Below, in pieces: positions 1-64,000 of a stretch of DNA of 64,000 bases. A program made the position numbers and the translations under genes. Source of the stretch: Bacillus gaemokensis (GTDB lineage Bacteria; Bacillota; Bacilli; Bacillales; Bacillaceae_G); contig NZ_LTAQ01000012.1 of NCBI RefSeq assembly GCF_001590835.1, positions 514,925 through 578,924 on the forward strand, in the 5' to 3' direction. Positions within the stretch are counted from its first letter, which is position 1. Every line of letters begins with the position of its first letter. The notes below the pieces were generated by a model, which saw nothing but the letters and a program-made list of their open reading frames with translations, did no database searches and was not told the origin of the DNA.

Positions 1-422
1 ACCGTTTCCCTTGTTGTATGCACATATTTCGCATATTTAAAGCATTGAAACATAGCGTGACCTAATGCGGTAGCTGTTTCAGCAAACCCGATAAATAGAA
101 TTTCTTTTTCTAAAGGGAATTGATACTGCAAAATTGCTTCTAGTTCATAATCGACACGACTTTTAGAAGAAAGTAAATCGAGAATTTCTTTTTGAAACGG
201 ATGTTTTGATTTATGCAGTACCTTGATATACCTTGCTGCAAGAGCACACCCGCCAGCTAAAGAGACAGCTGGTGGGGTAGGAAGGTGTTTTCCTAAAATG
301 GTGCTCACAAATAAGAAACCACGTTTCTTATTGATTCTTGCTGCCATTTGAAAGAGCTGATCTGGTGATAATGAATATGGATTATGAAGTATGTCTAGGT
401 GAACTGTAATTTTATTTAAAAT
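1..422 (-). CDS. Phosphoribosyltransferase-like protein, 3'-truncated by window edge
   Basis: Reading leftwards, an open frame runs off the window edge. It contains a hydrophobic strand followed by GFAETATALGHAMF, which looks like the PRPP-binding loop of the phosphoribosyltransferase-like proteins found with tellurium-resistance-type (ter) gene clusters. The frame overlaps the last codons of the upstream C-C lyase gene. No ATG or good ribosome site is visible, so the start is unclear; an ATT near 420-422 or translational coupling are possibilities. The close overlap with a lyase of the type found in the same ter-linked operons supports the assignment. Catalytic function cannot be judged from the fragment. 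Confidence 0.6.
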   Translation of the reverse strand, partial: MLNKITVHLDILHNPYSLSPDQLFQMAARINKKRGFLFVSTILGKHLPTPPAVSLAGGCALAARYIKVLHKSKHPFQKEILDLLSSKSRVDYELEAILQYQFPLEKEILFIGFAETATALGHAMFQCFKYAKYVHTTRET

Positions 423-1620
423 GTGGTACGTGCTGCTTTGATTGTTCAGTAAGGAGATCGATGAAAGTTTGTTGTTCATGTAGCACCCCGTAAATATTAG
501 ATTTTAGTAATGTTTTTCGCGCCCAATTATAATGGGGCTTCACTTCATTCATTTTGTTAGAGAAGCTACTTTTCATAACGCCGTTATACGTATGAGCATT
601 TTCAAAAATAGCTTTTGCATCTAAATAATCCTCTAGCGTTACAACATGCATAGCTTGTACGAGTTTAATGTGGGAAGGGTGGATGACTGTTTTGCCAATT
701 AACCCGTTTGCTTGATCAAGTAATACCTCATGAATCAACCCATCTTCATAACGTTGAAGCATTTCCTCTCGCATTGTGAGTCCAGCGTTGCCGAATGATT
801 CACGAAATGGTGTTTGCCGGAGCTGTGGTTTTAATACGCGTTGTTGATTACCGAAGTACTCCCATACAGGTCCAGAGATAATATATTCATCTTTGGATCT
901 AGAAAAAATATTGATAATATCAGAAATGCAATCGCGAATGACAGAAATATCATAGATGGTCGTATCTTTGTTGCGACGAATACTGAATATGCCTGAAAAA
1001 TCGGTAGCACCAATGCGAACATTTAAAATGGAATCGCGGTAAGAATCTAGTATCGCTTTAATTGCTAATAACGCTTCAATGCGTGTTTCTTTATACATAA
1101 TTTCAGGAGATTCTAAAATAGGCATCCCATAAAGTGAAAGGGAGTATTTTTCGTTTATATTTCTTAGTGTATGAATATAAGGCAGTCCGTTAGCTGGTGT
1201 GAACTTTGGAAGGACAAAACCACTTATACAGTGAACCGCATTTCCTAGTTCAAGAATGAGTGAACGCATTTGCTTTGGCTCACGAATTCGAATAAAGAGT
1301 AGTGGTATGTCTGATTTGTGAAGCTTGTTTGCATCAATCATATGCGCAAGTAGTTGCATTTGGATGACAACATTTTTCTCGGCAAAATTCACATCTCCAT
1401 CACTAATGGAGTCCTCTAAACAAAGTACAATTGATGTTGCACCTTTATGCTTTTGGGTAGCAATGTCGTCTGCAATGGTTTCTTTTGTTCCAGGTGTATA
1501 TAGAGTAGCACCTAATGCGTAAGCTAATTGATTTTTTGACATGTCTTTTGAAAATTCAATTGGTTCCTGATAGAAAAGTGTTTGTTTTGCTTCAAGGGAT
1601 AAATAGGAAAAATGCTTCAA
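412..1620 (-). CDS. HpcH/HpaI-type C-C bond lyase, ter-cluster family
   Basis: This 402-residue protein resembles the TIM-barrel C-C bond lyases (citrate lyase beta / HpcH-HpaI superfamily) that accompany phosphoribosyltransferase and ATP-grasp genes in bacterial tellurium-resistance-associated operons. Visible family features are the GATSIVLCLEDSISD segment with the metal/acid cluster, an RIREP strand, and VIHPSHI near the C-terminus, which matches the conserved HP motif of the citrate-lyase fold. The start is a TTG (1618-1620) preceded by AAGGTGGTGACAAC, a good ribosome site. The next gene overlaps its 3' end, indicating one operon continuing beyond the left edge. The substrate is unknown; such operons are proposed to make a nucleoside-like metabolite, which is inference here. 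Confidence 0.7.
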   Translation of the reverse strand: MKHFSYLSLEAKQTLFYQEPIEFSKDMSKNQLAYALGATLYTPGTKETIADDIATQKHKGATSIVLCLEDSISDGDVNFAEKNVVIQMQLLAHMIDANKLHKSDIPLLFIRIREPKQMRSLILELGNAVHCISGFVLPKFTPANGLPYIHTLRNINEKYSLSLYGMPILESPEIMYKETRIEALLAIKAILDSYRDSILNVRIGATDFSGIFSIRRNKDTTIYDISVIRDCISDIINIFSRSKDEYIISGPVWEYFGNQQRVLKPQLRQTPFRESFGNAGLTMREEMLQRYEDGLIHEVLLDQANGLIGKTVIHPSHIKLVQAMHVVTLEDYLDAKAIFENAHTYNGVMKSSFSNKMNEVKPHYNWARKTLLKSNIYGVLHEQQTFIDLLTEQSKQHVPHFK

Positions 1621-1788
1621 GTTGTCACCACCTTATTTATAATGGTTAATTCAATCGTAACATGATAAGAAAAATTTTCCATGTGTAATTTTGAAAAATT
1701 ACAAAATTTTCAAAGAAAAAGATGGATTGTAGGATACATGTAGAATTTTGTTAGTGGATTGTTTGAAGAAATGAAAGGAAGAAGAAAA

Positions 1789-2274
1789 ATGAATATACAC
1801 AAACTAACAGAAACAGAAGCAAAAGAAATCAATACATGGAAGTATGAGGAACCTTATTCGTTATACAGTTTTTCAGGAAGTGAAGAAACAATAGAGGAAT
1901 TGTTAGATGGTACATATTATGGATGTTGTAATGTGCATGGAGAACTAATTGGTTACTTCTGTTTTGGGAGAAACGCACAAGTTCCAGGAGGAAGGAATGC
2001 GAAGGTATACATAGGAGAAGATACTGTGGATATTGGACTTGGAATGAAACCGGAACTCACAGGGAAAGGGATGGGGAGTTCTTTCTTGAAAGCTGGAATG
2101 GACGTGGCGAAAGAAAAATTTCAACCACAGAAGATTCGTTTAAGTGTGGCAAGTTTTAATACACGTGCAATTACGTTATATGAACAATTAGGATTTATAG
2201 CAGAAACAACTTTTGATAATAGAGGAAGAGAGTTTATTTTAATGAAATATTCTTGTAGAGAAAGGAAAAACTGA
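1789..2274 (+). CDS. GNAT family N-acetyltransferase
   Basis: About 161 residues with the GNAT fold: a beta-rich N-terminal half, then the acetyl-CoA pyrophosphate-binding segment LTGKGMGSSFL (Q/RxxGxG/A-like) and the C-terminal NTRAITLYEQLGFIAE motif typical of RimI-like acetyltransferases. The ATG at 1789 is chosen because AAAGGAAG lies 8-15 bases upstream; an upstream in-frame ATG at 1759 lacks a site. It is monocistronic and ends at a strong terminator. The acceptor substrate cannot be told from sequence. Confidence 0.8.
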   Translation: MNIHKLTETEAKEINTWKYEEPYSLYSFSGSEETIEELLDGTYYGCCNVHGELIGYFCFGRNAQVPGGRNAKVYIGEDTVDIGLGMKPELTGKGMGSSFLKAGMDVAKEKFQPQKIRLSVASFNTRAITLYEQLGFIAETTFDNRGREFILMKYSCRERKN

Positions 2275-2289
2275 AGGATGGATACAAAA

Positions 2290-2320
2290 AGAAAAAGACT
2301 GATTTTTATCAGTCTTTTCA
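2290..2320 (+). terminator. Rho-independent terminator after GNAT gene
   Basis: AAAAGACTGAT and ATCAGTCTTTT form a perfect hairpin ending in a T-run 15 bases after the stop codon. Confidence 0.8.
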
Positions 2321-2368
2321 TATCTTATCGTGTGCGGATGTTTGTGAATCATTCTTAAATGGATCTTT

Positions 2369-2644
2369 TTACGATCTGATTTTTCTAGGACCGACAATTA
2401 ATTTGATTGCTGTACTTTTCTCATTATTGATTGAGATGTCTGTAAAAGCTGGGATGAGAACGAGGTCAATACCGCTAGGAGCTACGAATCCTCTTGCAAT
2501 GGCAATCGCTTTAACCGCTTGGTTTAAAGCGCCGGCTCCAATTACTTGGATTTCTGTATTACCTTTTTCTCTTAATACGCCGGCAATTGCACCAGCAACT
2601 GAATTGGGATTTGATTTTGATGATACTTTTAATATATTATCCAT
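2369..2644 (-). CDS. spoVS: Stage V sporulation protein S
   Basis: The 91-residue product carries the highly conserved SpoVS core: LKVSSKSNPNSVAGAIAGVL, then IGAGALNQAVKAIAIARGFV and LIPAFTDI. SpoVS is a small Alba-like protein; in Bacillus its loss affects sporulation at stage V and cell division. The ATG giving MDNILKV is preferred over the one two codons upstream because AGGGGA then sits about 9 bases away. It differs in several residues from the near-invariant SpoVS, so it may be a second paralogue. It stands alone between two divergent neighbours. Confidence 0.85.
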   Translation of the reverse strand: MDNILKVSSKSNPNSVAGAIAGVLREKGNTEIQVIGAGALNQAVKAIAIARGFVAPSGIDLVLIPAFTDISINNEKSTAIKLIVGPRKIRS

Positions 2645-2839
2645 ATACATTGCTCCCCCTGTTATTTAATGGTCTCTTTTGGCTAATAAAAGGAATGTAA
2701 TTAACATATCTTTAACTAATATTCAGATCCCAATCAAACAGAACCATTAAACGTATTCATTCGCTACTTTTTAGGTTATTCCTGTTTGGTAGTGTAAATA
2801 AAAAAATGATTGGTGTATGAAGCAATCTTAAAAAGACAG

Positions 2840-2890
2840 CAAAACATAACGGACCATGATTTTTTTACATGGTCCGTTATGTTTTCTATA
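2840..2890. terminator. Bidirectional terminator-like hairpin
   Basis: AACATAACGGACCATG and CATGGTCCGTTATGTT form a long perfect stem around a T-rich loop, flanked by A and T runs. It lies between the leftward spoVS and yutG genes and probably ends the yutG transcript. Confidence 0.7.
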
Positions 2891-2941
2891 ATAGTTTCAA
2901 CTGGAAGTAGTACATAAAATTATGCTGAATATTGTTTTACC

Positions 2942-3433
2942 TTATTCAGCGTGGTCCGCCCGATGTGCCAAACGACTAGAAGCGGCGGCAGCAATTGCTC
3001 CTACGATATCATCAAGGAATGTATGAACCTTTCCGGATGATTTATCGTTTAAGTGTTCTAAAATACCTGGTTTTAATTTATCGATATAGCCAAAGTTTGT
3101 GAAACCGATAGAACCGTACACGTTTACGATGGAAAGGGCAATGACTTCATCAACGCCATATAGGCCTTCATCACGTTTAACAATATCTTGTAACGGTGCA
3201 CTTAACATTCCTTTTTCGGCAAGGACATCTAATTCAATCCCTGTAATTAATGCGTTTTGTACTTCACGTTTTGATAGTACACGTTCTACATTATAACGGC
3301 ATTCTGCCATCTCTAAATTTGGATGATATTTCTTTTGGAGGAAATGAACAAGTTCAGAAATATCATCGATTGTTACACCACGCTCTTGTAGTAGTTGTAA
3401 TGCTCTTTCTTGTAGTTGATTTGATTCTTTCAT
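2942..3433 (-). CDS. yutG: Phosphatidylglycerophosphatase A family protein (YutG)
   Basis: 163 residues matching the PgpA/YutG family: the helical segment LVHFLQKKYHPNLEMAECRYNVERVLSKREVQNAL, then LYGVDEVIALSIVNVYGSIGFTNFGYIDK, and the acidic HTFLDDIVGAIAAAASSRLAH C-terminus. The family dephosphorylates phosphatidylglycerophosphate to phosphatidylglycerol at the membrane, although the Firmicute YutG branch lacks the usual membrane spans and its activity is less certain. The ATG at 3433 follows AAGGTGAT; a GTG three codons upstream is part of that ribosome site. Confidence 0.85.
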   Translation of the reverse strand: MKESNQLQERALQLLQERGVTIDDISELVHFLQKKYHPNLEMAECRYNVERVLSKREVQNALITGIELDVLAEKGMLSAPLQDIVKRDEGLYGVDEVIALSIVNVYGSIGFTNFGYIDKLKPGILEHLNDKSSGKVHTFLDDIVGAIAAAASSRLAHRADHAE

Positions 3434-3553
3434 GTTTATCACCTTTTTTTCTTTTTAGTATTTGTATACGTTTCTTTGCTTTATCATGTGCATAGGAATG
3501 AAAGGCGAGCACAAGCTCATATATATAAAGAAAAACCATAGGTGGCGACTGTG

Positions 3554-4555
3554 ATGATTCAGCATATTTATGAGCATTATCAAATGCATGTCAAAGAATT
3601 AATCCCCCTTGGCCCCTATAAAAGCTTTTGGATTCGCAATAAAATTTATGTACTGCTTCCGATTGGATCAATGGAAGAAGAGACACTTGTTGAAATGAAA
3701 AAATTAAGCGATTATATGAACCAGCAAGGGGATATTACTGTTGCGACTTTCGTTCCGACGGTGCACGGTTACTATGTAAGTGAGATAGAAGAAAAAAATT
3801 ACTGCTTATTAAAAGGTATGCGCATGTTAGAAAGGCATGCTACTTCGTTAGGAAGCGAACTTTCTTTGTTCCATAAACGAGGCGCCTTTTTTCCAGAAGA
3901 AATAGAGCAATTAAGTCGCATCGGTGAATGGAAGGCGTTGTGGGAAAAAAGATTAGACCAGTTAGAGAAATTTTGGCAATCACAAATTTCTAATCATCCA
4001 TCAGATGTATTTGATCAATTATTTATTGAATCATTCCCTTATTATTTAGGGGTTGCTGAAAATGCGATTCAATATGTCGTTGATACAGAAATAGATGATA
4101 CTCCTCAGCTTGCTGATGCGGCAACGATTTGCCAAGAACGTTTTACACCTTTATTATGGCAGCAAACGAAGCGATTAAAAGTCCCTATTGATTGGGTATA
4201 CGATCATCCAAGCAGAGATGTGGCAGAATGGATTCGATACGTATCAATGGAGAAGAAGAAAGATTGGGAACAAACAATTTTTCAGTTCGTGACTGACTAC
4301 GAACGAAATTATCCATTCTCTTCTTTTGGGTGGCGTCTATTATTTGCGCGTCTTCTCTTTCCGTTGCAATACTTTGAAACGATAGAAGGATACTACTCAG
4401 CAGGAAATGAAGATCAAAAAAGTGTATATAGAGATCGCTTAGAAGCCATTTTACACGATGTGAACCGCTCAGAGCAATTTATGAGAAAATTTTATGAATC
4501 CCTTCGAATTCCTACTGATAAATTAGGTATTCGAAAATTGGATTGGTTATCTTAA
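3554..4555 (+). CDS. yutH: Spore coat-associated kinase-like protein YutH
   Basis: 333 residues resembling YutH, a member of the CotS/HSK-like kinase-fold family associated with the Bacillus spore coat. The protein keeps the family layout: an N-terminal lobe with short beta strands, LLKGMRMLERHATSLGSELSLFHKRG in the middle, and a C-terminal helical lobe with FGWRLLFARLLFPLQYFETIEGYY. Obvious catalytic kinase motifs are degenerate, as is usual for the family. The ATG at 3554 has AGGTGG about 10 bases upstream, which makes it a better start than the GTG at 3542. It is divergent from yutG and ends at a terminator. Confidence 0.85.
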   Translation: MIQHIYEHYQMHVKELIPLGPYKSFWIRNKIYVLLPIGSMEEETLVEMKKLSDYMNQQGDITVATFVPTVHGYYVSEIEEKNYCLLKGMRMLERHATSLGSELSLFHKRGAFFPEEIEQLSRIGEWKALWEKRLDQLEKFWQSQISNHPSDVFDQLFIESFPYYLGVAENAIQYVVDTEIDDTPQLADAATICQERFTPLLWQQTKRLKVPIDWVYDHPSRDVAEWIRYVSMEKKKDWEQTIFQFVTDYERNYPFSSFGWRLLFARLLFPLQYFETIEGYYSAGNEDQKSVYRDRLEAILHDVNRSEQFMRKFYESLRIPTDKLGIRKLDWLS

Positions 4556-4565
4556 TAGAAATTTA

Positions 4566-4600
4566 TAAAAAAGAGACCATAGTGGTCTCTTTTTTATAAA
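4566..4600 (+). terminator. Terminator after yutH
   Basis: AAAAAAGAGACCA-tag-TGGTCTCTTTTTT is a perfect 13-bp stem with a 3-base loop and T-run. Confidence 0.9.
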
Positions 4601-4607
4601 TTATCTA

Positions 4608-4965
4608 GTTGTAGCGGCTAGAATTTCCGGCCGTTTCGCCTCCTCGGACGAAGCGAAAAGCGCTTCTCTGTCAGAGGGCTCCAACGTCCTGCGATTCTGA
4701 GCAAGCCGCTTTCACTTTTAGATTATCCAGCTCTGCCTCCTAGCCCTTCGCGTCTAAGAGCCTTCCGTACGAGAAAGTAAAAAGTACTTTCTGTACGAAA
4801 GAACCTTAGCCGTCAGGGCTGAACAGTCGGCTCCGCTTTTAGTGATATCCAGCTCCAGCGGCTAGAATGTTCGGTGGCTTCGCTTCTTCCGCCGAGGCAA
4901 AAATCGCCTCTATGTCAGAAGCTCCATCCTCCTCACATTCTAAGCAAGCCACTTCCGCTTTTAAA
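4608..4965. repeat. Three abutting GC-rich intergenic repeat units (bcr-like)
   Basis: The gene-free stretch between yutH and yutI is built of three related units, each ending in a variant of CCGCTTTTA and joined by TCCAGCTC. The outer two share the GCGGCTAGAAT...TTCTGAGCAAGCC type found again at about 49850 and 51890. The middle one is of the type found reversed at the right edge of the window, but carries an internal 13-bp hairpin (CGTACgAGAAAGTA / TACTTTCTGTACG) that the other copy lacks. Non-coding; consistent with the B. cereus group bcr repeats. Confidence 0.8.
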
Positions 4966-5202
4966 TTAAAATACTTGTTCTACTTCGATTACGCCTGGTA
5001 CTTCTTCAAGTAGTGCGCGTTCGATACCAGCTTTTAATGTGATTGTAGAACTTGGACAGCTACCGCATGCACCCATAAGGCGTAGTTTAACGATACCTTC
5101 TTCAATATCTACTAATTCAACGTCACCGCCATCACGAAGTAAGAACGGACGTAATTTATCTAATACTTCTAGTACTTGTTCTTGCATATTTGGGTTTTCC
5201 AT
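4966..5202 (-). CDS. yutI: NifU C-terminal-domain iron-sulphur scaffold protein (YutI)
   Basis: A 78-residue stand-alone NifU C-terminal (Nfu) domain. [17 protein letters not shown] and the cluster-binding [20 protein letters not shown] with its CxxC are intact. It acts in the cytosol as a carrier or scaffold for Fe-S clusters. The ATG is preceded by AAAGGAG. It sits in the same chromosomal neighbourhood as yutM (a second Fe-S assembly factor), as in other bacilli. Confidence 0.93.
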
Positions 5203-5410
5203 TTTTATCGACTCCTTTCATCCATTTTATTATAATCAAGATACAGGGGAAAATCTATTTTTTCTGTTCCTGTTTTATTGTCAAAATATTGTAGCATGTT
5301 TACAATGTGTTTTTTCAGTATAGGGGACAAGAATGAAACTTGTAAAGAGATGTGTTTATAAGGTAAGACATCTAAGCGTATTGTTAGAGCAGAGAAGTGG
5401 GGGAGAAGGA

Positions 5411-5719
5411 ATGGTAAATGTTCAAGTATATGGGGCAAAAGTAATTTGTGCGAGCTGCGTTGGAATGCCGTCTTCGGCCGAAACATTCGAATGGCTACAA
5501 GCAGCAATTGGTCGTAAGTATGAAGGGAAAGATGATAAATTCAAGTTTGAATACATTGATATTCAAGAAGAGCAAGAAGACACGGATAAGCAAGCATTTG
5601 TAGAACGTGTAATTGAAGAGGATTTATTTTATCCGGTTGTTCTTGTGAACGGGCAAATCGTTGGAGAAGGAAATCCTCGTTTGAAGGACGTATACGAAGA
5701 AATCGAGAAATATTTATAA
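5411..5719 (+). CDS. yuzD: YuzD family protein (DUF1462), thioredoxin-like
   Basis: 102 residues: VNVQVYGAKVICASCVGMPSSAETFEWLQAA, then FEYIDIQEE and FYPVVLVNGQIVGEGNPRLKDVYEEIEKYL. This is the YuzD/DUF1462 family, a thioredoxin-like fold with a CxxC-like CASC where glutaredoxins have the redox motif. The ATG at 5411 is chosen because it starts at the family's usual N-terminus and follows GGGGGAGAAGGA; the upstream ATG at 5333 would add a non-conserved tail. Divergent from yutI; a role near Fe-S or thiol chemistry is inferred from context. Confidence 0.85.
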   Translation: MVNVQVYGAKVICASCVGMPSSAETFEWLQAAIGRKYEGKDDKFKFEYIDIQEEQEDTDKQAFVERVIEEDLFYPVVLVNGQIVGEGNPRLKDVYEEIEKYL

Positions 5720-5722
5720 TAT

Positions 5723-5753
5723 AAAAAGCCTTTGTGATTGCAAAGGCTTTTCT
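5723..5753 (+). terminator. Terminator after yuzD
   Basis: AAAAGCCTTTG-tgattg-CAAAGGCTTTT hairpin with T-run. Confidence 0.85.
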
Positions 5754-5808
5754 TATACATGTATATGGAAAAAAATTATAATAGGAGATTTTATCAAGGG
5801 GGATATAT

Positions 5809-6609
5809 ATGGAGAGTGTAGTGAAACATAGTCTGCCAAAAGAAGTAAAAGGCTTAATGGAGCAATATGTGGATGGATTACGAGCTATTTTTCTAAATGA
5901 AGAGTTAATCGGGGTATATGTATATGGTTCAATTGCGTTAGGGGCATTTCATCCGGATACAAGTGATGTTGATTTTGTTACGGTAACGAGACAACCAGTC
6001 AGTGAAGCCCAGAAAATACAAATAAGTGAGTTACATAAAAAATTGAGTAAAAGTATGCTCGGAAAAAGAATGGACGGTATGTATATTCCACTTGTTGATT
6101 TAGGAAAATACAATGAGGAAATGCCGCAGTATGTCTATTGTGCGGATGGGAAAATTAACGTAGGTCACTGGGATGTGAATGCTGTTACGTGGTGGACGTT
6201 AAAGAATCGTGGTATTACCGTCATTGGGAAAGAAGCGAGCGAGCTACCGTTTCAAACGCCATGGAGTAAAGTTGTAGAGACAATGAAATATAATGTGGAA
6301 CAGTACTGGAGTGGAAAGGTATCACGCCCGTACTTATTTCTGATTGAAGAATGGGTGGAATCAGCTGTTGTGACGATGGGACGTATTTTGTATACATTAG
6401 AGCATAAAACAATTGTTTCAAAAGATGAGGGATTACAATATATGATGAGGTCTTCCACTGAAAAATGGCTGCCTTTATTACAAGAAGTTGAGCGGATACG
6501 TCATAATAAGGGAAAGAAACGAACGATTTCCGTTTGGAAACGGGCAGATATGACGAAGAGGTATTTGCTTAGTCAAATTGAGGAGTGTAGGAAGAAGTGG
6601 GAAGGGTAA
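5809..6609 (+). CDS. Nucleotidyltransferase, aminoglycoside adenylyltransferase-like (AadA/ANT type with DUF4111)
   Basis: 266 residues. The N-terminal nucleotidyltransferase domain has the signature YGSIALGAFHPDTSDVDF (GS followed by SDxD) that binds Mg-ATP. A helical DUF4111-type C-terminal half follows (WWTLKNRGITVIGKE, ILYTLEHKTIVSKDEGLQYM), the layout of ANT(9)/ANT(3'')-like enzymes. B. cereus group chromosomes carry such genes as ordinary residents, so resistance is possible but not shown. The ATG follows AAGGGGGATATAT. Single gene with its own terminator. Confidence 0.82.
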   Translation: MESVVKHSLPKEVKGLMEQYVDGLRAIFLNEELIGVYVYGSIALGAFHPDTSDVDFVTVTRQPVSEAQKIQISELHKKLSKSMLGKRMDGMYIPLVDLGKYNEEMPQYVYCADGKINVGHWDVNAVTWWTLKNRGITVIGKEASELPFQTPWSKVVETMKYNVEQYWSGKVSRPYLFLIEEWVESAVVTMGRILYTLEHKTIVSKDEGLQYMMRSSTEKWLPLLQEVERIRHNKGKKRTISVWKRADMTKRYLLSQIEECRKKWEG

Positions 6610-6648
6610 AAAAGCAGCCATACTAGAAATAGTATGGCTGCTTTTTTG
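6610..6648 (+). terminator. Terminator after nucleotidyltransferase gene
   Basis: AAAAAAGCAGCCATACTA-gaaa-TAGTATGGCTGCTTTTTT, a long perfect hairpin. Confidence 0.95.
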
Positions 6649-6837
6649 TATTGAATTTTACTTTGGCTATGCCAGTAGCATTCAATCAGTAGGTTTATCT
6701 TAATTCATATAACTTCCTCTACTTTAAAGGAAGTAAAAGTTTAACTTGGTGTAAAAAAACAATGTTTATATAAGTATTCTAATATATGAGTGTCGTGATT
6801 TTTACTATATACATCTATTTGTTTTTGTAATTTATTA

Positions 6838-6884
6838 AATGAGAAGAAGAATCCACCGAGGATTCTTCTTCTCGTTTTACGTGT
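6838..6884. terminator. Bidirectional terminator
   Basis: GAGAAGAAGAATCC-accga-GGATTCTTCTTCTC stem flanked by T-rich sequence on the right and A-rich on the left. It serves the leftward small gene ending at 6892. Confidence 0.8.
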
Positions 6885-6891
6885 AATTTTA

Positions 6892-7050
6892 TTATGATGC
6901 GGAAATATTTTCATCTTTACGTACTTCAAAAAATTCATTTTTACACAGGTATTTAAAGATTCTTTGTGTAACTTGTTCCTCTTGATCTAATAAGAATCGA
7001 TGATCAAAAGCATAAAAGGATTGCCCCTGAATTAGTTTCACATAATACAT
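6892..7050 (-). CDS. Small conserved protein, unrecognised
   Basis: A 52-residue protein (YYVKLIQGQSFYAFDHRFLL..., mixed basic and acidic, no membrane segment). The ATG at 7050 is chosen because AACGGAGGT lies 8 bases upstream; the longer frame starting at 7074 has no ribosome site. The strong ribosome site and a dedicated terminator make it a real gene. I do not recognise the family. Confidence 0.65.
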   Translation of the reverse strand: MYYVKLIQGQSFYAFDHRFLLDQEEQVTQRIFKYLCKNEFFEVRKDENISAS

Positions 7051-7346
7051 CACGTATACCTCCGTTATATACAATTACATATTTATCATTATGATATCCA
7101 ATATTTGGATGGTGATACCTAGATATTCTGTAAATTGTATTTTAAAAGTGAAATGGAAATTAAGAATGTAAGGAGAACTTGTCATTAGAAGAAGAGTATG
7201 GCAGTATATAAAAATGTAGGAATTCCATATATTATTATGTGAATTTCAAGATATTACTTTCTATTCTCACGAAATTGTAAAAAAAGGAAATTGAATATAA
7301 TTCTTATAGATTAGAATTAATGATAATGAGTGGAGGAAATAAAATT

Positions 7347-7679
7347 ATGTCTAATTTACCAAATTGCCCAAAATGTAATTCAGAATACACGTACGAAGAT
7401 GGAGCTCTTTTCGTTTGTCCAGAATGTGCGCATGAGTGGAATTTAGAAGCAGAAACTGAAGATACAAAAGTTGTGAAAGATGCAAATGGAAATGTGTTAC
7501 AAGATGGTGATTCTGTATCAGTAATCAAAGATCTGAAAGTAAAAGGAACTTCATCGGTTATCAAAATCGGTACAAAGGTAAAAAGCATCCGTTTAGTTGA
7601 TGGAGATCATGATATTGATTGCAAAATTGATGGTTTTGGAGCTATGAAATTAAAATCTCAATTTGTTAAGAAGATATAA
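7347..7679 (+). CDS. PhnA/YjdM family zinc-ribbon protein
   Basis: 110 residues with an N-terminal zinc ribbon ([28 protein letters not shown]: CxxC...CxxC) and a C-terminal PhnA-type SH3-like domain ([38 protein letters not shown]). The family is named after the E. coli phn locus but is not needed for phosphonate breakdown; its function is unclear. The ATG at 7347 follows GGAGGAAATAAAATT. Monocistronic. Confidence 0.9.
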
Positions 7680-7710
7680 GAAAGTTTTTATTGTAATAAA
7701 TATGAGAAAT

Positions 7711-7757
7711 AAAAGACGCTCATTAAGGAGAAATACCATCTTAATGAGCGTCTTTCT
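7711..7757 (+). terminator. Terminator after phnA-like gene
   Basis: AAAGACGCTCATTAAG...CTTAATGAGCGTCTTTCTT stem. Confidence 0.85.
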
Positions 7758-7831
7758 TGTAGTCTCACTTTATTAAGACTTAAATAAAAATGCTTGGATA
7801 GCAAAGACTCTAACATATTGTGACTAAGATG

Positions 7832-8116
7832 TTAGAGTCTTTTCGTCTTATTAGGTGTACCGCTCCATCGTTCTAGTTTATGAATACTTCTTGTAAAGAA
7901 TTTAGATAAAAATCTCGGGAAGCCAAATGAAACAATTTTATTTTCAACAATTTGTTTCATTCCATCTACTGTGATATGAGGTAGGGTGAATGCTCCATTT
8001 TCATAACAATGACTGCAATACCTTGTACTTTTTTCTCCATTTTTTTCTGTGCCGCCGTCCTTTGCATCTTTTGAAAATGGCATGCCGCAACTTTGACAGT
8101 TTTTATACTTTTTCAT
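7832..8116 (-). CDS. Putative zinc-ribbon protein (Zn_ribbon_2 type)
   Basis: 94 residues beginning KNCQSCGMPFSKD and followed by RYCSHCYENGAF: two CxxC pairs separated by about 25 residues, the pattern of the putative zinc-ribbon domain widespread in bacilli. The remainder (ITVDGMKQIVENKIVSFGFPRFLSKFF) is a helical tail. Function unknown. A hairpin (AGACTCTAACAT / ATGTTAGAGTCT, 7805-7842) overlaps the stop codon and probably terminates transcription. Confidence 0.8.
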   Translation of the reverse strand: MKKYKNCQSCGMPFSKDAKDGGTEKNGEKSTRYCSHCYENGAFTLPHITVDGMKQIVENKIVSFGFPRFLSKFFTRSIHKLERWSGTPNKTKRL

Positions 8117-8186
8117 GAGATCAACCTCTAAATTATATGTATTCTCAATGATTATAGTATGTTTATGTTAGAGACACAATTACCCT

Positions 8187-8975
8187 TTAAGACTTTATCT
8201 CTTTCAACTGACACCGCTTATTAAAGAATGTTTTATAACCAAGTTGTAAAAAGATGATAACAGAAAAAGCTGTACTCCCAGAAATCCCAAGTATAATAGC
8301 AATTTGATACTGAATAGCGGTAAATGGTGAAACACCAGATAAAATTTGTCCTGTCATCATACCAGGAAGGCTGATGATTCCCATTCCAACCATGGAATTA
8401 ATCGTTGGTAAAATGGCTGAATCAAAAGCATCTCTTACAAGTGAGGCGGTTGCTTCTTTTGGAGTTGCTCCAAGCATAAGTGCACCTTCGATATGATCTC
8501 TTTTTGATTTCATATTGTTTAAGAAGTTATTTGCACCAAGAGAGATACCGGTCATGGCATTCCCAATTAGCATTCCGGCGATTGGAACGATATATTGCGG
8601 CGCATACCAAGGGTCGTGTCCAATAATGACAAAGATAAATAATAAGAGCGGTCCGATTGATCCAGCAATCATGGAAATGGCGGCAACTCGTTTTAATTCT
8701 TTTGACATAGGCACGTTTATCCGTTTATAGATGTTAAATATTGCAAATGTAGTAATAGAAGTAATGATAGCGATTGTATAAAATGGATTACTATTTTCAA
8801 ATATGTATGTAAGTACGTATGCGACGAGCACAAGCTGAATGGTCATACGTAATGTTGCGATGGTGATTTGTTTTTCGCGCGGAATTCCTTTTAGTTTTAC
8901 AAGTCCGATTAAAATGATAATGAAAATATATGCAGCGGCAAGTTGCCAAATTTGTAGTTCAATAACGCCCTTCAA
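8187..8975 (-). CDS. fetB: ABC transporter permease, FetB/YbbM (UPF0014) family
   Basis: About 262 residues with 6-7 hydrophobic segments. It contains IATLRMTIQLVLVAYVL, IVPIAGMLIGNAMTGISLGANNF and the coupling-helix region EGALMLGATPKEATASLVRDAFDSAILPTINSMVGMGIISLPGMMTGQIL, diagnostic of the FetB iron-export permease family. The TTG at 8975 with AAAGGA 9 bases upstream is the likely start. It overlaps the upstream ATPase gene by 17 bases, so the two are translationally coupled and form one transporter. Confidence 0.85.
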   Translation of the reverse strand: MKGVIELQIWQLAAAYIFIIILIGLVKLKGIPREKQITIATLRMTIQLVLVAYVLTYIFENSNPFYTIAIITSITTFAIFNIYKRINVPMSKELKRVAAISMIAGSIGPLLLFIFVIIGHDPWYAPQYIVPIAGMLIGNAMTGISLGANNFLNNMKSKRDHIEGALMLGATPKEATASLVRDAFDSAILPTINSMVGMGIISLPGMMTGQILSGVSPFTAIQYQIAIILGISGSTAFSVIIFLQLGYKTFFNKRCQLKEIKS

Positions 8976-9618
8976 CTGCGAGCACGTCCTTTCGAGTAGC
9001 GCCGTTTGTTTTACTAATTTCGATAATATCATCTGCAATTTCTTCTGGAAGCTGTTGTGAATGGGTTATGAAGATAACGGTTTTCTTTTTTTGTTTAGCG
9101 ACTGCAGCAAACTGTTTCATGACGCGCTTTTCTGTTTCAGCATCTAATGCAGAAGTTGGCTCGTCTAATAAATAAACGGGCGGATCCATTAGTAAAACGC
9201 GAGCTAAGGAAAGTCTTTGTTTTTCACCGCCAGATAAGGAGGAGGCATTATCTTCTAAGTCTTTGTCTAAACTAACAGTTGCAAGTGCTTGTTGTAAGGC
9301 ATCGTTAGGCGGGAAAGTTTTTTCGGAAAAACGAAGCCCCATTAGCAAGTTATCTTTGACTGTTCCTTCAAAAATAGGTGGCGTTTGCCCAAGCATCACG
9401 ACTTCGCGGCGCAGTTGAATGGGTGAATAGGACGGAATAGGCATTCCGTTATATTCAATAGAGCCAGCTGTTGGGGATTGTAAATCATTTAGCATACGGA
9501 GCAAGGTACTTTTCCCGCTGCCACTTTCACCGATAATACAGGTGATTTTTTCTTTGTGAATCTCTAAGTAAGGAATGTGTAGGATATCTTTATATGCTAC
9601 GTCTTTTAATAGAAACAT
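8959..9618 (-). CDS. fetA: ABC transporter ATP-binding protein, FetA-type
   Basis: 219 residues with a complete ATPase core: Walker A GESGSGKST, Q-loop VVMLGQTPPIFEG, signature SSLSGGEKQRLSLARVLL, Walker B VYLLDEPTSALDAE and H-loop FITHS. It pairs with the overlapping FetB permease; the Escherichia coli pair exports iron. Start ATG follows AAGGAGAAG. The gene pair is an operon of its own. Confidence 0.88.
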   Translation of the reverse strand: MFLLKDVAYKDILHIPYLEIHKEKITCIIGESGSGKSTLLRMLNDLQSPTAGSIEYNGMPIPSYSPIQLRREVVMLGQTPPIFEGTVKDNLLMGLRFSEKTFPPNDALQQALATVSLDKDLEDNASSLSGGEKQRLSLARVLLMDPPVYLLDEPTSALDAETEKRVMKQFAAVAKQKKKTVIFITHSQQLPEEIADDIIEISKTNGATRKDVLAVEGRY

Positions 9619-9654
9619 AATCTTCTCCTTTCTGATTCTATTTATATCGTAACA

Positions 9655-9684
9655 AAAAACAAGAGCGGAGCGCCCTTGTTTTTA
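9655..9684 (-). terminator. Terminator-like hairpin after yutJ
   Basis: Interrupted inverted repeat ACAAG...CTTGT between the yutJ stop and the fetA start, with a T-run in the leftward direction. Confidence 0.55.
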
Positions 9685-9687
9685 TTC

Positions 9688-10758
9688 TTAACCATTATGA
9701 TATTTATACATCCAAAGAATACCGGACTTTAATAATCTAGGTACACGTCCCATTAACGGCTGATTTGCTAATAATCCGAAGCCATGCTTTTTACCGAGAG
9801 AGCCGAGAACACCTTTTAGTTTAATAACAGGTAGTTCATCAGGCAGTGGTTCATTGTTCCAACGTTTTAATAATATTTGGACAATTTGTTCACCTTGGCC
9901 CTCAGCAAGTTGTGCAGATGGTGCGTGCGGAAGTGAAGCACAGTCACCAACAACATAAACGTGTTCGTTATTCGGAATATTGTGATATTTCGTTAATGCG
10001 ACCCGTCCACTATTATCTTGTTCGACTGGAAGGTTTCGAACAACTTCATTTGCTTGAATGCCAGCTGTCCATACGATTGCATCACATTCAAGTGGTTCAT
10101 CATGGTTGTACACAATGTTTGGTTCTACTTTTGTAATGTTAGAGTTTCGTATAATTGTAACTTTATGCTTTACGAACCACTCTTCTACATATCTACTTAA
10201 TTTCTCTGGGAACGGGAATAGAATGCGATCCTTTCGATCAAATAAGTAAATCTTTAAATCAGAACGGCTTTCACGAAGTTCACTTGCAACTTCAACACCG
10301 CTTAAACCAGCGCCAACAACAGCAACTGTTGCGTTTGGCTCTAAACTGTTTAATTGTTCGTATGTTTTACGCGTTTGCTCAATAGATTGCAGGCTATGCG
10401 TATATTCCTTTGCACCTGGAACGTCATGATACTTGTCTTCACAGCCAAGTCCGATAATTAAATCATCATATTGGATTTCTTCACCGCTATCGAGATGAAC
10501 GGCTTTATTTTCGAGGTCGACATTCGTCACAGTGCCATATTGAATGTTGAGACGCGGATGCTCTGGAAACGGAATGCGAATATGCGTTTCTGAAATTGTA
10601 CCCGCTACTAATGCATAATATTCTGTTTTAAAACAGTGGTATGGTACTTTGTCGATTAATGTCACTTGGACATCATCTGGAAGTTGATTGTTTGGAAGAA
10701 GCCGCTGCAGAATTCTCATCCCACCGTAGCCACCACCCAGTAATACGAGGTGTTTCAT
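9688..10758 (-). CDS. yutJ: NADH dehydrogenase-like FAD protein (YutJ)
   Basis: 356 residues of the type II NADH dehydrogenase/NAD(FAD)-dependent oxidoreductase family: N-terminal FAD Rossmann motif LLGGGYGGMRIL, second dinucleotide motif VAVVGAGLSGVEVASEL for NADH, ATG-like AIVWTAG and the C-terminal FAD motif VYVVGDCAS. It should oxidise NADH at the membrane face and pass electrons to quinone. It is shorter than the Ndh at 37145 and probably its paralogue. Start ATG follows AAAAGGGG. Confidence 0.88.
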   Translation of the reverse strand: MKHLVLLGGGYGGMRILQRLLPNNQLPDDVQVTLIDKVPYHCFKTEYYALVAGTISETHIRIPFPEHPRLNIQYGTVTNVDLENKAVHLDSGEEIQYDDLIIGLGCEDKYHDVPGAKEYTHSLQSIEQTRKTYEQLNSLEPNATVAVVGAGLSGVEVASELRESRSDLKIYLFDRKDRILFPFPEKLSRYVEEWFVKHKVTIIRNSNITKVEPNIVYNHDEPLECDAIVWTAGIQANEVVRNLPVEQDNSGRVALTKYHNIPNNEHVYVVGDCASLPHAPSAQLAEGQGEQIVQILLKRWNNEPLPDELPVIKLKGVLGSLGKKHGFGLLANQPLMGRVPRLLKSGILWMYKYHNG

Positions 10759-11310
10759 GATGGATTACCCCTTTTCTGTTGAAATATCCCCTAATCATAC
10801 AATTATATATTGAAAAAATATTTTGACTTTACTCACTCAAATTATATCGAATTTGTGAACAAATAACAATGCATGAATGAGTACTCTGTTGTACAATAAG
10901 AGGAAAAGTGGAGCAAACTGTTTTAATTTGTCTGTTGAAGTTCTGTATTTAAAATAAACACCTTCTTTTAGGTTGGAGAGAGCGTCCGACGATGGATAGA
11001 AGCGGTCAGTGCCTTTTTTCGCCCCATGCCGTGTGAAACCAGAAGGAGGAAATGAGTGGAGATCTTTTTCTGTTTTCATAGCAGTGATGTGTATGTTGGG
11101 AAATCAAAGTGGATTGGCTCAACTAACCATAAGTGGGGGATGAAGAAAACTCCCACTGATGGAAGCTTCACTTTATATAGAGAAGATCTTTTGATTTGAA
11201 ATGAAACAGTAAAGTAGCTAAATATTTTAGTAAGTGTAATTAAAACAACAAGAAACAGCTTAGTTTTCTTAATTATAGATTTATTTTTTAGAAATACAGG
11301 GGGGATAGTT
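10759..11310. repeat. Intergenic region with one bcr1-sized repeat copy
   Basis: The 552-base gap has no convincing gene. From about 10963 to 11115 it matches the block at 50278-50432 (GATAGAAGCGGTCAG, GCCCCATGCC, a TGAAAACAAAAG-type inverted repeat, TGTATGTTGG). Immediately after, 11112-11178 has GATTGGCTCAACTAA plus a GTGGGGG/CCCAC hairpin and TTCACTTTATA, which also ends the repeat at 33245-33400. The short open frames inside it are not supported. Confidence 0.7.
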
Positions 11311-11550
11311 TTGATTAAGCCATTAATCGAATTTTGTGTAGGTAACCTTGCGAGTGGTTCGCAAGCAGCATTAGAAAAATTAGAAAAAGATCCGAATTTA
11401 GATGTTATGGAATATGGTTGTCTCGGGTATTGTGGCATTTGTTTTGAAGGACCATTTGCACTAGTGAACGGTGAAGTTGTTCAAGGTGCAACGGTCGAAG
11501 AACTTGTAAACAATGTGTATGATTATTTAGATGAAAATCCGATGTTTTAA
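11311..11550 (+). CDS. yuzB: YuzB family protein (DUF1450)
   Basis: 79 residues matching Yuz[23 protein letters not shown], then [27 protein letters not shown]. The single N-terminal Cys and the CLGYCGIC cluster suggest a thioredoxin-like or metal-binding fold; function is not established. The TTG start at 11311 has AGGGGGGAT upstream and gives the family N-terminus. Next to yutJ and yutK, as in other bacilli. Confidence 0.88.
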
Positions 11551-11580
11551 GACGTTGCTAATGAGCAACGTCTTTTTTTC
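11549..11580 (+). terminator. Terminator after yuzB
   Basis: AAGACGTTGCT-aatg-AGCAACGTCTTTTTTT, perfect stem with GC-rich core. Confidence 0.92.
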
Positions 11581-11653
11581 CATCTGTTTCACCAGAGTAA
11601 AAGCTCTCTTGGAGGAAATGCTAACAAAGAATTTGAATCTTTGAGGTGACAGA

Positions 11654-12880
11654 ATGAATATCATTTGGGGACTTGCTGGAATTATCGTTATTCTTCTTAT
11701 TGGATATTTACTTTCAAATAATAGAAAGGCGATTTCACCACGTACTGTATTTGGGGGACTCGCAATTCAATTGTTATTTGGTTTTATCGTGCTTGAGTGG
11801 GAGATAGGCCGAATCATTCTAGAGAAAGTAACGCAGTTTGTGCAAAAAATTATGGATTTTGCGAATGCTGGTATTTTATTTTTATTCGGTAGTTTAGGGG
11901 ATCCGACGAAGATGGCGGGATTTGTATTTGCCTTTCGTGTATTGCCAATTTTAATTTTCCTATCATCAGTCATTGCCATTTTGTATTATTTAGGAATCAT
12001 GCAATGGATTGTTCGAATTATTGGAGGCGCACTAGCAAGGCTTCTAGGTACAAGCCAATCGGAATCATTATCTGCAACAGCAAATATTTTTTTAGGGCAA
12101 ACTGAGGCACCGCTTGTGATTCGACCATATATGCCGCGTCTGACAAAATCAGAGTTATTTGCCGTTATGGTCGGTGGTTTAGCGTCCGTATCAGGGTCAA
12201 CACTTTTTGGATATGCTGCACTTGGTGTTCCGCTCAAATTTTTATTAGCTGCGAGTGTTATGGCGGCACCAGCAGGACTTATTATGGCGAAACTACTGTT
12301 TCCAGAAACAGAAAAGCCGGAAGTACATAAGGCGCATGAGGAAGATACGAAAGATGATGACAAAAAGCCAGCAAACGTCATTGATGCAGCGGCACGTGGA
12401 GCTGCTGATGGGTTATCGCTTGCTTTAAATGTTGGAGCAATGTTAATTGCTTTTATTGCGATTATTGCACTCTTGAATGGAATTGTTGGTGGCATCGGTG
12501 GTCTTTTCGGTTATCCAGATTTGTCACTGCAACTTATATTAGGATATATTTTTTCACCGTTGGCGTTCGTCATTGGTGTACCGTGGACAGAAGCAATTAC
12601 AGCCGGGAGTTTCATTGGAGAAAAGTTAATTTTAAATGAGTTTGTAGCATTCACTGATTTCGCTCCTCATATGGGGAAACTCTCAGAGAAAACAACAGCA
12701 ATGATTACATTTGCACTTTGCGGATTTGCTAATCTCTCCTCTGTGGCCATTTTACTCGGTGGACTTGGAGGAATGGCACCGACTCGCCGCAGTGACATTG
12801 CTAAATTCGGATTAAAATCAATTATAGCCGGAACGCTTGCGAACTTATTAAGTGCTGCAATTGCTGGGATGTTTGTATAA
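11654..12880 (+). CDS. yutK: Concentrative nucleoside transporter (NupC/CNT family), YutK
   Basis: 408 residues with 9-10 membrane segments and the CNT family core: LGQTEAPLVIRPYMPRLTKSELFAVMVGGLASVSGSTLFGY, AAARGAADGLSLALNVGAMLIAFIA and EKTTAMITFALCGFANLSSVAILLGGLGGMAPTRRSDIA. It imports nucleosides with a proton or sodium ion across the cytoplasmic membrane. A charged loop (residues about 218-240, HKAHEEDTKDDDKKP) separates the halves. ATG follows TTGAGGTGACAG. Confidence 0.92.
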   Translation: MNIIWGLAGIIVILLIGYLLSNNRKAISPRTVFGGLAIQLLFGFIVLEWEIGRIILEKVTQFVQKIMDFANAGILFLFGSLGDPTKMAGFVFAFRVLPILIFLSSVIAILYYLGIMQWIVRIIGGALARLLGTSQSESLSATANIFLGQTEAPLVIRPYMPRLTKSELFAVMVGGLASVSGSTLFGYAALGVPLKFLLAASVMAAPAGLIMAKLLFPETEKPEVHKAHEEDTKDDDKKPANVIDAAARGAADGLSLALNVGAMLIAFIAIIALLNGIVGGIGGLFGYPDLSLQLILGYIFSPLAFVIGVPWTEAITAGSFIGEKLILNEFVAFTDFAPHMGKLSEKTTAMITFALCGFANLSSVAILLGGLGGMAPTRRSDIAKFGLKSIIAGTLANLLSAAIAGMFV

Positions 12881-12881
12881 A

Positions 12882-12917
12882 TAAAAAAAGGCCCTTTTCG
12901 CGAAGGGCTTTTTTCTT
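12882..12917 (+). terminator. Terminator after yutK
   Basis: AAAAAAGGCCCTT-ttcgcg-AAGGGCTTTTTTC hairpin. Confidence 0.92.
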
Positions 12918-13046
12918 ACACAATTTGTGTAAGAACGGCTTCTATATACAAGCCGTTAAATATAAGAAACGGGGGACGTTCTTATTGTGTTCCAAAAGCA
13001 TGCATTTTATACTTAAAACAACAAATTATTTTTGGAGTGAATGAGG

Positions 13047-13913
13047 ATGAAACAATTTTCTTTTACAAAAATGCATGGTCTTGGAAATAGTTATATATAT
13101 GTAAACATGTTTGAAGAACAGATTCCGGAAGAAGAACTATCTCTTGTGGCGGAAAAAGTTTCGAATATTAATACTGGAATTGGTGCAGATGGAATGATTT
13201 TAATTTGTCCATCAGAAGTTGCGCCAGTGAAAATGCGCATGTTTAATAATGATGGTTCAGAGGGAAAAAGCTGCGGGAATGGACTGCGCTGCGTAGCCAA
13301 ATATGCGTATGAGCATAAACTAGTAGAAGAGACTGTTTTTACGATTGAAACATTGGCTGGAATTGTAACAGCTGAAGTAACAATAGAAGATGGTATCGTT
13401 ACATTAGCTAAAATCGATATGGGAGCGCCGCGTTTAACTCGCGCAGAGTTACCGATGCTTGGCGAGGGAGAAACACCATTTATTCGTGAAGACTTCCTAT
13501 ACAATAATCATCGTTATGCGTTTACAGCTGTTTCGATGGGAAATCCACATGCGGTCATTTTTGTTGATGATGTGGAAAAAGCACCTCTTACAACACTAGG
13601 CCCAGTACTTGAGACACACGAAATGTTTCCAGAACGAGTGAATGTTGAATTCATTGAAATTGTAAATGAAGAGGAAATGAACTTCCGTGTGTGGGAACGT
13701 GGATCAGGTGTTACACAAGCTTGTGGAACAGGAGCATGTGCCTCTGTCGTAGCGGCAATTTTAAATGGGAAAATGGAACGCGGTAAAGAAATTACAGTTC
13801 ATTTAGCAGGTGGCGATTTAATGATTGCGTGGACAGAAGAAGGGACGGTTCTGATGAAAGGACCAGCCGAGGTAATTTGCCGCGGAGTGTATGAGTACAA
13901 GATAGAAGCGTAA
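13047..13913 (+). CDS. dapF: Diaminopimelate epimerase
   Basis: 288 residues: [13 protein letters not shown] at the N-terminus, first catalytic Cys in [16 protein letters not shown], second in [15 protein letters not shown], and [13 protein letters not shown] between. The cytosolic enzyme converts LL- to meso-diaminopimelate for lysine and peptidoglycan synthesis. The ATG at 13047 is about 9 bases after GGAG; the ATG at 13041 is too close. It is followed 41 bases later by yutM, as in other bacilli. Confidence 0.95.
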
Positions 13914-13954
13914 AGATGTATAATAGAACGAGAGAAGAAAGGAAGGTGGATTTC

Positions 13955-14308
13955 ATGATTAATGTAACAGAACAGGCTGCATATCAAATTAAAGATATGT
14001 TAAAAGATGCTGAAGATGGAGAGAAATACGTTCGCCTTGCTGTACATGGCGGTGGATGTAGTGGGCTTTCTTACGGCTTAGGATTTGAAAGAGAACCAAA
14101 TGAAGACGACACAGTTCTTGAATTTTTCGGTGTTGAATTTGTTATTGATAAAGAAAGTGCTCCGATTGTAAAAGGAGTTAACATTGATTACAAGCAATCT
14201 ATGCTTGGCGGTGGGTTCACAATCGATAACCCGAACGCAATCGCATCATGCGGATGTGGATCATCTTTCCGTACAGCGTCGAATGCTGGTAAGCCGGAAG
14301 AGTGTTAA
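13955..14308 (+). CDS. yutM: HesB/IscA-like iron-sulphur cluster insertion protein (YutM), 3' end supplied by the integrated element
   Basis: 117 residues of the HesB/IscA/ErpA family with all three cluster-binding cysteines: GGGCSGLSY and the C-terminal CGCGSSF. It delivers Fe-S clusters to apoproteins. The ATG at 13955 follows AGGAAGGTGG. The 15.55-kb element is inserted in codon phase at codon 88 or later, and the left att copy restores an intact C-terminus with two synonymous differences from the stranded right copy. The native terminator now lies at 29863, so the mRNA must end in element sequence, perhaps at the hairpin before the integrase. Confidence 0.93.
   Translation: MINVTEQAAYQIKDMLKDAEDGEKYVRLAVHGGGCSGLSYGLGFEREPNEDDTVLEFFGVEFVIDKESAPIVKGVNIDYKQSMLGGGFTIDNPNAIASCGCGSSFRTASNAGKPEEC
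14216..14308 (+). repeat. Left attachment site (attL), 93 bp
   Basis: Direct repeat of 29767-29859 with 91 of 93 bases identical. Differences are at 14275 (a/g) and 14296 (g/a), both third codon positions (ACA/ACG, CCG/CCA), so both encode the same 30-residue tail plus stop. The first 59 bases are uninterrupted identity and may contain the crossover core. Confidence 0.95.
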
Positions 14309-14499
14309 CGCTAGAAAGTGCGTCAAATCAACGTTTTTAGTATCGAGATATTAGCGTGTAATCTTTTCGCAAACATAAAGCGCATAGAGTGAAGGTAAAG
14401 GAATGAGGGCGATAGATAACGTCTGAAATTCTAGCATACACAAGTAACTAAGTGTATCTACGTAACCCTACTGCGCATCTATAAGGATTGATAATACCG

Positions 14500-14549
14500 A
14501 CCCTTCTTGACGGTGAATTACAAAATTCATTCGTTGAGGGGGTTTTTTT
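14500..14549 (+). promoter_or_regulatory. Long imperfect hairpin with T-run over the integrase ribosome site
   Basis: ACCC at the left base pairs with GGGGT at the right around a central GTGAATT-acaa-AATTCAT helix, followed by seven Ts. The right arm GAGGGGG is also the integrase ribosome site. The structure can act as a terminator for the truncated yutM transcript and can hide the integrase start. Confidence 0.55.
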
Positions 14550-14550
14550 G

Positions 14551-15588
14551 TTGGCATTAAAACGTAAGAAGAAGCGAGCCGAGCGCACTACGCACAAGTT
14601 GTACCCTAAGATAACTTTACAGCAAGCGCTTGATATAGCAATAGCAGGTAAAAAAGCAGAGGGGCTGCGAGAACGAACGTTAACGGATTATATCAAGATG
14701 TGGCGATATTTTACCGATTGGCTTAATGAAAATTATTCCGATATAGAGTATGTTAACGAGCTTACAGCAGATATTTTCCGTAACTATGTTAATTATTTGC
14801 AGTACGATGCTATACGTTACGATGGTCACAAGTTTATTACCAATCGAGAAGAAAGAGGTCTAAAAGAAACGACAATTAATATACGGCTGCGTACATATCG
14901 CTCTATGTTGAATTACTTAGAGCGTGAGGAGCTAATAGAGTACAATCCGATGGATAATGTACGGCTGCTGCGTCAAGATGTAGACCTTACAAACTGTCTA
15001 ACAGACGAAGAAGTAAAAGCGGTATTAGCGCAACCTAATCAGCGAGAATATGTAGGTTTTCGAGACTTTGTAATTATTAATTTGCTTTTAGATAGCGGAT
15101 TACGTATTAATGAAGCTCTTAATTTACGAATGGAAGAGATTGACTTTAAGACACGCTTTATAACATTGACAGGCGAACGAAACAAAAACCGTAAGCCTAG
15201 ATATGTACCGATATCAGCATTTGTTGCGAAGCTCTTACTACAACTTATCGAAGAGAATAGGGCGCATTTTAAAACAGACCGTATATTCCTTTCATGCTTC
15301 GGTGAGCTACTAGGGGCGAATCACTTTAATAAGCGTCTAAAGTATTACGCAGAAAAGGCAGGTATTAAAGGTAAGAAGGTAACTGCGCATGTCTATCGTC
15401 ATACGTGGGCTAAAAATATGATTCTAAACGGTTGTGATCCATTTACATTACAGAAAATGGGCGGATGGGCTGATATGCGAACGATGCGCAGATACATTCA
15501 AATGGATACAGAAGAAATACGGCGTAGTCATGACGACTTTTCGCCAATAGCAAAGCTATATCAGCGAGCTACTAAAAGAGTTTACTAA
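14551..15588 (+). CDS. int: Tyrosine recombinase / integrase of the element
   Basis: 345 residues from the TTG at 14551 (GAGGGGG 8 bases upstream). The N-terminal basic stretch KRKKKRAERTTHK probably contacts arm sites. A SAM-like core-binding domain (LTDYIKMWRYFTDWLNE) precedes the catalytic domain. Catalytic residues are visible: Arg in LLDSGLRINEALNLR, HxxR in AHVYRHTWAKN, the GGWADMRT segment and the nucleophile Tyr in MRRYIQ. It would recombine attP with yutM. Expression may be controlled by the hairpin over its ribosome site. A low-usage start and rare-codon-like composition fit transfer. Confidence 0.93.
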   Translation: MALKRKKKRAERTTHKLYPKITLQQALDIAIAGKKAEGLRERTLTDYIKMWRYFTDWLNENYSDIEYVNELTADIFRNYVNYLQYDAIRYDGHKFITNREERGLKETTINIRLRTYRSMLNYLEREELIEYNPMDNVRLLRQDVDLTNCLTDEEVKAVLAQPNQREYVGFRDFVIINLLLDSGLRINEALNLRMEEIDFKTRFITLTGERNKNRKPRYVPISAFVAKLLLQLIEENRAHFKTDRIFLSCFGELLGANHFNKRLKYYAEKAGIKGKKVTAHVYRHTWAKNMILNGCDPFTLQKMGGWADMRTMRRYIQMDTEEIRRSHDDFSPIAKLYQRATKRVY

Positions 15589-15597
15589 AAAGAAAAA

Positions 15598-15619
15598 GTC
15601 CCCAGCGCCAACTGGAGAC
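15598..15619 (+). terminator. Hairpin after the integrase gene
   Basis: GTCcCCAG-cgccaa-CTGGaGAC: 7 of 8 pairs, 9 bases after the stop. No strong T-run follows, so termination is uncertain; it may instead be the first helix of the downstream RNA. Confidence 0.5.
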
Positions 15620-15720
15620 TTAAAACATTCGCATATAACTAAATAACCGACGATACCGTCATTCAGTACCTTCATTTTATCGAAAATTTTCGAGGAATGC
15701 AAGGCTTCTTAAGTGCTGTC

Positions 15721-16105
15721 TTTTTTAGGTACTGCTGCGGTAGAGTCACGACGTGGAAGCCGTACCAAGTCGTTAAATTAAAACACGTAAAAGGGGAGCT
15801 GAACCGCCGCAAACATCAGCGCTACACATTCAACACGCATCCCTTCCACGTGTGTGTAGGCTAGGTGGTCGCTACCATGCGAAAGCAAAAATGCGAGGAG
15901 TGGACGAGCTTTGTTACTACGGTAACAGGGTCTTCGGTAAGATATGTATCGTGGGAAGCTCTACGATATAGAAAGACCGAAGGGTGAGAAATCGCCAAAG
16001 TTGGAAGGGGCATACTTAGAAACCTCAGCAATCGACCGATGCTAGTATCGTGCTTTACCTCTTATTCGCATTGATGATTTTATCTTTGCGAGTAGGGGTA
16101 AGCTG
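15721..16105 (+). ncRNA. Candidate large ornate structured RNA
   Basis: The 658-base gap between integrase and sigma-like gene has no usable open frame but a dense set of strong helices on the + strand. Long-range TGCtGCGGT (15733-15741) pairs with ACCGCcGCA (15803-15811), enclosing ACGAC/GTCGT. AGC-CTACACA (15818-15828) pairs with TGTGTAGGCT (15853-15862). GGTGG-tcg-CTACC lies at 15864-15876, and TGC(GAAA)GCA, a GNRA loop, at 15878-15887. TGTTAC(TACG)GTAACA, a UNCG-type loop, lies at 15912-15927. TCTTCGGT (15931-15938) pairs with ACCGAAGG (15976-15983) around an 11-pair hairpin (15945-15970). A 17-pair hairpin spans 16052-16103. Size, density and phage-element location resemble ROOL/GOLLD-class RNAs; family membership is not shown. 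The 5' and 3' ends are estimates. Confidence 0.65.
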
Positions 16106-16246
16106 CGCCGTTATTTCCTAGACGCTCTCCCTCTGCTAGTAATTTTGTTAACCATAGTCAAGTATAAAATCGAAAATATTAGCCATTGGCGAAGAGTTGC
16201 GGAACGGCGTAGGTAAACATAATACGCAGTAAGGGGAAGCAACATA

Positions 16247-16810
16247 ATGGTAAGCAAAAAGCTAAACGCAGCAGCTATCGAAGCTAAGAGGGATACAGCG
16301 AGAATGTGGGCTATTAAATTGCACTATATGCCGCTAATAGAACGGCTAACATTCGAAAATTGGTACAAGATGAATAATGAAACGCATTTTATAGACGACT
16401 GTTACCGTAAGATTGAATACGCAGTGAGGTCGTTTGATATAAATAAAGGGAGCTTTGATAATAGAGTAAAGGCGCTTATATATCAGAGTGTAAGGCAATA
16501 TTGTGGTAATCGAGGGAATAGGCGTAGAGTATTGCAGCTAGTTGGTGAAGGTTTGGACACAATAGATAAAATAGATACGAATACAGATGTAGAGGAAAAG
16601 GCGTTAGAAGCAATCGTAAGAGAAGAATTTTACGAGAAGCATTGTGAAAGGGAGACCGATAAGCTAATAGTGGATATCGTTTTTGATACGGATTACATAG
16701 AAAATAAGAGTGAAATTGCTAGAAGGTTAGCAGAGAAAACAGGACGTACATTCCATAGTGCTAGAGGCGCTGTGCGTTCATTTATAAGTCGTAAGAGGGT
16801 TGCGTCTTAG
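16247..16810 (+). CDS. Sigma-70-like factor, phage/element type
   Basis: 187 residues. The segment FIDDCYRKIEYAVRSFDINKGSFDNRVKALIYQSVRQY (residues about 48-85) resembles sigma region 2 (core binding and -10 recognition), and ETDKLIVDIVF...NKSEIARRLAEKTGRTFHSARGAVRSFISRKR at the C-terminus resembles a region 4 helix-turn-helix. It could direct RNA polymerase to element promoters. ATG follows AAGGGGAAGCAACATA. It lies just after the large structured RNA and before small membrane-protein genes. Alternative: a non-sigma DNA-binding protein with a coincidental HTH. Confidence 0.6.
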   Translation: MVSKKLNAAAIEAKRDTARMWAIKLHYMPLIERLTFENWYKMNNETHFIDDCYRKIEYAVRSFDINKGSFDNRVKALIYQSVRQYCGNRGNRRRVLQLVGEGLDTIDKIDTNTDVEEKALEAIVREEFYEKHCERETDKLIVDIVFDTDYIENKSEIARRLAEKTGRTFHSARGAVRSFISRKRVAS

Positions 16811-16821
16811 TGGATGATTAA

Positions 16822-16850
16822 TTACATAAATTTACTGTTTGCGGTACAAT
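16822..16850 (+). promoter_or_regulatory. Sigma-A-type promoter
   Basis: TTACAT, 17-base spacer, TACAAT, 37 bases before the start of the gene at 16887. Confidence 0.6.
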
Positions 16851-16886
16851 AAAGAGTAGAATGTATCGGGATAAGGGGGAAATTGT

Positions 16887-17204
16887 ATGTACATCAGCAT
16901 AGAGAGAAAGGCAGAGCTGTTCGAAGGGCTTTTAAACCGTTTGCGAAGTGACCAAACTATTATGGTAGGTAGTCTTTCACAGTTTAACTTATCTAATGTG
17001 AATACAATAAGAAAGTTACATATTATTCGCAATTGGGATATTAAAACAGTCTATTGTCGTAAAACAGGAGTAGCTGAGGAGTATATTCAACCTTTAAATT
17101 CAGAGAAAATACGCCTGTTTTCGGGTGGGGTGTGTAAAGTCTGTGTGAAAAAGTGGATTAAAGAAGAGTTTGATAAGCTATTGCAGGAAGAAAAAGATAG
17201 ATAG
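16887..17204 (+). CDS. Unrecognised 105-residue element protein with CxxC
   Basis: Mixed helical/strand protein (YISIERKAELFEGLLNRL... SLSQFNLSNVNTIRKL) ending in a basic helix; a CKVC pair near residue 83 and a Cys near residue 57 could bind zinc. The ribosome site AAGGGGGAAATTGT and a promoter directly upstream support it. Its stop is 12 bases before the next gene. No function assigned. Confidence 0.7.
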   Translation: MYISIERKAELFEGLLNRLRSDQTIMVGSLSQFNLSNVNTIRKLHIIRNWDIKTVYCRKTGVAEEYIQPLNSEKIRLFSGGVCKVCVKKWIKEEFDKLLQEEKDR

Positions 17205-17216
17205 GAGCGGATATCT

Positions 17217-17408
17217 ATGAGCGAAGACAAAGTAACCTTAACCATGCTAGCGATATTAACTGTAGCGCTGGTATTCGTCGGCGTCTCGTCTAAGTTCGAT
17301 AGCCTTGTCGTTGATATCATCGCCGTACTGTTCCTGCTGGTGTCTACCGTAGTAGGTGCGGCGATTATAACCGAACGTAGGCTGCGCAAAAAGAACGCAA
17401 GGTGGTAG
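17217..17408 (+). CDS. Small two-span membrane protein
   Basis: 63 residues: acidic start, hydrophobic span LTMLAILTVALVFVGV, short loop, second span VDIIAVLFLLVSTVVGAAII, basic tail RRLRKKNARW. TAGGAGCGG is the ribosome site. It resembles the product of 18120-18326 in length, two-span layout and tail, so the two are probably paralogues. Holin-like or membrane-anchoring roles are possible; nothing in the sequence decides. Confidence 0.65.
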   Translation: MSEDKVTLTMLAILTVALVFVGVSSKFDSLVVDIIAVLFLLVSTVVGAAIITERRLRKKNARW

Positions 17409-17428
17409 CGGTATATGCAGAGGCGTAT

Positions 17429-17450
17429 GCGTAAAGAATGTTGTTTACGC
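17429..17450. repeat. Inverted repeat GCGTAAA-N8-TTTACGC
   Basis: Perfect 7-bp inverted repeat. The same half-site occurs as an inverted pair at 19935-19958 and, in the opposite arrangement, at 28849-28867, plus a single copy at 20055. Likely an operator for an element regulator. Confidence 0.5.
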
Positions 17451-17497
17451 TTTTGAGGCGAAAGCATTGCGCATATGCAGTGAATGCAAAATGAATT

Positions 17498-17545
17498 GTT
17501 AGTGTTAACGTTAATGTTAATACTAATGTTAATGTTTGTGTTGAA
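17498..17545 (+). repeat. Eight tandem hexamers, GTTAAT type
   Basis: Units read gttagt, gttaac, gttaat, gttaat, actaat, gttaat, gtttgt, gttgaa with exact 6-bp spacing, ending on the -35 box of the next promoter. Confidence 0.7.
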
Positions 17546-17570
17546 ATATTCGAGAGAGCAACGGTATAAT
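17541..17570 (+). promoter_or_regulatory. Sigma-A-type promoter between two repeat arrays
   Basis: TTGAAA, 18-base spacer, TATAAT. The hexamer array overlaps its -35 box and the decamer array covers the expected transcript start. The only features downstream on this strand are the antisense side of the candidate toxin gene and the terminator at 17890-17922. Confidence 0.6.
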
Positions 17571-17580
17571 AGAAATAGTT

Positions 17581-17640
17581 GTACTGGAGTATACTTTAGT
17601 GTACTTTAGTGCACTTGAGCGCACGTGATTTCACTTAACT
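17581..17640 (+). repeat. Six helically phased decamers, consensus gTACTTTAGT
   Basis: gtactggagt, atactttagt, gtactttagt, gcacttgagc, gcacgtgatt, tcacttaact follow with no gaps. A 10-bp period places each unit on the same face of the helix, as expected for cooperative protein binding. Confidence 0.65.
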
Positions 17641-17730
17641 GCGCCTATTGCTTTTAAATGCTACCAAATTTTAATGGTACTTAATGTACTTCTTAGAATA
17701 GTTATTGGTATTTGAGGAATACTATATAAA

Positions 17731-17765
17731 GAAAAAAGCCTCTCAGTGCGCTAACACTGAAAGAC
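17731..17765 (-). terminator. Terminator of the candidate toxin mRNA
   Basis: On the minus strand GTCTTTCAGTG-ttagcg-CACTGAGAGGC forms an 11-pair stem followed by TTTTTT. Confidence 0.8.
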
Positions 17766-17780
17766 TTTCAATAAAAAATA

Positions 17781-17864
17781 TTACTTCTTTCCTTTGCTCA
17801 TGTTAATCATTCCCATAACGACCATGAGTAAAGAACAAACCGCAGTAACGGTGATTGCGTCCAT
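17781..17864 (-). CDS. Candidate type I toxin: 27-residue membrane peptide
   Basis: A 27-codon frame with ribosome site AAGGTGG 9 bases before ATG. The peptide has an acidic start (MDAITV), one hydrophobic span (TAVCSLLMVVMGMI) and a basic end (SKGKK), the layout of the small holin-like toxins of Firmicute type I systems (TxpA/BsrG-like). It has its own promoter (17934-17963), a hairpin in the 5' leader and a strong terminator, giving an mRNA of about 200 nt. The opposite strand carries a terminator inside the leader region, so an antisense RNA overlapping the mRNA is expected. Relationship to a named family is inference. Confidence 0.6.
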   Translation of the reverse strand: MDAITVTAVCSLLMVVMGMINMSKGKK

Positions 17865-17889
17865 GTATGTATTCACCACCTTGCGAAAA

Positions 17890-17922
17890 GCCTTTCGTAC
17901 GCTAATACGATGGGCTTTTTTT
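17890..17922 (+). terminator. Plus-strand terminator for a presumed antisense RNA
   Basis: GCCTTTCGT-acgctaat-ACGATGGGC with one wobble and one mismatch, followed by TTTTTTT. It ends a + strand transcript that would be fully complementary to the toxin coding region. Confidence 0.75.
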
Positions 17923-17933
17923 CATATACTTGT

Positions 17934-17963
17934 ATTATAACCCATTCTGTTTATAGATTCCAA
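17934..17963 (-). promoter_or_regulatory. Promoter of the candidate toxin gene
   Basis: On the minus strand TTGGAA, 18-base spacer, TATAAT (17934-17939), placing the transcript start near 17927. Confidence 0.55.
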
Positions 17964-18119
17964 AAGTTATTTTTTATACAAAATCATATATAGCGTGTTT
18001 TGTTTTGAAGTTATATACAGTGCGATTTAATTAGAGTTAACAATGTAATTTAAGAGAGAGTGACGAAAAAATAAAAGGACGTAATGTCTTCTTACTTTTG
18101 AAAGGAGAGGAATGCGCAT

Positions 18120-18326
18120 ATGAAAATAAAAGTAAAAATAAAAAAAGGGAAAAAACATTCAGCTATACTTTTGTTAATAGCGTTCATAGGGCTAGTCGTT
18201 ACGGATATTATCGGAAACTTGTATCTTGATGCAGCCGCAGTAATATTCGGGCTGGCTGTATTCGCAGCAATTATTACAGATATGATTGGAGAGTGGCGAA
18301 AGAAAAAGGAGAAGGGGACGCATTAA
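18120..18326 (+). CDS. Small two-span membrane protein
   Basis: 68 residues: very basic start (KIKVKIKKGKKH), span AILLLIAFIGLVVTDII, loop, span AAAVIFGLAVFAAIITDMI and basic tail GEWRKKKEKG. Ribosome site AAAGGAGAGG. It begins a tight cluster with the small gene at 18322 and the lipoprotein at 18453, so the three are probably cotranscribed. It has the same layout as the protein at 17217. Function unknown. Confidence 0.65.
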   Translation: MKIKVKIKKGKKHSAILLLIAFIGLVVTDIIGNLYLDAAAVIFGLAVFAAIITDMIGEWRKKKEKGTH

Positions 18327-18453
18327 GGTTCGATTCAGTAAAGAAGGCGGAAGAAGCCTGTTATTCGATGAACAATACATAAATGAGTACATTCAAAATA
18401 ATCATGCGTGGGAAGTTGAAGCACTGGACATAGTAAAAGGGGATATCAAATAA
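18322..18453 (+). CDS. Small coupled protein with a non-standard start
   Basis: An open frame of about 43 codons (VRFSKEGGRSLLFDEQYINE..., ending EALDIVKGDIK) fills the space between two genes. It has no ATG, GTG or TTG near its start; ATT at 18322 lies just after AAGGAGAAGGGG, a strong ribosome site. Its TAA overlaps the lipoprotein ATG as TAATG, and the lipoprotein's ribosome site (AAAAGGGG) lies inside it, so it is almost certainly translated. Alternatives are a +1 frameshift extending the membrane protein at 18120, or decay of an original start codon. Confidence 0.55.
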   Translation: MKVRFSKEGGRSLLFDEQYINEYIQNNHAWEVEALDIVKGDIK

Positions 18454-19472
18454 TGAATACATATAAATCAATTAAAAAAGTAATGTTAGTAGGAATCACG
18501 GCAACAGCGCTATTAAGTGGGTGCGGTGGTTCCAACGAAGGTAACACTAACGAAGGTAAATCTAACGAAATCAATACCGAAAAGTCACCGAAAGAGGTTG
18601 CACAGGAAATGTACGAAGCTGAAAAGAAGTCGAAGGAAGTCGAAAAAGAGCTGAACGCATTACGCGAATCTGAGAACAGTGAATTCCTTATCGACCTTGA
18701 CATCAAAATTGACGGTAAGAAGCCGCAGAAACTAACGTTTGATGTTGATAACGGCGGAAGTTTATCCATAGATTCATTTAAATCGTTAAAAGTCGGTATG
18801 AGTGCGGAAAAGGTAGCGAAAACACTAGATAAAAACGTTGCATTTGCGTCATTCATGCGCATCAAACAGTACGGAAAGAAGTGGGAAGGTACAATGTACA
18901 CATATAAGTACGAATCTAACGGAATAGAAACGCGTATTGAAGTGTATTTCACTCACGAAGACGACGAATTGAAGTTATACGGCGCGCATCGTACGGAAAT
19001 AAACCGCGCTAATGAGTGGAAACAAACGACGCTAGACAATAAACGTGGATTCATCGGACAAGGAGCGGATACGGCAAAGGATGCACCTAAGAATGATAGC
19101 GTAGCAGATACGACTAGCGAGGCTACTGACAAGCCCACATCGAGTAAGGCGGATACACCTGCAAAGAGTACAAAGTCTGCTATTCCTAACGATTATTGCG
19201 GACATGGACACGATGAAACGAAGCAAGAAGCGCATGGCTGCGATAAGATTATTGATGAAGAAGCGCACAAAAGACATCTGCAACAACAGGAACGAGAATA
19301 TGAAGAACAACAGCGCAAGGAAGCGAAGCAATACCAATCGGAAATGACCGAAGAGGACAAGGCGAGAATCCTACGTCAAGAAAAGCGCTGGAATACGCCT
19401 AGTGGTGGTATTGGTGATAAGTGGCAAGATGAAATGAAGGAAATGGAAGAGCAGGAAGGTGCGCAACAATGA
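18453..19472 (+). CDS. Element-encoded lipoprotein
   Basis: 339 residues. Signal peptide with lipobox LLSGC, lipidated Cys24, so it is anchored on the outer face of the membrane. Then a charged coiled coil (residues about 40-70, ESPKEVAQEMYEAEKKSKEVEKE type), a folded region with SFKSLKVGMSAEKVAKTL that resembles small SmpA/OmlA-like lipoprotein domains, and a long low-complexity charged C-terminal tail containing a CGHGHDE...HGC cluster that could bind metal. It is translationally coupled to the small gene before it. Surface lipoproteins of prophages sometimes block superinfection, which is one possible role; nothing proves it. Confidence 0.75.
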   Translation: MNTYKSIKKVMLVGITATALLSGCGGSNEGNTNEGKSNEINTEKSPKEVAQEMYEAEKKSKEVEKELNALRESENSEFLIDLDIKIDGKKPQKLTFDVDNGGSLSIDSFKSLKVGMSAEKVAKTLDKNVAFASFMRIKQYGKKWEGTMYTYKYESNGIETRIEVYFTHEDDELKLYGAHRTEINRANEWKQTTLDNKRGFIGQGADTAKDAPKNDSVADTTSEATDKPTSSKADTPAKSTKSAIPNDYCGHGHDETKQEAHGCDKIIDEEAHKRHLQQQEREYEEQQRKEAKQYQSEMTEEDKARILRQEKRWNTPSGGIGDKWQDEMKEMEEQEGAQQ

Positions 19473-19518
19473 AATTAGTTTGGACATGGACACGATGAAG
19501 CGAATAGGATACGAAGGT

Positions 19519-19548
19519 GGGACGCTGTAATAGGCGTCTCTTTTCTTT
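19519..19548 (+). terminator. Terminator after the lipoprotein gene
   Basis: GGGACGC-N8-GCGTCTC (one wobble) followed by TTTTCTTT. Confidence 0.8.
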
Positions 19549-19558
19549 GTATAAGGTA

Positions 19559-19762
19559 TTATATAATCGCCGTAGTATCGCCCGAAGCGAATGCCTGCCC
19601 TACTGCCGTTTGTAGGCACATTTCTTCGTTAATATCCATTGTTTTAACGTCTGCACTCGCCTTCTCTTCGATATTTAGCAGTTGAGTGCGTACTTCTTTC
19701 GCAAGGCAATCGACAGGCTCGAAACATTTGTGCATAATAGGTACATTATTGGTACGTAGCAT
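19559..19762 (-). CDS. Unrecognised 67-residue protein
   Basis: Mostly helical and acidic (CLAKEVRTQLLNIEEKASADVKTMDINEE), ending AVGQAFASGDTTAII. No clear ribosome site precedes the ATG at 19762 or the internal ATG at 19735, so the call rests on amino-acid composition and position between two terminators. It may be decayed. Confidence 0.4.
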   Translation of the reverse strand: MLRTNNVPIMHKCFEPVDCLAKEVRTQLLNIEEKASADVKTMDINEEMCLQTAVGQAFASGDTTAII

Positions 19763-20145
19763 AGGATATCGGAATGTATCAGTATCTATTAATACGGAGT
19801 AATCAACGAAATGGCGTTTGATGCTCGATGATTAGTGGTATATAGCAGTACATATCGGTACATATTGAAATGTAGTATTATATAGTAATACTCGATGGGA
19901 GGGTTACGCCGAGAATGCGTGGCTCTTTTTATATGCGTAAAGTAACAACGATTTACGCCATGTAAACTATCTGATAAGTTAACGTAAGATGTCGCAAAGC
20001 TATGCGGCTCTAGGGGTTACGCTAGTTCGTGTGTAACTTAAATGATTACAACCGTTTACGCTACAGGCGAAATCACGGGGCTGTAAACCTGCTGCGAGGT
20101 CGGGCTGGGGACACTTTCTAAAACTCAAGGGGTCACGTAGACAAC
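19763..20145. other. Gene-free regulatory-looking stretch
   Basis: No credible gene. It holds the inverted pair GCGTAAA-N10-TTTACGC (19935-19958), a third copy of TTTACGC at 20055-20061, and several GTTACGC/GTTAACG variants between. Confidence 0.5.
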
Positions 20146-20168
20146 AAAAAAGACGCCCTTATGAGCGC
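20146..20168 (-). terminator. Terminator of the resolvase gene
   Basis: On the minus strand GGCGC-tcataag-GCGTC with a wobble, followed by TTTTTTG; a short stem. Confidence 0.55.
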
Positions 20169-20171
20169 CCC

Positions 20172-20741
20172 TTATACTTCTCGTTTTAAATCACGTTTCT
20201 TTATTTCACGATAGAGGATAGATTTACCTACGCCTGTACTTTCTTCGATTTCTTTAATAGTTTTATCGCCTTGTTTCCATATTTCAATCGCAAGCTCTAC
20301 CTGTCCTTTCGCTTTACCCTTGCGCCCTAGTTTAATGCCTTTACGTTTCGCATTCTCTAGCCCTGCGTTACGCTTCTCCGCTAGTAGTTCTCTTTCGTTT
20401 TCAGCAAGCGCAGATAGAATCGTAAGGAACATTTTCCCGTTTCTATGCGTTACTTCCATTCCCAGTTCGATTACAAATAGCGTGATGTTTCGTTTCTGTA
20501 ATTCGTTTACTAGCTCTAGTAGCTGCTGCGTATTACGCCCTAAGCGGTCTACACGAGTTACTACGATAGTATCGCCGTCCTGCGCAGTCTCGAGTAATCT
20601 TTCTAGCTCTGGACGCTTAAACGTTGCGCCTGTCATCTTTTCCTCTATAATTACATCGCATTTTCTAGTTTTTAATTGCTCTATTTGCGTATCTAAGTTT
20701 TGCTCTCTAGTCGAAACCCTTGCATATCCAAATGATGTCAT
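20172..20741 (-). CDS. Serine recombinase, resolvase/invertase type
   Basis: 189 residues with the complete small serine recombinase layout: catalytic Ser10 in FGYARVSTREQNLDTQ, TGATFKRPELERLL, the DTIVVTRVDRLGRNTQ motif, LAENERELLAEKRNAGLENAKRKG as the E-helix, and a C-terminal helix-turn-helix (TIKEIEESTGVGKSILYREIKKR). It could resolve dimers of a circular form, or invert DNA. Repeats of AGGGAA directly upstream look like its binding sites. A resolvase beside an integrase and a Rep-like protein suggests an extrachromosomal phase. Confidence 0.92.
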   Translation of the reverse strand: MTSFGYARVSTREQNLDTQIEQLKTRKCDVIIEEKMTGATFKRPELERLLETAQDGDTIVVTRVDRLGRNTQQLLELVNELQKRNITLFVIELGMEVTHRNGKMFLTILSALAENERELLAEKRNAGLENAKRKGIKLGRKGKAKGQVELAIEIWKQGDKTIKEIEESTGVGKSILYREIKKRDLKREV

Positions 20742-20789
20742 TATGTATTCCCCGTTTTCTTATATTGTTGTACCTATTCTAACATATTA

Positions 20790-20875
20790 TTTAGGGAATG
20801 AAAATAGGGAATGTTTAAACCCGCATAAAATAAGGGCGGCACTTCGATTCCCTTTTATTATACTTTTAGGGAAAC
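20790..20875. promoter_or_regulatory. Candidate res site: repeated AGGGAA half-sites
   Basis: TAGGGAATG occurs twice 12 bases apart, then TTCCCT-N14-AGGGAA as an inverted pair, 50-130 bases upstream of the resolvase start. The arrangement of direct and inverted half-sites is like a resolvase res site or its operator. Confidence 0.5.
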
Positions 20876-21062
20876 ATTATCAAACGCCCCTATATTCAAT
20901 TATTACGATGACAGGGCGGCATATGTTCTCACATTTCTATCAATACGCCCGCATATATCCTTACACGCCGATACGGTACGGCATAGGGCGATAGGCGGCT
21001 GCACAGGCTTGCGCACACGGGCTTATATGCGATGAGGTACTGTAAAATTGTATTCGAACGTC

Positions 21063-21335
21063 CTAGAACGTCTCCATGAACCTTGTGCGTCTTTTTGCAG
21101 CGTCTATGTCTTTATGGTGGGCGCAGTACTTATACATGGACACGCTAAGGCTGCACGCTGCTGGGTGTATGGTACATGCGGTACTACCTAATGCTATGCG
21201 TCTTCTAGTATCGCAGCTGTAAGTATTAGAAGGTAATTGAATGCGAGGAAAGCAGCGAGTCTTTGCAATGTCTTTGTTTCTTTTAATCGTATTACTTTGC
21301 GAAGTCTTTTGCGTTGTCTTCGAAGAGTAAAGCAA
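21063..21335 (-). CDS. Possible small zinc-finger protein (weak)
   Basis: A 90-codon frame whose second half, ACTIHPAACSLSVSMYKYC followed by AHHKD, has a C-x6-C...YxYCxHH pattern like the N-terminal zinc knuckle of phage HNH endonucleases, but no HNH core follows. No ribosome site is visible and the first half overlaps nested inverted repeats, so it may be a gene remnant. Confidence 0.3.
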   Translation of the reverse strand: MLYSSKTTQKTSQSNTIKRNKDIAKTRCFPRIQLPSNTYSCDTRRRIALGSTACTIHPAACSLSVSMYKYCAHHKDIDAAKRRTRFMETF

Positions 21336-21364
21336 AGTTGATCCTAAAAAGAAAAGCGATTAAA
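21282..21364. repeat. Nested inverted repeats
   Basis: TTTAATCG (21282-21289) pairs with CGATTAAA (21357-21364), and inside it ACTTTGC (21294-21300) pairs with GCAAAGT (21332-21338); a CTTCGAAG palindrome lies in the loop. The surrounding 20742-21860 stretch has no strong gene. Confidence 0.5.
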
Positions 21365-21667
21365 GATTGAATGCGAAGTCAATCGAAGTCGAGTCAGATT
21401 GCAAGCGCAGCAAAGAAGATTACTTGCGAGGAAAGAAGCGTCCGAAAAGGAATCACAATCAAAGCTTATCATCGAAGTGAAGAGCAGCGAAGCCAGTGGC
21501 GAGGACTTTGCGAGGAAGGAAGGTGGCGAAGCGAATACACCGAGCCACCCGAAGCGAATCGACCATTTCCCCCATGGTTGGGGGCAGATACCGCTGCAAC
21601 TCGTGTACGCACCTTGCTTACATATTTTTAAATCTGAGGGGTTACGCATACCAGTATTACTAACTAC

Positions 21668-21711
21668 CTGCGCCTAGAGAAACGGAAGGGCGGCTAGGGT
21701 TGTCCGCTCAC
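21668..21711 (+). repeat. Conserved box, copy 1: CTGCGCCTAGAGAAACGGAA
   Basis: The same 20-base core recurs at 22663. Here CCTAG pairs with CTAGG 17 bases later, forming a small hairpin around GAGAAACGGAAGGG. Confidence 0.5.
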
Positions 21712-21741
21712 TACAACGTCATACTACACTCTTTTTCTTCG

Positions 21742-21772
21742 GACTACGGCTTATGTCGTGGTCTCTTTTTTT
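21742..21772 (+). terminator. Terminator or attenuator in the rep leader
   Basis: GACTACG-gcttatgt-CGTGGTC with one wobble, followed by TCTTTTTTT, 93 bases before the Rep-like start codon. It may stop upstream transcription or attenuate the rep mRNA. Confidence 0.75.
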
Positions 21773-21864
21773 GCGTAGAATACCAGCCTTTCGAATACTA
21801 AGCGCCTATAGGTACGCATGGGGCGGTTAGCCCACATCATAAAAACAAGAAGGAGAGAACGAGA

Positions 21865-22404
21865 ATGACAGTAGAACAAAACAACCCAGTAACACAAGTA
21901 AATGATAAGCAGGGGCTGCTAGATGCAGGCGGCTATGATATTTACAACGTTAAGTTAATGCAAGATGTATTTCCTCGCATTATAAAGGAAGTACACAAGA
22001 TGTACAAAGCGAAGGGAAAGAAAGTACCGCAGATACGTGACGTAATAGCTTTTTACTTCACACTACATGCTTATACCTATAAGAAGGACGAAATGGACAG
22101 CTTTTTCGGCGCATGTTTCCAATCGTATGAGGGGATTATGGCGCATCTAAAAGTAGATAGAAAGCGTATTAAATGGCTCGCAGACATATTAGAGGCAAAC
22201 GGACTGATTAGACGAGAACGACGACGTGAGGGATTACGCAATAGAGTGCTATACTTCCCGAGCTATGCGCCCCGCATTTCCGATGATGGATATTTAGTAG
22301 ACGAGAACGGCGCTAAAATCGTGCCTAATATGGAAGTTTACGAGCTTACGAAGCCAGTAGCTGCGCCAGTGTTGGTTAAGCCTACTAACGATAGTGCCGC
22401 TTAA
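21865..22404 (+). CDS. Replication-initiator-like winged-helix protein
   Basis: 179 residues. The central part (YDIYNVKLMQDVFPRIIKEVHKMY, RDVIAFYFTLHAYTYKKDE, SYEGIMAHLKVDRKRIKWLADILEANGLIRRERRREGLRNRVLYFP) reads as a winged-helix DNA-binding domain with the KRIKWLADILEANGLI recognition helices, as in plasmid/phage replication initiator N-terminal domains. AAGAAGGAGAG is the ribosome site. Direct repeats start in its last codons and three 15-bp iterons follow 34 bases after the stop, the classic rep-ori layout. It lacks an obvious catalytic Tyr/HUH motif, so iteron binding is the better model. A transcriptional regulator is the alternative. Confidence 0.6.
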   Translation: MTVEQNNPVTQVNDKQGLLDAGGYDIYNVKLMQDVFPRIIKEVHKMYKAKGKKVPQIRDVIAFYFTLHAYTYKKDEMDSFFGACFQSYEGIMAHLKVDRKRIKWLADILEANGLIRRERRREGLRNRVLYFPSYAPRISDDGYLVDENGAKIVPNMEVYELTKPVAAPVLVKPTNDSAA

Positions 22405-22424
22405 CCCTACTAACGATAGTACCG
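22381..22424 (+). repeat. 25-bp-spaced direct repeat CCTACTAACGATAGT
   Basis: CCTACTAACGATAGTGCCG (22381) and CCTACTAACGATAGTACCG (22406), overlapping the end of the Rep-like gene. Confidence 0.75.
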
Positions 22425-22437
22425 TCTACCCACACGG

Positions 22438-22482
22438 TAAATATATAAACGTTAAATATATAAACGCTAAATATATAAAGAG
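22438..22482 (+). repeat. Three tandem 15-bp iterons, candidate replication origin
   Basis: TAAATATATAAACGT, TAAATATATAAACGC and TAAATATATAAAGAG follow each other without gaps. They are AT-rich and directly downstream of the Rep-like gene. Confidence 0.75.
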
Positions 22483-23008
22483 TTTGTCTCGTATTAACAT
22501 ACAAGACAATGTTAACGCAGTAACTACTAAGTATTTAAAGAGGAAGGAAAGAATGCGTATATAAAAGATAAAAGATATAAGAAGAGAAAACGAACAGTAC
22601 CGCTAGACCACACTACGTGCAGCGAAGAATATAGCGGAGCGGATACCAAGTAGGCAGGAAGACTGCGCCTAGAGAAACGGAAAGGTTGGGTGAATTCTTT
22701 CTAGTGAATCAACTGCGTAAAAAATATAAAAAAGTTTCGTTCCAGTATACACGTTTTGAGTCTATAGCCGTACATATAGGTGAAGGGAATAGGGTACGCA
22801 CCTGTTCTCAATCTAGTTAAGTAAGTACCAAGCTCGTATGCGCTTCGGGTTCGTACTTATTGCGCAGCTATATTCAATCCTGCCGTATTAGAGAGGGCGC
22901 TAGTTGCGGGGCGGGGCGCCCAACCCTAATTTTAACCTACGATGTCTGTCACTTTTTTTAAATATTAACCGTACATAAAGTATGGAAATACAGGAGGTAG
23001 TTACATAT
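22483..23008. other. Gene-free stretch with structured segments
   Basis: Contains the second copy of the CTGCGCCTAGAGAAACGGAA box (22663-22682) with an alternative CCTAG/TTGGG pairing, a TAAGTAC...GTACTTA helix near 22824-22860, and GGGCGC...GCGCCC at about 22896-22921. No gene is evident. Confidence 0.45.
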
Positions 23009-23191
23009 ATGGATTTTCTTAAGGCAATGCAATTAGTAAAGCAAGACAAAAGATTAAGAAGAAAAGCATGGCGCAAAGGGGAATTTATTTATTTTCCCTA
23101 TAGTGAGTGCGTTGTAATGAAAACTGGCTCAAAACGAATGTATAAGCCAACGAAAGAAGACGTCAACACAGATGATTGGGAGGTGTGTTAA
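23009..23191 (+). CDS. Tad2-like (DUF2829) small protein, candidate anti-Thoeris
   Basis: 60 residues from the ATG at 23009, whose ribosome site CAGGAGGTAG lies just upstream; the earlier ATG at 22982 precedes that site and is not used. The pattern DFLKAMQLVKQDKRLRRKAW at the start and KPTKEDVNTDDWEVC at the end matches the DUF2829/Tad2-like family (tFxeAlxxmkxGkxvxRxxW ... eDixaxDWxv). Studied members are phage proteins that form tetramers and sponge the cyclic-ADP-ribose-type signal of Thoeris defence. Many DUF2829 proteins are untested, so anti-defence activity is inference. It overlaps or abuts the XRE gene. Confidence 0.7.
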   Translation: MDFLKAMQLVKQDKRLRRKAWRKGEFIYFPYSECVVMKTGSKRMYKPTKEDVNTDDWEVC

Positions 23192-23494
23192 ATGAATGCT
23201 GCGACAATCCGTTTTACAAGAAAACTTCTAGATTTAACGCAAACCGAGTTAGGAAATCTGGCAGGTGTTAATCGACAAGCTGTAAATCGATGGGAGAGGG
23301 GGTTACAAAACCCGAATAGAGATAGTGTAAAGCGAATCCGAACGGTGCTTGGTGACGAAGTCCTTGCAAAGATAGACGTATTTATGTACGAACAGGAGCT
23401 AAAAGAGCTAAAAGATTCAGTTAAAGCGCAAGTAGCCGCACGAGCTAAAGTTAAAAGAAAAGACGGAAGTACGAAAGCGGGTGTAAATGTATGA
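23192..23494 (+). CDS. XRE-family helix-turn-helix regulator
   Basis: 100 residues with an N-terminal Cro/C1-type HTH: FTRKLLDLTQTELGNLAGVNRQAVNRWERGLQNPNRDSVKRI. A helical, basic C-terminal half (EQELKELKDSVKAQVAARAKVKRK) follows. GGGAGGTGTGTTAA precedes the ATG. It starts directly after the Tad2-like stop and its own stop overlaps the next gene by 4 bases, so it belongs to a tight operon with both. It probably controls this operon or the element's lysogeny-like state. Confidence 0.85.
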   Translation: MNAATIRFTRKLLDLTQTELGNLAGVNRQAVNRWERGLQNPNRDSVKRIRTVLGDEVLAKIDVFMYEQELKELKDSVKAQVAARAKVKRKDGSTKAGVNV

Positions 23495-23955
23495 GACCTC
23501 TCATGGTATGTAACGTCCACGAACTGTGGGGGCGCTCCTTCTTATACGCTTATGTATACGACGATAATTATTTACTCGCACAAATTATCTCGCCTGTAGA
23601 AGATGAGCCAATAGCCAAGAAGATACGAGAAATAGTGTGGAGCAACTGCGACGACTTACCAGCGTTCGATGTATGGACAAGCACCGAATCTATTTATCTA
23701 GCGTGTTTAGGTGAACCCGATATGACGGGACACTTTAAAACGCAGGAAGATACCTCGGAAACATTCAGAAGTTTCGAAGACGAGAAGATGCAAATAGCTC
23801 TAATCGACATGTATGAATTAAAAGATCCGAATGAAATAAAACAAATAAAACAAATACCGAAGTGGCGCACAGTATTAATCGAGTGGCTGCGTAAAGGTAT
23901 TCAACTATTAGAGGGGGAAACGAAAGATGGAATGGGAACTATACGAGAAATATAA
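23491..23955 (+). CDS. Unrecognised 154-residue element protein
   Basis: Starts at the ATGA overlap with the XRE gene. The N-terminal half is strand-rich with aromatic residues (LWGRSFLYAYVYDDNYLLAQII, NCDDLPAFDVWTSTESIYLACLGEPDM), the second half helical and charged. No known motif is visible. The last 29 bases overlap the next gene. Conserved spacing argues for a real product. Confidence 0.7.
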   Translation: MRPLMVCNVHELWGRSFLYAYVYDDNYLLAQIISPVEDEPIAKKIREIVWSNCDDLPAFDVWTSTESIYLACLGEPDMTGHFKTQEDTSETFRSFEDEKMQIALIDMYELKDPNEIKQIKQIPKWRTVLIEWLRKGIQLLEGETKDGMGTIREI

Positions 23956-24529
23956 GGCACAAGACGATAAGGCATTAGAGTTCACAGAAAGATACGCACA
24001 GAAGGTAAGAGATGCGAAAGAGAGTGTAGCAGCTGCTGTAGTGGTATATGAAGATGTACTGCGCAAGGGGTTTGCAGGCGAAAGTGTCGGGACTCAAAAG
24101 AAGAAGGCGCTAGGGGATATCGACAAGGCTAAAGCTGCGCTGCAAGTAGCAGAGAAAGAGGCGAGTCAAGCGAATGAGTACGCCGAACAGGAGCTACAAG
24201 GGAGAATCACTGTAGAGGATTTATGGGCGGACTGGGATAACAGTATTGAACCCAAGGTTCAAAAAGAACGTGTACAACCAATCATAGAACGAGCGCAGAA
24301 GGCTATATTGGAATACTACCGTTCCATCGTGGCGTACTACGAGTTAAATAATGAGTTTAACGAAATAGGTTCTGACTTAAATAGTCTAGCTCGTGGACGT
24401 AAGGGTGCGCAGCGATACTTTTACGGAGTATTTCAAGATGCCGATATGCCAAAAATAGACGAGCATATCATAGAGCAGATTCATAGATATCAAAAGCTAC
24501 CTGTAGCACTTCAAGAAAAAACTAACTAA
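23927..24529 (+). CDS. Unrecognised 200-residue coiled-coil protein
   Basis: Almost entirely helical, with long heptad-like stretches (residues about 15-90, KALEFTERYAQKVRDAKE..., KAKAALQVAEKEASQANEYAEQ) and a Trp/Tyr-rich centre (VEDLWADWDNSIEP, ILEYYRSIVAYYELNNE). ATG follows GAGGGGGAAACGAAAG, inside the preceding gene. Its place three genes before a tape-measure gene would suit a tail chaperone or scaffold, but no such family is recognised. Confidence 0.65.
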   Translation: MEWELYEKYKAQDDKALEFTERYAQKVRDAKESVAAAVVVYEDVLRKGFAGESVGTQKKKALGDIDKAKAALQVAEKEASQANEYAEQELQGRITVEDLWADWDNSIEPKVQKERVQPIIERAQKAILEYYRSIVAYYELNNEFNEIGSDLNSLARGRKGAQRYFYGVFQDADMPKIDEHIIEQIHRYQKLPVALQEKTN

Positions 24530-24550
24530 TTAAAGGAGACAGAGGAGACA

Positions 24551-25309
24551 ATGGCAAACACTACTAACATTATTCAAGAAAACATCGACAAAGCTAGAGA
24601 AATTAAGAAAGGTACAACAAGTTTCATGAGCGGTTTAATGAACGAATTTTACCGCCCAGAGCGTAACGCAATCGAAATGGACAAAATGCTAACGTACGAA
24701 GGGAAGAAGGAAAAGGCGAAGAAACTTAGTGATAAGTACGAAGTAGCCTTTATGCGTGAGATGCAGAAGCGTCGTGATGAATACGAAGCGCTGCTGCAAG
24801 AAGCGAAACTAGAAGCCGAAAAAGTACTAATCGCTACTGCGCCAAAAGTCGAAGAACATACGCAGAAACTATTCGATTTAAAAGCGGGTAAAGTGAAAAG
24901 CGCAGTAATGTTCGCATCATCTAGTACAAGCGCTATTAAGTCGCTAGAGCAGCTCGTATCTGCTGAGAAAGAACCTGCATTAGCTCAACAGGCGCTAGCT
25001 TCCTTTATGGATATGTCGCAGCAAGTACTAGAGCTAACACCAGCAGGACAAAAGGTGGCAATACGTAAGCAACTGGGCGACATGTACAAGCGTTTAGAAG
25101 GTCAATCGGAAGTGGGAGATGCGACAGGAGCTAGAGCGGCTATTCAAGATATAGAGAGTCTAGCAGGTGCGCCATTCGCTATCGGATTCATTCAAAAGGC
25201 GGCAGCCGAAATTAGCGAGGATACAGCGAAATACATGAACGAGCCTAGTCGATACTTCGAAGAGAAAACAGGCTTTGTACAGGAAGTAGAATCGGTACGA
25301 ACACGATAA
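24551..25309 (+). CDS. Unrecognised 252-residue helical protein
   Basis: All-helical, Ala/Glu/Lys-rich (KKEKAKKLSDKYEVAFMREM, RRDEYEALLQEAKLEAEKVL), with a less charged C-terminal region (AAIQDIESLAGAPFAIGFIQKAAAEI). Strong ribosome site GGAGACAGAGGAGACA. Ends at a terminator that separates it from the tape-measure gene. Could be a structural or chaperone protein of the tail module; not recognised. Confidence 0.68.
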   Translation: MANTTNIIQENIDKAREIKKGTTSFMSGLMNEFYRPERNAIEMDKMLTYEGKKEKAKKLSDKYEVAFMREMQKRRDEYEALLQEAKLEAEKVLIATAPKVEEHTQKLFDLKAGKVKSAVMFASSSTSAIKSLEQLVSAEKEPALAQQALASFMDMSQQVLELTPAGQKVAIRKQLGDMYKRLEGQSEVGDATGARAAIQDIESLAGAPFAIGFIQKAAAEISEDTAKYMNEPSRYFEEKTGFVQEVESVRTR

Positions 25310-25316
25310 AAGTTAA

Positions 25317-25350
25317 GGCGCGGGATGATTTAGACCCTCGCGTCTTTTTC
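25317..25350 (+). terminator. Terminator between the 252-residue protein and the tape-measure gene
   Basis: GGCGCGGG-N10-CCCtcGCGTC with a two-base bulge, followed by TTTTTC. Confidence 0.7.
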
Positions 25351-25385
25351 TATGTGAAAAATACATAATACGGAGGGGAAACTAA

Positions 25386-28300
25386 ATGGCAGGCGGAGCA
25401 AATGCGGGCGAAGTACGGGCTAGACTCGTACTCGACAACGTCCAGTTTAGACAAGGAGTACAACAAGCTCGAAACGATATGCAAGGGTTAAGCAATAGTA
25501 GTAGACAGTCAGCGCAAGGAATGTCAGCATTAACTACAGCTAGTGCAGCAGTAGGTACGGCAGTAGTAGCAGCAGTAGGCGCAAGTGTTGGCGCAGCAGC
25601 TAACTTCGAGCAATCAATGGCTCGTGTAAAGGCGATTAGTGGTGCAACAGATGGGGAGTTCGCAAAGCTATCGCAAACAGCGAAAGACCTCGGAGCAAGT
25701 ACGCAGTTTAGTGCGACACAAGCATCGGAAGCACTTTCGTATCTATCTATGGCTGGTTTCAAAACAGAGCAGTCAATTAAGGCATTACCGTCGGTACTTA
25801 ACTTAGCGGCAGCGGGACAAATGGACTTAGGACGAAGTGCGGATATAGTATCTAACATCATGACGGGGTTCGGTGTATCAGCAGACAATACGGGACACGC
25901 AGTAGATGTATTAGTTAAAACGATGACCAGCGCAAACACCGACTTACCAATGTTAGGAGATGCGATGAAATACGTAGCCCCAGTAGCATCAAGTTTAGGC
26001 ATTTCGATGGAAGACACGGCTACAGCAGTAGCGAAGATGTCCGATGCAGGTATACAGGGTTCGATGGCAGGTACAGCGTTACGTGCGGCATTACTACAGT
26101 TAAACAGCCCAGTAGGTGCAGCACAGAAGGAAATGGAGAAGCTAGGTCTTAACGTTAAAGATGCGCACGGCAACATGCTACCACTACCACAAATTATCGG
26201 TAAAGTAAACGAGAAAACGAAGGACATGACAGACTCGCAGAAAACAGCGACAGCAGCCCACTTAGTAGGTACAGAGGCGGCGAGTGGGTTCGTAGCCCTG
26301 TTAAAAGTAGGCGAGCAAGGTCTAGCGGATTACTCGAAAGGATTAGAAAACAGCGCAGGCACAGCCGAGCGAGTGGCGAAGGTTCAGCAGGAAACGCTAA
26401 AAGGTGCGTGGGACGGTCTTACGAGTGCGGCGGAAGGTTTAGCTATCGGAATCGGCGAGAAGATGCTACCAGCATTTACAGCAGTAGTAAAAGGCGCAAC
26501 AGGGTTCGTAGATGTACTAGCAAAACTAGACCCACAAATGGTAGGCGCAGGATTAGCAGCAGCGGGTACAGCGGCAGGGGTCGCGCTATTCGCGACGGGA
26601 ATTACGAAGGCAATTACGGCAGTGCGTGCGTTTAGTGTCGCCCTAATAAGTAACCCAGCTACAGCATGGATTGCAGGGATATCTATCGCAGTCGGTGCGT
26701 TAACTGGCGTACTCGTTGGTGCGAAAAAGGAAACCGAAGAGTTTAAAGAGGTATCTTTCGATACTTATAAATCGTTAGACCAACAGAGCGAAGGATTAAA
26801 GAGTGCAGCAGACGAGTATGACAATCTTCGAAGTAAGGTAAATCTAAGCAACGAAGAGCTTTTAAAATACCGCAGCTTACAACAGGACTTAGAACGTGCA
26901 ACAGACCCACGAGCTAAACAAGAAATCCAACAGGCACTAGATACGCTTATACAAAAGAGCGGTGCAAATAACGACCAAATTCAAAAGACTATCGAACTTT
27001 CGGACAAGGTTATAGAACAAGCCCCAGGAACAGCTCGCTCGTTCAACGATAGAGGACAAGCCATCGCCACAAGTACAGACGCAGCACGCCAGTACGTAGA
27101 GGAGTTAAACAAGGCGAAAGAAGCAGAGCTAGAGCTACAAAAAGCTAACGCTATGAAAAACCTACATAAAGACTTAACGACATATAAGGATTCGATAAAG
27201 ACAGTAAATGACCTTATCGACGATACGCCGAATAAAGTCAAAAAGGTAGAGGAAGCACAAGCGAACCTTGCTACTCGTGAGGAAGTTATGGTTAGGGTGC
27301 GAAAGAATGGGTCAGAAAAACAGATAGAGTTACAGCAGCAAATCATAGACAAATCCAAAGATCAACTTAATACATCTAAGCAAGAGCTACAAGAACACAA
27401 GGCGAAAATCTACTCGAAACAAGCCGAAGTAACCCTAGCAGAGCAAGCGCTGCAAAAGGGTAATGCATCATTCGACCAAATCGTATCTATTAAGATGGCG
27501 CAAGCGGGCATTAACTACGAAAAGGGAAAAGAAATCGAAGCTATCGACGTAGCTATTGCGAAAGAACAGGAGAAAATCGGCAAGCTCAACGAAGTTAAGA
27601 ATGCGAATGGCGGTTTAACCGAAGAACAACAAAAGCAGTTAGACGCAGCTAATCAAAATGTAAGCAAGTATGGAGAGTTAAAGGGCGCTATCGTACAAAA
27701 CAAAAGCGAGCAAGAAACGTTCAACATGACAGTACGTGATGGTAAGCGAGAGGCGGGCGAACTACAGGAGATTTTAGATAAGCCAGTCGATAAAAAGGTT
27801 AACGTAGACACCGCCGAAGGTGAAAACAAAGTAACTATCTTAGACAGACTCGCAGCGCTAGAGCAGACGAAAAAGGTCAATGCCGATACATCGCAAGCGG
27901 ATGGAAAGATTAACGATACGAATGCGAAGGCAGAAGAGGAAAAAACGAAGCCTTTAGACCTTAATCCAACGGTAGCAAACGCTAAGATTATCGAAACGAA
28001 TCTAAAAGCTGAAGAGAAGAAAACGAAGCCGATTCTTGGTAATCCGATGGATGCGTTTAGCAAAATAGCGCAAGTAGATAGCAAAGCGGAAAGAGAGAAA
28101 GTAAAAGCAATCCTTGCAAACCCAGCGGACGCATTCGCAAAGATAAAGGAAGCCGACCAAAAGGCAGAGGCAGCGAAAACGAAGCCTATCGACGGAAACC
28201 CGACGCAAGCAAACGCTAAGATTCTTGAAACGAATCGAAAGATAGAAGAAGGTAAGACGAAGAAGGTAGATGCGAATACATCTAGTGCGGACTCTAAAGT

Positions 28301-28748
28301 AGAAAGCCTTAGCAAAAAAGCGTCAAAAGACGAAACCAAAAACGTATTCGTTAAGATATGGGAGACGTTAACAGGAAGCGGCGACAGTAAGCGACATAAC
28401 GGCGGTACTACACAGAGTATTCGACCTAAGTACCATAATGGTGGATCACCGAGGGCGCAGAGACCTAATCGTCCGAAGTTCGACGAAGTGGACGTACGAC
28501 TACTTAAAAACGAAATGGTACTTACCGCAGGGCAGCAGGAGAATCTATTTAACATGATTCGAACGTTTAACGCAGGTACGGCAATGAGCGTAATGAAGGC
28601 ACAAGAAACGGCGACAAGTGGTAGTAGTGGAGTTTCTATAACGAATCATATCCACGAAATGAATGTCCGTGACGATAATGATATAGAAAAAATCGCTAAA
28701 GAGTTAGGGCGCTTAGAAAAGCAACGACAACGTGCTAGAGGGTATTAA
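25386..28748 (+). CDS. Phage tail tape-measure protein (TP901 type)
   Basis: 1120 residues. The N-terminal TP901 domain (residues about 70-350) is complete: NFEQSMARVKAISGATDGEF, LGASTQFSATQASEALSYLS, MAGFKTEQSIKALPSVLNLA, IMTGFGVSADNTGHAVDVL, AGTALRAALLQLNSPVGAA. Hydrophobic segments follow at about 375-450, then long coiled coil (about 455-800), about five 26-27-residue repeats (about 830-970, xxNPxxAxAKIxExxxKAEExKTKPI) and a typical end with YHNGG and DVRLLKNEMVLTAGQQENLF. In siphophages it sets tail length. Ribosome site GGAGGGGAAACTAA. No other tail gene accompanies it, which is unusual. Confidence 0.95.
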   Translation: MAGGANAGEVRARLVLDNVQFRQGVQQARNDMQGLSNSSRQSAQGMSALTTASAAVGTAVVAAVGASVGAAANFEQSMARVKAISGATDGEFAKLSQTAKDLGASTQFSATQASEALSYLSMAGFKTEQSIKALPSVLNLAAAGQMDLGRSADIVSNIMTGFGVSADNTGHAVDVLVKTMTSANTDLPMLGDAMKYVAPVASSLGISMEDTATAVAKMSDAGIQGSMAGTALRAALLQLNSPVGAAQKEMEKLGLNVKDAHGNMLPLPQIIGKVNEKTKDMTDSQKTATAAHLVGTEAASGFVALLKVGEQGLADYSKGLENSAGTAERVAKVQQETLKGAWDGLTSAAEGLAIGIGEKMLPAFTAVVKGATGFVDVLAKLDPQMVGAGLAAAGTAAGVALFATGITKAITAVRAFSVALISNPATAWIAGISIAVGALTGVLVGAKKETEEFKEVSFDTYKSLDQQSEGLKSAADEYDNLRSKVNLSNEELLKYRSLQQDLERATDPRAKQEIQQALDTLIQKSGANNDQIQKTIELSDKVIEQAPGTARSFNDRGQAIATSTDAARQYVEELNKAKEAELELQKANAMKNLHKDLTTYKDSIKTVNDLIDDTPNKVKKVEEAQANLATREEVMVRVRKNGSEKQIELQQQIIDKSKDQLNTSKQELQEHKAKIYSKQAEVTLAEQALQKGNASFDQIVSIKMAQAGINYEKGKEIEAIDVAIAKEQEKIGKLNEVKNANGGLTEEQQKQLDAANQNVSKYGELKGAIVQNKSEQETFNMTVRDGKREAGELQEILDKPVDKKVNVDTAEGENKVTILDRLAALEQTKKVNADTSQADGKINDTNAKAEEEKTKPLDLNPTVANAKIIETNLKAEEKKTKPILGNPMDAFSKIAQVDSKAEREKVKAILANPADAFAKIKEADQKAEAAKTKPIDGNPTQANAKILETNRKIEEGKTKKVDANTSSADSKVESLSKKASKDETKNVFVKIWETLTGSGDSKRHNGGTTQSIRPKYHNGGSPRAQRPNRPKFDEVDVRLLKNEMVLTAGQQENLFNMIRTFNAGTAMSVMKAQETATSGSSGVSITNHIHEMNVRDDNDIEKIAKELGRLEKQRQRARGY

Positions 28749-28765
28749 CATAAGTGAAAGTGGAG

Positions 28766-28793
28766 GGTGTGGCGCTATTCGCTACACCTTTTC
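28766..28793 (+). terminator. Terminator after the tape-measure gene
   Basis: GGTGTGGCG-ctatt-CGCTACACC (one wobble) followed by TTTTC. Confidence 0.85.
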
Positions 28794-28848
28794 TACTTTT
28801 ATATGTTATATTGAGAAAGTAAAATTAAATTATTTGAATTATACAAAA

Positions 28849-28867
28849 TTTACGCAAGGAGCGTAAA
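28849..28867. promoter_or_regulatory. Palindrome TTTACGC-N5-GCGTAAA upstream of the RHH gene
   Basis: Perfect 7-bp palindrome 30 bases before the start codon of the ribbon-helix-helix gene, using the same half-site as the inverted repeats at 17429 and 19935. A likely autoregulatory operator. Confidence 0.6.
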
Positions 28868-28896
28868 TGTAGTCGGAAAGGAAAGGGCAATAAGAT

Positions 28897-29475
28897 ATGA
28901 AAATTCAAGAAGTGATAAAGGCGTTAAGAACGAATAGCGCTAAGGTAGTTGGAAAAGAAGTTGGTATATGTGATAAAAGGTTGTTAAGGGGGTTGAAAAA
29001 CGCGGGGTATGAATATAGTAAAAAAAGTGGTGTAGGTTGGCGATTTACAGGGCAGGGAGAAGCTCCTTTACATCAAAACATAAAAGATTTTATAACAGAC
29101 ACTAATAACGCACCAAAAAGGGTATCCAACGTTGATATAAATAGCAGTTTCACAACTAACGAAATGAAAGATTTACGTAAAATGATGGAATGGTGGGGAA
29201 GCGTTAATGGAAAAGACGATGCGATTTCAAAGCGTAAAGAATGTGCTGTACAATCAGATGATTCTTCCAAAAACGTAGAGCCTCTTTACTCGCTATACAT
29301 ACGTACAAAAGAGCTTGCATCGAAAGACAAAGTGCGTAGGACGATGAATTTAGACAAAGAATTATGTGCGAGGGTAGATAGCTTTGAAAATCAGTACAGC
29401 TTAAATCGAGACGATATCGTAGAGGCTGCATTGCGGGTATTCTTTGAGAAATATAGCGACGAGTATAAGGCGTAA
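28897..29475 (+). CDS. DNA-binding protein with C-terminal ribbon-helix-helix
   Basis: 192 residues. The N-terminal 60 (IQEVIKALRTNSAKVVGKEVGICDKRLLRGLKNAGYEYSK) look like a helix-turn-helix-type domain, the middle is a polar linker, and the C-terminal segment VRRTMNLDKELCARVDSFENQYSLNRDDIVEAALRVFFEKY fits an Arc/MetJ ribbon-helix-helix. This two-domain layout is seen in plasmid and phage regulators or partition-type proteins of bacilli. It is transcribed alone, with a palindrome before it and a terminator after it. Confidence 0.72.
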   Translation: MKIQEVIKALRTNSAKVVGKEVGICDKRLLRGLKNAGYEYSKKSGVGWRFTGQGEAPLHQNIKDFITDTNNAPKRVSNVDINSSFTTNEMKDLRKMMEWWGSVNGKDDAISKRKECAVQSDDSSKNVEPLYSLYIRTKELASKDKVRRTMNLDKELCARVDSFENQYSLNRDDIVEAALRVFFEKYSDEYKA

Positions 29476-29530
29476 AGACTTAATTGCGAGTCTATGATGT
29501 ATAAGTACGTTAAAGAGAAAAAAGAAAATT

Positions 29531-29563
29531 GAGGCGGGGTCTTCGTACTTACGTCTCCTTTTT
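29531..29563 (+). terminator. Terminator after the RHH gene
   Basis: GAGGCG-N15-CGTCTC (one wobble) followed by CTTTTTA; the 290 bases from here to attR hold no gene. Confidence 0.65.
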
Positions 29564-29766
29564 ATACATATGATTGCGTAAAGGTACGCCGAGATTCGAT
29601 ACATTTTTACTTGTCAATGCGGAAAAGTTTGGGTATGATGGAGTTAACGTAATAGACCGTTAAGTAAGAGCGGTATTATTAACCCTTAGAGCGAAAAACA
29701 ATCATGCTAAATGCTTGAAAACATTGATATTATCGCATTTTAATCTGCGTTAAACAGACCGATAAA

Positions 29767-29859
29767 TTCACAATCGATAACCCGAACGCAATCGCATCAT
29801 GCGGATGTGGATCATCTTTCCGTACGGCGTCGAATGCTGGTAAGCCAGAAGAGTGTTAA
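29767..29859 (+). repeat. Right attachment site (attR), stranded yutM tail
   Basis: 93-bp direct repeat of 14216-14308. It encodes the last 30 codons and stop of yutM without a start and is followed at once by the native yutM terminator, showing that this was the original chromosomal junction. Confidence 0.95.
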
Positions 29860-29862
29860 TCA

Positions 29863-29902
29863 TAACCTTCTCACGAATAAGTGAGAAGGTTATTTTTTTG
29901 TT
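29863..29902 (+). terminator. Original yutM terminator, displaced by the element
   Basis: ATAACCTTCTCAC-gaataa-GTGAGAAGGTTATTTTTTT starts 4 bases after the stranded stop codon. Confidence 0.95.
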
Positions 29903-30003
29903 ATCTTACAAAAGTGTAATGTTCATGTCATGTTTTTGAATTTCTCCTCAGACAAAAAGGGATTATGATAACAACATAATAAAAAACACATGAGGTGAAT
30001 GAC

Positions 30004-30357
30004 ATGAAAAGATATATGGCACTTTTTAGTATTTTAGTTGTATTTGCTACGATGTTAGTTGGTTGTGACTTGAATCGTATGGGAAAAGATGAGTACTATG
30101 TTCAAATTACAGTTGATGGAAAAGAAGACAAAGGGAAGGCTAGTGATGGTACTCCTTATACAGATTATCAATATAAATTAGCTGGATTTGATAAAGATGG
30201 TAAAGAAAAAACAATGGAATTTAATGTGCAAAAGAACCTTCGTAAAGAAGCATTCTTACGTGTATTCCACTCTGATAAAAAAGGTGTAACAGCTTGGGAA
30301 GAAGTGAAGAAGGACGAGCTTCCTGCAAAAGTGAAAGAAAAGTTAGGCGTAAAATAA
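30004..30357 (+). CDS. YxeA family lipoprotein (DUF1093)
   Basis: 117 residues. Signal peptide with lipobox LVGC (Cys21) and a small OB-like beta domain typical of YxeA/DUF1093: DEYYVQITVDGKEDKGKASDGTPYTDYQYKLAGFDKDGKEKTMEFNVQKNLRKEAFLRVFHSDKKGVTAWEEV in short conserved blocks. Surface-anchored; function unknown. ATG follows TGAGGTGAATGAC. Terminator downstream. Confidence 0.85.
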   Translation: MKRYMALFSILVVFATMLVGCDLNRMGKDEYYVQITVDGKEDKGKASDGTPYTDYQYKLAGFDKDGKEKTMEFNVQKNLRKEAFLRVFHSDKKGVTAWEEVKKDELPAKVKEKLGVK

Positions 30358-30359
30358 TG

Positions 30360-30393
30360 AAGAAGGAGTTGACCTGTGGGTCAACTCCTTTAT
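30360..30393. terminator. Bidirectional terminator
   Basis: AAGGAGTTGAC-ctgtgg-GTCAACTCCTT stem between two convergent genes. Confidence 0.88.
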
Positions 30394-30842
30394 TTGTTTG
30401 CAAAATCCTCTTCTGAGATTACCGTAAATCCATGTCTTCGGAATAATGCTGTTGTTACGCCGTAACCGTTTTGTTTGTTCCCGTTAAATTCCCCTGTATA
30501 AATGGTAGAGCTACCACAAGACGGGCTACGTTCTTTCAAAATAATGTATTCGGGATTTAAATCTTTTATTTCTTTCAAAGCTTTATAAGCTCCTTGAATA
30601 AAAGCTTCTGTTACATCGTGTCCGTCCTTATCCATTACTTTGGCTTTTCCATCTAGTACATCGTCGCCATTGCCACCGATGATTTCTGCGGAAGGACGAG
30701 GTGTAGGCAAGCCTCCTAACACTTCTGGACAAACGAGAACAGTTTCTTCTTTCTGTAACAGTTCCTCTATTTTTGAGACGAGATTGTCATTCCCATCATA
30801 ACGACAGGCAATACCACCTAAACAAGCACTAATTACAATCAT
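30390..30842 (-). CDS. DUF523 family protein
   Basis: 150 residues with the family signature: SACLGGIACRYDG at the N-terminus, VLVCPEVLGGLPTPRPSAEI, and ILKERSPSCGSSTIYTG. Conserved cysteines at both ends suggest a metal or cluster site; function not established. Convergent with the lipoprotein gene. Confidence 0.88.
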   Translation of the reverse strand: MIVISACLGGIACRYDGNDNLVSKIEELLQKEETVLVCPEVLGGLPTPRPSAEIIGGNGDDVLDGKAKVMDKDGHDVTEAFIQGAYKALKEIKDLNPEYIILKERSPSCGSSTIYTGEFNGNKQNGYGVTTALFRRHGFTVISEEDFANK

Positions 30843-30927
30843 GTTTTTTCTACCTCAGTTCATCAAAAATTATAAAAGAAGCGCCAATTATGCTTTTACA
30901 CTCCTATTTATATAAGGGGTGATGAGA

Positions 30928-31806
30928 ATGGGAACTTTCTATAATTTAATGAAAACATACAGCGAATTTCAAAGTAAAGAAGAATTTAATACATATCAGC
31001 AGCAAATTTTAACTCGTTATCAAGCAAATATAAACAAGACGGATTTTTTAGTGATTCGTTTTTTAGGAAAATATGCGATTAATGAGAAGAGAAAAACAGT
31101 TGGTGTTGCTTGTCCATTAATGACAACGATTGCGGATAAGATTGGGAAAAGCATTCGGACGGTGCGGCGCTCTGTTGCAAAACTAGAATAACTTGGGATT
31201 ATTAAGCGAGTGCCTACAAAAGAGCGGCACAAGCGAGGGGGATATAGTGCAAACTTATATGTGTTTCGTAAAGATGCGATTGACCGCATGGATGACCGTA
31301 TGAAAATGACCGCATGTAAAAAGGAGGAGAGTGTAGAAGGGAGTAAGAAGGAAGAGCTGCGAGAAGAAAGGGAAACGATTTATTATAAAAACTCTTTTCA
31401 AATACAAAAGAATAGAATAACGTATGAACTCGATGAAACATATTGTCGTCATGATATTCCAGATTGGTTTGTACATGCGATTGTACCGATGTCACGAAAT
31501 CCGCAAACAATTAATACACTTTGGAGTAAGGTGGAGCTTGCTTATAAAAAGAGTGGTCTATTAGAGCAAGGTGTATGTTTGGAACAAATAACTGTGGATG
31601 AAGATACGAAGGAACAACTCATTCGGCGGATAAAAAGTGTTGTCAGAGCATACAAGTTAGGGGAGATTCGTAAAGATGTTAGGGCTCTTTTGTATAGTAC
31701 GGTGCGAGCACTATTTTGGGATATTGGATTAGAGTGGGGTGCTGCGATCAGAAGGAGTACAAAGGTAACATTATTTGATCCATTTAAAAAAGAGTCATGT
31801 TTGTAG
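30928..31806 (+). pseudogene. Helix-turn-helix gene interrupted by one in-frame TAA
   Basis: The frame from the ATG at 30928 (AAGGGGTGATGAGA upstream) reads through a winged HTH (KIGKSIRTVRRSVAKLE) and then hits TAA at 31189-31191. The same frame continues without another stop for 204 codons as LGIIKRVPTKERHKRGGYSANLYVF and beyond. KLE-x-LGIIKR is the expected helix-turn-helix continuation, so a single substitution (e.g. GAA, AAA or CAA to TAA) broke the gene. Related intact proteins are plasmid-style or chromosomal HTH proteins of the B. cereus group. Readthrough or a sequencing error are alternatives. Confidence 0.8.
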
Positions 31807-31820
31807 CACATGACTCTTTA
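31788..31820. terminator. Bidirectional terminator
   Basis: AAAGAGTCATGT-ttgtagc-ACATGACTCTTT overlaps the end of the broken HTH gene and serves the convergent MFS gene. Confidence 0.85.
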
Positions 31821-31822
31821 CA

Positions 31823-33070
31823 TCAATCAAATTTACGTACAACGGGAACACGAATTGCCACAAATAATACGAAGACAATGACAGCAATTGCACCACTTTT
31901 CATAATCGTTACAATTGGAATACCAGCAGCGAGTGCAAGTGATGTGATTGCATAGGAAAGCGGGATAAAGCCCATGGACGATAGCATGAGCAAGCTCATA
32001 ACGCGCCCCATCATTTCTTCTTTTACAGTAGCTTGAATCATCGCCATTAACGGGACGATTGCCATAGCAATTGTAATACCGTAAAATGCGCCTGCTAATA
32101 ATGCTTGCCAAAGCGATGTACTAAAGTTAATTGATAAGAAGAACACGCCAGATAGCAGCATCATGATGATACAAAACAAGCCGCGTCTACGATTAATGTT
32201 CTTAAGACCAACAATGATAGCACCAATCCCCATTCCTGCACCAACAGCCGCTTCTAAATAACTAAATTGAAGTGAGTCACCATGCAAGACGTTTTTGACG
32301 AATAATGGGAAGCCGACTTGCATCGGACCGATTAAAAATAAGTTTAAAAAGGCACTGCAGATGAGGAATGTTGAAAGAAAAGGGGATTCTTTTACATATA
32401 AGATACCTTCTTTAATAGATGTAAACATTCCTTTGTCTTTATCAGGTTCGACTTGCAGTGTGAACTGGATTTTTTGGACGAGTATGGCGGCGACAATTAA
32501 TAAAAGAATTGTAATCGTAAAGATTGTCTCATAATTACTAAATTTGATGAGAATCCCTCCGAGTACAGGCCCTAAAATGACCGATGCTTGATTCGTCATT
32601 TGTGTAAGTGAATTTGCTTGTGTTAAACGATCCTTTTCTACGAGTTCAGGCAGAATGGAACCGTCCGCTGACCAAAAGAAGGCATCTGCTAATCCGAAAA
32701 ATAAAGCAAACAAAGCAAATGTATATAATGTTACATGACCGACGATGAACCAAACAAGAATCGTTGCTACAAGAATTGCACGAATGATATTTGAGTAAAA
32801 CATAATGTTTTTTTTCGGGAATTTATCTGCCAGAGCCCCGCCAACAATCATAAAGATAAGTCTTGGCACGCTGAGAGCAACAAAGACAACGCCCAGTGAA
32901 GCTTCAAGGTTTAATGTTTTCGCTATGTACCACGTTTGAGAAAAGGTAAAAAAGGCTAAAGCAAAACTTGAAAAAAGAGTAGCTGCCCAGAGAAAAAGGA
33001 AATTTGTATTCTGTAATAACGGCTTCCCGTTTTCCTTTAAAGCAGATTTATTTTGTTGTAGTTCCTCCAT
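31823..33070 (-). CDS. Major facilitator superfamily transporter
   Basis: 415 residues with 12 membrane segments and MFS motif A (VGGALADKFPKKNIMFYSNIIRA, the GxxxDxxxr loop). It belongs to the MFS_3/macrolide-efflux-like group, with ILPELVEKDRLTQANSLTQMTNQASVILGPVLGGIL after TM4, typical of that group. Probable drug or metabolite efflux; substrate unknown. ATG follows GAAAGGAAGCAAT. Confidence 0.85.
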   Translation of the reverse strand: MEELQQNKSALKENGKPLLQNTNFLFLWAATLFSSFALAFFTFSQTWYIAKTLNLEASLGVVFVALSVPRLIFMIVGGALADKFPKKNIMFYSNIIRAILVATILVWFIVGHVTLYTFALFALFFGLADAFFWSADGSILPELVEKDRLTQANSLTQMTNQASVILGPVLGGILIKFSNYETIFTITILLLIVAAILVQKIQFTLQVEPDKDKGMFTSIKEGILYVKESPFLSTFLICSAFLNLFLIGPMQVGFPLFVKNVLHGDSLQFSYLEAAVGAGMGIGAIIVGLKNINRRRGLFCIIMMLLSGVFFLSINFSTSLWQALLAGAFYGITIAMAIVPLMAMIQATVKEEMMGRVMSLLMLSSMGFIPLSYAITSLALAAGIPIVTIMKSGAIAVIVFVLFVAIRVPVVRKFD

Positions 33071-33212
33071 ATTGCTTCCTTTCTATGTATCAATTTTGAA
33101 TGTGTATAAAATCCTATTAACAATCGTTGTATACAGTTTCTAATATTTCTATACTGTACTTTTCAATTGTAGACAATAATAGCACATTTGCCCAGTGGAT
33201 TTTTTAGGGCAA

Positions 33213-33244
33213 AAAACTAAGAAGGTGCGAAAGGCACCTTCTTA
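33213..33244. terminator. Strong hairpin upstream of the MFS gene
   Basis: ACTAAGAAGGTGC-gaaag-GCACCTTCTTAGT; its role may be part of the adjoining repeat. Confidence 0.6.
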
Positions 33245-33400
33245 GTATCCCGCATTAACGGACAGTAAGCCCCTCACCTCAAACTTCAGCGAGAGCCAAG
33301 AAGTTAAGTAGGGGATCAACTGTCCGTAAAAGCCCGATTGGTTCAACTAATAATCCGTGAGGGGATAAAGCCCCCCCACGGATTAAAGTTTCACTTTATA
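33245..33400. repeat. B. cereus group intergenic repeat, strongly folded (bcr1-like)
   Basis: ACGGACAGT (about 33259) pairs with ACTGTCCGT (about 33320) around CCCCT...GGGG, followed by CCCGATTGGTTCAACTAA and a CCGTGAGGGG...CCCCCCACGG hairpin, ending TTTCACTTTATATGG. The last part is shared with 11112-11178. Covers most of the gap 33071-33404; no gene. Confidence 0.75.
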
Positions 33401-33404
33401 TGGA

Positions 33405-33713
33405 TTAGGCTAATGCAATATATATGTCAACTTGCGCATCATTTGGATCAATCGCTCTTTCATCATAGAGCTCAAAGTCAGTAGTGAAAGCACGCTTATT
33501 TTCTTTTGACCAGTTCCAAATGTCTTGCCATGTTTCATAAACAACTTCTGATACGGGCCCTTTACGTGTTGTAAATACCGCATATGTACTAGCGGGTATT
33601 GTAAGAGATGTCATATTTTCGGGTGTTGTTTCTAGGGAAGAGACTGGCATACCGATTGTATATTTATATGTTCCAGTTTCGTCGGACTCGTAATCTGAAT
33701 ACAATGCTATTGT
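33405..33713 (-). pseudogene. 5'-truncated GyrI-like / effector-binding-domain gene
   Basis: The frame encodes the C-terminal part of a bacterial effector-binding (GyrI/Cass2-like) domain: ATIALYSDYESDETGTYKY, GPVSEVVYETWQDIWNWSKEN, FELYDERAIDPNDAQVDIYIA. The domain normally has about 50-60 residues more at its N-terminus, usually preceded by an AraC-type HTH. Here the frame meets a TAA upstream and has only a TTG without a ribosome site, so the 5' part is deleted. Confidence 0.7.
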
Positions 33714-33874
33714 TGCGTTTTGCTTACTATTTCTAGAGATTTAGATAATCTTGGTGAGGAGCTACTGTATTAAAACAGATATTCTAATAAAAGAACCCAA
33801 CAATCTGGAGGACGGTTGGAATTTGAAGAGAGCGTATCTACAGCTTAAAGTTGAAAGAGGATAAATTATAAAAA

Positions 33875-34717
33875 TTATAAATCTTGCAAAAAACGAATGA
33901 ATTTCTTCAAACTTTGTGTTTGCTGTTTTTTACGCTTAATAACAAAACTGATCTCGATTTTTTCAGGTAATTCCTGATAATGAATTGTTTTTTCATTTGT
34001 TCGGCTATATATAATATCTGCTGGGAGTATGCTAATACCAAGTCCATCGTTAACAGCCTGCAGAATGGATTCAAGGGAATCAAATTCCATTATATTTGGC
34101 TGATTAAGGTTACTTGTACAAAACAAGTCTAGTAGCTGATTTCGATATATACAATTCGGATTGCTATTTACAATTAAAGTCTGATTATGCTGCGTTTCAA
34201 GTTGAGCAGTTTTTGGTGAAATGAGTACGATATTTTCAAAATAACTGTAAACGACTTCGAACTGTGAATCATTATAAGAACCACTTAGAAAAATCCCATC
34301 AATTTCTCCATAAGAAAGCATTTCTTGTAATTTGAGATTATCATTTGTTTTTATTTTTACATCAATATTTTTATGTGACTTCAAAAAAGAAGAGAGTAGA
34401 TTAGGAACTTTAACAGCAGAAATTGTTTGAGATGCTCCAAGTGTTAAAGCTTCTCTCCACTTATTAGGATTTATCTTTGATTTAGCTTCATCCATTAAAA
34501 GCATAATTTGATTTGTATAATCTAATAAAACTTTTCCTTGCTCAGTTAACGTTACTCCTCTGTTATTACGCTTTAATAATTTGACGCCTAGTTCATCTTC
34601 TAAACTTTTAATTCGCTGACTTATATTTGGTTGTACATATCCTAGTTTTTCAGCAGTTCTAGATATCGATTGTAGTTCTGCAACATGTTTAAAAATCCAC
34701 AAGTCATGACTGTCCAA
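33875..34717 (-). CDS. LysR-family transcriptional regulator
   Basis: 280 residues: N-terminal winged HTH (LWIFKHVAELQSISRTAEKLGYVQPNISQRIKSLEDELGVKLLKRNNRGVTLTEQG) and a periplasmic-binding-protein-like effector domain ending in ILPADIIYSRTNEKT. It is divergent from the short-chain dehydrogenase gene, with a 21-bp palindrome between them, so it very likely regulates that gene and itself. The start codon lies about 20 bases from the palindrome. Effector unknown. Confidence 0.9.
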   Translation of the reverse strand: MDSHDLWIFKHVAELQSISRTAEKLGYVQPNISQRIKSLEDELGVKLLKRNNRGVTLTEQGKVLLDYTNQIMLLMDEAKSKINPNKWREALTLGASQTISAVKVPNLLSSFLKSHKNIDVKIKTNDNLKLQEMLSYGEIDGIFLSGSYNDSQFEVVYSYFENIVLISPKTAQLETQHNQTLIVNSNPNCIYRNQLLDLFCTSNLNQPNIMEFDSLESILQAVNDGLGISILPADIIYSRTNEKTIHYQELPEKIEISFVIKRKKQQTQSLKKFIRFLQDL

Positions 34718-34734
34718 AAATACATCCCTCCACT

Positions 34735-34755
34735 GATATCATTTAAAATGATATC
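34735..34755. promoter_or_regulatory. 21-bp palindrome, likely LysR operator
   Basis: GATATCATTT-a-AAATGATATC is a perfect palindrome in the divergent promoter region of the LysR and SDR genes. Confidence 0.75.
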
Positions 34756-34836
34756 GGCCTCATTATTCTGTATTATACTCCTCAAATGAACGAAGATACA
34801 ATGGTATCAAACTAGATCAGGTGAGGAGAGTTTAAA

Positions 34837-35577
34837 ATGGATGTAAAAGATAAAGTAGTAATTATAACAGGCGGTGGCACTGGTATTGGAAAGGCTGTTG
34901 CTTTGAAATTAGCCGGTGTAGGAGCAAAAGTTGTGATTAATTATAGTCGTTCAGAAAAAGAAGCGTCAGAAACTGTTAATGAAATTAAACAGCGAGGAGG
35001 TACAGCACGCGCCATTAAGGCAAATGTAGCAAAAGAAGAAGAAGTGAAGGCGATGGTATTTCAAACTGTTCAATTCTTTGGGACCGTAGATGGTTTAGTG
35101 AACAATGCCAGTATAACAGCTCAAATACCTATGGATGACTTAGATTCTGTAACAGATCAAGTGTGGGATTCCCTTTTTAATGTAAACGTAAAAGGGATGT
35201 TTCATTGTGTAAAAGCTGTTGTTCCTTATATGAAGAAACAAAAATCCGGTGCGATCGTGAATATGGGGAGCGTTGCCGGGATAACTGGATTAGGTTCATC
35301 TATACCGTATGCGGCAACAAAGTCCGCCATTCATACAATGACAAAATCATTGGCAATTGCATTAGCACCGGATATTAGAGTGAATTGCATTTCTCCTGGC
35401 GCAGTTCATACGAGATGGTGGTCAGGTAATGAAGCGAAGATGTATCAACTTGCGGGAAGCTTACCACTTAACAGAATTTCAACACCGGACGATATTGCAG
35501 AAGCTATCCTGTTTCAATTGACTCAGGAATCTATTACAGGACAGGTATTTACAATTGATAATGGACAGACGCTTTGA
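34837..35577 (+). CDS. Short-chain dehydrogenase/reductase
   Basis: 246 residues with the classical SDR motifs: cofactor loop IITGGGTGIGKA, NNAS, catalytic Ser in VNMGSVAGI, YAATK with Tyr and Lys, and PG motif NCISPGAVHTRW. The Arg/Ser pair after the second strand (NYSRSEKE) favours NADP(H). It may reduce a keto substrate made known to the cell through the divergent LysR regulator. ATG follows GGTGAGGAGAG. Confidence 0.9.
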   Translation: MDVKDKVVIITGGGTGIGKAVALKLAGVGAKVVINYSRSEKEASETVNEIKQRGGTARAIKANVAKEEEVKAMVFQTVQFFGTVDGLVNNASITAQIPMDDLDSVTDQVWDSLFNVNVKGMFHCVKAVVPYMKKQKSGAIVNMGSVAGITGLGSSIPYAATKSAIHTMTKSLAIALAPDIRVNCISPGAVHTRWWSGNEAKMYQLAGSLPLNRISTPDDIAEAILFQLTQESITGQVFTIDNGQTL

Positions 35578-35636
35578 GATTTTAGAATATTATGTATGAT
35601 GTAATGCAGTTCATAACGATTTTTTATTTATAAAAT

Positions 35637-35683
35637 AAAGAAGGCACAGTTTCTGTTGTAGAAATTATGCCTTCTTTATCATA
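35637..35683. terminator. Bidirectional terminator
   Basis: AAAGAAGGCA...TGCCTTCTTT with an interrupted inner stem, between convergent SDR and yumC genes. Confidence 0.8.
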
Positions 35684-35691
35684 TCTATAAA

Positions 35692-36681
35692 TTAAAACAT
35701 ACTAGAGCTATGCATTGGTTGCAGTTTCGCGTTTGGATCAAAGTAAGCTTTTGCATTGTTTACTGCTGTTGGTGCTTCACCAAAGCCACATGCAATCAGT
35801 TTTACTTTTCCTTCATATGTACAAATGTCACCAGCTGCATAAATGCCAGGAATGTTTGTTTCCATTTTAGAGTTTACAACGATGTTGTTCTTTTGAATGT
35901 CTAAGCCCCAGTTTTTAATTGGACCGAGGGAAGAAACGAAACCGTAGTTTACGATGACATCGTCAACATCAATGACAACTTTCTCTTCTGTTTTCACATG
36001 CTGCAATACAACTTGTTCAATTTTGTCCTCACCAATTAGTTCAACTGGAACGTATGGTGTCGTTACTTCTGCGCGAGAATTCATTAAGGTTTCTACGCTA
36101 TGTTCATGTGCACGGAATTTATCGCGTCGATGAACGATTGATACTTGTTCAGCGATTGGTTCTAACATCATTGTCCAGTCTACTGCGGAGTCCCCGCCGC
36201 CAAATACAACGACGCGTTTTCCAGCGAATTTATTCATATCTTCAACGAAGTAGTGTAAGTTTTTCTTTTCGAATTTTTCGATACCATCTAACTCTAATCG
36301 ACGTGGTTGGAATGCACCGTTACCAGCTGTAATAATGACAGATTTAGAGTAGTGCGTTCCTTTATTTGTCACAAGCTTAAATACGCCATCAGCTTGCTTT
36401 TCAAGCGTATCCACTGCTTCTTCTAAGCAAACAGTTGGTTCGAATTTTTTCATTTGCTCTTTTAAATTATCCACAAGTTCTTGTGCACGTACTTTCGGGA
36501 ATCCCGCTACGTCGTAAATATATTTTTCAGGGTATAGTGCGGACAATTGTCCTCCAAGCTGTGGTAAACTTTCAATGATTTTTACACTGGCTTGTCTCAT
36601 TCCGCCATAAAACGCTGTGAATAATCCAGTTGGACCTCCACCGATAATCGTTATGTCATAAACTTTTTGATTTTCTGTCAC
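35692..36681 (-). CDS. yumC: Ferredoxin-NADP+ reductase, thioredoxin-reductase-like (YumC)
   Basis: 329 residues: FAD motif [48 protein letters not shown] motif [17 protein letters not shown] and [28 protein letters not shown]. It lacks the CxxC of thioredoxin reductases, which marks the YumC-type ferredoxin/flavodoxin reductases. It supplies reduced ferredoxin from NADPH in the cytosol. Start ATG follows GGGGGGAATAAATAG. Confidence 0.93.
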
Positions 36682-37144
36682 TATTTATTCCCCCCATAGA
36701 TGGAATTTTGATATTGATTCCATATATTTTTCATATGTATACGGAAATCCTGCAAATGATTGCACTTTAACATAGATGATAACATATTTCAGTTAAGAAT
36801 ACGTAAGGAAACGACTGAATTGTGTGTAAGCTTGTGCATAGATAGGCGAGAAATGTATAAAATATACCAATAGGAAAATACATGAAAAAAAGGCTTAAAA
36901 ATCCTTGAAAACGCTATGTTATTTTAAAATATTGATAATTCTCTAGGTGCTTGAATTCTGAAATGAAACCGACTAAGATAGGAAAGTATTATGTTAATTT
37001 TTTATGACAAATTTCGTAAGATTTTTTGAATACGTATTGTTATAATTTAGAATGTGATAAATTCCACATTCTTGACAAAATAAGTTTTTAGGAATTTGGT
37101 CTTATTTTTTATTACTATTATATAAAGAAAAGGGTTGTGATTGA
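36682..37144. other. Intergenic region between divergent yumC and ndh
   Basis: AT-rich, no gene. Near ndh it holds TATAAT (37041), an AGAATGTG-N8-CACATTCT inverted repeat (37049-37072) and TTGACA (37072-37077), suggesting a regulated ndh promoter; no Rex-consensus site is clear. Confidence 0.5.
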
Positions 37145-38353
37145 GTGAAAACTCCAAAAATCGTAGTTTTAGGTGCAGGTTATGGCGGGATGATTACGAC
37201 TGTTCGTCTGCAAAAAACATTATCTGTAAGTGAAGCTGAGATTACGTTAGTAAATAACAACAGCTATCACTACCAAGCAACTTGGTTACATGAAAGTGCA
37301 GCTGGCACATTACATCATGATAAAATTCGTCTGAACATTAAAGACGTTATCGATACAAACAAAGTAAACTTTGTACAAGATACAGTTGTAGAAATTAAAG
37401 CAGCTGAAAAACGTGTTATCTTAAAAAATGGTGAGTTAGAGTATGATTACTTAGTAATCGGCCTTGGTTTCGAATCTGAAACATTTGGTATTAAAGGATT
37501 GAAAGAGCATGCATTCTCTATCACTAACATTAATGCAACTCGTCAAATTCGTGATCATATGGAATACAAGTTCTCTCAATATGCGACTGAAAAACGCGAT
37601 GAGTTAGTAACAATCGTTGTCGGTGGTGCAGGATTTACAGGTATCGAGTATGTAGGTGAACTTGCAAACCGTATTCCTGAACTTTGCAAAGAGTATGATG
37701 TTCCACGTGAAAAAGCACGTATCATCTGTGTGGAAGCTGCTCCAACAGCACTTCCTGGTTTCGATCCAGAATTAGTTGAGTACGCTGTAAAACAGTTAGA
37801 GAAAAAAGGTGTAGAATTCCGCATCGGTACAGCAATTAAAGAAGCAACTGAAGAAGGTATTCTTGTTGCAAATGGTGACGATGCTGAATTACTTAAATCT
37901 GAAACTGTAGTTTGGGCAGCTGGTGTTCGTGGTAACGGTATTGTGGAAGAGTCTGGCTTTGAAGCAATGCGCGGACGTATTAAAGTTGATGAGTATATGC
38001 ACGCTCCAGGTCATGAAGATGTATTCATGGTTGGTGATGCAGCGTTAATCATTAATGAAGAGATTAATCGTCCATACCCACCAACAGCACAAATTGCAAT
38101 TCAAGAAGGGTACAACATTGCACATAACTTATCTGTGTTAATTCGCGGTAAAGGTGAAATGAAAAAGTTCGCATTCGATAACAAAGGCTCTGTATGTTCA
38201 TTAGGACATGATGATGCAATGGGTGTTGTTATGGGTAAAAAACTAACGGGCTGGAAAGCTTCCTTCATGAAGAAAGTAATCGATAACCGTTACTTATTCT
38301 TACTTGGCGGACCGTTACTAGTTCTTAAAAAAGGTAAATTGAAGTTCTTTTAA
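37145..38353 (+). CDS. ndh: Type II NADH dehydrogenase (NDH-2)
   Basis: 402 residues: FAD motif [18 protein letters not shown], quinone-side [20 protein letters not shown] motif [30 protein letters not shown] and [11 protein letters not shown]; the C-terminal [18 protein letters not shown] is the membrane-anchoring region. It feeds electrons from NADH to menaquinone without pumping protons. The start is the GTG at 37145 after AAAGGGTTGTGA. Its paralogue yutJ lies about 27 kb away. Confidence 0.93.
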
Positions 38354-38362
38354 TATATAGTA

Positions 38363-38402
38363 GAAAAAAGCAGAAACGGCTATGAGTCGTTTCTGCTTTT
38401 TT
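38363..38402 (+). terminator. Terminator after ndh
   Basis: AAAAAGCAGAAACG-gctatgag-TCGTTTCTGCTTTTTT stem. Confidence 0.9.
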
Positions 38403-38433
38403 GTGTAATACAAGCTTTTCTTAAACTTCTATT

Positions 38434-38868
38434 TCATCGTACATTTAGTGTATAAGTAGAAGTTCTTTTTGAGCGAAAAGCAACAAAAAACCAAATTACA
38501 TTTGTGATTGATACCGCTGCGCAAAGAATGATGACTCCTAAGAAAGAGGAGGCGTTATAGTCACTTGCGCGTATTATAATAAATACGACTGCAAGTATCA
38601 CAAGATTTACGAATAGCCCCATACCGCAAAGAAAAGCCATGATGAATCGCATTGCCTTCACTCCTGCGATATAAAGAAGTAGAGGTACGATATAAAATAG
38701 TAAAATCATGCCGATTGATTTCCACATGCCTAAAGAGTTAAATTTATTTGCATTAGGTCCTAAATCAGCAAGTGGTGAAAGTGAAATTGCGACTAGTATT
38801 GAGCAGAAAAGTAAGGCAGAAACAAATGTCATAAAGAGAATACTGTATTTCTTTGAGTGATTTGCCAT
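38434..38868 (-). CDS. Four-span membrane protein (DUF5391-like)
   Basis: 144 residues with four hydrophobic spans (FMTFVSALLFCSILVAISL, MILLFYIVPLLLYIAG, LFVNLVILAVVFIII, VIILCAAVSITNVIWFFVAF) and short charged loops. It resembles a Bacillus-restricted membrane family of unknown function. ATG follows AGGAGTCATCATACA. Confidence 0.65.
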   Translation of the reverse strand: MANHSKKYSILFMTFVSALLFCSILVAISLSPLADLGPNANKFNSLGMWKSIGMILLFYIVPLLLYIAGVKAMRFIMAFLCGMGLFVNLVILAVVFIIIRASDYNASSFLGVIILCAAVSITNVIWFFVAFRSKRTSTYTLNVR

Positions 38869-39128
38869 TGTATGATGACTCCTTTCTTAATGAATATTTG
38901 CGGGGGAGCATCCAAAAACAGAGGAAATACTTTGAGATGAGTAGGTATTTATAATAAAGAAATCCCCTATATTCTCATTATATCAAAAATATGGAAAATT
39001 AATATAATAGAATGACACGGAGAAACGTGCGAAATCAGGAAGATTATATAATTCTCCACTTAAAATATAGTATAATATATGAAAAAGAATGAATATTCTG
39101 TTCGTTTGATTGGAAGGGGTTTTACATC

Positions 39129-39635
39129 ATGGGGAAACGTGGGAATGTTTGGCTAGCTGTAAGCGGGCTTGTAACTACAAAAGATGGTCGTTGGCTCTTT
39201 GTTAAGAAGAAATACGGAGGTTTGAAGGGGAAGTGGTCATTACCAGCTGGTTTCGTAAATGAAGGTGAAACGATTGACCAAGCTGTGAAACGTGAAATTT
39301 TAGAAGAGACAGGTATCATTGCACATGTAAAAGGGGTACTTGGCATTCGCTCTGGTGTTATTCGTGATGAAATTAGTGATAATATGATTATTTTTTTATT
39401 GGAGCCAGAAGGAGAAGCGGTTACCGTCCAGGAAGAGGAACTATCTGAAGTGGCGTTTTTACATCCTAAAGATATTGCATACGATCAAAATACTTCTATA
39501 TTAGTTCGATATTTATTAGAGGAGAATTCGGAATCGCTTCTTAAGGTGGATACTACATTAAATCCAGGAGATCAATTTGGTTATACGGCGTACCATGTGT
39601 TTACTGCGGGAGAGAAGGAGATGGGAAACAAGTGA
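39129..39635 (+). CDS. NUDIX hydrolase
   Basis: 168 residues with an intact Nudix box, GFVNEGETIDQAVKREILEETGI, preceded by GKWSLPAG. It hydrolyses nucleoside diphosphate derivatives; the substrate is unknown. ATG follows GGAAGGGGTTTTACATC. Its stop overlaps the yuiB start by 4 bases, so it is cotranscribed with yuiB and probably yuiC. Confidence 0.92.
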   Translation: MGKRGNVWLAVSGLVTTKDGRWLFVKKKYGGLKGKWSLPAGFVNEGETIDQAVKREILEETGIIAHVKGVLGIRSGVIRDEISDNMIIFLLEPEGEAVTVQEEELSEVAFLHPKDIAYDQNTSILVRYLLEENSESLLKVDTTLNPGDQFGYTAYHVFTAGEKEMGNK

Positions 39636-39949
39636 GTATTCCAGTATTACTTATTTCAATGATGTTGTTTTTTATTCTTTTCTTTGGAATTGGTTTTTTG
39701 CTTAATATGATTTTACGTGCTACGTGGGTGATGGTTGTCATCTATCCGATTGTTTGTATGCTTATTATTAATAAAGCGAGTGTTTGGGAATATTTCTCAA
39801 AACCGAAAGAAACATTTTCTTCCTTTGGAACAAGTATATCGCATCTTGGACAAGCTGATATCTTTATTTTATCAACCGGATTAATCGGAGCGATTTTGTC
39901 TGGTGTTATCATAAAAAAATTGCGTCAAAGCGGCTATCAAATGTTTTAA
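39632..39949 (+). CDS. yuiB: YuiB family membrane protein
   Basis: 105 residues, three membrane spans ([60 protein letters not shown]). The start is the GTG at 39632 overlapping the NUDIX stop, with GAGAAGGAG upstream. Position next to yuiC matches YuiB of B. subtilis; function unknown. Confidence 0.82.
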
Positions 39950-40032
39950 TCTCCAGTTTCTTGGGGATTTTTTTTGCATATTTCTACATCGTATGGGGAA
40001 TGACTAACGATGAAGGAGTGTGGAATATTAAA

Positions 40033-40659
40033 ATGTTAAAACGATATGGTATCCGCATTATGATGACTTGTTTACTTGTAGCAGCATTATGTGTGACATG
40101 GCAGGCGCTAACAGGAATCTCTCTACTAGAGGTTGTACGAACATATCAAGGAAACAAAGTGCAAGAAGTACATGCCGCAGAAACCTCAACCCGGGTTGTT
40201 CCGAGTAAAGAAGTGATAAGTGCTTTAGAGCAGGCAAATGAATGGTCTAAATATCGTGTAATGGAAGTCACGGCAACTGGTTATACATCAGGTATAGAAT
40301 CAACTGGGAAAAGACCTGGACATCCAGAGTATGGTATTACATATTCAGGTGTAAAGGCAAAAAGGGATATATATTCTACAATCGCAGCTGACTTACGAGT
40401 GTTTCCCCTGGGAACTATTCTTTTTATACCTGGATATGGATACGGTGTTGTAGCAGATAAAGGCGGCGCTATAAAAGGGAACAGGCTTGATTTATATTAT
40501 GAAACAGTAAAAGAAGTATATAGCCAATGGGGTAAGAAAAATGTAAAAGTGTATGTTGTAAAAATGGGAGATGGAAAGTTAACAGAAGATCAGTTAACGA
40601 TGCTAAACCAAGATGAAACACTGCAGGTGTTTCGTGGTCAATATTTGAAACAGAGATAG
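40033..40659 (+). CDS. yuiC: 3D-domain cell-wall protein (YuiC)
   Basis: 208 residues from ATG 40033: a signal/anchor segment ([18 protein letters not shown]), a linker, then the 3D domain with its three aspartates: [50 protein letters not shown]. YuiC-type proteins resemble the MltA fold and cleave peptidoglycan or muropeptides at the cell surface. The longer frame from 39961 starts in the yuiB terminator region and is not used. Confidence 0.85.
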
Positions 40660-40741
40660 TCTAGTGAGATTAACGCTAGACTTTTTTATTTTGCTGTGTT
40701 CAAAATAAAGAAAAATGAGAGCTATGCAAAGGAGTGGAGAA

Positions 40742-41116
40742 ATGGAAGAGTATCCTTTCGCGTACTATGAGTTCTTTGTGAAATATAATGAAGGGGATTA
40801 TTATACGTGCCATGACTTGCTAGAAGAAATGTGGCTAGAAGATCGTAGTAATCTATTTTTGAAAGAGCTATTGCAAATGGCAGTTGCCCAGTATCATTAC
40901 AGCTATGGAAATGTAAAGGGAGCAAGGCTCATGATGGAAGTCGCGGAACAATATTTGACGCCATATTGCCCTATGTACTGGGATTTAGATGTTAAGCAAG
41001 TTGTGATGTTTATTCAAAGGTGTCGTAAAGTTATTCCTGAAAAGATAGAGAAGGTTTCATATGAAGAAGTTCATACTTTACCACCATTACCTGTACTTTT
41101 TCTATATATGAAGTGA
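40742..41116 (+). CDS. DUF309 family protein
   Basis: 124 residues beginning EEYPFAYYEFFVKYNEGDYYTCHDLLEEMWLEDRSNLFLKELLQMAVAQYHYSYGNVKGARLMM in short conserved blocks: the HDLLEEMW motif and helical bundle of DUF309. The His and acidic residues may bind metal. Function unknown. The ATG at 40742 follows AAGGAGTGGAGAA. Confidence 0.87.
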   Translation: MEEYPFAYYEFFVKYNEGDYYTCHDLLEEMWLEDRSNLFLKELLQMAVAQYHYSYGNVKGARLMMEVAEQYLTPYCPMYWDLDVKQVVMFIQRCRKVIPEKIEKVSYEEVHTLPPLPVLFLYMK

Positions 41117-41212
41117 CAATGAAAATATTTGAAGTGCAAGAGAAGTTAGAATTATCGCATTTTAGGAAAAATACAGTTATAATGAAAATAGAGAAATCTA
41201 GGGGGTCTGAAC

Positions 41213-42697
41213 ATGTTTCAAGTGCAAAAAGAATTAGCAAGTCATGAAGCAGTAATTGTTGCTTTATTTGAAGAAGAAAAAACGAGCAGCTTTGTACAAG
41301 AGTTGGACAAAGCATTTGAGGGACAATTACAAGTTTTATTAGAAGAGAAAGAGCTTTCTGCAAAGAAAAAAGCAATTTCAAAAGTACATAGCTTAGGAAA
41401 AACAAATGTAAAACGTTACTATTTTGTTGGTCTTGGCAAAAAAGAATCATGTACAACAGAAACGTTACGCGCTGCGCTTAGTAAGACTTTTAAAACACTA
41501 CAAGCTGCAAAAGTAAAAGACGCTGCGATTTTACTTGATTCTTTCGTAACAGATAAATTGGATGCAATCGATGTTGCGCATATTGCAGCTGAAGTATCTA
41601 ACCTTGGTACGTATGAGTTACAAACATATAAAACGGACAAAAAATACAGTGTAGAGTTAGAAAAATTTGTAGTCATTACAGCAGAGGACGCAAAAGAGGT
41701 TGAGGCTGCGTTAACAGTTGGATATGTGCATGGACGTGCTACAAATTCAGCTCGTACACTTGTAAATATGCCGCCAAACGTATTAACAGCAACAAAACTT
41801 GCAGAATATGCAGTTGAATTAGCTGAAAAATACGATATGGATTATAAAGTGCTTGAGAAAGAAGAGATGGAAGAGCTTGGTATGGGTGCGCTGCTTGCGG
41901 TAAACCAAGGTTCTACAGAGCCACCGAAAATGATTGCTCTTATTTATAAAGGTAAAGAAGAGTGGACGGATGTTGTGGGGCTTGTTGGTAAAGGGATTAC
42001 ATATGATACAGGTGGTTACTCTTTAAAACCACGCGAAGGCATGGTTGGAATGAAAGGTGATATGGGCGGTGCGGCAGCTGTTCTTGGTGCCATGGAAATT
42101 ATCGGAGAACTCCGCCCTGAGCAAAACGTAATTGCTGTCATTCCATCAACTGATAATGTTGTGAGTGGTACAGCATTTAAACCAGATGATGTGATTACAT
42201 CTATGAGCGGTAAAACAATTGAAGTATTAAACACAGATGCAGAGGGACGTCTAGCGTTAGCTGATGGTATTACGTATGCGAAGAAACTTGGAGCAAATTA
42301 TCTTATTGATATCGCGACGTTAACAGGTGGTATCATTGTTGCTCTTGGAAACCATACAACGGGTGCAATGACAAATGACGAAGCATTGTTTGAGCAAGTA
42401 TTAGAAGCATCAATGGAAACAGATGAGCCGATTTGGCAATTGCCGATTTTCGAGCGTGATAAAGAGCGCGTTCGTGGCAGTAAATTTGCAGATTTAAATA
42501 ATTCACCAGGCCGTGATGGTCATGCGATTATGGCTGGAGCGTTCCTTGGGGAATTTGCAGAAGAAACGCCATGGGTACATTTAGATATTGCTGGAACATC
42601 GGAGACAAAAGGTGCTCATGATTTAGGACCAGCTGGAGCAACGGGTGCAATGGTGCGTACACTTGCAACACTTGTTGAACGTTTTGGAGAAGAATAA
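41213..42697 (+). CDS. pepA: Leucyl aminopeptidase, M17 family
   Basis: 494 residues: an N-terminal macro-like domain, then the M17 catalytic domain with [35 protein letters not shown] (Lys and Asp ligands) and the signature [14 protein letters not shown]. It is a hexameric cytosolic two-metal aminopeptidase. ATG follows AGGGGGTCTGAAC. Terminator AAAGGCAGCTaaggtAGCTGCCTTTTTTT at about 42709-42736. Confidence 0.93.
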
Positions 42698-42735
42698 GAA
42701 CTTTGGAAAAGGCAGCTAAGGTAGCTGCCTTTTTT

Positions 42736-43341
42736 TCATAAAGAAATCGTATATAATGTTCCATCTAAAGCGAAGGACGTGCGGCCTGTTTCTTCAGAGA
42801 CAACTAATATGAGTGAATCGCTTTTTTCTGATAAGCCGATGGCAGCACGGTGGCGTGTTCCTAGTTTCGAGTCAATTTCTGTATTTTTCGTTAGAGGAAG
42901 AATATTTGCTGCCGAAATGATATTATTGTTTTTTATGAGAACCGCGCCATCATGAAGTGGATTTCCTGGATAAAAGATAGATTCTAATAAAGGGACTGTT
43001 AAATACGCATTGAGCCTTGTCCCGGTTTGAATAAGGGAATCAAGAGAATCGTTCCTTTCTACAACAATTAAAGCACCATGTTTTCGATCTCCTAAATGCT
43101 GAATTGCTGTCGTAATCGTTGCATAGCTTGTTGTATAAGGGGATAAGTATGTTTTTATATAATAAGTAGCTGCAATTGTTTGGACATTACTTAGCAGATG
43201 ATGGATTTCTTCCATTTTGCATAAAATACATTCACCCTCTTGTTCAATTGCTTGTTTCATGTGAAACAGTTCGGTTTCGACAATTTCAATCATTTGTTTC
43301 GTTTCTGTTTTTAACTCTTCTGATAATCCGCGTTCTTCCAT
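42736..43341 (-). CDS. cdaS: Sporulation-type diadenylate cyclase
   Basis: 201 residues: two N-terminal autoinhibitory-type helices (EELKTETKQMIEIVETELFHMKQAIEQ) and a DisA_N/DAC domain with the DGA motif in GNPLHDGAVLI and RHR in GTRHRAAIGLSE. This layout is CdaS, the c-di-AMP synthase made in the forespore. The ATG at 43341 follows AAAAAGGTGAGCAAA; the frame extends upstream but without a site. Convergent with pepA. Confidence 0.9.
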   Translation of the reverse strand: MEERGLSEELKTETKQMIEIVETELFHMKQAIEQEGECILCKMEEIHHLLSNVQTIAATYYIKTYLSPYTTSYATITTAIQHLGDRKHGALIVVERNDSLDSLIQTGTRLNAYLTVPLLESIFYPGNPLHDGAVLIKNNNIISAANILPLTKNTEIDSKLGTRHRAAIGLSEKSDSLILVVSEETGRTSFALDGTLYTISL

Positions 43342-43484
43342 TTTGCTCACCTTTTTATCTGAAGTATATAGCGTTAGTGTATACAAATAATAACAGTAAA
43401 ATCCTGCTAGATTTTAAAATATATTGAGATACCTGTCGTTTTTTTCATATAATGAGGTTATGACATGCGAGAGGAGATAAGAAA

Positions 43485-45209
43485 ATGGATTGGAAACAAG
43501 AATATAGTCGCTGGCTTTCATATGCGAATTTAGATGCAGAATTAAAAGAACAACTAGAAAACATGAAACAAGATGAAAAGAAAATAGAAGATAGCTTTTA
43601 TAAGAACTTAGAATTCGGGACAGGTGGCATGCGCGGTGAAATTGGCGCTGGCACGAACCGTCTGAACGTTTATACAGTTCGAAAGGCGACAACAGGGTTA
43701 GCACATTTTATTGAAAAATTGGGTGAAGAAGCGAAGAAACGCGGTGTTGTTGTAGCGTATGATTCTCGTCATAAATCACCAGAATTTGCAATGGAAGTAG
43801 CAGCTACACTTGGTGCACATGGTATTACAACATATGTGTTTGAAAGTTTACGTCCAACGCCAGTACTTTCTTTCGCAGTTCGTCATTTACAAACAGTAAG
43901 TGGAATCGTTCTTACGGCAAGCCATAATCCACCTGAGTACAATGGATATAAAGTGTATGGAGAAGATGGTGGACAATTGCCTCCGAAAGAAGCAGATGAG
44001 TTAATCAGCTACGTAAACGCAGTAGAAGATGAATTAACAGTTGAAGTTGCTGATGTGGAACAATTGAAAGAGAATGGTTTATTACATATCGTTGGACAAG
44101 AAGTAGATGATGCATACTTAGAACAATTAAAAACAGTGATCATCAATAAAGAGATGGTACAAGAAGTTGGGAAAGACTTAAAAATTGTCTTTACACCACT
44201 ACATGGAACGTCAAATATTCCAGCACGCCGCGGTTTAGAAGCAGTTGGATTTACAGATGTAACAGTTGTAAAAGAGCAAGAGTTACCAGATCCAAACTTC
44301 TCAACAGTAAAATCACCAAACCCAGAAGAGCATGCGGCGTTTGAACTTGCGATTCGTGATGGTGAAAAGGTAGGAGCAGATGTACTAATCGCAACAGATC
44401 CAGATGCAGACCGCCTTGGCGTAGCTGTTCGCAATCATGCTGGTGAGTTCCAAGTGTTAACAGGAAACCAAACAGGTGCGTTAATGCTTGATTATTTATT
44501 ATCACAAAAGAAAGAAAATGGTACACTTCCAGAAAACGGTGTTGTGTTAAAAACAATTGTAACTTCTGAAATCGGACGTACGATTGCAAAAGCATACGGT
44601 TTAGATACAGTTGATACGTTAACTGGATTTAAATTTATCGGTGAGAAAATTAAGCAGTATGAAGAAAGTGGACAGTATGAATTCCAATTTGGTTATGAGG
44701 AAAGTTATGGCTATTTAATTCGTCCATTCTGCCGTGATAAAGATGCAGTACAATCTGTTCTATTTGCATGTGAAGTAGCAGCGTACTATAAATCACAAGG
44801 GAAAACATTATATGATGGTTTATTAGAAGTGTTTGCGAAACACGGCTTCTTCCGCGAAGATCTTGTTTCACTTACATTAAAAGGAAAAGATGGTGCGGAG
44901 AAGATCCAAGAGATGATGGCATCATTCCGTGAAAATCCACCAAAAGAAGTAGCTGGTTTAACAGTAACTTCAGTAGAAGATTATAAGGCAAGTATTATTA
45001 CAACACTAGAAGATGGAAATAAAGAAGAGATTCACTTACCGAAATCAAATGTGTTAAAATATCAATTGATAGATGGTTCTTGGTTCTGCTTACGTCCATC
45101 TGGAACAGAACCAAAAATCAAGTTCTACTTTGGTGTGAAAGGTGATTCCTTACAAAATAGTGAACAAAAGCTACTTACTATTAAAGAAGATGTAATGAAT
45201 CGTTTATAA
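43485..45209 (+). CDS. pgcA: Alpha-phosphoglucomutase / phosphomannomutase
   Basis: 574 residues with all four domain motifs of the hexose phosphate mutases: catalytic Ser in [16 protein letters not shown], metal loop [11 protein letters not shown], substrate loop [10 protein letters not shown] and phosphate loop [13 protein letters not shown]. It interconverts glucose-6-P and glucose-1-P and feeds the UDP-glucose made by the next gene, gtaB. ATG follows GAGAGGAGATAAGAAA. Confidence 0.93.
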
Positions 45210-45231
45210 TAGAATAGAGTGTTATTTCCAT

Positions 45232-45275
45232 GAATGGAAGAGAAAAGGGGAGAACGGAGAACGGCCTCCTCTTTT
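45232..45275 (+). terminator. Terminator after pgcA
   Basis: GAAAAGGGGAG...CTCCTCTTTTC stem (one wobble) in the 227-base gap before gtaB. Confidence 0.65.
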
Positions 45276-45436
45276 CATATATTTAGAAGAATCTTGCTCC
45301 TTTAAAAGGAGAAAAGAATTGATGTAGTATACTGTCTGTATGATTTACTTGAGGACGGATTGTAGATTTTGTGATTTCACACCATATAAGTAAGAGAATA
45401 AATTTGAGGATTAGAATAGAAGAGAGGGTATGTGTA

Positions 45437-46315
45437 ATGAAAAAAGTGAGAAAAGCGATTATTCCTGCTGCTGGATTAGGAACGCGCTTTTTACCAGCAA
45501 CAAAAGCAATGCCAAAAGAAATGCTTCCGATTGTAGATAAGCCAACGATTCAATATATCGTAGAAGAAGCAGTGGCGTCTGGAATTGAAGATATTATCAT
45601 TGTTACTGGTAAAGGGAAACGTTCAATTGAAGATCATTTCGATAATGCATTTGAATTAGAACAGAACTTATTAGAAAAGAAAAAATATGAGTTGCTTGAA
45701 AAAGTACAAGCTTCTTCTAAAATGGTAGATATCCATTATATTCGTCAAAAAGAGCCAAAAGGATTGGGACATGCTGTTTGGTGCGCACGTAAGTTTATTG
45801 GTGATGAGCCATTTGCTGTTTTACTAGGTGATGATATCGTTCAAGCTGAGAATCCATGTTTACGTCAATTAATGGATGAATATGATAAAACACTTTCTTC
45901 TGTTATTGGTGTACAAACGGTTCCAGAGGCAGAAACACATCGTTATGGAATCATTGACCCATTAGAGCAAGATGGCCGTCGTTATCAAGTTCGACAGTTT
46001 GTTGAGAAGCCAGCGCAAGGTACAGCGCCTTCAAACTTAGCAATTATGGGACGTTACATTTTAACTCCTGAAATTTTTATGTTCTTAGAACAACAACACA
46101 TCGGTGCTGGTGGCGAAATTCAATTAACTGATGCGATCCAAAGTTTAAATGAAATTCAACGTGTATTTGCTTATGACTTCGAAGGAAAGCGTTACGATGT
46201 TGGAGAAAAATTAGGCTTTGTTCAAACGACAATTGAAATGGCGCTTCAGCATAAGGAATTAAGAGAAGATATGCTTGTGATGATGAAGAACATTTTAGAA
46301 GAACAAACGAAATAA
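45437..46315 (+). CDS. gtaB: UTP-glucose-1-phosphate uridylyltransferase
   Basis: 292 residues with [45 protein letters not shown] and [10 protein letters not shown], diagnostic of GalU/GtaB. It makes UDP-glucose for glycolipid, teichoic acid and capsule synthesis in the cytosol. The ATG at 45437 has GAGAGGGT upstream; an earlier in-frame ATG at 45371 lacks one. Terminator with AAAGAGTTACTCC / GGAGTAACTCTTT at 46328-46363. Confidence 0.93.
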
Positions 46316-46370
46316 GAATTATAATAAAAAAAGAGTTACTCCATACGTAGGGAGTAACTCTTTTTCAGTG

Positions 46371-46961
46371 TTATAGTGTTGAATGAGAATGTTGATAAGC
46401 AGAACGACGCACTGCATAATATATACGAGGTGCAATGACAGCACTAATTACTGTAAAGATAATATCTTTAATAGCAAACCACATCATAATTATCCAAGCC
46501 GCTTTGTAACTCATATTTCCGCCCATCCAGACGTTTACAGCCGCATACATATAAGTAGTACCAATTACATACGTTAAGATAATTCCAGTCGCGGAAGCAA
46601 TCGCAAATGTACCGAACTGCGGTTTTTCTTTTTGTTCTACAAGTTTTCCCGTTACATAAGCAACAACAATAAAGGCGATAATGAAACCGCCAGTAGGATC
46701 TAAAAGTGCTCCAAATCCAGCCTTAAAATTTGCAAAAATTGGTGCGCCTGCAACCCCAACAAGCATATAAACAGTCATAGATAAGGCCCCAAGTCTGCTT
46801 CCAAGAAGAAGACCAGCTAAAATTGCGAAAAATGGTTGCATAGACAGTGGAACACCAGCTACTTGTAAAAATGGCGCCCAAGATACAATATTCGCACCAA
46901 TAGCCATAAGAGCGACAAACATAGCAGCCAGTGCTAAATCTAAAGCACGTAATCGGTTCAT
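46371..46961 (-). CDS. bioY: Biotin transporter BioY
   Basis: 196 residues, six membrane spans, with the BioY signature (VPLSMQPFFAILAGLLLGSRLGALSMTVYMLVGVAGAPIFANFKAGFGALLDPTGGFI in short blocks). It is the S-component for biotin uptake, with or without an ECF module. A BirA-type operator overlaps its ribosome site, so it should be repressed when biotin is plentiful. Confidence 0.93.
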   Translation of the reverse strand: MNRLRALDLALAAMFVALMAIGANIVSWAPFLQVAGVPLSMQPFFAILAGLLLGSRLGALSMTVYMLVGVAGAPIFANFKAGFGALLDPTGGFIIAFIVVAYVTGKLVEQKEKPQFGTFAIASATGIILTYVIGTTYMYAAVNVWMGGNMSYKAAWIIMMWFAIKDIIFTVISAVIAPRIYYAVRRSAYQHSHSTL

Positions 46962-46962
46962 A

Positions 46963-46993
46963 ATGTTAACCTCCTGTTGTTTTCGGTTAACAA
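46963..46993. promoter_or_regulatory. BirA-type biotin operator at bioY
   Basis: ATGTTAACC-N13-GGTTAACAA is a near-perfect inverted repeat of the BirA box. It sits between the promoter (minus-strand TTGACA at 47019-47024, 18-base spacer, TACGAT at 46995-47000) and the bioY start, covering the ribosome site. Confidence 0.88.
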
Positions 46994-47010
46994 CATCGTA
47001 GCTAATTTAT

Positions 47011-47754
47011 TTATCTATTGTCAATCAAAATGTTTTGATAGTTAGGTTTCAGTGATTCCCTAAGTAACGTGTATGGAATACGAAATTGAGGAATCCCGCT
47101 TGAATAAGGAGCAATCTCATATAATGAGAAATAGACGACAAGATGATCGGGCTCTAAATAATAGTTAAATTTCTTTGTGCTCATCACTTTTTCAGCAGCA
47201 TCGGGAAAATAGATACTTTCATTTTGTTTAATCTGTCTAACGATTTCTGTGCGGATGATATCTTTATATGTACTGTCTTTTTGAAATAAATCATTCAAAC
47301 TGAGTAACTTTTTTTCCTTTAAATCAAATGTATTTGCTTTCCATGTATATAATCCATGGGCTCCACCTGTATATTGATAATAATTTACATAGAGGCTAAG
47401 TAAGGGATATTTTTGCAATGTGACTTTATAGTCAACATTTGTGACATATGGATGAAAAAGAGAATCTGACTCTCCAACTTCTTTATAGTATGTTTTTGCC
47501 TCTTTTTCCAGCGCTTTTTTAAAGCGAGTTGCCTCTGTTTCATAGTACGCATTCAACTTATTTTGAAATTTTGAATCTGAAAAATTTTGAAAGTAGGGTC
47601 TGCTAATTTGATATTCAAAATAAGGTTTCTTACCTTTTTGTGTAATAGTCTTAATATCGATTGTCAGGTTAGATGTTTGGGCAGCATCCGTACAATTTGG
47701 TACAATAATGAGCAAGGAGAGTAACAAGGATAGTAGAAAGAATTTCTTTTTCAT
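47011..47754 (-). CDS. Secreted DUF3298/DUF4163-type protein
   Basis: 247 residues. Signal peptide (KKKFFLLSLLLSLLIIVPNC), then a DUF4163-like region (YEYQISRPYFQNF... TRFKKALEKEAKTYY) and a DUF3298 region (YYQYTGGAHGLYTWKANTFDLKEKKLLSLNDLFQ, FYLEPDHLVVYFSLYEIAPYSSGIPQFRIPY). Such domains occur in RsiV-like anti-sigma factors and in PdaC; no membrane anchor or deacetylase domain is present here. The ATG at 47754 follows TAAGGAGG. Confidence 0.8.
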   Translation of the reverse strand: MKKKFFLLSLLLSLLIIVPNCTDAAQTSNLTIDIKTITQKGKKPYFEYQISRPYFQNFSDSKFQNKLNAYYETEATRFKKALEKEAKTYYKEVGESDSLFHPYVTNVDYKVTLQKYPLLSLYVNYYQYTGGAHGLYTWKANTFDLKEKKLLSLNDLFQKDSTYKDIIRTEIVRQIKQNESIYFPDAAEKVMSTKKFNYYLEPDHLVVYFSLYEIAPYSSGIPQFRIPYTLLRESLKPNYQNILIDNR

Positions 47755-47849
47755 GTAGATGAACCTCCTTATATAATTTCTAAGGATAGTTTGAAAGTAA
47801 ATAGGTAAAATTATACATTTTTTCTCGTGAGGAGAAGGGGGGAAACGAT

Positions 47850-48233
47850 ATGTCGAAAACATTAATGGACACACTTGGGATTGAGCTGTTAGAAATGACA
47901 GAAGAGAAAGTGGTAGCAACTATGCCAGTAGATGGACGTACACATCAGCCATTTGGTTTTTTACATGGCGGAGCATCCGTTGCATTAGCAGAAACTGTGG
48001 CAAGTGTTGGATCATATAATTTAATTGACCAAGAAAAGTGTATTTGTTTTGGACTAGAAATTAATGCGAATCATATTCGCTCTAAACGCGAAGGAATTGT
48101 AACAGCGATTGGAACCCCGATTCATAAAGGGCAAACAACGATGGTTTGGGATGTTCGAATTATTGATGAGGACGATGATTTGCTTTGTATTTCAAGATGT
48201 ACAGTGGCTATTAAAGAGAAGCGCGAAAAATAA
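47850..48233 (+). CDS. Hotdog-fold PaaI-type thioesterase
   Basis: 127 residues with the hotdog signature RTHQPFGFLHGGASVALAETVASVGSYN, catalytic-type HGG and Glu. It hydrolyses acyl-CoA thioesters; members of this group include DHNA-CoA thioesterases, but the substrate is not clear here. ATG follows GAGGAGAAGGGGGGAAACGAT. Confidence 0.88.
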   Translation: MSKTLMDTLGIELLEMTEEKVVATMPVDGRTHQPFGFLHGGASVALAETVASVGSYNLIDQEKCICFGLEINANHIRSKREGIVTAIGTPIHKGQTTMVWDVRIIDEDDDLLCISRCTVAIKEKREK

Positions 48234-48254
48234 AAGAGGCTGCCCAGGGGCAGC

Positions 48255-48366
48255 CTCTTTTTTGTGAGCAAATGAATATATCGGCGTTTTTTCAAATATA
48301 TCGATCGTTTCGCCGTATATATCAGCGTTTTTTCGAATATATCGGCAATTCGACACAACATATCGA
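48255..48366. repeat. ATATATCG-type intergenic repeat, copy 1 (reversed)
   Basis: Contains the reverse complement of the GGTCGATATGTTGTGTCGAA block shared with 51763-51823 and 57401-57462, with extra alternating AATATATCGGCG / ATATATCGATCG units. Confidence 0.7.
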
Positions 48367-48377
48367 TCGTTCTTCAA

Positions 48378-49754
48378 TTAAAACTGGATTTTCTTCTCTA
48401 AGAAGCCTTTTAGTTCGCTAATTGGCATACGAACTTGCTCCATTGTGTCACGGTCACGTACTGTAACAGCTTTATCTTCCACTGAGTCGAAGTCATATGT
48501 GATACAGAATGGTGTACCGATTTCGTCTTGACGACGGTAACGTTTACCGATAGAACCAGTTTCGTCATAGTCTACCATGAAGTCTTTTGCAAGTTCTGCG
48601 AACACTTCACCAGCGCCTTCAGATAACTTTTTAGATAGTGGTAAGATTGCTGCCTTATATGGTGCTAAAGCAGGGTGGAAACGAAGAACTGTACGAGAGT
48701 CGTTTTCTAATTGCTCTTCTTCGTATGCATCACATAAGAATGCTAATGTTACACGGTCTGCGCCAAGAGATGGCTCGATGCAGTATGGTACGTAACGTTC
48801 GTTCGTTTGTGGATCAATATAATTAAAGTCTTCGTTAGAATGTTCCATGTGACGTTTTAAGTCGAAGTCTGTACGAGATGCAACGCCCCAAAGTTCGCCC
48901 CAGCCGAATGGGAATTTAAATTCGATATCAGTTGTTGCGTTACTGTAGTGAGATAATTCTTCCTCACCATGGTCACGAAGGCGCATGCTTTCTTCGTTCA
49001 TACCAAGTGATAGTAACCAGTTTTTACAAGTGTTACGCCAGAACGTGAACCATTCTAAATCTTCACCTGGTTTGCAGAAGAATTCAAGCTCCATTTGTTC
49101 GAATTCACGTGTACGGAATGTAAAGTTACCAGGCGTAATTTCGTTACGGAAACTTTTACCAATTTGACCGATGCCAAATGGAAGCTTCTTACGCATAGAG
49201 CGTTGTACGTTTTTGAAGTTTACGAAGATACCTTGTGCTGTTTCAGGACGAAGGAAGATTTCGTTTGTGCTAGATTCTGTAACACCTTGGAATGTTTTAA
49301 ACATTAAGTTGAATTGACGGATTTCTGTGAATTCTTCGCTACCGCAATCTGGGCATTTTACTTCGTGTTCTTTCATTAATCCAGCCATTTGATCGAAAGT
49401 AAGACCATCAACGATCATTTCGATGCCTTTTGCATCTAATGCATCTTCGATTAATTTATCAGCACGGTGGCGCGCTTTACACTTTTTACAGTCGATCATT
49501 GGATCGTTAAAGTTACCAACGTGACCAGATGCTACCCAAGTTTTTGGGTTCATTAAAATCGCTGCGTCTAAACCAACGTTGTATGGAGATTCTTGAATGA
49601 ATTTTTTCCACCAAGCTTTTTTTACGTTATTTTTTAATTCGATACCAAGTGGACCGTAGTCCCAAGTGTTTGCAAGACCACCATAAATTTCAGAACCAGG
49701 GAAAACAAAACCGCGATGTTTCGCTAAGTTTACAACTTGTTCCATTGAATACAT
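48378..49754 (-). CDS. glyQS: Glycyl-tRNA synthetase, dimeric type
   Basis: 458 residues of the class II single-chain glycine enzyme: start [34 protein letters not shown], motif 2 region [14 protein letters not shown], motif 3-like [13 protein letters not shown] and a C-terminal anticodon-binding domain. A zinc-type CKKCKAR...CPDC insertion is visible. It charges tRNA-Gly. A T-box leader upstream on the same strand controls it. Confidence 0.95.
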
Positions 49755-49844
49755 AATAAAATCCTCCTTTTAAAAGTTAACGTATTGGCGATGACAGGGT
49801 GTACTTACTGAACGGGAAGTTTCTGAGCGAGCCGCTTGGGCTTT

Positions 49845-49972
49845 TCGGTATGATCTAGCTCCAGCGGCTAGACTGTTCGGTGGCTTCGCTTCTTCCGCCG
49901 AGGCAAAGAACGCCTCTATGTCAGAAGCTCCATTCCCCTCAAAGTCTGAACGAGCCGCTTGGGCTTTTCAAT
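49845..49972. repeat. GC-rich intergenic repeat (bcr-like)
   Basis: AGCTCCAGCGGCTAGACTGTTCGGTGGCTTCGC and on to GAGCCGCTTGGGCTTTT in blocks that match the third unit at 4850-4965. It lies inside the glyQS leader transcript between the T-box terminator and the gene. Confidence 0.75.
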
Positions 49973-49977
49973 CAATA

Positions 49978-50215
49978 CAAAAAAGCTCGTCTCTAGGCAT
50001 TTTTGCCTAGGGACGAGCTTGTATATACCCGCGGTTCCACCCTAGTTGATGAGTGTGTAAACACGCATCCACTTTATCACGTATTGCTCAAGACTGCCGT
50101 TTCCTCGCTTTTTCAGGCTTTCACTATTCCTGAATCGCTTTTGTGCAAGTACTTATAAGTCCGTCATCGCTACTATATTTAATAATAATGACCATATTCT
50201 ATCACGTTCCTTTTT
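49978..50215 (-). promoter_or_regulatory. T-box riboswitch (glycyl) upstream of glyQS
   Basis: On the minus strand a leader runs from a promoter (TTGTGA, 17-base spacer, TAGAAT) through Stem I-like helices to the T-box sequence GGTGGAACCGCGGGT (50027-50041) and a terminator AAGCTCGTCCCTAGGCA / TGCCTAGAGACGAGCTT with T-run. Uncharged tRNA-Gly binding would form the antiterminator. The specifier codon was not resolved. Confidence 0.9.
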
Positions 50216-50277
50216 AAATCACAATAGAGGAACGAGCGTATCTATATAAATACAAATTGAAAAAACGATATAAAACC

Positions 50278-50432
50278 ATTCTTTTTAGGTGGGAGAGAGG
50301 ATCCGGCCATGCATAGAAGCGGTCAGCTCCTTTTTCAGCCCCATGCCAAGTGAAAACAAAAGGAGAAAATAAGTGGAAATCTTCTTTTGTTTTCATAGCC
50401 GTGATTTGTATGTTGGAAAACCAAAATGGATA
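50278..50432. repeat. About 155-bp intergenic repeat, second copy
   Basis: Same family as 10963-11115. An inner TGAAAACAAAAG / CTTTTGTTTTCA inverted repeat is perfect here and has one mismatch in the other copy, so the hairpin is kept while the bases vary. Confidence 0.75.
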
Positions 50433-50465
50433 TATATGATAGAGTTTCGCCTATTCCACTACTCT

Positions 50466-51158
50466 TTATTCTGTAGAAGCGCTCATTGCACTGCGAATAT
50501 GTTTGATTGCTTCGCGCTTACTTAGGGGAGCGAGCTCGTTGTTTTGAACGTATTCCCATACCACATTAGGGCTTTTTTTCGCATATTCACGAAGTACCCA
50601 GCCAATTGCTTTTTGAATGAAAAATTCTTTTGAAGAATTGAGCTGACCGATAATCGAGAAGAGAAGTTGTTCATCAGTCTGTTGTTTATATTTGAGCTGG
50701 AATAAGATTGCGGAACGTTGTAACCATATATTTTCTGAGGCAATCCATTTTGGGATATAGGTAGAAATCGCTTCTGGATGTTTCAAGAAGATGTCTCCTA
50801 AGAATGTAGGGACGATACCATCAACGGAATCCCACCATGATTTCGTTATAATGAGCTCCTCTAAAAACGGGATGTGAGAATCATCTAGGTGCTTTTTATA
50901 TTTCTGTAATATGTCGAGACTGGCGGCTTGAAATTCACGTTCTGGTAAAGACCAAAGTTCACGAATGATGACCTGGAAATCTTTTTTGTCTGGAAGGTTA
51001 TGTACTTGTATGACTTCACGTAATAGTGTTCTTCTTTCTGGTGATTGAATACCAAGAAACGGGAAGTGATTTTTCATATAACGAGTCATTGGTTCTGCTT
51101 TTTCTGGATTTTGATGTGTGAGAAAGTGTTGCTTTAGGGCTTCGGTAAATGGGTGCAT
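50466..51158 (-). CDS. alkD: DNA alkylation repair protein, AlkD family
   Basis: 230 residues of tandem HEAT-like helices with the AlkD catalytic surface: ITKSWWDSVDGIVP (Trp and Asp), WLQRSAILFQLKYK and IGWVLREYAKKSP. It removes 3- and 7-alkylpurines from DNA without base flipping. ATG follows AAAGGAGAAC. Confidence 0.92.
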   Translation of the reverse strand: MHPFTEALKQHFLTHQNPEKAEPMTRYMKNHFPFLGIQSPERRTLLREVIQVHNLPDKKDFQVIIRELWSLPEREFQAASLDILQKYKKHLDDSHIPFLEELIITKSWWDSVDGIVPTFLGDIFLKHPEAISTYIPKWIASENIWLQRSAILFQLKYKQQTDEQLLFSIIGQLNSSKEFFIQKAIGWVLREYAKKSPNVVWEYVQNNELAPLSKREAIKHIRSAMSASTE

Positions 51159-51270
51159 AAAATTGTTCTCCTTTCATGTTTTTGTTCATATTATACAGGG
51201 GAGTAAGTGGAATTTGAAAATATAAGTAATAGAGATGTGAAATATACTGAGGGTAGAAAGGAGAGGAGCG

Positions 51271-51732
51271 ATGGAAGAGCAAAGTATATTAGCTGGTTTC
51301 TTTGCGCTTGGTTTTGCTTTTATTCTAATCACTGTAATCTGGGTTATTATTGCGTATTTACTAACGGCAGTTGCATTATATACGATGGCAAAAAATGATG
51401 GTGCTGACGATGGTGTTCTTGCTTTTATTCCATTTTTAAATAGTAAAATTTTGGGGGATTTAGCGAAAGAGAAGTTACCTGACTTTTTGAAAGAAGAAGC
51501 GGGATGGAAAGTGTTTGGTATATATGTTGCATGCTTCATTTTGAATTTTATTCCAATTATAAGTCTGCTAGCAACTGGTGTATCAATTGTTTTGTCCATT
51601 TATCTCATATACGCTATTTTAGAAAGATATGGAACAAACGCAATATTATTTACAATTATACATGTGATAACATGCTCTATTTTTTTACCGATTCACTTAT
51701 TTATTATTCGAGATGAGCCAACGAAATATTAG
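51271..51732 (+). CDS. Small four-span membrane protein
   Basis: 153 residues, hydrophobic segments at about 8-40, 85-105, 110-125 and 130-147 with a charged loop DGVLAFIPFLNSKILGDLAKEKLPDFLKEEAGWK. No known motif. ATG follows AGAAAGGAGAGGAGCG. Confidence 0.7.
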   Translation: MEEQSILAGFFALGFAFILITVIWVIIAYLLTAVALYTMAKNDGADDGVLAFIPFLNSKILGDLAKEKLPDFLKEEAGWKVFGIYVACFILNFIPIISLLATGVSIVLSIYLIYAILERYGTNAILFTIIHVITCSIFLPIHLFIIRDEPTKY

Positions 51733-51762
51733 AATTTACTGAGGATAAGCATGTTGCATATT

Positions 51763-51823
51763 GTCGAACGGTCGATATGTTGTGTCGAATCGCCGATATA
51801 TGAGGAGAAGCGGTCGATATATG
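51763..51823. repeat. ATATATCG-type intergenic repeat, copy 2
   Basis: GGTCGATATGTTGTGTCGAA followed by TCGCCGATATATGAGGAG and CGGTCGATATATG. Confidence 0.75.
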
Positions 51824-51830
51824 AAAAAGG

Positions 51831-52015
51831 CTATCGCATGTGGTGATAGCCTTTTTTGATAGTGATTCTAAGCGAGCCACTGCCGCTTTTTATGGAATCC
51901 AGCTCTAGTGGCTAGAATCTCCGGTCGTTTCGCCCCCTCGGACGAAGCGAAAAAGCACTTCTCTGTCGGGTGCTCTAACGCCCTGCGATTCTGAACGAGC
52001 CATTGCCGCTTTTTT
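51831..52015. repeat. Terminator hairpin plus GC-rich repeat (bcr-like)
   Basis: AAAAGGCTATCGCATG...GTGATAGCCTTTTTT ends the upstream transcript; from 51888 the sequence matches the first unit at 4613-4731 (TCTAGTGGCTAGAATCTCCGG, CCTCGGACGAAGCG, TGCGATTCTGAACGAGCC). Confidence 0.75.
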
Positions 52016-52017
52016 AT

Positions 52018-53352
52018 CTACATTAAGTAACGTAAATAAATATAAATATGAGAAATAATTAATGACACGATCATAATCGGGAAACCAACTTTTAAGAAAT
52101 CCATGTAGCTAAATTTATGTCCTTCACGGCTTGCGATTCCAGCTACGATTACGTTAGCGGAAGCACCGATTAACGTTCCGTTTCCGCCTAGACAAGCTCC
52201 TAATGCTAATGACCACCATAATACATCGATTTGTGCATCAGAAGGTGATAGACCAAGGCCGACTGCCATATCGTTAATAAGCGGAATCATTGTCGCAACG
52301 AATGGAATGTTATCAATTGTTGCGGATGCAATACCGGATACCCATAAAATAAGGATAGATGCGTAGGAAATATCCCCGCCTGTTAAACCGATTACTTTTT
52401 GAGCTAACATTTTGATGAGGCCGATATCAATAAGTCCACCAACGAGTACGAATAGACCCGCAAAGAAGAAAATCGTAACCCACTCTACATGAGCAAATAC
52501 TTCTTCAATTTCATGCTCTTTTACACCGATTAACATAAGTACAGTTGCGCCTGTTAAGGCGATTACTGCTGCATCAATGTGGAAAATGGAATGAGTCATG
52601 AAGCCTAGAATTGTAAGACCAAGTACTGTTAAAGATTTTTTCATTAATACAGGGTCTTTAATGTATTGTTTTTCATCTAAGCTCATTAACTTTTTAATTT
52701 GTACAGGATCAGCAATGAGCTGCTTACGGTACATAAAGTAAATCATTGTTGCGATAACAGCGATAATGATAAGTACGATTGGTGCTAAGTTGAATAAGAA
52801 AGCATTGAAATCTAAATGCTTATTTGCAGAACCAATCATAATGTTTGGTGGATCGCCAATTAATGTGGCAGTTCCCCCGATGTTTGAAAAAATAATTTCG
52901 GAAAGTAAATATGGAACAGGATTTACTTGTAAAATGCGCGTAATAGATAGAGTAACAGGAACAACAAGAAGTACTGTTGTTACGTTATCTAAAAATGCGG
53001 AACCAATTGCGGTAAGTAAAGAAAGAGAAATTAAAATTTTAATTGGACTTCCTTTTGCCTGTTTCGCTGCTTTAATTGCAACATATTGGAATACGCCGGA
53101 TTTACTCGTGATATTTACTAATATCATCATACCGATTAATAGCGTAATCGTTCCCCATTCAATATGTTTTGTAAAAGCGTTGTGTAAGTCAACGACGCCA
53201 ACAATGACCATAAATGCTGCACCAAGAAGCGCGATGACAGCACGATTGATTTTTTCTGAAATGATAATGGCATATGTAATTAAAAAGACTGCGATAGCGA
53301 AATAATACTGCCAGTTTGCGATTTCTTGCGTTGTTTCGTGCAAAAATCCCAT
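52018..53352 (-). CDS. ArsB/NhaD family ion transporter
   Basis: 444 residues, about 11-12 membrane spans, with the ion-transporter superfamily motifs FLDNVTTVLLVVPVTL, NIGGTATLIGDPPNIMIGS, TIDNIPFVATMIPL and GACLGGNGTLIGASANVIVAGIA (two inverted-topology repeats). Members export arsenite or exchange sodium for protons; the substrate is unclear. ATG follows GAAAGGAGATGG. Confidence 0.88.
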   Translation of the reverse strand: MGFLHETTQEIANWQYYFAIAVFLITYAIIISEKINRAVIALLGAAFMVIVGVVDLHNAFTKHIEWGTITLLIGMMILVNITSKSGVFQYVAIKAAKQAKGSPIKILISLSLLTAIGSAFLDNVTTVLLVVPVTLSITRILQVNPVPYLLSEIIFSNIGGTATLIGDPPNIMIGSANKHLDFNAFLFNLAPIVLIIIAVIATMIYFMYRKQLIADPVQIKKLMSLDEKQYIKDPVLMKKSLTVLGLTILGFMTHSIFHIDAAVIALTGATVLMLIGVKEHEIEEVFAHVEWVTIFFFAGLFVLVGGLIDIGLIKMLAQKVIGLTGGDISYASILILWVSGIASATIDNIPFVATMIPLINDMAVGLGLSPSDAQIDVLWWSLALGACLGGNGTLIGASANVIVAGIASREGHKFSYMDFLKVGFPIMIVSLIISHIYIYLRYLM

Positions 53353-53638
53353 CTCCTTTCGGTTACTTTTCTTAGTGTGTCATAAAACTTTCGAAAGAAA
53401 CACACTTAACGCCATTATAAAGTAGAAAAATGTCGGATGTAAATGAAAGGGTTTGTTTTGCCATATTTTCTGTACAAATGAATTTTTCTCCTTTTTAAAA
53501 ATATTTGCGGTTATTTGACATATACATAAGATACATCCAATCTGAATGTATAAAATATAAGTAGCATTCGAGCTTGTTCGTGTAGGATTGCTAAGTCGAA
53601 GGGAATGAAAGTAGACGGAATGATAAGGAAGGGATTAT

Positions 53639-54262
53639 ATGGATGAACAACAATTCTTATTTTTGGATTTTGAGTTCACGATGCCTCAAAATAGGAAAAA
53701 ACCAAAGGGGTTTTTTCCAGAAATTATTGAGGTAGGACTTGTGTCAGTTGTGAATTGCGTAGTGGAAGATACGTATTCATCGTATGTAAGACCGGAAACC
53801 TTTTTAAGTTTAACAGATCGATGCAAAAAATTTTTAGGGATTAAGCAGGAAGCTGTGGATGGAGGGATTTCTTTTTTGGAACTTGTCGAGAAACTAGTCC
53901 AATATGAAAAAAAATGTCAGCCTACAATTGTGACTTGGGGAAATATGGATATGAAAGTGTTAAAGAATAATTGTGAAACGGCAGGCGTAGCGTTTCCTTT
54001 TTCAGGTCAATGCCGAGATTTATCACTTGAGTATAAGCGTTTTTTTGGTGAACGGAATCAAACAGGGTTATGGAAGGCAATTGAGGCATACGGAAAAGTG
54101 GGAACAGGAAAGCATCATTGTGCACTCGATGATGCGATGACAACATATAATATTTTTAAACTGGTAGAAAAGGACAAAGAATATTTAGTAAAACCAGCCC
54201 CCCCGACATTAGGCGAGCTCGTCGATTTTTCAAAAGTATTAAAGAAAGTGAGTACACAATAA
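53639..54262 (+). CDS. kapD: 3'-5' exonuclease-like KapD
   Basis: 207 residues with the DEDDh exonuclease motifs: LFLDFEFTMP, WGNMDMKVL and HHCALDDAMTTYNIF. KapD was described as an inhibitor in the KinA sporulation pathway. TTAT-ATGGATGAACAA is preceded by AAGGAAGGG. It is convergent with kapB, its usual functional neighbour. Confidence 0.87.
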   Translation: MDEQQFLFLDFEFTMPQNRKKPKGFFPEIIEVGLVSVVNCVVEDTYSSYVRPETFLSLTDRCKKFLGIKQEAVDGGISFLELVEKLVQYEKKCQPTIVTWGNMDMKVLKNNCETAGVAFPFSGQCRDLSLEYKRFFGERNQTGLWKAIEAYGKVGTGKHHCALDDAMTTYNIFKLVEKDKEYLVKPAPPTLGELVDFSKVLKKVSTQ

Positions 54263-54264
54263 AG

Positions 54265-54300
54265 ACCAAATTACAAATTATGTAATTTGGTCTTTTTGTT
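54265..54300. terminator. Bidirectional terminator between kapD and kapB
   Basis: AAAGACCAAATTACA-aattatg-TGTAATTTGGTCTTTTT hairpin. Confidence 0.9.
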
Positions 54301-54302
54301 TT

Positions 54303-54686
54303 TTACAGTTTATAATCTTGTTTTAATTGTTGCAGAGTTTGTAAACTCCGCTGTGCGAACGGAGAATCATCTTCTTGAAAGGCACTCATTTGTGTTTCTA
54401 ATGCCGCTTGCAGGGATTCTTTATAATCCGGAATATCTCCCTCGTACTTTTTCACCATTTGCTGCGGAACGTTGGTTTGCTCACGATAAGCCAAAGCACG
54501 TCTTTCATGGAAAAATGGCACGTCAGCTTGTTTTACATTATGTAAATCACCTTGCACCGGATGCTTTAAAACGGCTAATACTTTAACAACATAGCTCCCG
54601 GGACGACTGTTTGTAATTTCGCCGATATATTTTCCTGTTTTATAAATACCAGTAACGATTTCCCCAATTTCCAAAGTTTCTTTCAT
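54303..54686 (-). CDS. kapB: Kinase-associated protein B
   Basis: 127 residues with an N-terminal beta-rich KapB domain (EIVTGIYKTGKYIGEITNSRPGSYVVKVLAVLKHPVQGDLHN) and a helical C-terminal half. KapB supports phosphate flow from KinB into the sporulation phosphorelay. The ATG at 54686 follows GAGGTGAAAAAT. Confidence 0.9.
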   Translation of the reverse strand: MKETLEIGEIVTGIYKTGKYIGEITNSRPGSYVVKVLAVLKHPVQGDLHNVKQADVPFFHERRALAYREQTNVPQQMVKKYEGDIPDYKESLQAALETQMSAFQEDDSPFAQRSLQTLQQLKQDYKL

Positions 54687-54828
54687 ATTTTTCACCTCAA
54701 TTTTATAGTACGGAAAGCTGTGAATGGAGTCAAAGAAATCATTTACAGGAACATGAATTTGAGAAGTTAAGTGCGCTTGTGAATTGAGAGATGTTATAAT
54801 TTATAAAAAAACAGAAAATTCTGAGGGG

Positions 54829-54981
54829 TTGAAGGTATGTAACATATCGACCGCTGCAGGGTGTTTAGCTGCACAAGATTTAGTATCTTGGATTATTGAA
54901 TCGCTGGTCGGAGAAGACATGGTTCATAAGGTATTGGAAAGTGTACAACCAGTAGGTGAAGCGTTACAGATAGAAAGGTAG
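54829..54981 (+). CDS. Possible small protein, unrecognised
   Basis: An open frame reading KVCNISTAAGCLAAQDLVSW and on to QPVGEALQIER has protein-like composition and two Cys, but only a TTG start (54829) directly abutting GAGGGG. Start assignment and reality are both uncertain; it precedes a well-supported small gene by 23 bases. Confidence 0.4.
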   Translation: MKVCNISTAAGCLAAQDLVSWIIESLVGEDMVHKVLESVQPVGEALQIER

Positions 54982-55004
54982 TAAAAAACAAAGGAGTGAT
55001 TGTT

Positions 55005-55181
55005 ATGATGCCTTTATATTTTCCAGAAGATAAAACCGAATATATTATTCCGGGGATTGTGTGTGTGTTATTTATAGTTGGTGCAATTGCAACATGGCGC
55101 ATGTTCATTCGCGTATCAAAGCGAGAAGCAGAGCGTTTGCAGCAGGTTGAAGAAAAGCTGTTAGCTGAAAAGAAACGCTGA
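55005..55181 (+). CDS. Small single-span membrane protein
   Basis: 58 residues: a short acidic start, one span (IIPGIVCVLFIVGAIATW) and a charged coiled-coil tail (RVSKREAERLQQVEEKLLAEKKR). The ATG at 55005 has AAGGAG 9 bases upstream. Function unknown. Confidence 0.75.
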   Translation: MMPLYFPEDKTEYIIPGIVCVLFIVGAIATWRMFIRVSKREAERLQQVEEKLLAEKKR

Positions 55182-55247
55182 TTCGTTTTTGTATGTTTCC
55201 CTCTAAGCTCGGACAATCTAAGAGCAGAATGTATTTTGGAGGGAATT

Positions 55248-55790
55248 ATGATGAAAAAACAGCTTTTATTTGGATGTTGTGCGCTGTTTCTTATAGCAGG
55301 TTGTGATAAAGGAAATCTAAAAGAAATCGATGTGAAATTATATAATGCTTCTGGTGATACAGTTGGGACAGCGAAAGTGACCCAACAAGCAAGTGGAGTG
55401 AAAATATCGATTAAGGCGGAAGGGTTTGCGCCAGGGCCTCATGGATTACATATTCATGAAGTGGGAGAATGTAAAGCACCTCGTTTTATATCGGCTGGTA
55501 ATCATTTTAATCCAGATGAGAAGAAGCATGGACTGATGAACCCAAAAGGTGCGGAGAATGGTGATCTACCGAATGTTGTAGCAGATGATTCAGGAAAGAT
55601 TAAGGCGGAAATTGAGGCGCCTCATATATCACTTGAAGAAGGGAAAACGACGATTCACCGAAAAGATGGTGCGTCTATTATTATTACTGAAAATCCTGAT
55701 GATGGGATGACGCAACCCGCTGGAAATTCAGGTGATCGAATTGCTTGTGGTGTCATTGTAGAAAAGGCATTAGATACTAAGAAAAAGTAG
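55248..55790 (+). CDS. sodC: Cu/Zn superoxide dismutase-like lipoprotein
   Basis: 180 residues. Lipobox LIAGC (Cys19) anchors it outside the membrane. The SodC domain keeps GPHGLHIHEVGECKAP, SAGNHFNPDEKKHG, IHRKDGASIIITENPDD and RIACGVI, with most copper and zinc ligands; in Bacillus homologues (YojM) one or more ligands differ, so activity should be judged with care. GGAGGGAATT precedes the ATG. Terminator AAGCTACC / GGTAGCTTTTTTC follows. Confidence 0.9.
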   Translation: MMKKQLLFGCCALFLIAGCDKGNLKEIDVKLYNASGDTVGTAKVTQQASGVKISIKAEGFAPGPHGLHIHEVGECKAPRFISAGNHFNPDEKKHGLMNPKGAENGDLPNVVADDSGKIKAEIEAPHISLEEGKTTIHRKDGASIIITENPDDGMTQPAGNSGDRIACGVIVEKALDTKKK

Positions 55791-55825
55791 AAGCTACCTT
55801 GAGCAGGGTAGCTTTTTTCATTTAA

Positions 55826-56977
55826 CTATGAAAATGTATACCTAAGTCTGTTTAAAATTTCTTCTAGTACCTCTCTTGGACAACCGATGTTAATACGAAT
55901 ATACTGTCCTCCGCCTGTCCCATATTTTTCGCCGGGTTCAACGATAATTTTCCCTTTTTCTTCGAGGTGTTTTGTTCGCTCCTTTTGAGAGAGTCCGAGG
56001 CGTGAACAATCTACCCAGAGTAAAAACGTACCTTCAGATTTGGTGACAGAAAGGGTAGGGATATTCTTTTCAATAAATTCACGAGCGAACTGAGCGTTTC
56101 CTTCTATGTATAAACGAATTTCTGCCAGCCACTCATTACATTCTGTATAGGCGCTTTGCATTGCTGTATAAGCAAATGTATTTAACCCGTGAAAACCTTG
56201 TCTTTGTTGCACAGATGTAAAGGCATCTCGAATTTTTGGATCTGGAATAATAATAATTGATGCTTGTAATCCGGCAATATTAAATGTTTTACTTGGTGCC
56301 ATGCAAGTAATAGTGCGTGCTGCTAATGATTCAGACAAGGAAGCGAATGGCGTATGTGTATAATTTGAGAAAATGATGTCTGCATGAATTTCATCTGTAA
56401 TAACGGTTACTTTATATTGTTCACATAATGTTCCAAGCTTTGTAAGCTCATCTTTTGTCCAAACGCGTCCAACCGGATTATGTGGACTGCAAAGGAGCAT
56501 AAGTTTTATCCCTTGCTTAAACTGTGTCTCTAAATGCTCAAAATCCATTGTGTATGAGTCGTTTTGTAAAAGTAATGGACTTTCACATACAAGGCGGCTA
56601 TTTTTTGTAACCATATCAAAGAATGGGGGATAGATAGGTGGTTGTACAAGTACGGATTCACCCTCGTTTGTCAAAGCTTGGACACTTGTACTAAGAGCCG
56701 GAACGATGCCTGCGCTAAATACAATCCACTCTTTTTTTATCTCCCAATTGTATTGGCTTTTTGTCCAATGACAAAGAATATCTGTGATTTCTTCAGGAGG
56801 TATTGTATAGCCGAAAATAGGATGTTCAAGCCGTTTTTGCAGTGCGGTTTGAATTGGTTTTGGTACTTCAAAGTCCATATCAGCAATCCAAGCATGAAGA
56901 AGCTCTTCACTTTTATGTGTATCCCACTTTGTACTATGGGTTCCGCGGCGATTAATCGTTTTGTGAAATTGCTGCAT
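55826..56977 (-). CDS. patB: PLP-dependent cystathionine beta-lyase-like aminotransferase (PatB/MalY)
   Basis: 383 residues: start NRRGTHSTKWD, LLCSPHNPVGRVWTKDEL, VITDEIHADIIF and PLP-lysine segment MAPSKTFNIAGLQ, characteristic of the MalY/PatB group. It cleaves cystathionine or related thioethers. ATG follows AAGGGAGCCAACAT. Divergent from yugE, as in other bacilli. Confidence 0.92.
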   Translation of the reverse strand: MQQFHKTINRRGTHSTKWDTHKSEELLHAWIADMDFEVPKPIQTALQKRLEHPIFGYTIPPEEITDILCHWTKSQYNWEIKKEWIVFSAGIVPALSTSVQALTNEGESVLVQPPIYPPFFDMVTKNSRLVCESPLLLQNDSYTMDFEHLETQFKQGIKLMLLCSPHNPVGRVWTKDELTKLGTLCEQYKVTVITDEIHADIIFSNYTHTPFASLSESLAARTITCMAPSKTFNIAGLQASIIIIPDPKIRDAFTSVQQRQGFHGLNTFAYTAMQSAYTECNEWLAEIRLYIEGNAQFAREFIEKNIPTLSVTKSEGTFLLWVDCSRLGLSQKERTKHLEEKGKIIVEPGEKYGTGGGQYIRINIGCPREVLEEILNRLRYTFS

Positions 56978-57095
56978 ATGTTGGCTCCCTTTCTCTTTAA
57001 AACCGTTAATTTGTGAAAGTTCTCTTTCTTCTTCTAGAATAGCTGATATGATACGATAAAGAAAAGATTAAAAAAGTGGAAAAGGCGGGAAGTAG

Positions 57096-57347
57096 ATGGG
57101 TGCATATGAAAAGATGGTAGAAATGGTGAGAAATTGGGATCCTTTTCAAATGGGGCCTGAATTTTATGAAACAGAAGCAAGTGATGTTGTGAATGTGGTA
57201 AGCGCGTTTGACGACCCGAAATATATTGCAAAAAAAATACAAAACATTTACTTTATGTCGTTTGAAGAAGTACTAGCTATTGAGAAGTGTGAGAAATTAG
57301 CAGAGGAGCTACTTTTATTAAAAGAAGGCGGAAGTTGCTCATTGTAG
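57096..57347 (+). CDS. yugE: YugE family protein (DUF1871)
   Basis: 83 residues (VEMVRNWDPFQMGPEFYETEASDVVNVV, KKIQNIYFMSFEEVLAIEKC), small helical protein of the DUF1871/YugE family, function unknown. GGCGGGAAGTAG precedes the ATG. Confidence 0.9.
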   Translation: MGAYEKMVEMVRNWDPFQMGPEFYETEASDVVNVVSAFDDPKYIAKKIQNIYFMSFEEVLAIEKCEKLAEELLLLKEGGSCSL

Positions 57348-57400
57348 GCTGTCGGAAATTCCGGCAGCCTTTGTTTTTTCAAAAAATCTATGTCGCATTT

Positions 57401-57462
57401 TGTAGAGTGGTCGATATGTTGTGTCGAATCGCCGATATATGAGTGGAAACGGTCGATATATT
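57401..57462. repeat. ATATATCG-type intergenic repeat, copy 3
   Basis: GGTCGATATGTTGTGTCGAA then TCGCCGATATATGAG and CGGTCGATATATT, almost identical to copy 2. Confidence 0.75.
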
Positions 57463-57484
57463 AAACAACGCTAATATGCGGATA

Positions 57485-58324
57485 CTACTGTGCGGAGAAT
57501 GCCATGATTTCTTCATATACATGCTCTGGTTTTTCCTCTGGTAGTAAGTGACCTGTATTGTCGTATGAAATAAACTTAGAGTTTGGCAAATCTTCGTGCA
57601 AACGATGGCCAACATGAACAGGAACGACGCGGTCCTTCTCGCCCCAAATGAGCAGAGTTGGCGTTTCAATTTTTCGTAATTCAGCTGATGACAAATCACC
57701 CTCGCGATCCCTGATCATTCTTGTTAGAGCAAGGAAAATTCGATTGTCGTAAAAGGGAGCAGCGTAACCTTCCATCATTTCATCATCAATTAAATTATGG
57801 TCATGAACGACATTCATTAAATTATGAACAATGCCTCTTCGCACGATCCAGTTCTTTACATACAAATGGAAAAACGGTAAATAGGAGGAATAAATAAGCG
57901 GCAAATTTGCCCGTGTTAAGTAACTAGAGCTACATAGTAAAATGGTTTTTGTAATTAGATCAGGCCGTATGCGATTGACGTAAAGTGAAATCTGTCCACC
58001 CATTGAATGACCAACTAATATAATCTTGGTAAGATCTAAGTGTTCGACTAAATCGATAATGACTGTCGCTAAATTATGATAGGAATATGTGAAATGATTA
58101 GATTTATCGCTTTTTCCAAATGGTGGTAAATCAAGAGCGAGTACTGTTCCTTCTTTTGCAAGCAACGGAATTAATCTTCGATAACTAAATGAAGAAGAGA
58201 GAAACCCGTGAATGAGTACGAAAGTTGGGCGTTCTTTTTTATTACTGTGTTCATATAGCTCATAATGAACAGTAGTACCGCGAGTGGAAAAAGTGAAGTA
58301 AGGATGCTCTGGTTCGTGGTTCAT
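57485..58324 (-). CDS. yugF: Alpha/beta hydrolase (YugF)
   Basis: 279 residues: oxyanion HGFLSSSFSYR, nucleophile elbow LVGHSMGGQISLY, acid in LIWGEKDRVVP and His in NTGHLLPEE. Cytosolic hydrolase of unknown substrate, in its usual yug neighbourhood. Confidence 0.9.
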   Translation of the reverse strand: MNHEPEHPYFTFSTRGTTVHYELYEHSNKKERPTFVLIHGFLSSSFSYRRLIPLLAKEGTVLALDLPPFGKSDKSNHFTYSYHNLATVIIDLVEHLDLTKIILVGHSMGGQISLYVNRIRPDLITKTILLCSSSYLTRANLPLIYSSYLPFFHLYVKNWIVRRGIVHNLMNVVHDHNLIDDEMMEGYAAPFYDNRIFLALTRMIRDREGDLSSAELRKIETPTLLIWGEKDRVVPVHVGHRLHEDLPNSKFISYDNTGHLLPEEKPEHVYEEIMAFSAQ

Positions 58325-58387
58325 TTTTTGTCACTCCATTGATTTTTTGTTCATATCATCTCCTATTAGAAACGGATTTATGATGAC

Positions 58388-58422
58388 AAAAAAAGGCAAG
58401 ACGGAGGGCCATCTTGCCTTTT
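58388..58422. terminator. Terminator between yugF and the dehydrogenase gene
   Basis: AAAAAAAGGCAAGA-cggaggg-CCATCTTGCCTTTT hairpin. Confidence 0.85.
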
Positions 58423-58436
58423 ACATATTATAAGTT

Positions 58437-59399
58437 TTATCCACGTACAACATTTGGTGGTGTATTTCCCTGTAACCCAGCAACTAAATTTTCAGCAGCG
58501 GTCATTGCCATTTTTTGTCTTGTCTTTAATGTCGCAGATCCAATATGGGGTAAAGTAACAACATTTGTTAAAGATAAGAGTGGATTATCTTTTTGGACAG
58601 GTTCTTGTGTAAAGGTATCAATGCCTGCTGCAAAGATTTTCTTTTGTTTCAGTGCATCGATTAATGCCAATTCATCTACTGTTTTACCACGGGAAGCATT
58701 AATGAAAATCGCTGTTTCTTTCATTAATGAAAATTCCTTCTCTCCAATAAGATGATATGTTCCTTCGGTTAATGGCGTTAGAAGAACAATGAAATCAGAT
58801 TGCGTTAATAGTGTGTTTAAATCACAGTATGTGGCATCGAATTTTTGTTCAGCCTCTTCTTTACGACGGCGATTATAGTAAAGAACATTCATGTCGAATC
58901 CGAATTTTGCCCGCTTGGCAACCGCTTCTCCAATTCGGCCCATTCCAATAATCCCAATTGTACTATGGTGTACATCGAGTCCGAAGTGCTCTTTTGAAAT
59001 TTCGGCATTCCAATTTCCGCTTTTTACATAAGAATCAAGCTCGCATACGCGGCGGCCGGCCGATAACATAAGAGCGAAAACAAGGTCAGCAACTGTATCA
59101 TCTAATACATATGGTGTATTCGTTCCAATCACATTTTTGCCCCGCATCGCTTCTAAGTCAAAATTATCATAGCCAACAGAAATGTTACTCACCACTTTTA
59201 GGTGAGGGGCTGCTTGTAATAACTCTTCATCGATCTGTGAACCGAAGTTAAGTAAGCCATGTTTATCTTTCATTTTGTCTAATAAAATTTCACGTGGTAT
59301 TTTTTCATTACTGTCCCATGTTTCATAATCACAGTGTTCAGAGAGATATGTTTCTACAAATTTTGGAACGGGTTCAGCAATATATACTTTTGGTTTCAC
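58437..59399 (-). CDS. D-2-hydroxyacid dehydrogenase
   Basis: 320 residues with the NAD Rossmann motif IGIIGMGRIGEAVAKRAK, Arg in INASRGKTVDE, Glu in AGIDTFTQEP and His in LPHIGSAT, typical of glyoxylate/hydroxypyruvate/D-glycerate reductases. The start is the GTG at 59399 after AAAGGGGATGAAACC; the frame extends upstream without a site. Confidence 0.9.
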   Translation of the reverse strand: MKPKVYIAEPVPKFVETYLSEHCDYETWDSNEKIPREILLDKMKDKHGLLNFGSQIDEELLQAAPHLKVVSNISVGYDNFDLEAMRGKNVIGTNTPYVLDDTVADLVFALMLSAGRRVCELDSYVKSGNWNAEISKEHFGLDVHHSTIGIIGMGRIGEAVAKRAKFGFDMNVLYYNRRRKEEAEQKFDATYCDLNTLLTQSDFIVLLTPLTEGTYHLIGEKEFSLMKETAIFINASRGKTVDELALIDALKQKKIFAAGIDTFTQEPVQKDNPLLSLTNVVTLPHIGSATLKTRQKMAMTAAENLVAGLQGNTPPNVVRG

Positions 59400-59512
59400 G
59401 GTTTCATCCCCTTTCATTTTTATTTTTACATAATTCTCTAAAAAAATCTTCTTTTCAAACATAAAAGGATATCTGTATAATTTAGACACAAACAAAAGGG
59501 AGGGTGAATTAT

Positions 59513-60010
59513 ATGATGACTGAAAAAGAATTGGAATTGTTAGCTTGTCTTGAAAAAAGCAGTCGTTTATCCGTAGAAACTTTAGCGAAAATGTTAAATA
59601 TAGAAGTAGCAGTAGTAAAAGAAATGGTGGAGAAATTAGAAAGAGAAAAAATCATTGTTGATTATGTTACACATATAGATTGGACAAAGGTGAGAGAGCA
59701 TAGCGGCTTAACAGCGATGATCGATGTGAAAGTTACACCAAAGCATGGAGTTGGCTTCGATGCAGTTGCAGAGCAAATTTATCGTTATTCAGAAGTGAAA
59801 TCGGTTTATTTAATGTCAGGGACATATGATCTTTCTATTACGTTAGAAGGAAAAAGTATGGCTGAAGTGGCAACTTTTGTTTCTGAGAAGTTAGCAACGA
59901 TTGAATCTGTTGTTTCCACAACAACACACTTTATTTTGAAAAAATATAAGCATGAGGGACTTATCTATGACAAAACTGATGATGATAAACGAATTGTGGT
60001 GGCACCATGA
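59513..60010 (+). CDS. alaR: Lrp/AsnC-family regulator
   Basis: 165 residues: an N-terminal winged HTH (LELLACLEKSSRLSVETLAKML) and a C-terminal AsnC ligand-binding domain (YSEVKSVYLMSGTYDLSITLEGKSMAEVATFV). Homologue of YugG/AlaR, which controls the adjacent alanine transaminase. GGAGGGTGAATTAT precedes the ATG; the stop overlaps the next gene by 4 bases. Confidence 0.9.
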   Translation: MMTEKELELLACLEKSSRLSVETLAKMLNIEVAVVKEMVEKLEREKIIVDYVTHIDWTKVREHSGLTAMIDVKVTPKHGVGFDAVAEQIYRYSEVKSVYLMSGTYDLSITLEGKSMAEVATFVSEKLATIESVVSTTTHFILKKYKHEGLIYDKTDDDKRIVVAP

Positions 60011-61197
60011 AACAATTTGAACTATCAAGAGCAGCAGAGTCTTTACAACCATCGGGAATTCGTAAGTTTTTTGACTTAGCAGCTGGTATGAAAGGTGTTA
60101 TTTCACTTGGAGTAGGAGAGCCGGATTTTGTTACACCATGGCATGTAAGACAAGCATGTATTCGCTCGTTAGAGGAAGGATACACAGCATATACTGCAAA
60201 TGCAGGATTATTAGAGTTGCGTCAAGAAATAGCAAAGTATCTTCAAAAGCAATTTCATGTTTCATATGATCCGAACGAAGAGATTATTGTTACAGTTGGA
60301 GCAAGTCAAGCATTAGATGTTGCGATGCGTGCCATTGTAAATCCTGACGACGAAGTCATCATTATTGAGCCAAGTTTCGTATCGTATGCACCGCTTGTTA
60401 CATTAGCTGGTGGTGTACCAGTTCCAGTAGCAACTTCTTTAGAATCGGCATTTAAAGTACAGCCGGAGCAAATCGAAGCAGCCATTACAACAAAAACAAA
60501 GGCAATTTTACTTTGTTCCCCAAATAATCCAACCGGAGCACTTTTAAACAAATCCGAGTTAGAAAAATTAGCAACAATCGTTGAAAAATATAATCTCATT
60601 GTATTATCTGATGAAATTTATGCAGAGCTTGTATATGACGAATCTTATACAAGTTTTGCCAACATTAAAAATATGCGCGACCATACAATTTTAATTTCAG
60701 GATTTTCAAAAGGCTTTGCGATGACTGGATGGCGCCTTGGGATGATTGCGGCTCCTGTACATTTTTCAGAATTGATGCTTAAAATCCATCAATACTCTAT
60801 GATGTGTGCACCGACGATGTCACAATTTGCAGCACTCGAAGCATTGCGCTTTGGGAACGATGAAGTAATTCGTATGAGAGAAAGTTATAAAAAACGCCGT
60901 AATTTCATGACGACATCGTTTAATGAAATGGGATTAACATGTCATGTGCCAGGCGGAGCGTTTTACGTATTCCCTTCTATTTCTGCAACAGGATTGTCTT
61001 CAGCTGAGTTTGCAGAACAATTATTGTTAGAAGAAAAAGTAGCGGTTGTTCCTGGAAATGTCTTTGGGGAAAGCGGAGAAGGATTTATTCGTTGTTCATA
61101 TGCAACTTCACTTGAGCAGTTAATGGAAGCAATGAAGCGAATGAAACGGTTTGTAGAAAATAAAAAAAGGACAAAACAGAATACGTTTTGTCCATAA
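60007..61197 (+). CDS. alaT: Class I aminotransferase (AlaT/YugH)
   Basis: 396 residues: SLGVGEPDFVTPWHV, LCSPNNPTGALL, VLSDEIYAELVY and PLP-lysine ISGFSKGFAMTGWRLG. It matches the alanine/glutamate transaminase YugH. It is translationally coupled to alaR. A terminator hairpin (GGACAAAAC...GTTTTGTCC) overlaps its 3' end. Confidence 0.92.
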   Translation: MKQFELSRAAESLQPSGIRKFFDLAAGMKGVISLGVGEPDFVTPWHVRQACIRSLEEGYTAYTANAGLLELRQEIAKYLQKQFHVSYDPNEEIIVTVGASQALDVAMRAIVNPDDEVIIIEPSFVSYAPLVTLAGGVPVPVATSLESAFKVQPEQIEAAITTKTKAILLCSPNNPTGALLNKSELEKLATIVEKYNLIVLSDEIYAELVYDESYTSFANIKNMRDHTILISGFSKGFAMTGWRLGMIAAPVHFSELMLKIHQYSMMCAPTMSQFAALEALRFGNDEVIRMRESYKKRRNFMTTSFNEMGLTCHVPGGAFYVFPSISATGLSSAEFAEQLLLEEKVAVVPGNVFGESGEGFIRCSYATSLEQLMEAMKRMKRFVENKKRTKQNTFCP

Positions 61198-61487
61198 AAA
61201 AGGGGGGGGAATACTAGAAAGCCATGTGTTAGTATTCTATCCCAATATTTGAAAATTATACGTACTAGAGGAAATTTTTTCATGAATTTTGAATGAGATA
61301 GGTGCTAGTGGTATAATTTACTAATATAGGGTGGGACTTTTCACAGCGTGTTTTATCTTCGCTGAGAATGAACCACTAATCGTGCATTTATGAGTAAGTG
61401 CATCTGCTAATTTTCTTTGCTTTCTTGGTGGATGCTTTGCTACCTGCAAATAGCAGGGAAAATGGTAAACGTATGGGAGTGTTTCAT

Positions 61488-61832
61488 ATGTCAGAACAAT
61501 ATACAACAGGAGTGGTTGTAAAAGGGAAAGTGACTGGAATTCAAGATTACGGTGCATTTGTAGCATTGGATCAAGAAACGCAAGGGCTTGTTCATATATC
61601 CGAAATTACCAATGGATATGTGAAAGATATTCATGATTTTTTAAAAGTCGGAGATACAGTAGAAGTAAAAGTACTTTCAATTGATGAAGAACACAGAAAA
61701 ATGAGTTTATCGTTAAAAGCGGCAAAGAGAAAACAAGGAACAATATTGGTACCTAATCCATCTGATAAGGGATTTAACACATTGCGTGAAAAGCTTAACG
61801 AATGGATTGAAGAATCACAGTTAACAAAGTAA
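61488..61832 (+). CDS. yugI: S1 RNA-binding-domain protein YugI
   Basis: 114 residues: one S1 domain (GKVTGIQDYGAFVALDQETQGLVHISEITNGYVKDIHDFLKVGDTVEVKVLSIDEEHRKMSLSLK in short conserved blocks) and a short basic tail. Homologue of general stress protein 13, a ribosome-associated RNA-binding protein. The ATG at 61488 follows GGGAGTGTTTCAT. Terminator at 61832-61862 (AAGAGGGTCGCT...AGCGACTCTCTTTT). Confidence 0.92.
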   Translation: MSEQYTTGVVVKGKVTGIQDYGAFVALDQETQGLVHISEITNGYVKDIHDFLKVGDTVEVKVLSIDEEHRKMSLSLKAAKRKQGTILVPNPSDKGFNTLREKLNEWIEESQLTK

Positions 61833-61943
61833 AAGAGGGTCGCTAAATAAGCGACTCTCTTTTACTTTGTTATGATATATATTAGCAAATATGACTGCAA
61901 AGCAATCATATTCGTATGTCGGATGGGAAGGGCGACCTACCTA

Positions 61944-62177
61944 CTACCGAATTTCATGTGTTTCTGGGTGAGTGCCAAGATTTTCAGATGGCTTAAATAG
62001 TAAACCAAGGTTAATGAGTCCAGAAATACCAACGATACCGTAAATAATTCGCGCGAGGGCAGAGTTTTGGCCACCGAAGATAGCTGCTACTAAATCAAAT
62101 TGAAAGAACCCAATAAGTCCCCAGTTGACGGCACCAATTACAGTGAATACTAATGCAATACGTTGTAAAGTACTCAT
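61944..62177 (-). CDS. yuzA: DUF378 membrane protein YuzA
   Basis: 77 residues with two spans (ALVFTVIGAVNWGLIGFF, ALARIIYGIVGISGLINLGLLF) and the DUF378 motif GAVNWGLIG...YGIVGISG. Function unknown. AGGAGGACTATTTTAG precedes the ATG. Confidence 0.92.
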   Translation of the reverse strand: MSTLQRIALVFTVIGAVNWGLIGFFQFDLVAAIFGGQNSALARIIYGIVGISGLINLGLLFKPSENLGTHPETHEIR

Positions 62178-62532
62178 CTAAAATAGTCCTCCTTAAATTT
62201 GAAGCATAGGCAAGTCTTAGGTTTTCGTGAGTCATAAGAATCCACCTGTAAGGAATTGGTGGGGATAAAGTGGAATTCAGAAATGGAAGTATACTTTATC
62301 CAGCTTAACTCTCTTATAGAATGGTTATCTTTTGGAGTTTTTATACACAAAAGATATCTATTATAGGATGTATATACATCTATACCGAAAAATGCGAATT
62401 TTTATGCAAAAAGTGAACTTTTTTCAAAAAATAAATATTGGTTACGTTTACAATTCTCCAATTGCTTGATTTACATCTTCAGTTTCGCTAAAGTGAATAC
62501 AGAAATACATATACATAACTGGAGGGAAAAAG
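62178..62532. other. Intergenic region upstream of pgi
   Basis: 355 AT-rich bases without a gene; a short AAAAAGT-ga-ACTTTTT palindrome lies near 62408-62424. Promoters of the divergent yuzA and pgi genes must be here. Confidence 0.5.
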
Positions 62533-63885
62533 ATGAGCACACATGTAACGTTCGATTATTCAAAAGCGTTATCGTTCATCAGTGAACACGAACTAACTTA
62601 TTTACGTGATGCAGTAAAAGTATCACATCATGCAATCCATGAAAAAACTGGAGCTGGGAACGATTTCCTTGGGTGGGTAGAGCTTCCGCTTCAATATGAC
62701 AAAGAAGAATTTACTCGCATTCAAAAAAGTGCTGAGAAAATTAAAAATGACTCTGACATTTTACTTGTTGTAGGTATCGGTGGTTCTTACTTAGGAGCAC
62801 GTGCAGCAATTGAAATGTTAAACCATTCTTTCTACAATACGCTTTCTAAAGAACAACGTAAAACTCCACAAGTGCTATTTGTTGGACAAAACATTAGCTC
62901 CACTTATATGAAAGATTTAATGGATGTATTAGAAGGTAAAGACTTCTCCATTAACGTTATTTCCAAATCAGGTACAACAACAGAGCCTGCAATTGCATTC
63001 CGCCTATTCCGTAAATTATTAGAAGAGAAATATGGAAAAGAAGAAGCTCGTAAACGTATTTATGCAACAACTGATAAAGCGCGTGGTGCTTTAAAAACAT
63101 TAGCTGACGAAGAAGGCTACGAAACATTCGTTATTCCAGATGATGTTGGCGGTCGTTTCTCTGTATTAACACCAGTTGGTCTATTACCAATTGCGGTGAG
63201 TGGTTTAAATATTGAAGAGATGATGCAAGGGGCAGCTGCTGGGCATAATGACTTTGCAAAATCAGATCTTGAAGAAAATCCAGCTTACCAATACGCAGTT
63301 GTGCGTAACGCTCTATATAACAAAGGGAAAACCATTGAAATGCTTGTTAACTATGAGCCAGCACTTCAATACTTCTCTGAGTGGTGGAAACAGCTATTTG
63401 GCGAAAGTGAAGGAAAAGATCAAAAAGGTATTTTCCCATCTTCAGCAAACTTCTCGACTGATTTACATTCATTAGGTCAATACATTCAAGAAGGACGTCG
63501 TGACCTATTTGAAACAGTTCTTAAAGTAGGAAAATCTACACATGAACTAAAAATCGAATTAGATGAGAACGATTTAGATGGTTTAAATTACCTTGCTGGT
63601 GAAACAGTAGACTTCGTAAACACAAAAGCATACGAAGGTACATTACTTGCGCATAGCGATGGTGGCGTACCAAACTTAATCGTAAATATTCCAGAATTAA
63701 ATGAGTATACATTCGGTTACCTTGTATACTTTTTCGAAAAAGCATGTGCAATGAGCGGCTACTTACTAGGCGTAAATCCATTTGACCAACCAGGTGTAGA
63801 AGCATACAAGAAAAACATGTTCGCTCTACTTGGAAAACCAGGATTCGAAGAACTAAAAGCAGAATTAGAAGAGCGTTTGAAATAA
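62533..63885 (+). CDS. pgi: Glucose-6-phosphate isomerase
   Basis: 450 residues: [66 protein letters not shown] and the C-terminal [14 protein letters not shown]. Length and motifs match the Bacillus enzyme. It interconverts glucose-6-P and fructose-6-P. ATG follows TGGAGGGAAAAAG. Confidence 0.96.
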
Positions 63886-63887
63886 GA

Positions 63888-64000
63888 AAAGCGAAGCCGA
63901 CTGTTTAGGCCCGTCGGCTAAGGTTCTTAGACGGAAGGGGCTAGGAGGCGTAGCTGGACAAATAAAAGCGGAAATGGCTTGCTCAGAATGGGAGGGGGAT
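63888..64000. repeat. GC-rich intergenic repeat (bcr-like), reversed, running off the edge
   Basis: GAAGCCGACTGTTTAGGCCCGTCGGCTAAGG...GGCTAGGAGGCGTAGCTGGA is the reverse complement of the middle unit at about 4730-4843 without its inserted hairpin; a second unit (AAAAGCGGAAATGGCTTGCTCAGAATG) begins at the edge. Confidence 0.75.

Follow-up and report, generated by a model that had tools for sequence, protein, structure and literature searches.

A large structured RNA behind the integrase gene of a Bacillus gaemokensis integrative element, and its relatives in the Bacillales

The gap between the integrase gene and the next open reading frame of an integrative element in Bacillus gaemokensis carries a conserved + strand fold, which runs along the gap and goes beyond chance. 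The RNA appears to represent a new class of large RNAs in bacteria, found mainly in mobile elements of the Bacillales; to our knowledge, few classes of large structured RNA are known in bacteria. On balance, we favour the view that the new class is some 520-600 nt long and exerts its effect in trans as a folded molecule, or within an RNA-protein particle, and not as a leader. The window referred to below is the whole stretch of 64,000 nt that was analysed.

The element and the RNA in its gap

The element is ~15.55 kb long and is bounded by a 59-nt direct repeat, found by repeat comparison, whose left copy (attL, 14250..14308) is 97% identical to the right copy (attR, 29801..29859). This bears out the initial annotation, which had placed the RNA in an integrative element. 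The insertion site is the 3' end of a HesB/IscA-like host gene (13955..14308, + strand), an ORF for which a homologue fetch returned 43 loci and which we take to be the gene at the yutM position. In other genera, too, the end of this gene has a match to the final ~93 nt of the element, and at the related locus L074 a similar host gene was read by eye just upstream of the integrase. The tyrosine recombinase gene of the element (14488..15588, + strand; Pfam Phage_integrase, 2.5e-34; start codon unsettled) is oriented inward and is followed by a gap of 658 nt (15589-16246), which extends from the integrase stop to the start of a 187-aa ORF (16247..16810, + strand). The latter matches phrog_27067 (3.3e-44) and has no match in Pfam. 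Elsewhere, the element carries an 1120-aa tail tape-measure-like gene (PhageMin_Tail, 25386-28748) despite its size of only 15.5 kb, and a 23-nt direct repeat (21668-21690 and 22663-22685, 96% identical). A resolvase-type recombinase gene lies on the - strand of the window at 20172-20741.

The gap was said at the outset to lack a usable reading frame and to be rich in strong + strand helices, and both statements stand. The longest ORF within it that begins with ATG, GTG or TTG is 56 aa (frames were listed from 40 aa) and the longest stop-to-stop stretch wholly inside it is 73 aa; a hidden protein was rejected on the lack of a usable frame and on homologue alignments that are rich in indels. 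The + strand of the gap folds at -207.7 kcal/mol (z -4.55) and the - strand with a z of -3.50, with none of 20 shuffles as good in either case, and the hairpins originally named are found in the sequence.

The structured RNA extends over approximately 15611..16163 on the + strand, its ends being unmapped. Its position is given by blastn and by two models, R1 for the 5' domain (10 sequences) and R2 for the middle domain (29 sequences), while the putative 3' domain of the window was assigned by alignment only. R1 matches the window at 15611-15803 with 139 bits and R2 at 15745-15878 with 60.7 bits; as the window sequence was included in both training sets these scores are not independent, whereas the blastn finding is.

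At the 5' edge of the RNA, a terminator scan found a terminator-like hairpin for transcription of the - strand (15596..15621), and a hairpin preceded by an A-run is seen by eye at this position in the alignment of ten related loci with the window. The 5' domain is closed by the + strand helix P1, in which CAGTACC (15664..15670) pairs with GGTACTG (15728..15734); P1 was recognised by eye, with differing letters, in most of the aligned relatives that lie behind a recombinase gene. There follow, all on the + strand, a stem ACGAC..GTCGT (15748..15773), which is helix 2 of the family consensus (92.5% paired, with six of its seven pairs changed on both sides), and the ACAC..TGTGT region (15824..15857), which corresponds to consensus helices 5 and 6 (11 of 11 pairs changed on both sides). 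Further along the sequence are a UNCG-capped hairpin, GUUAC[UACG]GUAAC (15913..15926), with counterparts in relatives noted by eye, and a long-range stem, CUUCGGU/ACCGAAG (15932..15982; strands 15932-15938 and 15976-15982), also present in the predicted fold, which encloses an inner hairpin and corresponds to family helix 9 (76.4% paired, the window being off register there). A GNRA-capped hairpin, GGUGA[GAAA]UCGCC (15983..15996), is family helix 10. The 3' hairpin (16052..16103, + strand) is supported by sequence and fold and by alignment of relatives, and is flanked by two + strand copies of a direct repeat, TGCTAGTA, at 16040..16047 and 16134..16141, identified by a repeat search.

Conservation of the fold and comparison with known families

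With the window copy as query, blastn gave matches in 24 of 397 Bacillales genomes (E 0.01; best 8.7e-12), several of which are short and may be due to chance; 14 of the 24 lie within or across a single block, window positions 15621-15730 and its edge. In an alignment of the window with ten loci, nine of these share most of ~550 nt and one (L071) has only the 5' part. R1 matches 51 and R2 50 of the 397 genomes, the lowest-scoring places being doubtful. A class-wide draw of 378 genomes gave 11 with a match, of which six were already in the Bacillales draw, and in the family of Ectobacillus none of 19 genomes matched, a count that is uninformative for want of a positive. A third model, R3, describes the 3' domain by sequence only and was built without the window. 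It did not recover the 3' domain of the window at E 1, nor did it find L172, L174 and L175. Of the 12 other loci that had been held out it recovered seven, each with an E of 2e-5 or lower; some of these are close to its members.

Beyond the genome draws, four queries run against 50,697 records found no phage relative at the DNA level. The window copy matched no plasmid, and with relatives as query only Sutcliffiella pBH-BAT-15 and Bacillus velezensis pDMB05-1 were found. In IMG/VR, the integrase had no match, the 187-aa ORF matched five stretches of which none was confirmed, and three exact patterns taken from the RNA gave 0, 1 and 0 matches. One IMG/VR contig, L171, carries the RNA (R2, 56 bits).

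Covariation among homologues had been proposed as a check on the helices, and it is strong on the + strand. An alignment of 44 sequences yielded a consensus of 48 pairs in 11 helices, in which 88.8% of the pairs are standard, against 70.8% (sd 0.6) in shuffles. Cells changed on both sides number 376, compared with 128 (sd 10) when shuffled and 73-114 when partners were slid; 41 pairs show changes on both sides (30.1 in shuffles), and the covariation score is 0.502, against 0.201 shuffled and at most 0.124 slid. On each of the five measures, all 500 shuffles fell short of the real alignment. Since the helices had been predicted from this very alignment, their advantage over the slid versions is partly expected; related sequences were counted singly, and the letters of the window are off register in some helices. 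The reverse strand was ruled out as the RNA by pairing and by consensus energy, which is -121.7 on the + strand against -85.9 on the reverse for 37 sequences and -52.4 against -39.1 for 44. In nine of the 11 helices a larger share of cells is paired on the + strand, and GNRA-capped hairpins with changing stems are legible as such on this strand only (the first 18 of 54 rows being covered).

The initial annotation had likened the RNA to the ROOL and GOLLD classes and had named group I and II introns as families to be checked. Neither suggestion found support in covariance model searches, which favour, together with the covariation, the other possibility it had raised, a new class. A cmscan of positions 15400-16500 to E 10 returned nothing meaningful (SNORD11B, sar and NsiR1 lay far under their thresholds), scans of 14 loci to E 1, of which ten contain a clear copy, placed no family over the RNA, and 11 further loci with copies gave only rRNA and tRNA at gathering scores. 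Across the whole window, only ncr1241, a Bacillus sRNA away from the RNA (61163-61228, - strand, 66.9 bits), reaches its gathering score. The models of ROOL, GOLLD, OLE and the group I and group II introns have no match in the window or in the scanned loci, and the RNA is therefore no recognisable member of any of these families. OLE is, like the present RNA, a large conserved RNA of the Bacillota, and differs from it in that the latter has no Rfam match. In titles and abstracts of open-licence PubMed Central the RNA is not reported among the matches listed.

It might still be argued that the RNA is a ROOL, GOLLD, OLE or intron RNA that has diverged beyond the reach of the Rfam models. Its size and habitat resemble those of ROOL and GOLLD as portrayed in excerpts of PMC12286853; the absence of any match in the scans described above, namely those of the window (E 10), of 14 loci (E 1) and of 11 more (gathering scores), makes this very improbable in our view. 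According to these excerpts, which describe no function for it, ROOL too is large and ornate, belongs to mobile elements, both prophages and phages, and is often located near tRNA islands in phages, whereas the present RNA has no Rfam match and is placed either behind an integrase gene or behind a DUF1659-DUF2922-YvrJ operon. GOLLD is likewise large and carried by mobile elements, and its 5' part is less conserved; it differs in that many of its members exceed 800 nt (PMC12286853), while the present RNA has no Rfam match and no tRNA was found in the window. Both ROOL and GOLLD form homo-oligomeric cages composed only of RNA (excerpts of PMC12286853).

Genomic contexts and proposed function

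A census of 75 places, the window included, put 34 copies behind a tyrosine recombinase gene (class I; recombinase ending no more than 700 nt ahead of the model match), 21 with a DUF2922 gene (class II) and 20 elsewhere (a third kind). The first census held 74 places (34, 20 and 20), to which L189 was added as class II; L080, L082, one weak R2 place and R1 places below 32 bits, unless reached by R2 or a plasmid record, were left out. In 17 of the 20 class II places of the first census DUF1659 and YvrJ accompany DUF2922, and L189 has all three, the family identities having been confirmed on single examples. The position behind the DUF operon had not been foreseen by the initial annotation. DUF2922 is present in 362 of 397 Bacillales genomes, and a search of 12 DUF2922 loci, drawn from places without a match, with R2 and filters off did not find the RNA at any of them; the trio can therefore do without the RNA.

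In class I, the distance from the recombinase stop to the RNA start has a median of 94 nt (range 17-517; 31 places with a recombinase ORF of at least 290 aa). Six of the 34 copies consist of the 5' part only (L071, L122, L131, L138, L143 and L150), with no R2 match better than E 0.3, and one place, L079, is weak (34 and 27 bits). A coding sequence was seen by eye close behind some of the six, and an ORF of 81-85 aa, similar among L070, L073, L075 and L078, lies between the integrase gene and the RNA. Among places of the third kind, L162-L164 and L166-L169 score at most 45 bits and may be false, L166 lying on a long ORF; L084, L156, L159 and L161 are near a repressor-like ORF and small ORFs (by eye). 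L083 lies on a circular 15.2-kb plasmid. In L129, L083, L135 and L158 a terminator-like hairpin, again read by eye, takes the place of the 5' domain directly before the conserved core.

The orientation of the next ORF of at least 90 aa, determined by crude ORF calling, differs between contexts. It is co-directional with the RNA at 28 of 33 class I places and, among copies of the third kind, at 12 of 18. In class II it is convergent at 16 of 19 places, and at L189 besides, and co-directional at the other three. Action in trans or as a particle is preferred over a leader because class II copies keep the fold though the next gene is usually opposed. A single function that would serve both mobile and chromosomal copies is that of a folded RNA in its own right, and this is the reading we rate as most likely, with modest confidence. 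The RNA would be transcribed together with the integrase gene, or behind it, and the transcript would fold into a compact multi-domain RNA. Judging from gene orientation alone, the folded RNA may then act in trans or as an RNA-protein particle, and within the element it might help to maintain the element or its cargo, or to express them.

The most serious rival is a cis-acting processive antiterminator, like conAn2 of pLS20 or canT of Tn916, which would allow transcripts that begin at or ahead of the integrase gene, once they include the RNA, to read through terminators into the operon of the element. These, like the present RNA, are large RNAs at one end of the gene set of a Gram-positive mobile element. 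According to PMC8955417, canT is 452 nt long and lies close to one end of Tn916, with orf8 on one side and xis on the other; its size and place, as described, are similar to those of the present RNA. The co-directional genes behind most class I copies and most copies of the third kind are also what such a mechanism would call for. Mobile copies alone fit a cis-acting leader; most chromosomal copies could not act in this way. Unlike conAn2 and canT, the chromosomal copies mostly have no co-directional gene behind them, and their place before convergent genes therefore argues against a general antiterminator role. In addition, R1 and R2 run with filters off gave best E values of 0.16 and 0.094 in pLS20 1-8000, neither of them significant, so that no homology to conAn2 was found there, and terminator-like sites on both strands of 14250-30000 number 18, against 12.8 expected (sd 4.5). 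We consider the antiterminator a tentative alternative, clearly less probable than a folded RNA that acts in its own right.

Less likely again is that the RNA is a 3' UTR, or an attenuator-type control of the upstream gene (the integrase gene or the DUF operon) whose regulated terminator would be the 5' domain. The 5' domain does contain AAGGC..GCCUUUUUU, the four copies with a terminator-like hairpin have, by eye, a longer one with a U-run there, and the 5' parts linked to integrase genes persist without the remainder. Most aligned class II copies, however, lack the U-run but keep the core, and some 400 nt of conserved core would be left unexplained. As the recombinase gene adjoins the RNA, a bridge-type guide RNA for the recombinase may also come to mind. 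This we think highly improbable, since class II copies have no neighbouring recombinase and a comparison with the DNA ahead of the integrase gene, in which only the longest exact shared or complementary stretches were counted, gave p <0.05 at one of 30 class I places, with a p of 1.0 for attL and 0.80 for attR in the window.

The direct repeat, defence cargo and wider meaning

A second feature that had not been anticipated is a covarying direct repeat. In 33 of 44 members a direct repeat of 7-10 nt (shared stretch of at least 7 nt) flanks the 3' hairpin, with copy 1 at 22-32 nt and copy 2 at 109-136 nt from the start of the 3' domain; the rate is 14.6% in shuffles and 18.7% when copies were paired across members, the search ranges having been chosen after the pattern had been noticed by eye. 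The members are not independent, as relatives share letters. The letters are identical within a member and variable between groups: TGCTAGTA in the window, and CCATGTTG, CAATCAAG, CTTCAGT and others elsewhere. Two places inside the RNA carry the complement of the repeat above expectation, one in 9 of 42 members (0.3 expected) and the other in 8 (0.4 expected). Eight of the nine and all eight, respectively, are close class II relatives, and because both places are nearly confined to these no intramolecular partner of the repeat common to the family was found. No regular complement was found nearby in 29 members. For a sequence that is constant within a molecule and variable between groups, this analysis found no explanation. 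One speculative possibility, which we hold to be rather unlikely, is that the two identical stretches of 7-10 nt, of which the first precedes the 3' hairpin and the second lies in the 3' tail, are address sequences that engage one outside partner, in a form of recognition that has not been described, and that the copies at DUF1659-DUF2922-YvrJ operons are the host-side counterpart.

The genes carried behind class I copies include several with links to defence. When one ORF was chosen per place (mostly the longest in range), nine of 20 matched PADLOC at 1e-10, eight of them in the first ten places and one in the second ten; of ten control ORFs beside class II copies four matched (one subtilase, two Csa3-type regulators and one PDC-S63), so that the difference between the classes is suggestive only. 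Methyltransferase, ApeA-like, AbiJ, DitA or Mrr-like genes were seen downstream of the RNA in L070, L072-L075, L077, L078, L115 and L117. A pooled scan behind class I copies covered 60 of the 79 ORFs listed; four of these 60 are resolvases.

Restriction, ApeA-like, AbiJ or other defence-type genes lie within about 4.5 kb behind the RNA in several elements, and the RNA may therefore mark a family of defence-carrying elements, a suggestion for which the control is not clean. ROOL and GOLLD are mobile-element RNAs for which the excerpts of PMC12286853 likewise describe no function. The defined positions of the present RNA, behind an integrase gene and behind a three-gene operon, together with its occurrence in many genomes, among them harmless hosts fit for laboratory work, make the question of what such large RNAs do a testable one.
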